From a virus, in the IMG/VR virus record IMGVR_UViG_3300023196_000475, positions 1-22,113 of that record: a DNA stretch of 22,113 bases; one strand, given 5' to 3'. The translations under genes were made by a program, and so were the position numbers. Under the pieces are notes generated by a model that was not told where the DNA came from, searched no databases, and saw only the letters and a list, made by a program, of their open reading frames with translations. Positions 1-22,113 of the stretch are shown piece by piece. Within the stretch, counting starts at the first letter, position 1; every line of letters begins with the position of its first letter.

Positions 1-3000
1 AACAATGCAATTGAAGTTATAACCCACGAAGCTACATTTCGGGCTAAACAGTTCCGCGCAACAAAAGACATGAGCGATGGAGAACGTGCATACTTTGCAG
101 GTAAAGGATCGGAAACCGCCAAAATGGCTTTACGTTGGATAGGAAAGAACCTTAGTGAAAGCACAAACAAATCTGTTACCAATTTAATGAGTTATCAAGC
201 TGAGTCTTTACGAAGCGCAAACAGACGTGCCGAATCATTAAAAATAGAAAAAAACGATCCGGTTAATATAGCGCGTGAAATACAAGCAGATATAGATTTT
301 AATGCTGCGGTGGACGCCCAGCAAGATTTAAAAGATCAAGGGGCTACGTTTAAAAACAATTCTGCAGACGCACAAGCAACTTTAGATGAGTTAAATGATT
401 TCTTAGCTGATTATTTACGCGAAAACTCTGTAGTTGGTCTCGACATACCGACACATCCAACTATTGGTAACTTGTTAAGACAAGGTAAACTTGTAGAAGC
501 GCTCCGGGCGTTACAGACTACGTCTCCTAGTGAACGCGTAGCACAACTTGCAGGGGCTTTATCTAAAGTAGTAGGTGATACTAAAGTAGAAGTAAAACAG
601 TCTGTTGTCGATGATGCAGGAAATGCTGTAGCTGGCAAGTTTGATCCTACAACTAATACAATAACACTTAACGCAGAAACTGGTATCAACCCACATACTA
701 TTCTTCATGAAATGACGCACGCTGCAACATCAGCAACACTAGCTAACAAGTCACACCCACTGACTAAACAACTCACCAAATTATTTAATGACGTAAAAGA
801 CTCGCTTGATACTGCATACGGATCACAAAACGTAGATGAGTTTGTAGCAGAGGCATTCAGTAATCCAGAGTTTCAACAAAAATTAGGGCAAATAAATGTA
901 AAGGGTGAGCCTGTTAGCGCTCTGCAAAGATTTTTTAATTCTGTTGCTAACGTTCTACGTCGTATTATGGGCATGCAAACAAAAAATGTGGGGTCTGCGT
1001 TAAATCAAGCAGATCAATTAATAGAAGCCATGCTTGCTCCTGCGCCACAGTCTCGTGATGCAGGCAAACTTTATATGCAGGCAATGACACCTAACAAAGC
1101 AGCAACACTTATCGACAACATGGTTAAACGTGTTCCCAAATGGAATCCTAAAGTTGATGTAGAACGCGTAACAAAAGTTCTTGAAGACAAGTTTCCTGAT
1201 AAAGCAAAGAGTTTTATGCTTGGCTTGCTCCACTTGAGTTGGGTAGTAGATATTGCAAAAGCTCGTATACCCATGGCATCCAAGCTAGAAAATCTTACGT
1301 TTGAAGCAAGTGGCAAAATTACTGAGATGAATAATATGATTGAGCCAGTAATCAAACGAGTATCCGCATGGGGGAGTAAGAATCAAAACAAGTTAGATGC
1401 TTTTAACAGAGTGATTTATACTAGTACATTAGAGCAAGTTGATCCGTCTAAACCTAGTAGTGCTTATACTGGAGAAAAGTTAAAACAGTGGAAAGCCATG
1501 CAAAAGGATTGGAACTCACTTGGTGAGGAAGGAAAGAACCACTACAAGTCTATGCGTAATACTTATAAAGAACTTTACGACAGGATGGGCGCAATACTTA
1601 AAAACAAGATTGATGAGGGCATATCTGACGAGCCTACACGTAAAAAAGTATTTAAAGAAGTATACAACGCGCTTTACGATAATGGTGTCATTGAGCCTTA
1701 TTTTCCCTTAACTCGTAGTGGTAGTTACTGGTTATCCTATGATGCTATAGACCCGCGCACAGGCAACAGAGAATTTTATGTTGAGGCGTTTGAGACTAAG
1801 ACAGACCGTACCGAGGCACAGAGAGCCATGGACGCAGACCCTAATGCAGATGCTAAAAACTTTGAACCATTCTCTAATTTATCAGAAGTTGGTTATGATA
1901 AAGCACCACCTACATCCTTTGTTAACGACGTTCTTCAAGTTATGGAAACTAACAACGTCGATAAGGAAGTAAAAGAACAGGTTATGCGATTGTTTCTTGA
2001 CTCACTCCCAGAAAGATCTTTTGCTCAATCATTTAGAAATCGTAAAGGCACTCTTGGTTTTGAACGTGATGCTATTGGCGCACTTCGTAAAAGAACTAGT
2101 TCTTTATCACGTCAACTTGTGCAAATGGAATATGGACAAAAAATATCTGCTGTACAAAAAGAAATTAAAGATCACGTTAAAGAAGTAGAAAAAAATAATG
2201 ACGTTGCTGTTCTTTTAGCTAATGAATTAAACCAACGTGCAGATTGGGCTAAAAATCCTAACGTAGAAAATTGGGCGCAGGCACTTACAACTGGTGGGTT
2301 TGTTATGACTCTTGGCGCAAACATATCTTCTGCCGTGGTTAACTTCTCACAATTACCAATGGTGGTAATGCCTTATCTTGGCGGTAAATATGGTTATTCT
2401 GAAACCATGAAAGCCACAGGTAGAGCTATGCGTATGTTTACCAATAGTGGGTTTAAACACACTACAGAGACAATCGGGCCTAATGGTAAAATAAAAGAAA
2501 CTACATCTGCCACACCATCATTAGATAATTATGATTTTGACTCTCCTAATACACCAAAAGAAGTTAAAGAGTTTAAGATACTAGCTGAAGTAGCAGCGCG
2601 CAGAGGACAACTTAACCGTTCCATAACTTATGACCTATTAGATATGGATAGAATAGATAGTCCAATGAGGAAGATAGGCGCTGTATCTGGTTGGATATTT
2701 CATCATGGAGAACGTTTAAACCGTCAAGTAGCATTGATGACTGCATATGATTTAGAGTTGGGCGCAATGCGCAAAGCTGGCAAAACTATAAATGATGCTG
2801 CAAGAACAGAAGCCGCAGAAAAAGCTATTTATGTAACGGAACTTACCAATGGCGGTGCTATCGCTACAGGCGCACCTAGGTATGCGCAAAAAGGCATTGG
2901 TAAAGTTATGTTTTTATTTAAACGCTTTGGCATATCCATGACATACCATCTTGCTAAATTAACTAAAGAAGCAATTAAAGGTTCGCCTGCAGATAAATTA

Positions 3001-3873
3001 GTAGCTCGTAAACAACTGGCAGGAACTGTAGGTATGGCAGGAATTATAGGCGGAGCGCAAGGTCTCCCTCTTGTAGGAGCAATCGGCTCTGTTATAGATC
3101 TTATGTTTGGTGATGAAGATGAAGATAACTTTGATACTTCAATGCGTAAATTTATGGGTGAAGGTTTCTACGGAGGTCTTGGTAACTACTTGTTAGGAGT
3201 AGATGTTGCAAGTCGTATGGGTCTGTCTGATCTTATTTTCCGTGATCAACTAGTACAAAAAGATCAAAGCTTATTCTACGATGCTATTGAGATGGTTGGT
3301 GGCCCTGTGGTGGGAACTGCATTAAACATGGAGCGTGGTGTAGGTCTGATAGCAGAGGGCAATATGGCACGCGGTATTGAAACGATGTCACCAGCAGCAA
3401 TACGAAATGTATTAAAGAGTTATAGGTTTGGCACTGAAGGTGCTAACACGTTACGTGGTGATCCTATAGTAGGAGATATCGGCGCAGGGCATGTATTTGG
3501 GCAGTTATTAGGTTTTGCTCCGGCAGAATACACCAAACAGTTACAAGAGAACGCAAGTCTTAAAAGAAAAGAACGTGCTGCTGGAACAGAAAAAAGCAAG
3601 TTATATAAAAAATACTATATAGCAGCAAGAAATGGCGACACTGCTGAAATGAAATCTATTCTAAAAGAAATGGAAAAATACAATAAAAAATTTCCGACCA
3701 CCGCAATTACACTTAAATCGTTTAATCAATCTATGAAGGCGCATCAACGTACCACATCAAATATGCACCACGGTATAGTAATTAACCCCCGCATGCAAAA
3801 TGAACTCATGGAAGATTCAGCAGAGTATGATGATACAATAACACTTTGGCAGGATTTAGGTCTTACAGATTAA
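1..3873 (+). CDS. Giant phage virion/polyvalent protein with metallopeptidase motif and LPD38/PLxRFG-like region (5' end outside window)
   Basis: The frame is open from base 1, before the first ATG at 70, so the gene starts upstream of the window; at least 1290 residues are present. Counting from the ATG at 70, residues 213-217 read HEMTH, a HEXXH zinc-metallopeptidase motif, and DEFVAEAF near 256-263 could give a third zinc ligand (E257 or E261). The second half contains the string KVMFLFKRFG, glycine-rich hydrophobic stretches near residues 984-1014 and an acidic GDEDEDNFD, a layout I associate with the LPD38/PLxRFG polyvalent proteins of phages. Such proteins are thought to be carried in the virion and to act on or in the cell early in infection; that role is inferred. 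It is the only rightward gene and converges with the leftward operon. Exact family assignment is from memory, without a profile search. Confidence 0.85.
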   Translation, partial: NNAIEVITHEATFRAKQFRATKDMSDGERAYFAGKGSETAKMALRWIGKNLSESTNKSVTNLMSYQAESLRSANRRAESLKIEKNDPVNIAREIQADIDFNAAVDAQQDLKDQGATFKNNSADAQATLDELNDFLADYLRENSVVGLDIPTHPTIGNLLRQGKLVEALRALQTTSPSERVAQLAGALSKVVGDTKVEVKQSVVDDAGNAVAGKFDPTTNTITLNAETGINPHTILHEMTHAATSATLANKSHPLTKQLTKLFNDVKDSLDTAYGSQNVDEFVAEAFSNPEFQQKLGQINVKGEPVSALQRFFNSVANVLRRIMGMQTKNVGSALNQADQLIEAMLAPAPQSRDAGKLYMQAMTPNKAATLIDNMVKRVPKWNPKVDVERVTKVLEDKFPDKAKSFMLGLLHLSWVVDIAKARIPMASKLENLTFEASGKITEMNNMIEPVIKRVSAWGSKNQNKLDAFNRVIYTSTLEQVDPSKPSSAYTGEKLKQWKAMQKDWNSLGEEGKNHYKSMRNTYKELYDRMGAILKNKIDEGISDEPTRKKVFKEVYNALYDNGVIEPYFPLTRSGSYWLSYDAIDPRTGNREFYVEAFETKTDRTEAQRAMDADPNADAKNFEPFSNLSEVGYDKAPPTSFVNDVLQVMETNNVDKEVKEQVMRLFLDSLPERSFAQSFRNRKGTLGFERDAIGALRKRTSSLSRQLVQMEYGQKISAVQKEIKDHVKEVEKNNDVAVLLANELNQRADWAKNPNVENWAQALTTGGFVMTLGANISSAVVNFSQLPMVVMPYLGGKYGYSETMKATGRAMRMFTNSGFKHTTETIGPNGKIKETTSATPSLDNYDFDSPNTPKEVKEFKILAEVAARRGQLNRSITYDLLDMDRIDSPMRKIGAVSGWIFHHGERLNRQVALMTAYDLELGAMRKAGKTINDAARTEAAEKAIYVTELTNGGAIATGAPRYAQKGIGKVMFLFKRFGISMTYHLAKLTKEAIKGSPADKLVARKQLAGTVGMAGIIGGAQGLPLVGAIGSVIDLMFGDEDEDNFDTSMRKFMGEGFYGGLGNYLLGVDVASRMGLSDLIFRDQLVQKDQSLFYDAIEMVGGPVVGTALNMERGVGLIAEGNMARGIETMSPAAIRNVLKSYRFGTEGANTLRGDPIVGDIGAGHVFGQLLGFAPAEYTKQLQENASLKRKERAAGTEKSKLYKKYYIAARNGDTAEMKSILKEMEKYNKKFPTTAITLKSFNQSMKAHQRTTSNMHHGIVINPRMQNELMEDSAEYDDTITLWQDLGLTD

Positions 3874-3897
3874 AAAACCCCCCGCCGAAGCGAGGGG
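3872..3897 (-). terminator. Rho-independent terminator of the leftward operon
   Basis: Read on the minus strand, an 8-bp GC-rich stem with one mismatch (arms 3890-3897 and 3878-3885) closes a TTCG tetraloop and is followed at once by six T (3877-3872). This is the canonical layout. It lies just past the last leftward gene and overlaps the stop codon of the rightward giant gene, so it ends leftward transcription at the convergent junction. On the plus strand the same hairpin lacks a downstream T-run. Confidence 0.85.
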
Positions 3898-3903
3898 AAG
3901 TTT

Positions 3904-3940
3904 ATAGGAGAACGACAATCTTTGGGAGGAAAAAGTTGTC
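3904..3940 (+). promoter_or_regulatory. Orphan ribosome-binding-like site followed by a hairpin with a purine loop
   Basis: After the rightward gene, the plus strand carries TAGGAGAACGAC (3904-3915), nearly the same leader used by several leftward genes, but no ATG or long frame follows. Directly behind it, 3914-3923 and 3931-3940 can pair (one G-T wobble, one mismatch), displaying GGGAGGA in the loop. It may be a remnant of a lost gene start or a structured 3' end. Confidence 0.35.
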
Positions 3941-3952
3941 CTAAACACGTTA

Positions 3953-4168
3953 TCACGTCATTCTCCAAATACGCAAGCCAAATTTATTATTTTCTATAGT
4001 TGCACGAATTGTTATTTCCCAGTTCTTTGTTTTAGTTATTTTGTAGATTTGATTTTTTGCTTTTTCTACGTTTATGCAGGGGATAAACACAGATGCATTT
4101 ACAATCATGTTTTCCCAGTTTACTACTATTTTAACTCCATCAGGGTCAAGATCGTCAGTCTTTAGCAT
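3953..4168 (-). CDS. Hypothetical 71-residue protein, last gene of leftward operon
   Basis: A 71-residue frame begins inside the end of the primase-helicase gene, with a 14-bp overlap, and stops about 55 bp before the terminator. GGAG lies 10 bases before the ATG, a weak but usable ribosome binding site. The protein has no motif I recognise. It alternates charged and beta-type hydrophobic stretches (VKIVVNWENMIVNASVFI) and has a basic C-terminal half ending in RIWRMT. Coupled translation with the primase-helicase is likely from the overlap. Function unknown; reality supported mainly by position, overlap style and lack of competing genes. Confidence 0.6.
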   Translation of the reverse strand: MLKTDDLDPDGVKIVVNWENMIVNASVFIPCINVEKAKNQIYKITKTKNWEITIRATIENNKFGLRIWRMT

Positions 4169-6971
4169 TATCTAGTTGCTCCACTGAACAATCAACAATG
4201 ATAACATCTGTTGGAGGTAGGTTCATATGTGTGCCTTTACTCAACCGCATCTTAGACCTCTTGGCCCCTAGCTTTGTTCTAAGGTCGTATATAAACGAGT
4301 TATAATTTATTTGTTGTTCGCCACACCATGCTTTGAGTGGTTTTGGTACAAGATACGCACGTTTTAAATCTGTTTCATAACGAGCAACTAACTTACCTCT
4401 AGGCAATGCTTCTGGAATAATTAAAGATTCTGCGTCCGTGCCTTGTTTGCGCAGGTCGTCTGTACTCTTAATCCACAGTACGTTACTCCAATGCTCGTGT
4501 ATGTAATCGTTAAGAACTTCTTCTACACCCACATTCATGTCCTCAACTTGACGTTTGTTTTCTTTTAACTGCTCTATACCCCACTGAAAAACTTTTTTAG
4601 TGTTGTAATTAACAAGTCCTGCACGTTTTGCAAGTATAAGTCCTGTAATTGTAGCCGCCACAAGCACAGACCAAAACCTATTTTCAGCCGTAAGATTAGC
4701 TTCAGAATCAACTCTAGCTTGTACTTCTAATAATAATTTTTTTGCGTCATCTAAATTGTTCATTAAATACTGCACGTATTCTATACCTGCATGTCCGTAA
4801 TTATCTTGCACAGCCGCAGAAAATTTATCTGTCTCTTCTTTAGTTTCAAAGTGCATACGTTTTACACGGCACTCCAAGATACGTTGTGCTTCTGCCTTGG
4901 GCATGGCTTTCAATATACTTATACGCTCAATGATACTTGTGTTGCCTGTAGTGACAGACAACAAGCTCCATGCTTCTCCTCTATGTCTTTCAGTATTACT
5001 ACCACTAGCCATACGCCCTCGTTGCCTACCACCAGTAAGTTGATATGCAAGATTACTAAGTTCCCGACCATGCGAGTTAGTCAATTCATCCATATATAAT
5101 GGTAGGTTATGATAGACCTCACCTCTATTCATTTTAGTATTATAGGTATCACGTTCTGTGGTTATTAAATCTTCGGGTTTACCCCAGACAGACACCCCTG
5201 CTTCCATAGCTGTGGTCTTACCTACACCAGAATCCTTACTGTATATATGTAATGCTGCACATTTTATGGGAGAAAATTGCATTAACGTAGAGCCAAAAGA
5301 TGTACCAACTACAAATTGGTGCAACTCAAACCCGTCACGATTATAAAAATCTATAGTTTCTTTCCACTTTTCTAACGTGCCACGCGGTTCAAACGATGCA
5401 AACAACCCTGCTGTCTGTGTAGATGGAGGATTAAACTCTATCTTATCGTTAAATATTTCTTGGTTGCCAAGAACAAAAGACCCACCGTTCTCACTAGTCC
5501 AACCAAATTGTCTGTGAGCCTGATCCGCAGTGCTGTTAGCTTGTAGTTCGTTTACCCATGTAGTTGTGTATGTCATAAGTTCATCCATTTTTGTTATCGC
5601 CACGCCTTGCATGGACATATGTTTACGAAACTCTTCTCTAGAAGTAGCCGCAGTTAACGGCAAAGTAAATTCACGTACCCCATCTTTAGGTAAATGTAAT
5701 CGCATTACCACAGCTTCCCCCAGCTCGACGTCGCGGAGTCGTCTAACAACGTATAAGTCGTTATGGTATATTGCTTTCTCGTCAGGATCCCCGTCACTAT
5801 TAACAGTCCTTATATATACCCCACCGTTTGCCCCACGAAAGTATGGACGTGGGTATGCGGGAATTGTGTACTGGCTTACAGGCTTGTTTGGGAGGTTTTC
5901 TGCAGGAGCTTCAACCACATTATCTTCCTCACTAGCTTCACGTATACGCATACCTAAACTTATAGGTGATTTTATCTTACCCCAGTTAGGACATTCCGTG
6001 CATATGCCAGACTCGTATTCGTCAAATGTATTACATAAATACGGCCCTTTTATAAGGTCTACCTTTTTTTGAGTAGCCTCTCTAGTATGATCAGGATGAT
6101 TTTTTGATATTGCATAAGCAGCGTCAGCACCATCAGTGCAGAACTTAGCTATAGATAGCCCTGCTCTCCACATAGGCTCACTACACTCTGCTTGATCTAC
6201 AAGGATATTACGTATCTGCCTACACCCACGTCCTTCCTGTGTCTTGCGCAGTATCTCACGGAACGTGCTTTCTATATTACTATTGAACATGGTAGTAACA
6301 GCGTTGTTACCGTCAGGAGTATATCGTTTCGGAATAGGTATAGGATCGTTACCTAATAATTCAGAAAACGTGTCAAAATTTACAGGTTTTATTGTGTGTT
6401 CAAAGAAGAAACGCACTGGGCTAGGGGGGTCATCTTTATGATTGTGCGTAGTAGGTATACGTAATACACGAGCTGCATCTGCTGTTACAGCAGGATCAGC
6501 TAATAAATTGTTATCAGCGCATAACTTCTTTAGTCTTTCTGCTACTGGCAACCAGTCGTCCAGACCCACAGGTGCATCTAATACCCAGTATACATGTACA
6601 CCACGACCAGAGTTTACCATAACAGGTTTAGGCAAAGATAGCTTCTCACAAAAGATCCGGAGAGCTACAAGCGCATCAGATTGAGTCGCGTAGTCTTTGC
6701 TAGCACCGCAATCTAGATCAAGAAACAACGCGTTTAAATGTTTAACATTATCAACTTTGCGCGACCCTGCTTCATTAAATGTAGCTAACGCATAGTATGC
6801 ATCATAACCTTCTGCGTCCAAATCTTGAGCAGAGTTTGTTACTTGATCTATTGACTCATAAAATTTTTGAACCCTGCGATCATCTTTAGTGCGGGAAGCA
6901 AATACACAGTAATACCCTTCGTTTGCCAACACCGACTTTAAAAAAGTTCTTGTTTCCATAATTAACACCAT
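4155..6971 (-). CDS. Primase-helicase: archaeo-eukaryotic-type primase fused to DUF927/D5-like helicase
   Basis: This 938-residue protein should prime and unwind DNA at the phage fork. The N-terminal part has primase-polymerase motifs: DLD at 85-87 for metal binding, SGRGVHVYW at 121-129 (SxH type), and RIPTTHNHK near 171-179. A middle region includes a cysteine pair in CTECPNW. The C-terminal half is a helicase ATPase with Walker A DSGVGKTT at 580-587 and Walker B LPLYMDE ending in D628-E629, as in DUF927 and D5-like enzymes. Met5 (position 6959) is an alternative start; neither start has a strong Shine-Dalgarno. A 77-bp leader containing a hairpin separates it from the ssDNA-binding protein gene upstream, and its end overlaps the last gene. 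Role is well supported by motifs; exact biochemical activity is inferred. Confidence 0.9.
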   Translation of the reverse strand: MVLIMETRTFLKSVLANEGYYCVFASRTKDDRRVQKFYESIDQVTNSAQDLDAEGYDAYYALATFNEAGSRKVDNVKHLNALFLDLDCGASKDYATQSDALVALRIFCEKLSLPKPVMVNSGRGVHVYWVLDAPVGLDDWLPVAERLKKLCADNNLLADPAVTADAARVLRIPTTHNHKDDPPSPVRFFFEHTIKPVNFDTFSELLGNDPIPIPKRYTPDGNNAVTTMFNSNIESTFREILRKTQEGRGCRQIRNILVDQAECSEPMWRAGLSIAKFCTDGADAAYAISKNHPDHTREATQKKVDLIKGPYLCNTFDEYESGICTECPNWGKIKSPISLGMRIREASEEDNVVEAPAENLPNKPVSQYTIPAYPRPYFRGANGGVYIRTVNSDGDPDEKAIYHNDLYVVRRLRDVELGEAVVMRLHLPKDGVREFTLPLTAATSREEFRKHMSMQGVAITKMDELMTYTTTWVNELQANSTADQAHRQFGWTSENGGSFVLGNQEIFNDKIEFNPPSTQTAGLFASFEPRGTLEKWKETIDFYNRDGFELHQFVVGTSFGSTLMQFSPIKCAALHIYSKDSGVGKTTAMEAGVSVWGKPEDLITTERDTYNTKMNRGEVYHNLPLYMDELTNSHGRELSNLAYQLTGGRQRGRMASGSNTERHRGEAWSLLSVTTGNTSIIERISILKAMPKAEAQRILECRVKRMHFETKEETDKFSAAVQDNYGHAGIEYVQYLMNNLDDAKKLLLEVQARVDSEANLTAENRFWSVLVAATITGLILAKRAGLVNYNTKKVFQWGIEQLKENKRQVEDMNVGVEEVLNDYIHEHWSNVLWIKSTDDLRKQGTDAESLIIPEALPRGKLVARYETDLKRAYLVPKPLKAWCGEQQINYNSFIYDLRTKLGAKRSKMRLSKGTHMNLPPTDVIIVDCSVEQLDNAKD

Positions 6972-6992
6972 AACCGAGAGACACTGCGGCAG

Positions 6993-7010
6993 AGGTGTCG
7001 GTACACACCT
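6993..7010 (-). promoter_or_regulatory. Small hairpin in primase-helicase leader
   Basis: AGGTGT and ACACCT form a perfect 6-bp stem around a six-base loop in the 77-bp gap before the primase-helicase. There is no T-run, so it is not a typical terminator; it could stabilise the message or influence initiation at a start with a poor Shine-Dalgarno. Confidence 0.35.
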
Positions 7011-7048
7011 GTTTCAGCTTATGCCTAGCCGCAATATATTATGGTGGT

Positions 7049-7732
7049 TTAGTCGTCCCAGTCGTCTACAATAGAACTTAAATCATCACTACCCTGTTTT
7101 GGGGCAGAGGCAACAGCTTTCTTTACTGTCTTTTTAGGTTCTTCTACTGATGTATCTTCAAACGGATTGCTATCTTCTTTTGGAATAGCTTCAAATCCTT
7201 CTACTGCGCCAAATGGTGACTGCTCCTCCATAGGTTTTAAACTAATTACCTGCACTGCACGTAAGCGTAAAGACACTCCTGTACCCATCATTCCATGATA
7301 TGGAGTAAACGCAATAGCAATGTTAGCTGTACTTCCTGTTGTTAGCAAGAAGTCATCATCTAATTTCTTACCAGTAGCATCATACTGCGCAGGTTTACGT
7401 GTAGCTTCTGCACCATAAGCACCTTTTAATTTAGCTTTATAAGTAAAACTTCCATCATCTTCTTTTTTAAAAGGCATAGAAAACTTATCAGGCCAATCAG
7501 AATGTTCTGCCTGTTTAGCTTCATAGGCAGCTTTCATGTGTTTGTACAAATCTTTAGCCTGTTTCTCGTCCATTTTAAATTGCAAGCTATAAGTAGCACC
7601 TTCATCAAATGCATCACATGGCACTGATTTCTTTACTTTAGGTGAAGAATCAAACTTATAAGTTTGATTAATACGAGGCCATAGTACCTCTACGTTATTA
7701 ATATTATGATTCATGTTTATAGTTTCGGACAT
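7049..7732 (-). CDS. Single-stranded DNA-binding protein (T7 gp2.5-like)
   Basis: The 227-residue protein has the size and plan of phage ssDNA-binding proteins: a beta-rich N-terminal region with aromatic and basic residues (VLWPRINQTYKF, FTYKAKLKGAYG), then a flexible Lys/Ala/Ser-rich linker and a very acidic tail ending SSIVDDWDD. Acidic tails of this kind in SSB and gp2.5 contact the polymerase and helicase. It would coat single strands during replication and recombination. The start is firm: AGGAGAACGAT directly precedes the ATG. It lies between the HTH gene and the primase-helicase in a replication operon. No invariant motif proves the fold from reading alone, so the call rests on size, tail and neighbours; DUF2815-type proteins are a related possibility. 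Confidence 0.75.
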   Translation of the reverse strand: MSETINMNHNINNVEVLWPRINQTYKFDSSPKVKKSVPCDAFDEGATYSLQFKMDEKQAKDLYKHMKAAYEAKQAEHSDWPDKFSMPFKKEDDGSFTYKAKLKGAYGAEATRKPAQYDATGKKLDDDFLLTTGSTANIAIAFTPYHGMMGTGVSLRLRAVQVISLKPMEEQSPFGAVEGFEAIPKEDSNPFEDTSVEEPKKTVKKAVASAPKQGSDDLSSIVDDWDD

Positions 7733-7749
7733 ATCGTTCTCCTATTATC

Positions 7750-8046
7750 CTATTGATCTTCGTCAAGTAACTCTAACAAATCAGCATCTTCGCTAGTTGC
7801 TACAGCTACTGAATCCTCTGCGTCCTCCACATTTTCTTGTGTGAATGTGTACTTATGCATTGCAGGTTCATCTTCTTTAGTTGTTAATGCTTTAGATATA
7901 TCAGTAATACAAAATCTATAGGTATTACCTACACGGATGTAGGTACTCTGCGGAATTTGTTTCTGACGCACCCAAGCACGTATTGTAGATATAGAAACAC
8001 TAAAATGTTTAGCTACATCTTCTATAGGCACATATTTTGGTTCCAT
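7750..8046 (-). CDS. Small MerR/excisionase-type helix-turn-helix protein with acidic tail
   Basis: Residues 6-55 form a winged helix-turn-helix of the HTH_17/excisionase kind: IEDVAKHFSVSISTIRAWV is the DNA-reading helix pair and RVGNTYRFCITDI the wing. The last 40 residues are strongly acidic (EDAEDSVAV, ELLDEDQ) and probably disordered. The protein of 98 residues could be a transcription regulator, an excisionase-like factor or a replication accessory protein. The start codon overlaps the stop of the gene upstream by one base (TAATG), so translation is coupled. It is one of only two obvious DNA-binding regulators in the window and so a candidate reader of the palindromic sites, although a MerR-type monomer does not obviously predict a 17-bp palindrome. 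Confidence 0.75.
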   Translation of the reverse strand: MEPKYVPIEDVAKHFSVSISTIRAWVRQKQIPQSTYIRVGNTYRFCITDISKALTTKEDEPAMHKYTFTQENVEDAEDSVAVATSEDADLLELLDEDQ

Positions 8047-8438
8047 TATTTTTTCCTTACAGCAATGGAGTATTCAGAGTCAATGTTTAAACCTTCTGGC
8101 TTTGACTCAGGGTTTTCTTCTAAAAACTGTTTAAGATTTGTTTGGTTCAAACGTTTTTCTAACAACTCAGGAACTTTATGCTCGTTTATAAACGCATGCA
8201 TTTTTTCCCAGTCGTTAGTCCAAAATTTTTGCTTTACAGACCTATAAAACAATCCTTCAGAAGTTCTTACAGACTCGACATTGTGCGCATTGCAGTAGTC
8301 GAGCAGTCCTTGTTTAACTCTCTCTAACTGACGAGAGAGAGCAGAATCTTTATCTTTATAGTCAGCTGATAATTTTGCTCGTTCCTCACGAATTTTTAAA
8401 TAAGCTTTAGTCAGTTTATCAGCGGTAATATCACCCAT
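8046..8438 (-). CDS. Conserved phage protein of unknown function (130 residues)
   Basis: The first 45 residues are a charged, probably coiled-coil helix (TKAYLKIREERAKLSADYKDKDSALSRQLE), followed by a compact domain with FYRSVKQKFWTNDW and LNQTNLKQFLEENP. I recall similar short proteins next to ssDNA-binding protein and helicase genes in many phages, with no assigned function. The start is firm: AAGGAGAACGAT immediately before the ATG. It overlaps the HTH gene downstream by one base. A role in replication or recombination is inferred only from its place between helicase and ssDNA-binding protein; the helical N-terminus loosely recalls Gam-type nuclease inhibitors, which I cannot confirm. Confidence 0.75.
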   Translation of the reverse strand: MGDITADKLTKAYLKIREERAKLSADYKDKDSALSRQLERVKQGLLDYCNAHNVESVRTSEGLFYRSVKQKFWTNDWEKMHAFINEHKVPELLEKRLNQTNLKQFLEENPESKPEGLNIDSEYSIAVRKK

Positions 8439-8468
8439 ATCGTTCTCCTTAGATATGTTGTTTTATAC

Positions 8469-8497
8469 AATCTAGTAGCAATATGTGTGCTAGTCAA
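8469..8497 (-). promoter_or_regulatory. Possible internal sigma70-like promoter
   Basis: On the minus strand TTGACT (8497-8492), a 17-base spacer and TAGATT (8474-8469) precede the 130-residue gene, with the -35 box inside the end of the helicase gene. The -35 matches five of six consensus bases, the -10 four of six. It could give extra expression of the ssDNA-binding protein subcluster. Confidence 0.35.
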
Positions 8498-10028
8498 GTA
8501 TTTCTTTATAAAGATCTATCATTTTTGTGTGTACGTCTATTCTATTATCTAATAGTGTGTAAACACGTTTTTCTACAGGTGATCCATGAAGCTGCACAAC
8601 GGTGCATTTGTGCTTTTGTCCTGACCTGTGAACACGAGCGTTTGCTTGTGAATAAGTTTCTAAAGAACTAGTTGGCCCCCACCATACTACAGTGTTAGCG
8701 GCTGTTAACGTAACACCGTGTGCAGCAGCTTGTGGTTGTATAACAAGCACTCGTGGGTCTGGTGTTTCTTGAAACGTCTTAAATATCTGTGTTCTGTTTG
8801 GTGCAGATACATCACCCCTAATAATATCAGTTGTAATACCGTCTTTACGCAACTTTTCTGTCAGAATGTCTATCGTGTGCTTGAACGGTACAAATATTAA
8901 AATCTTCTGACTAGACTCGTCAATTACCTCACGTAATACTTTATAGCGATGCGAGATGTCGAACTCTAATACATCACTAGCATCGGTGTACACAGCCCCT
9001 GCTGATATCTGTAACAACTTACTCATAACTACAGCGGCATTTATTGCGGTTATTTGTTCACCTGTAATCTGCATAACTAGTTTTTTACGCAACTGTTCAT
9101 AATATTTCTTTTGTTGGCGAGTAAGCTCGACCTCACGTTTAACGTACACCATGGGTGGTAGGTCAAGACATTCTTCTTTTGTAAATCGTATGGCAGGTTG
9201 GAGTGCATTAAACACTATGTCTGTTGCAGTCTCTTTTGGAATCCACTTAAAATTTGTTATCTTAATCATTATCATGTCACGAAAAGAACCAAAGAAACGC
9301 GGCACTGCTGTTGGGTTTACTAATTTTGCTAGTCCATAAGCATCTAGAGGGCTTTGTGCGGCAGGAGTTCCTGTCATCATCCATAACCATGTGTCTGTTT
9401 TTAATAACTTATTTAAAGTCTTCCAACGATTAGTTTGCGCATTTTTATAATGTGTAGCTTCATCGACAATAATTAAGTCAAACCCTCCGTTTGCTATCTC
9501 GTCAGCTATAATCGCCACACCGTCATAGTTTATAATGACATAATCAGCACCTTGTTCTATTATTTCTTTTCGTTTTTTACTGCTACCATAAGCTACATCT
9601 ACGCTACGATGCGGTGCAAATGTAAACAAGTCATCACGCCATGCGCTATCCATGATCGAGAGCGGGCATATAACCAACACACGATTAATAACTTTTTTGT
9701 TAAGTAGAAAATCAGATGCCCATATTGCACTGGCGGTCTTACCTGTGCCTTGCTCATTAAAACAAAACGCTCTTCTGTTTAATGTTAAAAAAGCAGATGT
9801 TGTTTTCTGATGCGCAAAAGGCTCATAGCTGCCTGTCCATGAATATTGTTTTTCTATGGGTGAAGGGGCTTTTATGTTTAGGTTTTTAAGGACTTGTGTC
9901 TCGTCTACACCCCATTTGACCACTACCTTGTTATCAGACAGCATCCTGCTTTGAGGTATAACCTCCGTTACTTGTTGAGGGTTTCGCAACCGCAACAACA
10001 AAGCTTTACCATTTTCTATAATCTCCAC
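8490..10028 (-). CDS. SNF2/DEAD-like superfamily 2 DNA helicase
   Basis: A 512-residue helicase with all main SF2 motifs: a Q-like HQ at 73-74, Walker A GTGKTA at 94-99, a DEATH box at 189-193, motif III MTGTPAA at 218-224, and motif VI QANARVHRSGQ at 461-471, the last typical of SNF2/Rad54-related phage helicases. It would translocate on duplex DNA, remodel forks or branch-migrate recombination intermediates. The start codon is GTG, fixed by AAGGAGAACATA just before it. One of the nine 17-bp palindromes lies immediately upstream of that ribosome binding site, so initiation of this gene could be controlled by it, as DNA operator or RNA hairpin. The neighbouring HNH and Cas4-like genes suggest a joint recombination or repair role. 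Confidence 0.9.
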   Translation of the reverse strand: MEIIENGKALLLRLRNPQQVTEVIPQSRMLSDNKVVVKWGVDETQVLKNLNIKAPSPIEKQYSWTGSYEPFAHQKTTSAFLTLNRRAFCFNEQGTGKTASAIWASDFLLNKKVINRVLVICPLSIMDSAWRDDLFTFAPHRSVDVAYGSSKKRKEIIEQGADYVIINYDGVAIIADEIANGGFDLIIVDEATHYKNAQTNRWKTLNKLLKTDTWLWMMTGTPAAQSPLDAYGLAKLVNPTAVPRFFGSFRDMIMIKITNFKWIPKETATDIVFNALQPAIRFTKEECLDLPPMVYVKREVELTRQQKKYYEQLRKKLVMQITGEQITAINAAVVMSKLLQISAGAVYTDASDVLEFDISHRYKVLREVIDESSQKILIFVPFKHTIDILTEKLRKDGITTDIIRGDVSAPNRTQIFKTFQETPDPRVLVIQPQAAAHGVTLTAANTVVWWGPTSSLETYSQANARVHRSGQKHKCTVVQLHGSPVEKRVYTLLDNRIDVHTKMIDLYKEILD

Positions 10029-10040
10029 TATGTTCTCCTT

Positions 10041-10057
10041 GTTAGTGGCTCACTAAC
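10041..10057. repeat. 17-bp palindrome copy 1 (centre GCT on plus strand)
   Basis: GTTAGTG-GCT-CACTAAC, perfect 7-bp arms. It overlaps the stop codon of the HNH gene and ends four bases before the helicase Shine-Dalgarno core. Confidence 0.9.
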
Positions 10058-10295
10058 TTTTTTTATAATTACGACTGCGGTTTTTCTTTGGGCTTTCTAG
10101 CCGTGTACCGTCTTTGTTACTACCTCCCTTGGATAAAGCCTTCTTATGACTAACGTCTTTACCTTTACGCTTTATACCCTTCTTATCGTACTCACGTCTT
10201 GCACGTTGACGTTCCATTCTGTCGGGGTGTTCACCACGCTCTTTTTGTTTTTTGTATTCTTTTTTGTATGGTCTAGGTGATTTTGTGTATGGCAT
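10053..10295 (-). CDS. Small HNH-endonuclease-like protein
   Basis: This 80-residue, extremely basic protein ends with an HNH-like core: D47-V-S-H50, KALSKGGSN60 and a final N72 in PKKNRSRNYK. The spacing and the DxxHKK...GG(S)N...N pattern match short phage HNH proteins. The N-terminal half is Lys/Arg/Glu-rich and may simply bind DNA. With no cysteine pairs it lacks the zinc knuckles of longer HNH enzymes, so it may be a minimal nickase, a packaging-linked nuclease or a catalytically weak DNA-binding protein. GGGAG lies eight bases before the ATG. Its stop codon TAG is part of palindrome copy 1. It starts directly after the Cas4-like gene, with no gap. Confidence 0.7.
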   Translation of the reverse strand: MPYTKSPRPYKKEYKKQKERGEHPDRMERQRARREYDKKGIKRKGKDVSHKKALSKGGSNKDGTRLESPKKNRSRNYKKS

Positions 10296-10961
10296 TTAAT
10301 TACTCCCATTGTGAACACACTCTAACACTACGCAATGTCGCCTACATAATCCACTAGGATTAGCGTTCCAAACATCTTTTTTAAATGCAGTCTCCATGCG
10401 TTTGTAATTATTTAACCACTTAGACCAAAGAACTGGCATCATATCTCTTGTGTAAGTATCTTTAATAAGGTCTCTAGATATTACAAACAACAACCCTGCA
10501 CGCACAGTGTTGATTTCGGGGTAGTGTTTGAATGTGGCTAATGCCATCAATTCCAACTGACCTTTATCCGCATATTTAGCGGATTTGCTAGTCTTGTAGT
10601 CCACCACCCAAGCAGTGCTTTCATCTAGAATAACTAAATCTGCGATGCCACGCCACCAAACTTTCTTGTCAAAGAAGCCACACGGCTCAAGGTTTTCATC
10701 CAGACCCATTTTTATTTCACATAACTTGTTACCACGTTTAGCTTTAAGGCCATCCAGCGCCGGCACTACAAATTTAAAATTATCAGGAACAGGTGTGCCG
10801 TCACGCACGTATTCTTCTGCCGCGAGGTGAAATGCAGTGCCGTATGACATAGCATCACTTGTAGGTTCAGAGTAATCTTTGGCAATCTTTAAATGATAGA
10901 ATTGTTTAGGGCATTGCTCAAACGCTTTAATTCTACTAAATGACCACGGCTTGATGCTCAC
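10296..10961 (-). CDS. PD-(D/E)XK nuclease of the Cas4/RecB type
   Basis: The 221-residue protein carries the RecB/Cas4 nuclease order: SFSRIKAFEQC at 7-17, GTAFH with H45, GIAD ending in D108, catalytic D121-Y-K123 and QLE from Q135. Four cysteines, C17 near the N-terminus and C206, C210, C215 near the C-terminus, match the spacing expected for an iron-sulfur cluster as in Cas4 and AddB-type nucleases. It would resect or trim DNA ends, probably with the helicase and polymerase. The start is GTG, and the first four bases overlap the polymerase stop (GTGA), a sign of coupled translation. No cas1 or cas2 gene is near, so a CRISPR role is unlikely; phage recombination or host DNA degradation fits better. 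Confidence 0.85.
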   Translation of the reverse strand: MSIKPWSFSRIKAFEQCPKQFYHLKIAKDYSEPTSDAMSYGTAFHLAAEEYVRDGTPVPDNFKFVVPALDGLKAKRGNKLCEIKMGLDENLEPCGFFDKKVWWRGIADLVILDESTAWVVDYKTSKSAKYADKGQLELMALATFKHYPEINTVRAGLLFVISRDLIKDTYTRDMMPVLWSKWLNNYKRMETAFKKDVWNANPSGLCRRHCVVLECVHNGSN

Positions 10962-12784
10962 TCACAATCTCCATATGACTTGCCAGTACCAGACTCGCAG
11001 TTGATAGGCAGACCTTCTGCCCAGTCAGGTGTCCACCGCATACACTGTTCAATGTACGCTTGTGCTTCACCCACTTCTTCGTCACGAACACAACATACAA
11101 CAGAGTCATGCACTGTTAACACTACGCGATGTTTCTTAGCTATCTGTAGCATTTGCTCACCAATGATGCAACGAGCAATAGCTTGGCATACATTCTCTAT
11201 GACTTTACCGCCATAAATACGGTTGCGTCCACGTCGCACTTGGTAGTGAAACTCCGCTCCCCTTTCAGTAGTATCGAACCCAAGGTCGTCATAACGCAAT
11301 AGTAATCCAGAGGGCAGTCGTATAGCGTTGTCTTGAGGCATTACTTTTAGAACACTATCTAAACCTAACGATGCTTCATCTTTTCTAGACAGGGCCACCA
11401 GCACTTGTTGAGCATCACGCCATAACTTGTTTATCTTCCAATTAGCTTCGCGATAGATTTTTATAACGCGCCTTGCTTCTTCAATGTCCATATCAAAACC
11501 AAAGTTTTTTAGCTGTGCTTGGAACTTCATAGCCCCCATGCCATAGCCTGCGCCAAGGATTGTGGTCTTACCAACAAACCGTTGGTCTTTAGTTACGTCG
11601 CATTCTTGCACACCATATATACGTGATGACATCTTTACGTACACATCCTCACCCGCCCTGAACGCAGCGGTGAGATCGTCTTGCTCTGCAAGCCAAGCCA
11701 GTACTCGCGCTTCTATCTGTGATGAGTCTGCATCTATTAACGTATGCCCTTCAGGAGCAGTGATGCTACGCTTTAACTTCTTACCGTCTACTCCACGGCT
11801 AGGTAAATTTTGTAGATTAATTTTATCGTCACCGCCCCATCTACCAGTGTGCGCGGCATAGTATCTAACAGGCACAGGCAACAAGCCTCGTTTTGCTATA
11901 TCAATAAATCTTTGGGTTCGTGTCTCTTCCAATGTAGATTTTGTGCCTAGTCGTGCCGCGACTAACGCTTGCACCTGTGGGTTTTCGTGTTCTGCCAAAG
12001 CTTTGAACTCTTCGTCCGATTTTGCAAATGCCCAAGTATCCTTGCCTGTTGCAGGACTTAACTTCTTAGGAGGAGATACATTTAAGTGCAGGAGTAACTC
12101 TGCAAACTTATCATTACTCATCAAAACATCTTTAGACACGTTAGCTTGCTCTAACAGCTGGTCTTTGCGGTCACGCGTATCTGTTAGGTGTTGTTCTAAA
12201 AGACCTAAATCTAAATCTAATACTGGTTGAATAAACATGCGCAACGTGAGGTCAATAAGTTTAAGTTCTTGCCGAGGAAAGTATTTTGCCATGATTAGAA
12301 ACAATTTGTATGTAAGGTCAACATCATTAACACAATAGTCACCATACCTACCCAGTTCACTCTCCGTAAAATCCTTACGCTTCTTACCAAGGGCTTGTAC
12401 TACTTCTGTTCCTTTCACACCCACGCTGTACTTTTCGCTAACTGCTTTAAGACTTGCGCTAGTTTCCACACCATGTATAGCGCGAGCAATACACATAGTA
12501 TCTGCATACACACGCGGTTGAATACCATACCGCCAGTTTAAAATCGCACCATCAAACATTGTGTTATGACAGACCAACATGGAATCGTCCCAATCGAACG
12601 ATTGTAGATACTCTTTAAGTTGTTCGTGTGTACCACTTGCCCATTCAGTTGCTCTGTCATTAAGTTTAATACCTACTCCGATTACCTCAAAATGAGGGTC
12701 ACGAATGTAGGCTTCTGTGGTTAACTTCGACAGAGAATAATCCCTGTCGTAGTATGTTTCAAAGTCGAGTGTAATTAAATCCAT
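10958..12784 (-). CDS. polA: Family A DNA polymerase with 3'-5' exonuclease domain
   Basis: This roughly 608-residue replicative polymerase has an active-looking proofreading domain: Exo I D7-F-E9, Exo II N73-TMF-D77, Exo III Y149-CVN-D153. The polymerase domain follows: motif A near 348-359 (LIDADSSQIEAR), motif B R401-FVG-K405-TTI-L409-GAG-Y413-G, and motif C VHDS near 557-560. There is no 5'-3' exonuclease domain, as usual in phages. L409 corresponds to position 762 of E. coli Pol I. Motif C ends in Ser where E. coli has Glu. The start ATG overlaps the stop of the upstream gene (TAATG) and its own stop overlaps the nuclease start, so the three genes are translationally coupled. Confidence 0.95.
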   Translation of the reverse strand: MDLITLDFETYYDRDYSLSKLTTEAYIRDPHFEVIGVGIKLNDRATEWASGTHEQLKEYLQSFDWDDSMLVCHNTMFDGAILNWRYGIQPRVYADTMCIARAIHGVETSASLKAVSEKYSVGVKGTEVVQALGKKRKDFTESELGRYGDYCVNDVDLTYKLFLIMAKYFPRQELKLIDLTLRMFIQPVLDLDLGLLEQHLTDTRDRKDQLLEQANVSKDVLMSNDKFAELLLHLNVSPPKKLSPATGKDTWAFAKSDEEFKALAEHENPQVQALVAARLGTKSTLEETRTQRFIDIAKRGLLPVPVRYYAAHTGRWGGDDKINLQNLPSRGVDGKKLKRSITAPEGHTLIDADSSQIEARVLAWLAEQDDLTAAFRAGEDVYVKMSSRIYGVQECDVTKDQRFVGKTTILGAGYGMGAMKFQAQLKNFGFDMDIEEARRVIKIYREANWKINKLWRDAQQVLVALSRKDEASLGLDSVLKVMPQDNAIRLPSGLLLRYDDLGFDTTERGAEFHYQVRRGRNRIYGGKVIENVCQAIARCIIGEQMLQIAKKHRVVLTVHDSVVCCVRDEEVGEAQAYIEQCMRWTPDWAEGLPINCESGTGKSYGDCE

Positions 12785-13317
12785 TACGAATTTAATTCTG
12801 CCGCTAGAGCCATGTAGCCTGCCGCATCCCTAAAGTTATCCATGTTATTTGAATTACTTGACCTAGCAACTTTAAGTAGTGCCAACATAATTGGAACTTG
12901 CTCTGGCTGTATGTCATAACCTGTGTAGCCATACCATAACTTGGCAGTCAAATACGCATTGCTGTAAAACTCTCCGTGTTGTTTTTCTCTGTCACCAGAT
13001 ACCAACGCTTCTGCTTCTTGTAGTATTGTTGACCGCACTCTATCTTTAGGAGTTTCATCTACCTTATTCTCCAACGCATACGTGTTGTATGTGTTTCCAG
13101 AGTTATCTTTAAAAGTTTCTGTTATGACAGGTTGCACATTAAGGCTCTGTGCTTCTTGCTCAAAAACTTCTTTTGGTGTACCGCTTTTTGAACGTAAGGT
13201 GTACACATACTTTTTACTGCACCCACACGCTTTAGCCACATTTTTTGTTTTTGATAATGGGTGTTTTAGTAAATACTCAATTACTTTTAGTTTTTTTGAT
13301 TTCTTTTTCATCGCCAT
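12784..13317 (-). CDS. Helix-turn-helix protein fused to DUF6378-like domain
   Basis: The first 50 residues are very basic and end in a helix-turn-helix, TKNVAKACGCSKKYVYTLR, suggesting DNA binding. From about residue 95 the sequence EALVSGDREKQHG, then NAYLTAKLWYGYTGYDIQPEQVPIMLALLKVARS and NFRDAAGYMALAAEL, matches what I recall of DUF6378, a common small phage domain near nucleotide-metabolism and replication genes, related in style to MazG-like helical folds. The biochemical role is unknown. The start ATG follows TAGGAGAACAAA, the same leader class as the helicase and ssDNA-binding protein genes. It overlaps the polymerase start by one base. A regulator sensing a nucleotide is possible but speculative. 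Confidence 0.7.
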   Translation of the reverse strand: MAMKKKSKKLKVIEYLLKHPLSKTKNVAKACGCSKKYVYTLRSKSGTPKEVFEQEAQSLNVQPVITETFKDNSGNTYNTYALENKVDETPKDRVRSTILQEAEALVSGDREKQHGEFYSNAYLTAKLWYGYTGYDIQPEQVPIMLALLKVARSSNSNNMDNFRDAAGYMALAAELNS

Positions 13318-13333
13318 TTTGTTCTCCTATTGA

Positions 13334-13561
13334 TTATTCTAGTGGTAGTTCTAGTTGTTCTGGTTCTTCTGCTTTTTTTAATGACGCAGACAACAATATG
13401 TTAAAGTGGTTCAAAGCGGCTTTTAACTGGTTTGTATCAAACTCACTCTGTTTAATCTTGACGGTTATATTTTTTATCTGGTTAACAACATACTTCTGGT
13501 CGTCTTTTAAATCGTCATAAGTATACTCGTTACCATCTACTGTTATCTTCTCAGCACTCAT
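13334..13561 (-). CDS. DUF6447-like small protein
   Basis: I start this 75-residue gene at the ATG at 13561, nine bases after GAGGAGG; a longer TTG start is possible at 13579. The first 20 residues, ITVDGNEYTYDDLKDDQ, form the beta-hairpin signature I recall from DUF6447, followed by a long helix with heptad-like spacing (VNQIKNITVKIKQSEFDTNQLKAALNHFNILLSASL) and an acidic, proline-containing tail. Proteins of this kind are small phage accessory proteins of unknown function. It overlaps the zinc-binding gene upstream by 11 bases and is followed closely by the HTH-DUF6378 gene, so it belongs to the replication operon. Confidence 0.65.
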   Translation of the reverse strand: MSAEKITVDGNEYTYDDLKDDQKYVVNQIKNITVKIKQSEFDTNQLKAALNHFNILLSASLKKAEEPEQLELPLE

Positions 13562-14102
13562 CTTCTTCATCCTCCTCAAGGGATTTAAATGTTGTTATCT
13601 TACGTTTTTTTATATGAGCTTTTAATTGTTGTACATTTTCAAATCCTTTCATGCCTAAACCTTTACTACCAACAACCTTGCCACAATCGACACATATAAA
13701 CTCTGTATGTCCATACTGTGCCAACATAATCTCACCCCACGTACAAGGGGGTTGTGCGCATACAACGCATACATCACCATGCCATATTAACTTATTGGTA
13801 TCTGGGTCTATTTCTATTAAGTTGTTAGCGTGCATATCAGTAGCGGATACACTGTGATGACAATCATCTATCCAGTTTTCTTTCATGTTATAATAAAAAG
13901 AAGAGCTACTATCTACAATACTTGCTTCGCGAGTATTCTTCTTTGCCTGTCTTGCCGATAGCTGTCCGTGTTTGTAGGGTTGCAATTCTTCGTGCGGTGC
14001 AAGCCTCTTAATCTTTCTAGCAAACGGCTTGTATTCTTCTAGTATAGTTTCCACTCCATACCCCCTTAAAACTTCTTTACGTCGTTTAGATAGTCTTTTC
14101 AT
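13551..14102 (-). CDS. Cysteine-rich zinc-binding protein of unknown function
   Basis: The ATG at 14102 with AGGGA seven bases upstream is preferred over a TTG at 14186 whose extension would run through a GC-rich hairpin. The 183-residue protein starts with a basic segment (KRLSKRRKEVLRGYG), has a central HH pair in DDCHHSVSATDMH and a C-terminal zinc-ribbon-like part: CVVCAQPPC and, about 25 residues later, CVDCG. The histidines and five or more cysteines suggest one or two metal sites, perhaps an endonuclease VII or HNH-like fold, but I cannot identify a catalytic motif. The tail is acidic (SLEEDEEDEC). It lies between the VRR-NUC gene and the DUF6447-like gene. Confidence 0.65.
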   Translation of the reverse strand: MKRLSKRRKEVLRGYGVETILEEYKPFARKIKRLAPHEELQPYKHGQLSARQAKKNTREASIVDSSSSFYYNMKENWIDDCHHSVSATDMHANNLIEIDPDTNKLIWHGDVCVVCAQPPCTWGEIMLAQYGHTEFICVDCGKVVGSKGLGMKGFENVQQLKAHIKKRKITTFKSLEEDEEDEC

Positions 14103-14124
14103 GTCATTCCCTATAAGTCGGATA

Positions 14125-14149
14125 GGGGGGTTGGAACATAAAACCCCCC
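14125..14149 (-). promoter_or_regulatory. GC-rich hairpin before the zinc-binding gene
   Basis: GGGGGGTT and AACCCCCC form a perfect 8-bp stem around a nine-base loop. No T-run follows on either strand, so strict intrinsic termination is not supported; attenuation, message stabilisation or processing is possible. Confidence 0.5.
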
Positions 14150-14224
14150 CACCCTTGAGGTCACAGTCAGAGAAAGGGATAGCCAACTGCCCTCATTGCA
14201 ACGGATAATTACGGCTCTCATTGC

Positions 14225-14527
14225 TTACCGTCCAAACTGTATCGAAGTGAGTTCTTCCACAACCTCACTGATATTGTCCTCGCGTATAACCAACGCGATT
14301 CCACCCTGTTTGGAAATATTGTCTAGTGCTAACTGCTGTAATGGTGTGGGTTTGTTTTTACCCGCCTTACACTCGATGCCAAAGAATGACCCACGATAAC
14401 AACCTACTATGTCTGGCACACCACTAGTGCCATACCCACCAGTAACTGGGTAGAAGTAGTATGCACCCAAGTTCTTTAACACTATAGTTACTTTCTTTTT
14501 TACTTTAGCCTCTGGTGTCATAGCCAT
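14225..14527 (-). CDS. VRR-NUC nuclease (PD-(D/E)XK)
   Basis: A 100-residue stand-alone VRR-NUC domain. The core is GTSGVPDIVG with D39, then a beta-strand leading to E52-C-K54 and TPLQQL, the usual PD-(D/E)XK plus trailing glutamine pattern. Stand-alone phage members cleave branched DNA such as Holliday junctions, so it probably resolves recombination or replication intermediates before packaging. The ATG at 14527 directly abuts the stop codon of the tiny membrane ORF upstream (TAG then ATG), with no spacer, implying re-initiation. The size matches the family's short phage members. Catalysis is inferred from motifs only. Confidence 0.9.
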   Translation of the reverse strand: MAMTPEAKVKKKVTIVLKNLGAYYFYPVTGGYGTSGVPDIVGCYRGSFFGIECKAGKNKPTPLQQLALDNISKQGGIALVIREDNISEVVEELTSIQFGR

Positions 14528-14623
14528 CTAAGCCAACACAAACACAAAAATCATTACTAAATACATCGTGATAAAAAATAACGATGCTACAATAAACTCT
14601 GCAAAAATTTCCCATCTACTCAT
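14528..14623 (-). CDS. 31-residue predicted membrane protein
   Basis: A very short frame starting at the ATG at 14623. After MSRWEIFAEF the rest is a single hydrophobic helix (IVASLFFITMYLVMIFVFVLA) of membrane-spanning length. Upstream lies a purine-rich GAGGGGGCTAAGAG that can serve as ribosome binding site. Its stop codon touches the VRR-NUC start. It is preceded by a hairpin and, further out, by palindrome copy 2. Size, single membrane helix and exact abutment to the next gene support it as real; possible roles include lysis timing, superinfection exclusion or membrane anchoring, none shown. Confidence 0.6.
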   Translation of the reverse strand: MSRWEIFAEFIVASLFFITMYLVMIFVFVLA

Positions 14624-14652
14624 CTCTTAGCCCCCTCGGAACTGGTTTCAGC

Positions 14653-14676
14653 GAGAGGTAGTTTGACCCACCTCTC
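14653..14676 (-). promoter_or_regulatory. Hairpin before the 31-residue membrane gene
   Basis: GAGAGGT (14653-14659) and ACCTCTC (14670-14676) form a perfect 7-bp stem with a 10-base loop, between palindrome copy 2 and the ribosome binding site of the tiny membrane gene. No T-run follows. Confidence 0.45.
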
Positions 14677-14692
14677 ACCTAAGATTTTTAAT

Positions 14693-14842
14693 TTATGTTA
14701 GTGCTTCACTAACATTTTTTACGTTGTTATCTTTTTCCAACTCGACTAGCTTTTCATAAAAACCTTCATACTCGGTTTTTAAGTCCTCACCATAGCAACG
14801 AAACCATAGCTGTCTAATCTTTTCTGTTGTTACTCCATTCAT
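14693..14842 (-). CDS. 49-residue hypothetical protein ending in a palindrome copy
   Basis: The frame starts at the ATG at 14842 inside the end of the preceding gene (29-bp overlap), with AAAGGGA about six bases upstream. The product is soluble and charged (TEKIRQLWFRCYGEDLKTEYEGFYEKLVELEKD), probably helical. Its last residues, NVSEALT, are encoded by palindrome copy 2, so the repeat is part of the gene's C-terminus. No family recognised. Support comes from the ribosome binding site of the same GAAAGG class as other right-hand genes and from filling the gap between neighbours. Confidence 0.55.
   Translation of the reverse strand: MNGVTTEKIRQLWFRCYGEDLKTEYEGFYEKLVELEKDNNVKNVSEALT
14697..14713. 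repeat. 17-bp palindrome copy 2 (centre CTT)
   Basis: GTTAGTG-CTT-CACTAAC, perfect arms, located in the last codons of the 49-residue gene and two bases before its stop codon. Confidence 0.9.
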
Positions 14843-15119
14843 CTTTTTCCCTTTCTTCGCACACCCAAAACGTGTGCTTGTCTATCCTACGACCTACACC
14901 TTCAATCTCAGGTGTAGGAGGGATTGCGTCAGTCAACATAAGTATCGCAAGCTTCTTCTGCACCCACAAGGGTAAATCATCTACACTAAGATAAGTATCA
15001 GCTAATGTGTTGTCAACCCTTTCCATACCAATGCATGATACTTGTACAGTATTTTTATCAGGGCTTATTGAAACACGGTATAACGTGTCATTACCTGACA
15101 ACATAGAACATACTCTCAT
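14814..15119 (-). CDS. Hypothetical protein, paralogous to the C-terminus of the upstream gene
   Basis: About 101 residues from the ATG at 15119; GTG at 15125 and ATG at 15104 are alternatives, none with a strong Shine-Dalgarno. The segment LPLWVQKKLAILMLTD...GVGRRIDKHTFWV aligns by eye with LPEEIMGKLAVLNMVD...DVGYRVDESMFYV at the end of the preceding 295-residue protein, and the upstream beta-stranded parts also look alike. It is probably a duplicated and shortened copy of that C-terminal domain. The tail is charged (EEREKDEWSNNRKD). It overlaps the 295-residue gene by about 29 bases. Function unknown. Confidence 0.65.
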   Translation of the reverse strand: MRVCSMLSGNDTLYRVSISPDKNTVQVSCIGMERVDNTLADTYLSVDDLPLWVQKKLAILMLTDAIPPTPEIEGVGRRIDKHTFWVCEEREKDEWSNNRKD

Positions 15120-15978
15120 CAACACGATACCCTACATCATCTACATAAGTTTCATTGTCTACCATATTGAGTACAGCTAGCTTACCCATTATTTCTTCTG
15201 GTAAGTTGTTAGTGTAACGCACAAAGTCATCGTGTGGTGCGCCACCGTCATATAGGTGCAAGTGTACATTATCCACAGTACCAACATGAAACGTCTGCGT
15301 ACCAAACTTTTGAGACACACGAACAAAATACATATTGATAGGTTTGTCACAAAGTTCTTTGTATGCATCCTTGAACTGAAACATAGTAGCTAAGTCCTGA
15401 CCGAAAGACGCATCAATAAATTCATGTCCTGTGTCCACAATATTACGTAGTTCAATCATCATTCGACTAGCAGTTGATTCGTGGTCAAACAGTCTACGCA
15501 TGGTATGTCGATACTCTGTGCTTGCATTACTCTTACTCTCTCCTGATGCGGATGTTACCTCATCTCGTTTGATTGTTGCCAACTCAAGTAATGAATAGTT
15601 ACGTAAGTAACGCTTGGCATTGCGTACACCTGTTACTATGTTAGCCGTCATCTTCATGTGATACTGCGTTTGATATGAACCATACTTATCGTTGGTTATA
15701 GTGCGAGAACCCACTGCATATTGAGGGTCGCCTTGCACCTCTGTACGGAAATCACCATACCCGATAAACCCCATTGGATATGGCTCGTCAGGATAGTAAA
15801 TCCATACTGAGTTACCATCCCTTCTTACAAACTCAACCCCACGGAAAGACTCACGTACTTTTGTCATGAACAGTCGCAAGTTACTGTACGTTTCACCTTC
15901 CATCGACACTTGGTCAATCTGTCCTGTCTTACTCCCTATAAGAGTTTTGACATAAGTCTTAAATCCTTTACTCGACAT
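15091..15978 (-). CDS. Hypothetical protein of 295 residues in the ATPase-VWA neighbourhood
   Basis: No family is recognised. The N-terminal 100 residues look mixed alpha/beta (FRGVEFVRRDGNSVWIYYPDEPYPMGFIGYGDFR), a helical middle follows (TGVRNAKRYLRNYSLLELATIKRDEV), and the C-terminal 80 residues form a beta-rich unit ending MFYVVR that resembles the next gene. It begins only a few bases after the preceding stop (TGAAATG) and overlaps the next gene, so it is cotranscribed and probably translation-coupled with the 319-residue gene. Its position directly downstream of the VWA gene makes it a candidate client or adaptor of the ATPase-VWA pair, which is only inference. Confidence 0.75.
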   Translation of the reverse strand: MSSKGFKTYVKTLIGSKTGQIDQVSMEGETYSNLRLFMTKVRESFRGVEFVRRDGNSVWIYYPDEPYPMGFIGYGDFRTEVQGDPQYAVGSRTITNDKYGSYQTQYHMKMTANIVTGVRNAKRYLRNYSLLELATIKRDEVTSASGESKSNASTEYRHTMRRLFDHESTASRMMIELRNIVDTGHEFIDASFGQDLATMFQFKDAYKELCDKPINMYFVRVSQKFGTQTFHVGTVDNVHLHLYDGGAPHDDFVRYTNNLPEEIMGKLAVLNMVDNETYVDDVGYRVDESMFYVVR

Positions 15979-15979
15979 T

Positions 15980-16939
15980 TCATTTACCCTTTACTGTTTT
16001 GGTGAAATTACACACACGGTTAATCCACCTGTTGTATTGCATCTTAACTTCTTTTATGTCGTCCTTTGACTGAACACGTCGTATTGTACCATAACTATAG
16101 ATAAAGTCAACTGCCATGGCTATACGTAGTGGATGGTCTTGTTTTGTGATAATTTGAATCGCAAGGTCGCCATCGCAAGACTCAAAGCCTCTCGCGTTCC
16201 ACATCTTGTTACGCATATCGTTTATATACTGCCAGTCATCCACAGGGAGCATCGGCGCAACCGTACTCATCCACGCAAGATAACTTGCTATGGCATCTTT
16301 GTGTTTTGCTTTCCGCGCTTTGTTGACTACGATACGCGGTGGCTTTGGTGCATCGCGCTCGCTACTAGCCAACGTAAAGTTATTATCATCACGAAGGAAT
16401 GTAAGTGACGAGCCATCATCCGTTGCTCGCATCCACGAGTTCCAACTAGACCTGTCGCTAGGCTGTTCGTATATACCCCTTGGCACATACATACACTTGG
16501 GTAGGTAGTGTCTACCGCTGTTCATGTGTGACGCTATGAACTGCTTGCCATTCTGTACGATGAACACCATACTGCGTGGTAACATCCTATCAAGAAACGA
16601 GTAGTGGTTCATGTGCGCCCCCTGACCTATACCATTACGCACAGTAACAGTTTCAGTGCCATCCTTGTGTCGTCTCCAGCATATCGGTGCTAATGCTACC
16701 ATCTCTGCTTGTGTTGGATTGGATTTTTTAAAGTACCATTGATGCACGTCATCAGCGTAGCCACCGCACATGAGTAGATAACAATTATCTGATATCTTCT
16801 TTACACGCTCCCAGTCACGCGCTCGGTCGGCGATAGGTCTAACATCTTTGTCTTTGTTCTTACCACGCATAGGCTTGGTGTTGTGGTAACGCTCCGCTAC
16901 CTGTGCGAATGTTCCTAAATTTTCATAAGTCATAGCCAT
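15980..16939 (-). CDS. Hypothetical protein of 319 residues downstream of the VWA gene
   Basis: The start ATG at 16939 follows AGGAGAT located within the end of the VWA gene, so expression is tightly linked to it. The sequence is rich in Trp, Tyr, Arg and His (CWRRHKDGTETVTVRNGIGQGAHMNHYSF, NSGRHYLPKCMYVPRG) and contains a basic segment RIVVNKARKAKHKD, compatible with nucleic-acid binding. I see no catalytic motif or membrane segment. The next gene begins two bases after its stop region. No family recognised; it appears to be part of the same module as the DUF3150-like, AAA+ and VWA genes. Confidence 0.75.
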   Translation of the reverse strand: MAMTYENLGTFAQVAERYHNTKPMRGKNKDKDVRPIADRARDWERVKKISDNCYLLMCGGYADDVHQWYFKKSNPTQAEMVALAPICWRRHKDGTETVTVRNGIGQGAHMNHYSFLDRMLPRSMVFIVQNGKQFIASHMNSGRHYLPKCMYVPRGIYEQPSDRSSWNSWMRATDDGSSLTFLRDDNNFTLASSERDAPKPPRIVVNKARKAKHKDAIASYLAWMSTVAPMLPVDDWQYINDMRNKMWNARGFESCDGDLAIQIITKQDHPLRIAMAVDFIYSYGTIRRVQSKDDIKEVKMQYNRWINRVCNFTKTVKGK

Positions 16940-16940
16940 C

Positions 16941-18185
16941 TTACATATCTCCTGATTTTACATGGACTGTGATGCCACAGTCTGGTTTAGCTGATTTGTG
17001 GTCAATGATTACCCACAGCACAGGGCATGACCACTGCCCCCATGAACCTCCAAGGTAGCCATCAGTAATCACGATAACAGCTTGTGGTGTGATGTTCTTG
17101 TCGGTCATGTATGCGGGTACACACTCAATCGTAGTACCGCCACCACCCTTGGGTCTGGTTGATGCGACCATCGTGTCGAGTTCGTGCGTCTCGTATCGCT
17201 CGTCCTGACATACTTCGGTATCCCAATACAGTAAGCGTACTGCCTCTGGGTGTATGGTGTCAGCGATTGATTTGATTTCTGTTAGTGCTACACTAACTTC
17301 TCTGTCACCAATCGAACCTGACATGTCAGTGGCAATCACTAACTCGTCAACACGCTCTGATATACCGCTCGGCAGGTAGTGACCCATACCCACATACCGC
17401 CTGTTGGGTCTGCGCCATGTTGAATAGTCATTGCCTGTACACGTTGTAGTAATGAAGTCACGCATGACCTCGCGCCAGTTGACTTGTGGTTGGAGTAAGT
17501 CAGCTAGGTCGCGGTCGCCACCCGACCCCATCTTGCCTGCAATCAACGCACCCTGACGTACAGCCTCGTCAATGTCACGCGCAAGTTCACGTTGCTCATC
17601 AGCCGATAGTGCTTGTGCGCCCTCGAAGTCATGCTCATCGAACGGTTGTGGTGACGCGTTACCTTGTGTGTCATTACCACCCTGTCCCCTGGCGGTACTA
17701 CTGTTGCCACTTTGACCGTTCTGTTCTTGGTCGCGCTTGAGTAGATTGAACACTTGTGCGGTGTCCATGCTACGATACTGCTCGTCATAACAACCCATAG
17801 TGAGTACACCTGTCATGGTTGCAAACTTGTCCTCTTTGTTGTCGTCAGCAATCTTAAGATTGATAACAAAGTCCATAGCCATGTTGGCAAGTTGTGGGTT
17901 CTCATCGTGTAGGTGTCTCCATGTGACAAGATGACGATACAGTTTGTGATAGCACTCATGCAGTATGAGAAAGCGAAACTCTGCATCGTTCAGTTGTTCA
18001 GCAAACTCACGACCATACACCTCGTCACGTCCGTTGGTGTATGCGGTTGGTGTCGTGTCACATATGCGCTTGTCACCAATCATGAGTATACCTGCAAGTG
18101 CTACATACTTGGGGTTGCCCATGATATCAATGACACATTTGTTTAGTCGTTGTTCGATAGTAAGTTCTTTTCCAATGGCTAGCAT
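16941..18185 (-). CDS. Metallopeptidase-like plus VWA domain protein (DUF2201/CobT-like)
   Basis: The 414-residue protein combines two domains. The N-terminal one has HECYH at 76-80, an HEXXH metallopeptidase-like motif, with AMDFVINLKI at 103-112 as possible further ligand region, as in DUF2201 N-terminal domains. A low-complexity Gln/Gly/Asn/Ser linker covers about 153-182. The C-terminal VWA domain has a complete MIDAS: D287-M-S289-G-S291, T351/T352 in GGGGTTIE, and D375 in VITDGY. VWA proteins of this type partner with MoxR/CobS AAA+ ATPases, placing metal or remodelling targets; here the ATPase gene lies one small gene upstream. Palindrome copy 3 lies inside, coding VSVALT just after the MIDAS. 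The start overlaps the small acidic gene (ATGCTAG). Confidence 0.9.
   Translation of the reverse strand: MLAIGKELTIEQRLNKCVIDIMGNPKYVALAGILMIGDKRICDTTPTAYTNGRDEVYGREFAEQLNDAEFRFLILHECYHKLYRHLVTWRHLHDENPQLANMAMDFVINLKIADDNKEDKFATMTGVLTMGCYDEQYRSMDTAQVFNLLKRDQEQNGQSGNSSTARGQGGNDTQGNASPQPFDEHDFEGAQALSADEQRELARDIDEAVRQGALIAGKMGSGGDRDLADLLQPQVNWREVMRDFITTTCTGNDYSTWRRPNRRYVGMGHYLPSGISERVDELVIATDMSGSIGDREVSVALTEIKSIADTIHPEAVRLLYWDTEVCQDERYETHELDTMVASTRPKGGGGTTIECVPAYMTDKNITPQAVIVITDGYLGGSWGQWSCPVLWVIIDHKSAKPDCGITVHVKSGDM
17281..17297. repeat. 17-bp palindrome copy 3 (centre CTA), inside VWA gene
   Basis: GTTAGTG-CTA-CACTAAC, perfect arms, in frame within the VWA domain where it encodes VSVALT. Confidence 0.9.
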
Positions 18186-18325
18186 CCTTCATCCTCCTCT
18201 ACTTCAAGTGTTTCATAATTAGCGTTAGACCAATCCATACAATCAATGCCGATTGCTTCGGCTTCTTCCCAGTCCTCTGCTTCGGTTTCTACTTCGATAG
18301 TGCATATGATTTTATATCTAGGCAT
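18179..18325 (-). CDS. 48-residue acidic hypothetical protein between AAA+ and VWA genes
   Basis: A short frame from the ATG at 18325, with AGAAAGGACAG just upstream, ends in a stop overlapping the VWA start codon. The product begins MPRYKIICTIEVETEAEDWEE and is strongly acidic, ending EVEEDEGC; the first part may form a beta-strand followed by a helix, like many tiny phage proteins. No family recognised. The ribosome binding site, the ATGCTAG overlap and acidic codon pattern argue it is real. Its position between ATPase and VWA partner suggests a cofactor or regulator of that pair, unproven. Confidence 0.65.
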   Translation of the reverse strand: MPRYKIICTIEVETEAEDWEEAEAIGIDCMDWSNANYETLEVEEDEGC

Positions 18326-18340
18326 CTGTCTGTCCTTTCT

Positions 18341-18362
18341 GGGTGAGGTATCAACCCCACCC
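18341..18362 (-). promoter_or_regulatory. Hairpin before the 48-residue acidic gene
   Basis: GGGTGAGG and CCCCACCC pair over eight positions with one mismatch around TATCAA. It sits between palindrome copy 4 and the GAAAGGA ribosome binding site. No T-run follows, so it is not a standard terminator. Confidence 0.45.
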
Positions 18363-18370
18363 TGTTAGAT

Positions 18371-18387
18371 GTTAGTGAAGCACTAAC
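18371..18387. repeat. 17-bp palindrome copy 4 (centre AAG)
   Basis: GTTAGTG-AAG-CACTAAC, perfect arms. It shares one base with the stop codon of the AAA+ gene and precedes the hairpin of the 48-residue gene. Confidence 0.9.
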
Positions 18388-19481
18388 TATTTCTTGTCAG
18401 CCGCGAACATATAGTTGTTGTCCATAGCCCATTGTGTGAACTTCTTGTTTGTCATAACAAGTGACTGCTTGGTATACTTTGGAGCGCGTACCCCGTTGGC
18501 AAACATACCCTGTGCTTCTTTGTCGAGACGAACAAGGTAGTCCATCCATGGGTCAAGCCAGTCTTTCTCTAAAGATGCTAGGGTGCGATACACGACCATA
18601 CATACGCCGGCAGCACTGGTAGGTATCTTAGCAGTTTTAGGTTCTTGTTTGATGGACTCGGCACTCGGTAGTTGGTCAGCTAGTTTGACAAACGCCATCA
18701 AGTCCATCGCGCCACGCTCACCGATAGTGCCAATGAGCATAGCTGTTGAGGTCTGGTCGTCTAGTCCGTCTCGTACTTTGAGTATGTCGCTTGCCGCTTC
18801 CAACGAGCGTGGTGTAACAAACGCGGCTCGGTTTTGCTTGGGATGGAAGATGTACGGATTGTCGTCTGGGTCTCTGATGTCCTCAAACGAGTAGAAAATT
18901 TGCGGGTTGTCTTTTGCCCACCCAAGTAACGTATGGTCGATGTCATTATTAATACCCCATTCTATCCACTCCATGTTAGTGGGTTTACGTGTTTGCACTA
19001 CGGTCATGCGGTTGCGTGCGTGTGGTGGTAGTAAGTCACCGACACCCTCTGAACCCTTGTTGGTCGTAGCAAATATTAAGCTGTCAGGATGTAGCGTGTA
19101 GCTACCGACCTTACGTTCTAGTATAAGACGTAAGAGTGCGTTCTTGACCGCAGGATTAGCTTTGCCAAACTCATCAATCATGAGTATGACAGGTGTGTGG
19201 TTGTGTACACCTAGTTCTTCGTTAGTCAGATACGTGACGTAACCTGTGCCATCATCTAGCTTTGCAAGGTTGGGTATTGATATGTCACCCAAGTCCTTGG
19301 TTGTGCAATCGAAGTAGCATGGTGTGTGGTCAGGTAGTTCTGCTGATAAGGTGGTTAGTAGTGACGACTTACCAGTACCCATGTCACCTTGCACAAGTGT
19401 GGTGCGTTTGTGACCTGTCTTGAGAATTGCATTGGCTACTTGGTCAAGTCCTAATGCGTACATTGCTGTTGCTGTATTCAT
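18387..19481 (-). CDS. MoxR/CobS-like AAA+ ATPase
   Basis: I start at the ATG at 19481, six bases after GGAG; an ATG 12 bases earlier (19493) lacks a good ribosome binding site. Counting from that earlier ATG, Walker A GDMGTGKS is at 36-43, Walker B VILMIDE at 102-108, sensor 1 ATTN at 142-145, and arginine-finger candidates R160 and R162 in HARNRM. The size and motif style fit single-domain MoxR/CobS-type AAA+ ATPases, which act as hexamers with VWA partners to remodel proteins or insert metals. The VWA gene is downstream, a DUF3150-like gene upstream. CobS-type cobalt chelation is less likely because no cobalamin genes are present. Palindrome copies flank the gene on both sides. Confidence 0.9.
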   Translation of the reverse strand: MNTATAMYALGLDQVANAILKTGHKRTTLVQGDMGTGKSSLLTTLSAELPDHTPCYFDCTTKDLGDISIPNLAKLDDGTGYVTYLTNEELGVHNHTPVILMIDEFGKANPAVKNALLRLILERKVGSYTLHPDSLIFATTNKGSEGVGDLLPPHARNRMTVVQTRKPTNMEWIEWGINNDIDHTLLGWAKDNPQIFYSFEDIRDPDDNPYIFHPKQNRAAFVTPRSLEAASDILKVRDGLDDQTSTAMLIGTIGERGAMDLMAFVKLADQLPSAESIKQEPKTAKIPTSAAGVCMVVYRTLASLEKDWLDPWMDYLVRLDKEAQGMFANGVRAPKYTKQSLVMTNKKFTQWAMDNNYMFAADKK

Positions 19482-19506
19482 GGTAATCTCCATTTCTTTG
19501 GTTTGT

Positions 19507-19523
19507 GTTAGTGAGCCACTAAC
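19507..19523. repeat. 17-bp palindrome copy 5 (centre AGC)
   Basis: GTTAGTG-AGC-CACTAAC, perfect arms, occupying the 33-bp gap between the DUF3150-like gene and the AAA+ gene, upstream of the latter's start. Confidence 0.9.
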
Positions 19524-19526
19524 AAG

Positions 19527-20444
19527 TTATAGGCTGATTGATGGTAGTGATTTGATGACCTCATCCACGGTGCGCTTAGTCTCAGACCGTAGGTGAGCAT
19601 CCTCGCGCAGTGCATCAGCATTGACACCGCGTAGTGCGTCTTCCAGTTTCATGCGTGCAGTATTCATCTGGCTGTTGTTTGATACGTTACACACGTTAAG
19701 AAGTTCTACCATATCGAGGACGTTGGTTACGAGTGTGTCGCGAAACACTTTCTTGTCCTCGGATGGTGAGTAGTCGAGTCGCTCGGACATAGCAGATAAC
19801 GCTCTGTGTGTGCGTTGCCACACGTCATCCATTGCGTTGTTTAGCTGTGTCGAGTAGTAGGTTTGGTAGTGGTCGCGTACCTGTTCGGTAGCCTCGTTGC
19901 CGATGTCGATACGAAAATCCCCTGCGTCAGGTAGCGGTATGTACGACAAGCGAAACCCAAACTTGTTGCGTAGGCTGTCCACAGATGGGTACTCATCACG
20001 ATTGAATAAGTCACCTAGCTTTGCGGATGCTTGGGTAATCTCCCATTCGTAACCTTGTAGAAACGTGTCAACAAGTCTGTCGTACTCATTTTGGATGTCA
20101 GTCATTGCTTGATGGTACTTGAAGTACTGAGCCGTTGGCAAGAGACGTAGCCCTGTGTCCGACCATGGCATAGTCATAGCATAATGTATGTTACGGCTGT
20201 TAGCTGTAAACTTTTGAACAGCCATGAGTTCTTGGCAATCAGCAAGTAACTTCTTGTGTACAGACGCGACACCCGATGCGGCAAAGTTAGCATCCGTAAC
20301 ATCGTCTGATGCTTTGCGGTCTTTCTTGCGTCCTGTCCATGTTGAGATGGATAACTCACACAACATTGCTGAGGAGCCGATACTTGGTGCGCTGTGACTT
20401 GTTAGTGTGTCACTAACATCTTGGTTTGTGATTACGTTTTGCAT
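19527..20444 (-). CDS. DUF3150-like protein upstream of the AAA+ gene
   Basis: A 305-residue, mostly helical protein with no catalytic motif. Its length, helical middle (YEWEITQASAKLGDLFNRDEYPSVDSLRNKFGF) and place directly before an AAA+ and a VWA gene recall DUF3150 proteins, found in the same three-gene order on phages and plasmids; this is from memory and gene order, not a search. The start ATG at 20444 follows AGAAAGGACACATT and lies about 58 bases after a near-consensus promoter. Palindrome copy 6 is in frame close to the N-terminus, encoding VSDTLT. It probably acts with the ATPase-VWA pair as adaptor or substrate. Confidence 0.75.
   Translation of the reverse strand: MQNVITNQDVSDTLTSHSAPSIGSSAMLCELSISTWTGRKKDRKASDDVTDANFAASGVASVHKKLLADCQELMAVQKFTANSRNIHYAMTMPWSDTGLRLLPTAQYFKYHQAMTDIQNEYDRLVDTFLQGYEWEITQASAKLGDLFNRDEYPSVDSLRNKFGFRLSYIPLPDAGDFRIDIGNEATEQVRDHYQTYYSTQLNNAMDDVWQRTHRALSAMSERLDYSPSEDKKVFRDTLVTNVLDMVELLNVCNVSNNSQMNTARMKLEDALRGVNADALREDAHLRSETKRTVDEVIKSLPSISL
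20401..20417. repeat. 17-bp palindrome copy 6 (centre TGT), inside DUF3150-like gene
   Basis: GTTAGTG-TGT-CACTAAC, perfect arms, in frame from codon 10 of the gene, about 85 bases past the promoter -10 box, so within reach of early elongation. Confidence 0.9.
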
Positions 20445-20501
20445 AATGTGTCCTTTCTTGACAACTGTTGATAGAAACGACTGAATCTCAATCGTGGGTA
20501 T

Positions 20502-20530
20502 ATATTACCACAAGTGGTGGAGAATGTCAA
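20502..20530 (-). promoter_or_regulatory. Near-consensus sigma70 promoter for the DUF3150-AAA-VWA operon
   Basis: On the minus strand: perfect -35 TTGACA (20530-20525), a 17-base spacer and -10 TAATAT (20507-20502) preceded by TGG, an extended -10 feature. It lies about 58 bases before the DUF3150-like start. The spacer and its edge contain ACCAC-AA-GTGGT (20507-20518), a small palindrome that could bind a regulator. Confidence 0.8.
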
Positions 20531-20709
20531 CGTTTGTCAGAACGTGTTGTTGTGTATGTATGTGTGTATTTGGCTGTAATGTTCTGTAATGTTCTTGTGT
20601 TCGCATTTGTAAGTCACTGTAAATACTGCAATGTTCTATTGTTCTTTTTATGAGGATTTTGGACACTTGCCTCGATGCCCTCTCGGAGACGAGAACATTT
20701 GCGTAGCGT

Positions 20710-20726
20710 GTTAGTGAGCCACTAAC
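20710..20726. repeat. 17-bp palindrome copy 7 (centre AGC)
   Basis: GTTAGTG-AGC-CACTAAC, perfect arms, within the noncoding repeat region, next to the AT-rich stretch. I saw no clear -35 box for a promoter here. Confidence 0.9.
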
Positions 20727-20775
20727 AACTCTTTATATTATTTATAAAATAGAACATTACACTACTAATACAAGA

Positions 20776-20795
20776 TTAGATAAGTTTAGATAAGT
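20776..20795. repeat. Tandem 10-bp repeat in candidate origin
   Basis: TTAGATAAGT occurs twice without a gap, followed by a degraded third unit (TCTGATAGGC). It lies among the GAACATT repeats and may be a helical-phase protein binding site. Confidence 0.7.
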
Positions 20796-20918
20796 TCTGA
20801 TAGGCACAAGTCGGCATTGCCTACCACGCGTCACCACGACACACCACGGAAATGCAATGTTCTAATCTAACAAAAAAAAAACGAACATTGCAGAACATTA
20901 TAAAGAACATTAGAACAT

Positions 20919-21020
20919 TGGCTCAACGCGGCTCTAAGAACTGGTCTCAACGTGTTAGTGTGTCACTAACATAACGCGTCACTATGCGACTACTGGCTCA
21001 ACGCGGCTCTAAGAACTGGT
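20919..21020. repeat. 27-bp direct repeat pair flanking palindrome copy 8
   Basis: An identical 27-bp unit beginning TGGCTCAACGCGGCTC occurs at 20919-20945 and 20994-21020, offset by 75 bp. Palindrome copy 8 lies between. This looks like a local duplication or a paired binding site at the edge of the candidate origin. Confidence 0.85.
20954..20970. repeat. 17-bp palindrome copy 8 (centre TGT)
   Basis: GTTAGTG-TGT-CACTAAC, perfect arms, between the two 27-bp direct repeats. No well-spaced promoter boxes were found beside it. Confidence 0.9.
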
Positions 21021-21032
21021 ATCGCAAGGCAC

Positions 21033-21061
21033 AAAAAAAGGCAGGGAAATAAATCCCTGCC
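21033..21061 (-). terminator. Rho-independent terminator after the 50-residue membrane gene
   Basis: Minus strand: GGCAGGGA and TCCCTGCC form a perfect 8-bp stem with a six-base loop, followed by seven T (21039-21033). It ends transcription of the 176- and 50-residue genes before the candidate origin. Confidence 0.85.
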
Positions 21062-21067
21062 TGATTA

Positions 21068-21220
21068 TTAATTTGCTAGTAAGTAGATGATGCCCCAGAT
21101 AGTGTAGTACTGACTATCTTCAACGCCAAATATCCATAGCCAGTCTATCCATGACAATATGGCTAGTGTAATGACTAGGTAATAAAGTATTCTACCAAAT
21201 GTATCCTCAATCTTAATCAT
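21068..21220 (-). CDS. 50-residue predicted membrane protein
   Basis: A short frame from the ATG at 21220 with GAAAGGGAAAC just upstream. It reads MIKIEDTFGR, then a hydrophobic helix (ILYYLVITLAILSWIDWLWIF), a short polar turn (GVEDSQYY) and a second short hydrophobic stretch (TIWGIIYLLAN), so one long and possibly one short membrane segment, with Trp and Tyr at likely interfaces. The gene is enclosed between two hairpins with the same 8-bp stem; the downstream one is a terminator. No family recognised. An accessory, moron-like or membrane-signalling function is possible. Confidence 0.7.
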   Translation of the reverse strand: MIKIEDTFGRILYYLVITLAILSWIDWLWIFGVEDSQYYTIWGIIYLLAN

Positions 21221-21252
21221 AGTGTTTCCCTTTCAGTTAGGAGTACAGGATA

Positions 21253-21273
21253 GGCAGGGAATAAATCCCTGCC
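21253..21273 (-). promoter_or_regulatory. Second copy of the GGCAGGGA/TCCCTGCC hairpin
   Basis: The same 8-bp stem as the terminator at 21033-21061, with a five-base loop, placed between the 176- and 50-residue genes. No T-run follows, so it may be a leaky attenuator, a 3'-end stabiliser or a processing site. Confidence 0.6.
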
Positions 21274-21283
21274 TGATAAGATG

Positions 21284-21814
21284 TTAGTGTTTGACGTGTA
21301 GTGTAGTTTTTGCCTTGGCTATTGCCTTACCAAGCTCGACTAAATCCACGCCATCGATGCCTTCGCTATTCTCGATAACCTTAGAACAATCGTTAAGGTT
21401 ATCAGATATACGTTGGCTGTCTGACCGCGTGCGAGACGTGTTGCCTGTTAACGCGTTATCCTCTCGTTTGGCTAGTGCTGTCTTGAAATCGTTGCGTTTA
21501 GCACCTATCTGCTGTTGGCCAGTACGGCGCGTTAGTTTCTGCGCATCGGTCATGCCCTTGGCACTTGGCGCGCTCACTAGCTGTTGCACCCTAGCTGAGA
21601 AACCTAACACGATAGCCGTGTTGATTTGCTCAAACAGCTCAGAACTAGCAGTCGATTTGCTGTCTTTACCTTTGGGTGAGATGAAATCAGTTGATTTAAA
21701 ACCATCTGCAACAAGTAAATCAACAGCGTTTGCCTTGGCGCGGTCACCTTTTAGTGTAGTTGATACGGCATTGGTAATCGCTGATGCTGTAGCATCCTTC
21801 AGTAATGTAGACAT
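21284..21814 (-). CDS. Hypothetical 176-residue protein, first leftward gene in window
   Basis: The ATG at 21814 has AAAGGAAC eight bases upstream. The product is rich in Ala, Ser, Thr, Lys and Asp, predicted mostly helical and soluble, with a polar middle (TRRTGQQQIGAKRNDFKTALAKRED) and a helical C-terminus (DLVELGKAIAKAKTTL). No motif or family recognised. A palindromic leader (21841-21863) and a promoter-operator lie upstream, and its stop codon is part of a palindrome half-site (CACTAAC on the minus strand). Being first after a regulated promoter, it may be an early or repressor-controlled protein, which remains inference. Confidence 0.75.
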   Translation of the reverse strand: MSTLLKDATASAITNAVSTTLKGDRAKANAVDLLVADGFKSTDFISPKGKDSKSTASSELFEQINTAIVLGFSARVQQLVSAPSAKGMTDAQKLTRRTGQQQIGAKRNDFKTALAKREDNALTGNTSRTRSDSQRISDNLNDCSKVIENSEGIDGVDLVELGKAIAKAKTTLHVKH

Positions 21815-21840
21815 AATATGTTCCTTTCATAGAACGTTAT

Positions 21841-21863
21841 CGGTAAGACGGTATGCCTTACCG
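21841..21863 (-). promoter_or_regulatory. Palindromic leader hairpin of the 176-residue gene
   Basis: CGGTAAG and CTTACCG form a perfect 7-bp stem around nine bases in the 5' leader, ending about 27 bases before the ATG. It could bind a regulator or fold in the RNA. Confidence 0.5.
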
Positions 21864-21927
21864 TGATATAGTTATCTCACAGTATAAGACGTTTTACAAT
21901 GGATAGCCTGTAAACGTGTTATTATTT

Positions 21928-21944
21928 GTTAGTGTAGCACTAAC
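21928..21944. repeat. 17-bp palindrome copy 9 (centre TAG), at operator position
   Basis: GTTAGTG-TAG-CACTAAC, perfect arms, beginning immediately downstream of a promoter -10 hexamer for leftward transcription, so it would cover the start site. Confidence 0.9.
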
Positions 21945-21972
21945 ATTATCTAGATATGACAGACAATGGCAA
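21945..21972 (-). promoter_or_regulatory. Sigma70-like promoter for the right-end leftward genes
   Basis: Minus strand: TTGCCA (21972-21967), 16-base spacer, GATAAT (21950-21945); each box matches five of six consensus bases. Palindrome copy 9 abuts the -10 box, the geometry of a repressor-controlled promoter. The leader to the 176-residue gene would be about 120 bases. Confidence 0.65.
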
Positions 21973-22113
21973 AACGTGACTATCGTTATCCTACCCGCCC
22001 CCCATGACCCGTTATGTTGCGTTAGTTACATACACATCTATATATTACTAATTTACACGAGCAATCCGGTTTTTTCTGAGTTCGACCCCCCACCCCCCTA
22101 AATATAGGAACAC
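21973..22113. other. Noncoding right end with C-runs
   Basis: I see no credible gene here; rightward and leftward frames are short, without ribosome binding sites. The minus strand has G-runs, including GGG-TCAT-GGGGGG-C-GGG (22010-21994) and two six-G runs near 22085-22098. The region is the upstream flank of the promoter at 21945-21972. Confidence 0.5.

Follow-up and report, generated by a model that had tools for sequence, protein, structure and literature searches.

Genes and palindromes of the window

The stretch of DNA that was analysed (hereafter the window) comprises 22,113 bp and is a linear fragment from an IMG/VR virus record. Its gene content is podovirus-like: PolA, an SNF2 helicase, a DUF927 primase-helicase, a T7-like SSB, an AAA ATPase resembling N4 gp24 and a VWA protein. 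Exact pattern matching retrieved nine copies of the palindrome GTTAGTG-N3-CACTAAC with perfect arms, for a chance expectation of 0 (100 shuffles). All nine fall in the leftward early operon and, the window being a fragment, nine is a lower bound for the whole phage. The features relevant to this analysis are the following:

7750–8046, minus strand: HTH_17 protein, considered as a reader of the palindrome but not preferred
8490–10028, minus strand: SNF2-type helicase (Pfam)
10041–10057, minus strand: palindrome GTTAGTG-GCT-CACTAAC (exact match), just upstream of the start of the SNF2-type helicase gene (10028)
10958–12784, minus strand: family A DNA polymerase (Pfam)
14697–14713, minus strand: palindrome (exact match) at a small ORF's end; the VRR-NUC nuclease gene lies downstream
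16941–18185, minus strand: VWA-like/DUF2201 protein (Pfam)
17281–17297, minus strand: palindrome (exact match) within the VWA/DUF2201 gene, read in frame as Val-Ser-x-x-Leu-Thr
18371–18387, minus strand: palindrome (exact match) overlapping the stop of the AAA ATPase gene
18387–19493, minus strand: AAA ATPase related to N4 gp24 (PHROG and N4 gp24 match), used as the query for relatives
19507–19523, minus strand: palindrome (exact match) between the stop of the DUF3150 gene and the start of the AAA ATPase gene
19527–20444, minus strand: DUF3150-family protein (Pfam), a conserved operon gene with a site in its 5' end
20401–20417, minus strand: palindrome (exact match) in the first codons of the DUF3150 gene
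20710–20726, minus strand: palindrome (exact match) in the noncoding control region
20954–20970, minus strand: palindrome (exact match) in the noncoding control region
21284–21814, minus strand: FG, the first early gene, whose 176-aa product is a candidate site-specific DNA-binding protein of a novel family
21928–21944, minus strand: first palindrome (exact match), in the noncoding control region, preceding the first early gene

The nine positions and the 14 perfect arm bases are those reported in an earlier note on this DNA, and its remark that the left 10 kb is devoid of copies was borne out as well, none being found left of 10041. The note also placed most copies at gene junctions or in the control region; this holds for five gene-edge and three noncoding copies, but not for the copy at 17281, which lies inside the VWA gene. 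The distances from site centre to nearest gene edge are, in order, 4, 12, 348, 8, 12, 35, 274, 322 and 122 bp. Allowing three mismatches added one weak match (21098), which is about the chance level.

The 21928 site is a candidate autoregulatory operator of the first early gene. It is adjoined by a sigma70-like match, TTGCCA-16-GATAAT (21972–21945; a consensus match only), which is not general among relatives. In many relatives, a G-rich run (GGGGTGGGGTACGGGTGGG type) is conserved on the early strand immediately upstream of the first site; in the window it lies at about 22080–22110, a position read from the ORF translation only, and it could possibly form a G-quadruplex. A conserved hairpin-like element (GGGTGGGG...CCTCACCC, about 18330–18360) directly follows the post-ATPase site. 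At the other end of the window, positions 1–3873 encode the C-terminal part of a giant virion protein with an HExxH motif and a DarB-like region; a profile of the full-length copies from relatives weakly matched an internal virion protein.

Palindrome classes and site placement in relatives

Scanning viral contigs for the window motif gave at least 119 stretches, among which many single-copy matches may be due to chance. An alignment scan with the ATPase yielded 80 loci, on which palindromes were searched de novo. A dispersed palindrome was present in 83 of the 86 loci found via the neighbouring ATPase gene, and the three loci devoid of it are short fragments or begin near that gene. Relatives of 60–67 kb mostly carry 7–9 copies each, located in the early/replication operon, with no copies in the divergent late operon. 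As regards prophage or host copies, a scan of bacterial genomes with the ATPase detected no relative.

The sequence of the palindrome depends on the lineage (GTTAGTG, GTTAGGG, GTTAGTC, TTTACGG, GTAGTGA and others). All classes are palindromic, with sites of mostly 17–18 bp, and most share the outer TTA...TAA while the inner bases vary, GTAGTGA being an exception. Spacers of 3, 4 and 5 bases were counted 264, 33 and 3 times, respectively, and others about 0 times, in loci partly chosen for a 3-base spacer; in G034, G036, G017 and G030, 4-base-spacer copies are interspersed with 3-base ones in one operon. The largest number of copies among the relatives, 20, was counted in G051 (L262, L263), whose palindrome GTTAGG-N6-CCTAAC has a free centre; no homologue of the first gene was found in the available stretch of this genome. 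GTTAGC-N6-GCTAAC hairpins with A-rich loops occur near Gam-like/HTH_17 genes at G015:7012 (L155) and G020:12833 (L151).

Mapping the copies against gene boundaries in relatives, a check proposed in the earlier note, showed that the sites concentrate at gene edges: over 496 sites in 70 genomes, the median distance to an edge is 45 bp, compared with 191 bp for randomly placed positions. No site lies in the body of the AAA gene (0/70) or of the polymerase gene (0/41), and a single one was found on the late side among 38 genomes. Many sites are 20–40 bp upstream of start codons. The positions seen in the window recur to different extents: the 600 bp preceding the first early gene contain a site in 38 of 46 relatives, and sites are found near the DUF3150 5' end (as a rule within the coding part) in 54 of 63, between the DUF3150 and AAA ATPase genes in 48 of 70, at the end of the AAA ATPase gene in 35 of 70 and upstream of the VRR gene in 25 of 48, and the mid-VWA site has a counterpart in only 5 of 63. 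All 67 coding copies share one frame, which is forced since the other two frames contain stop codons.

The palindromes are also oriented by their flanks. In the direction of transcription, an A follows the site in 95% of cases and a T precedes it in 67% (234 sites), and the 3' A bias is present in coding and noncoding sites alike. This asymmetry is a real orientation signal, unexplained by a plain dimer.

The first early gene and the exchange of sites

The FG family is present in 59 of the 86 loci, most of the remaining loci lacking that stretch of DNA. Given AAA identity, FG identity was associated with a shared palindrome class (r=0.53, permutation p=5e-4), the highest value of eight genes, with DUF3150 likewise correlating (r=0.40), the association being computed on related sequences, which limits the tests. 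In the helix residue after QQQxG, Asp accompanies an inner G in 18 FG clusters and Lys an inner C in 5, a correlation that was noticed post hoc, has three exceptions among 26 clusters and is equalled in strength by two other columns; the residue that tracks the innermost arm base is D109 in the window FG. The AlphaFold model of FG is all-helical (pLDDT 90.6). Searches of Pfam, PHROG, PDB and folds gave no match and no recognised DNA-binding domain, and the comparison with annotated phages gave no significant match. Homology to FG was undetectable in the first genes of G044, G045 and G056; the structure model of the G044 first gene was of low confidence (pLDDT 45) and was left unused. FG is the most likely reader of the palindromes and would represent a previously undescribed all-helical family. 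The HTH_17 protein (7750–8046) was not preferred as a reader, since its helix is near-invariant among the aligned copies, although these nearly all belong to the GTTAGTG class.

Pairs of closely related genomes allowed us to follow regulator and sites jointly. The window and G044 are 89% identical in AAA, 87% in Pol and 93% in SNF2; most named operon proteins fall within 80–93%, and several unknown proteins within 48–76%. Nevertheless, G044 has 11 TTTACGGAATTCCGTAAA-type sites and zero copies of the window palindrome, and no similarity to the window FG could be detected in its first early gene. The flanks of several sites align, the positions match and the site alone differs: a different palindrome occupies the place matching the 10041 site, and the 19507 site is swapped in place, as it is between G055 and G056. 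In this second pair (AAA 99%, DUF3150 93%, VWA 92%, Pol 91% identity), sites have likewise changed inside near-identical flanks and the first genes are unrelated. Since all the sites were replaced together, along with the first gene, in the two pairs that could be checked, these data suggest that the viruses encode a shut-off protein which evolves with its cognate DNA sites as lock and key. An apparent natural recombinant of two palindrome classes was also found (L231:7198-13071), with four GTAGTGA copies upstream, accompanied by the matching first gene, and four GTTAGTC copies downstream; this mixture of two classes indicates that sites not matching the first gene can persist for at least some time.

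How regulatory specificity evolves when a regulator and about ten dispersed sites have to change jointly has long been a puzzle, and such paired genomes are natural controls for this joint change.

Possible roles of the sites

The reading that we favour, and hold to be somewhat probable, is that the palindromes are the DNA binding sites of a phage protein, most likely FG, that shuts off early transcription. FG would bind the palindromes as double-stranded DNA, probably as a dimer. By occupying the first site, which immediately precedes the FG gene, it would regulate its own synthesis, and at the further operon sites it would block the start or the continuation of transcription by RNA polymerase, so that its accumulation would shut off early transcription. 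By analogy with phage immunity types, FG from a resident infection could further silence newly arriving phages if their palindrome class matched, which would favour the emergence of new classes. More tentatively, these apparently non-lysogenic phages may possess a superinfection-type specificity system, in which a fast-diverging new all-helical DNA-binding family and some nine dispersed palindromes that switch as a set would split near-identical phages into regulatory compatibility classes. The silencing of a prophage, which the earlier note envisaged, receives no backing from the 60–67 kb relatives, in which neither a tyrosine integrase nor a serine resolvase was found.

Could the palindromes act as RNA instead, i.e. 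as 7-bp hairpins with 3–4 nt loops controlling translation or the processing of the early messenger? The sites are limited to one transcribed operon, they are directional by virtue of the 3' A, a loop of 3 or 4 bases is tolerated and a 7-bp stem can be drawn for nearly every class. However, in the 48 genomes of the GTTAGTG class, which contain 259 exact sites, 17 of the 18 single mismatches break the pairing (one yields a G-U pair) and no compensatory, i.e. symmetric double, arm change was found. Comparison of arm covariation with arm fixity, also proposed in the earlier note, thus comes down on the side of DNA. Moreover, the stem is fixed and the loop free, the opposite of the pattern in most protein-RNA hairpins, classes such as TTTACGGAATTCCGTAAA are symmetric through the centre, and there is no Rfam match. 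By contrast, each palindrome comprises two 7-bp half-sites whose centres are separated by 10 or 11 bp, roughly a turn of the helix, and a single dimer could accept both 3- and 4-base spacers. The lack of compensatory changes, together with this spacing, leads us to favour a double-stranded DNA site, and we regard the RNA hairpin as quite improbable.

As a DNA site, the palindrome might still be a phage promoter, with FG as an activator or sigma-like factor, or an undetected polymerase, starting transcription just downstream, near the conserved A. It is the one-sided conservation of this A, in coding and noncoding sites, that keeps promoter models alive, and both the frequent location upstream of start codons and a layout resembling the N4 early promoters, which are conserved from -17 to +1 and contain inverted repeats (PMC4496689), agree with them. 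On the other hand, no T7/N4 RNAPII-type polymerase was detected, while the T7 and N4 positive controls matched (the N4 virion polymerase itself matched weakly, and a remote one could escape); the giant virion proteins, searched for a single-subunit RNA polymerase, gave no match; the loop is variable, whereas N4 hairpins require a loop G; and the site near the 5' end of the DUF3150 gene is typically inside the coding part. Nor was a -10/-35 pattern seen on one side only: sigma70 -10 boxes adjoining each site were also considered and rejected, scores being raised on both sides alike, which probably stems from the A+T-rich flanks. We therefore judge promoters unlikely, though less so than the RNA hairpin. 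Slightly less probable again than the latter is another role in DNA, namely replication start, partition, packaging or protection from host nucleases. Replication genes do lie in the site region and the G-rich run is conserved at the early–late junction, but placement at gene edges in one operon, with a late operon free of sites, fits transcription better, and lineage-specific replacement along with the first gene does not indicate a host factor.

The preferred reading, repression by FG, can be compared with known systems. The stoperators of L5 and other cluster A phages occupy gaps between genes, follow the direction of transcription and vary from one immunity group to another (PMC6550527, PMC9283540). 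Similarly, one site recurs here in many places, mostly in the short gaps between genes; it is oriented with respect to transcription (through the flanks of a palindromic core), and its lineage-specific consensus tracks the phage repressor, here the candidate FG. Unlike the 13-bp asymmetric L5 sites, which are read by a monomer, ours are palindromes, and they are confined to the early operon; FG is unrelated to the L5 repressor with its HTH and stoperator domains; and L5 phages are temperate whereas no integrase was detected here. The proposal of the earlier note is thus strongly supported by the relatives as regards one phage factor and many sites, but not as regards an L5-type repressor, from which FG differs in both sequence and fold. 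The system may work like a stoperator system, but a new, palindromic one, which we do not class as L5-type because site symmetry, repressor type and temperate life all fail to agree. If this is correct, stoperator-like control is not limited to mycobacteriophages but extends to a large uncultured group of phages, and FG would define a new DNA-binding family with a readable residue-to-base pattern.

The hairpin promoters of the N4 virion RNA polymerase are likewise directional inverted repeats of about 17 bp with a 3-base loop (PMC4496689, PMC3715699), and the phages studied here share the N4 gp24-like ATPase; N4, however, has three early promoters, an essential loop G and a virion polymerase, as opposed to some nine sites, a free loop and no detected polymerase. 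Lambda-type operators, which lie near an early promoter, are 17-bp odd-length palindromes, as is the window site, but the six lambda sites are clustered and bound by an HTH repressor, whereas ours are spread along about 12 kb.

Finally, a relative by capsid, the cultured cyanophage Pag-Yong1 of Planktothrix (L163), has 18 exact copies of GGTTCA-N3-TGAACC, of which 12 are intergenic versus 13% expected (p=1.7e-7). As in the window, these dispersed palindromes are mostly at gene edges; unlike those of the window, they have another sequence and are not restricted to the early operon, and no FG homologue was found in the 49 kb examined. Being cultured and carrying analogous palindromes, Pag-Yong1 would offer a practical model.
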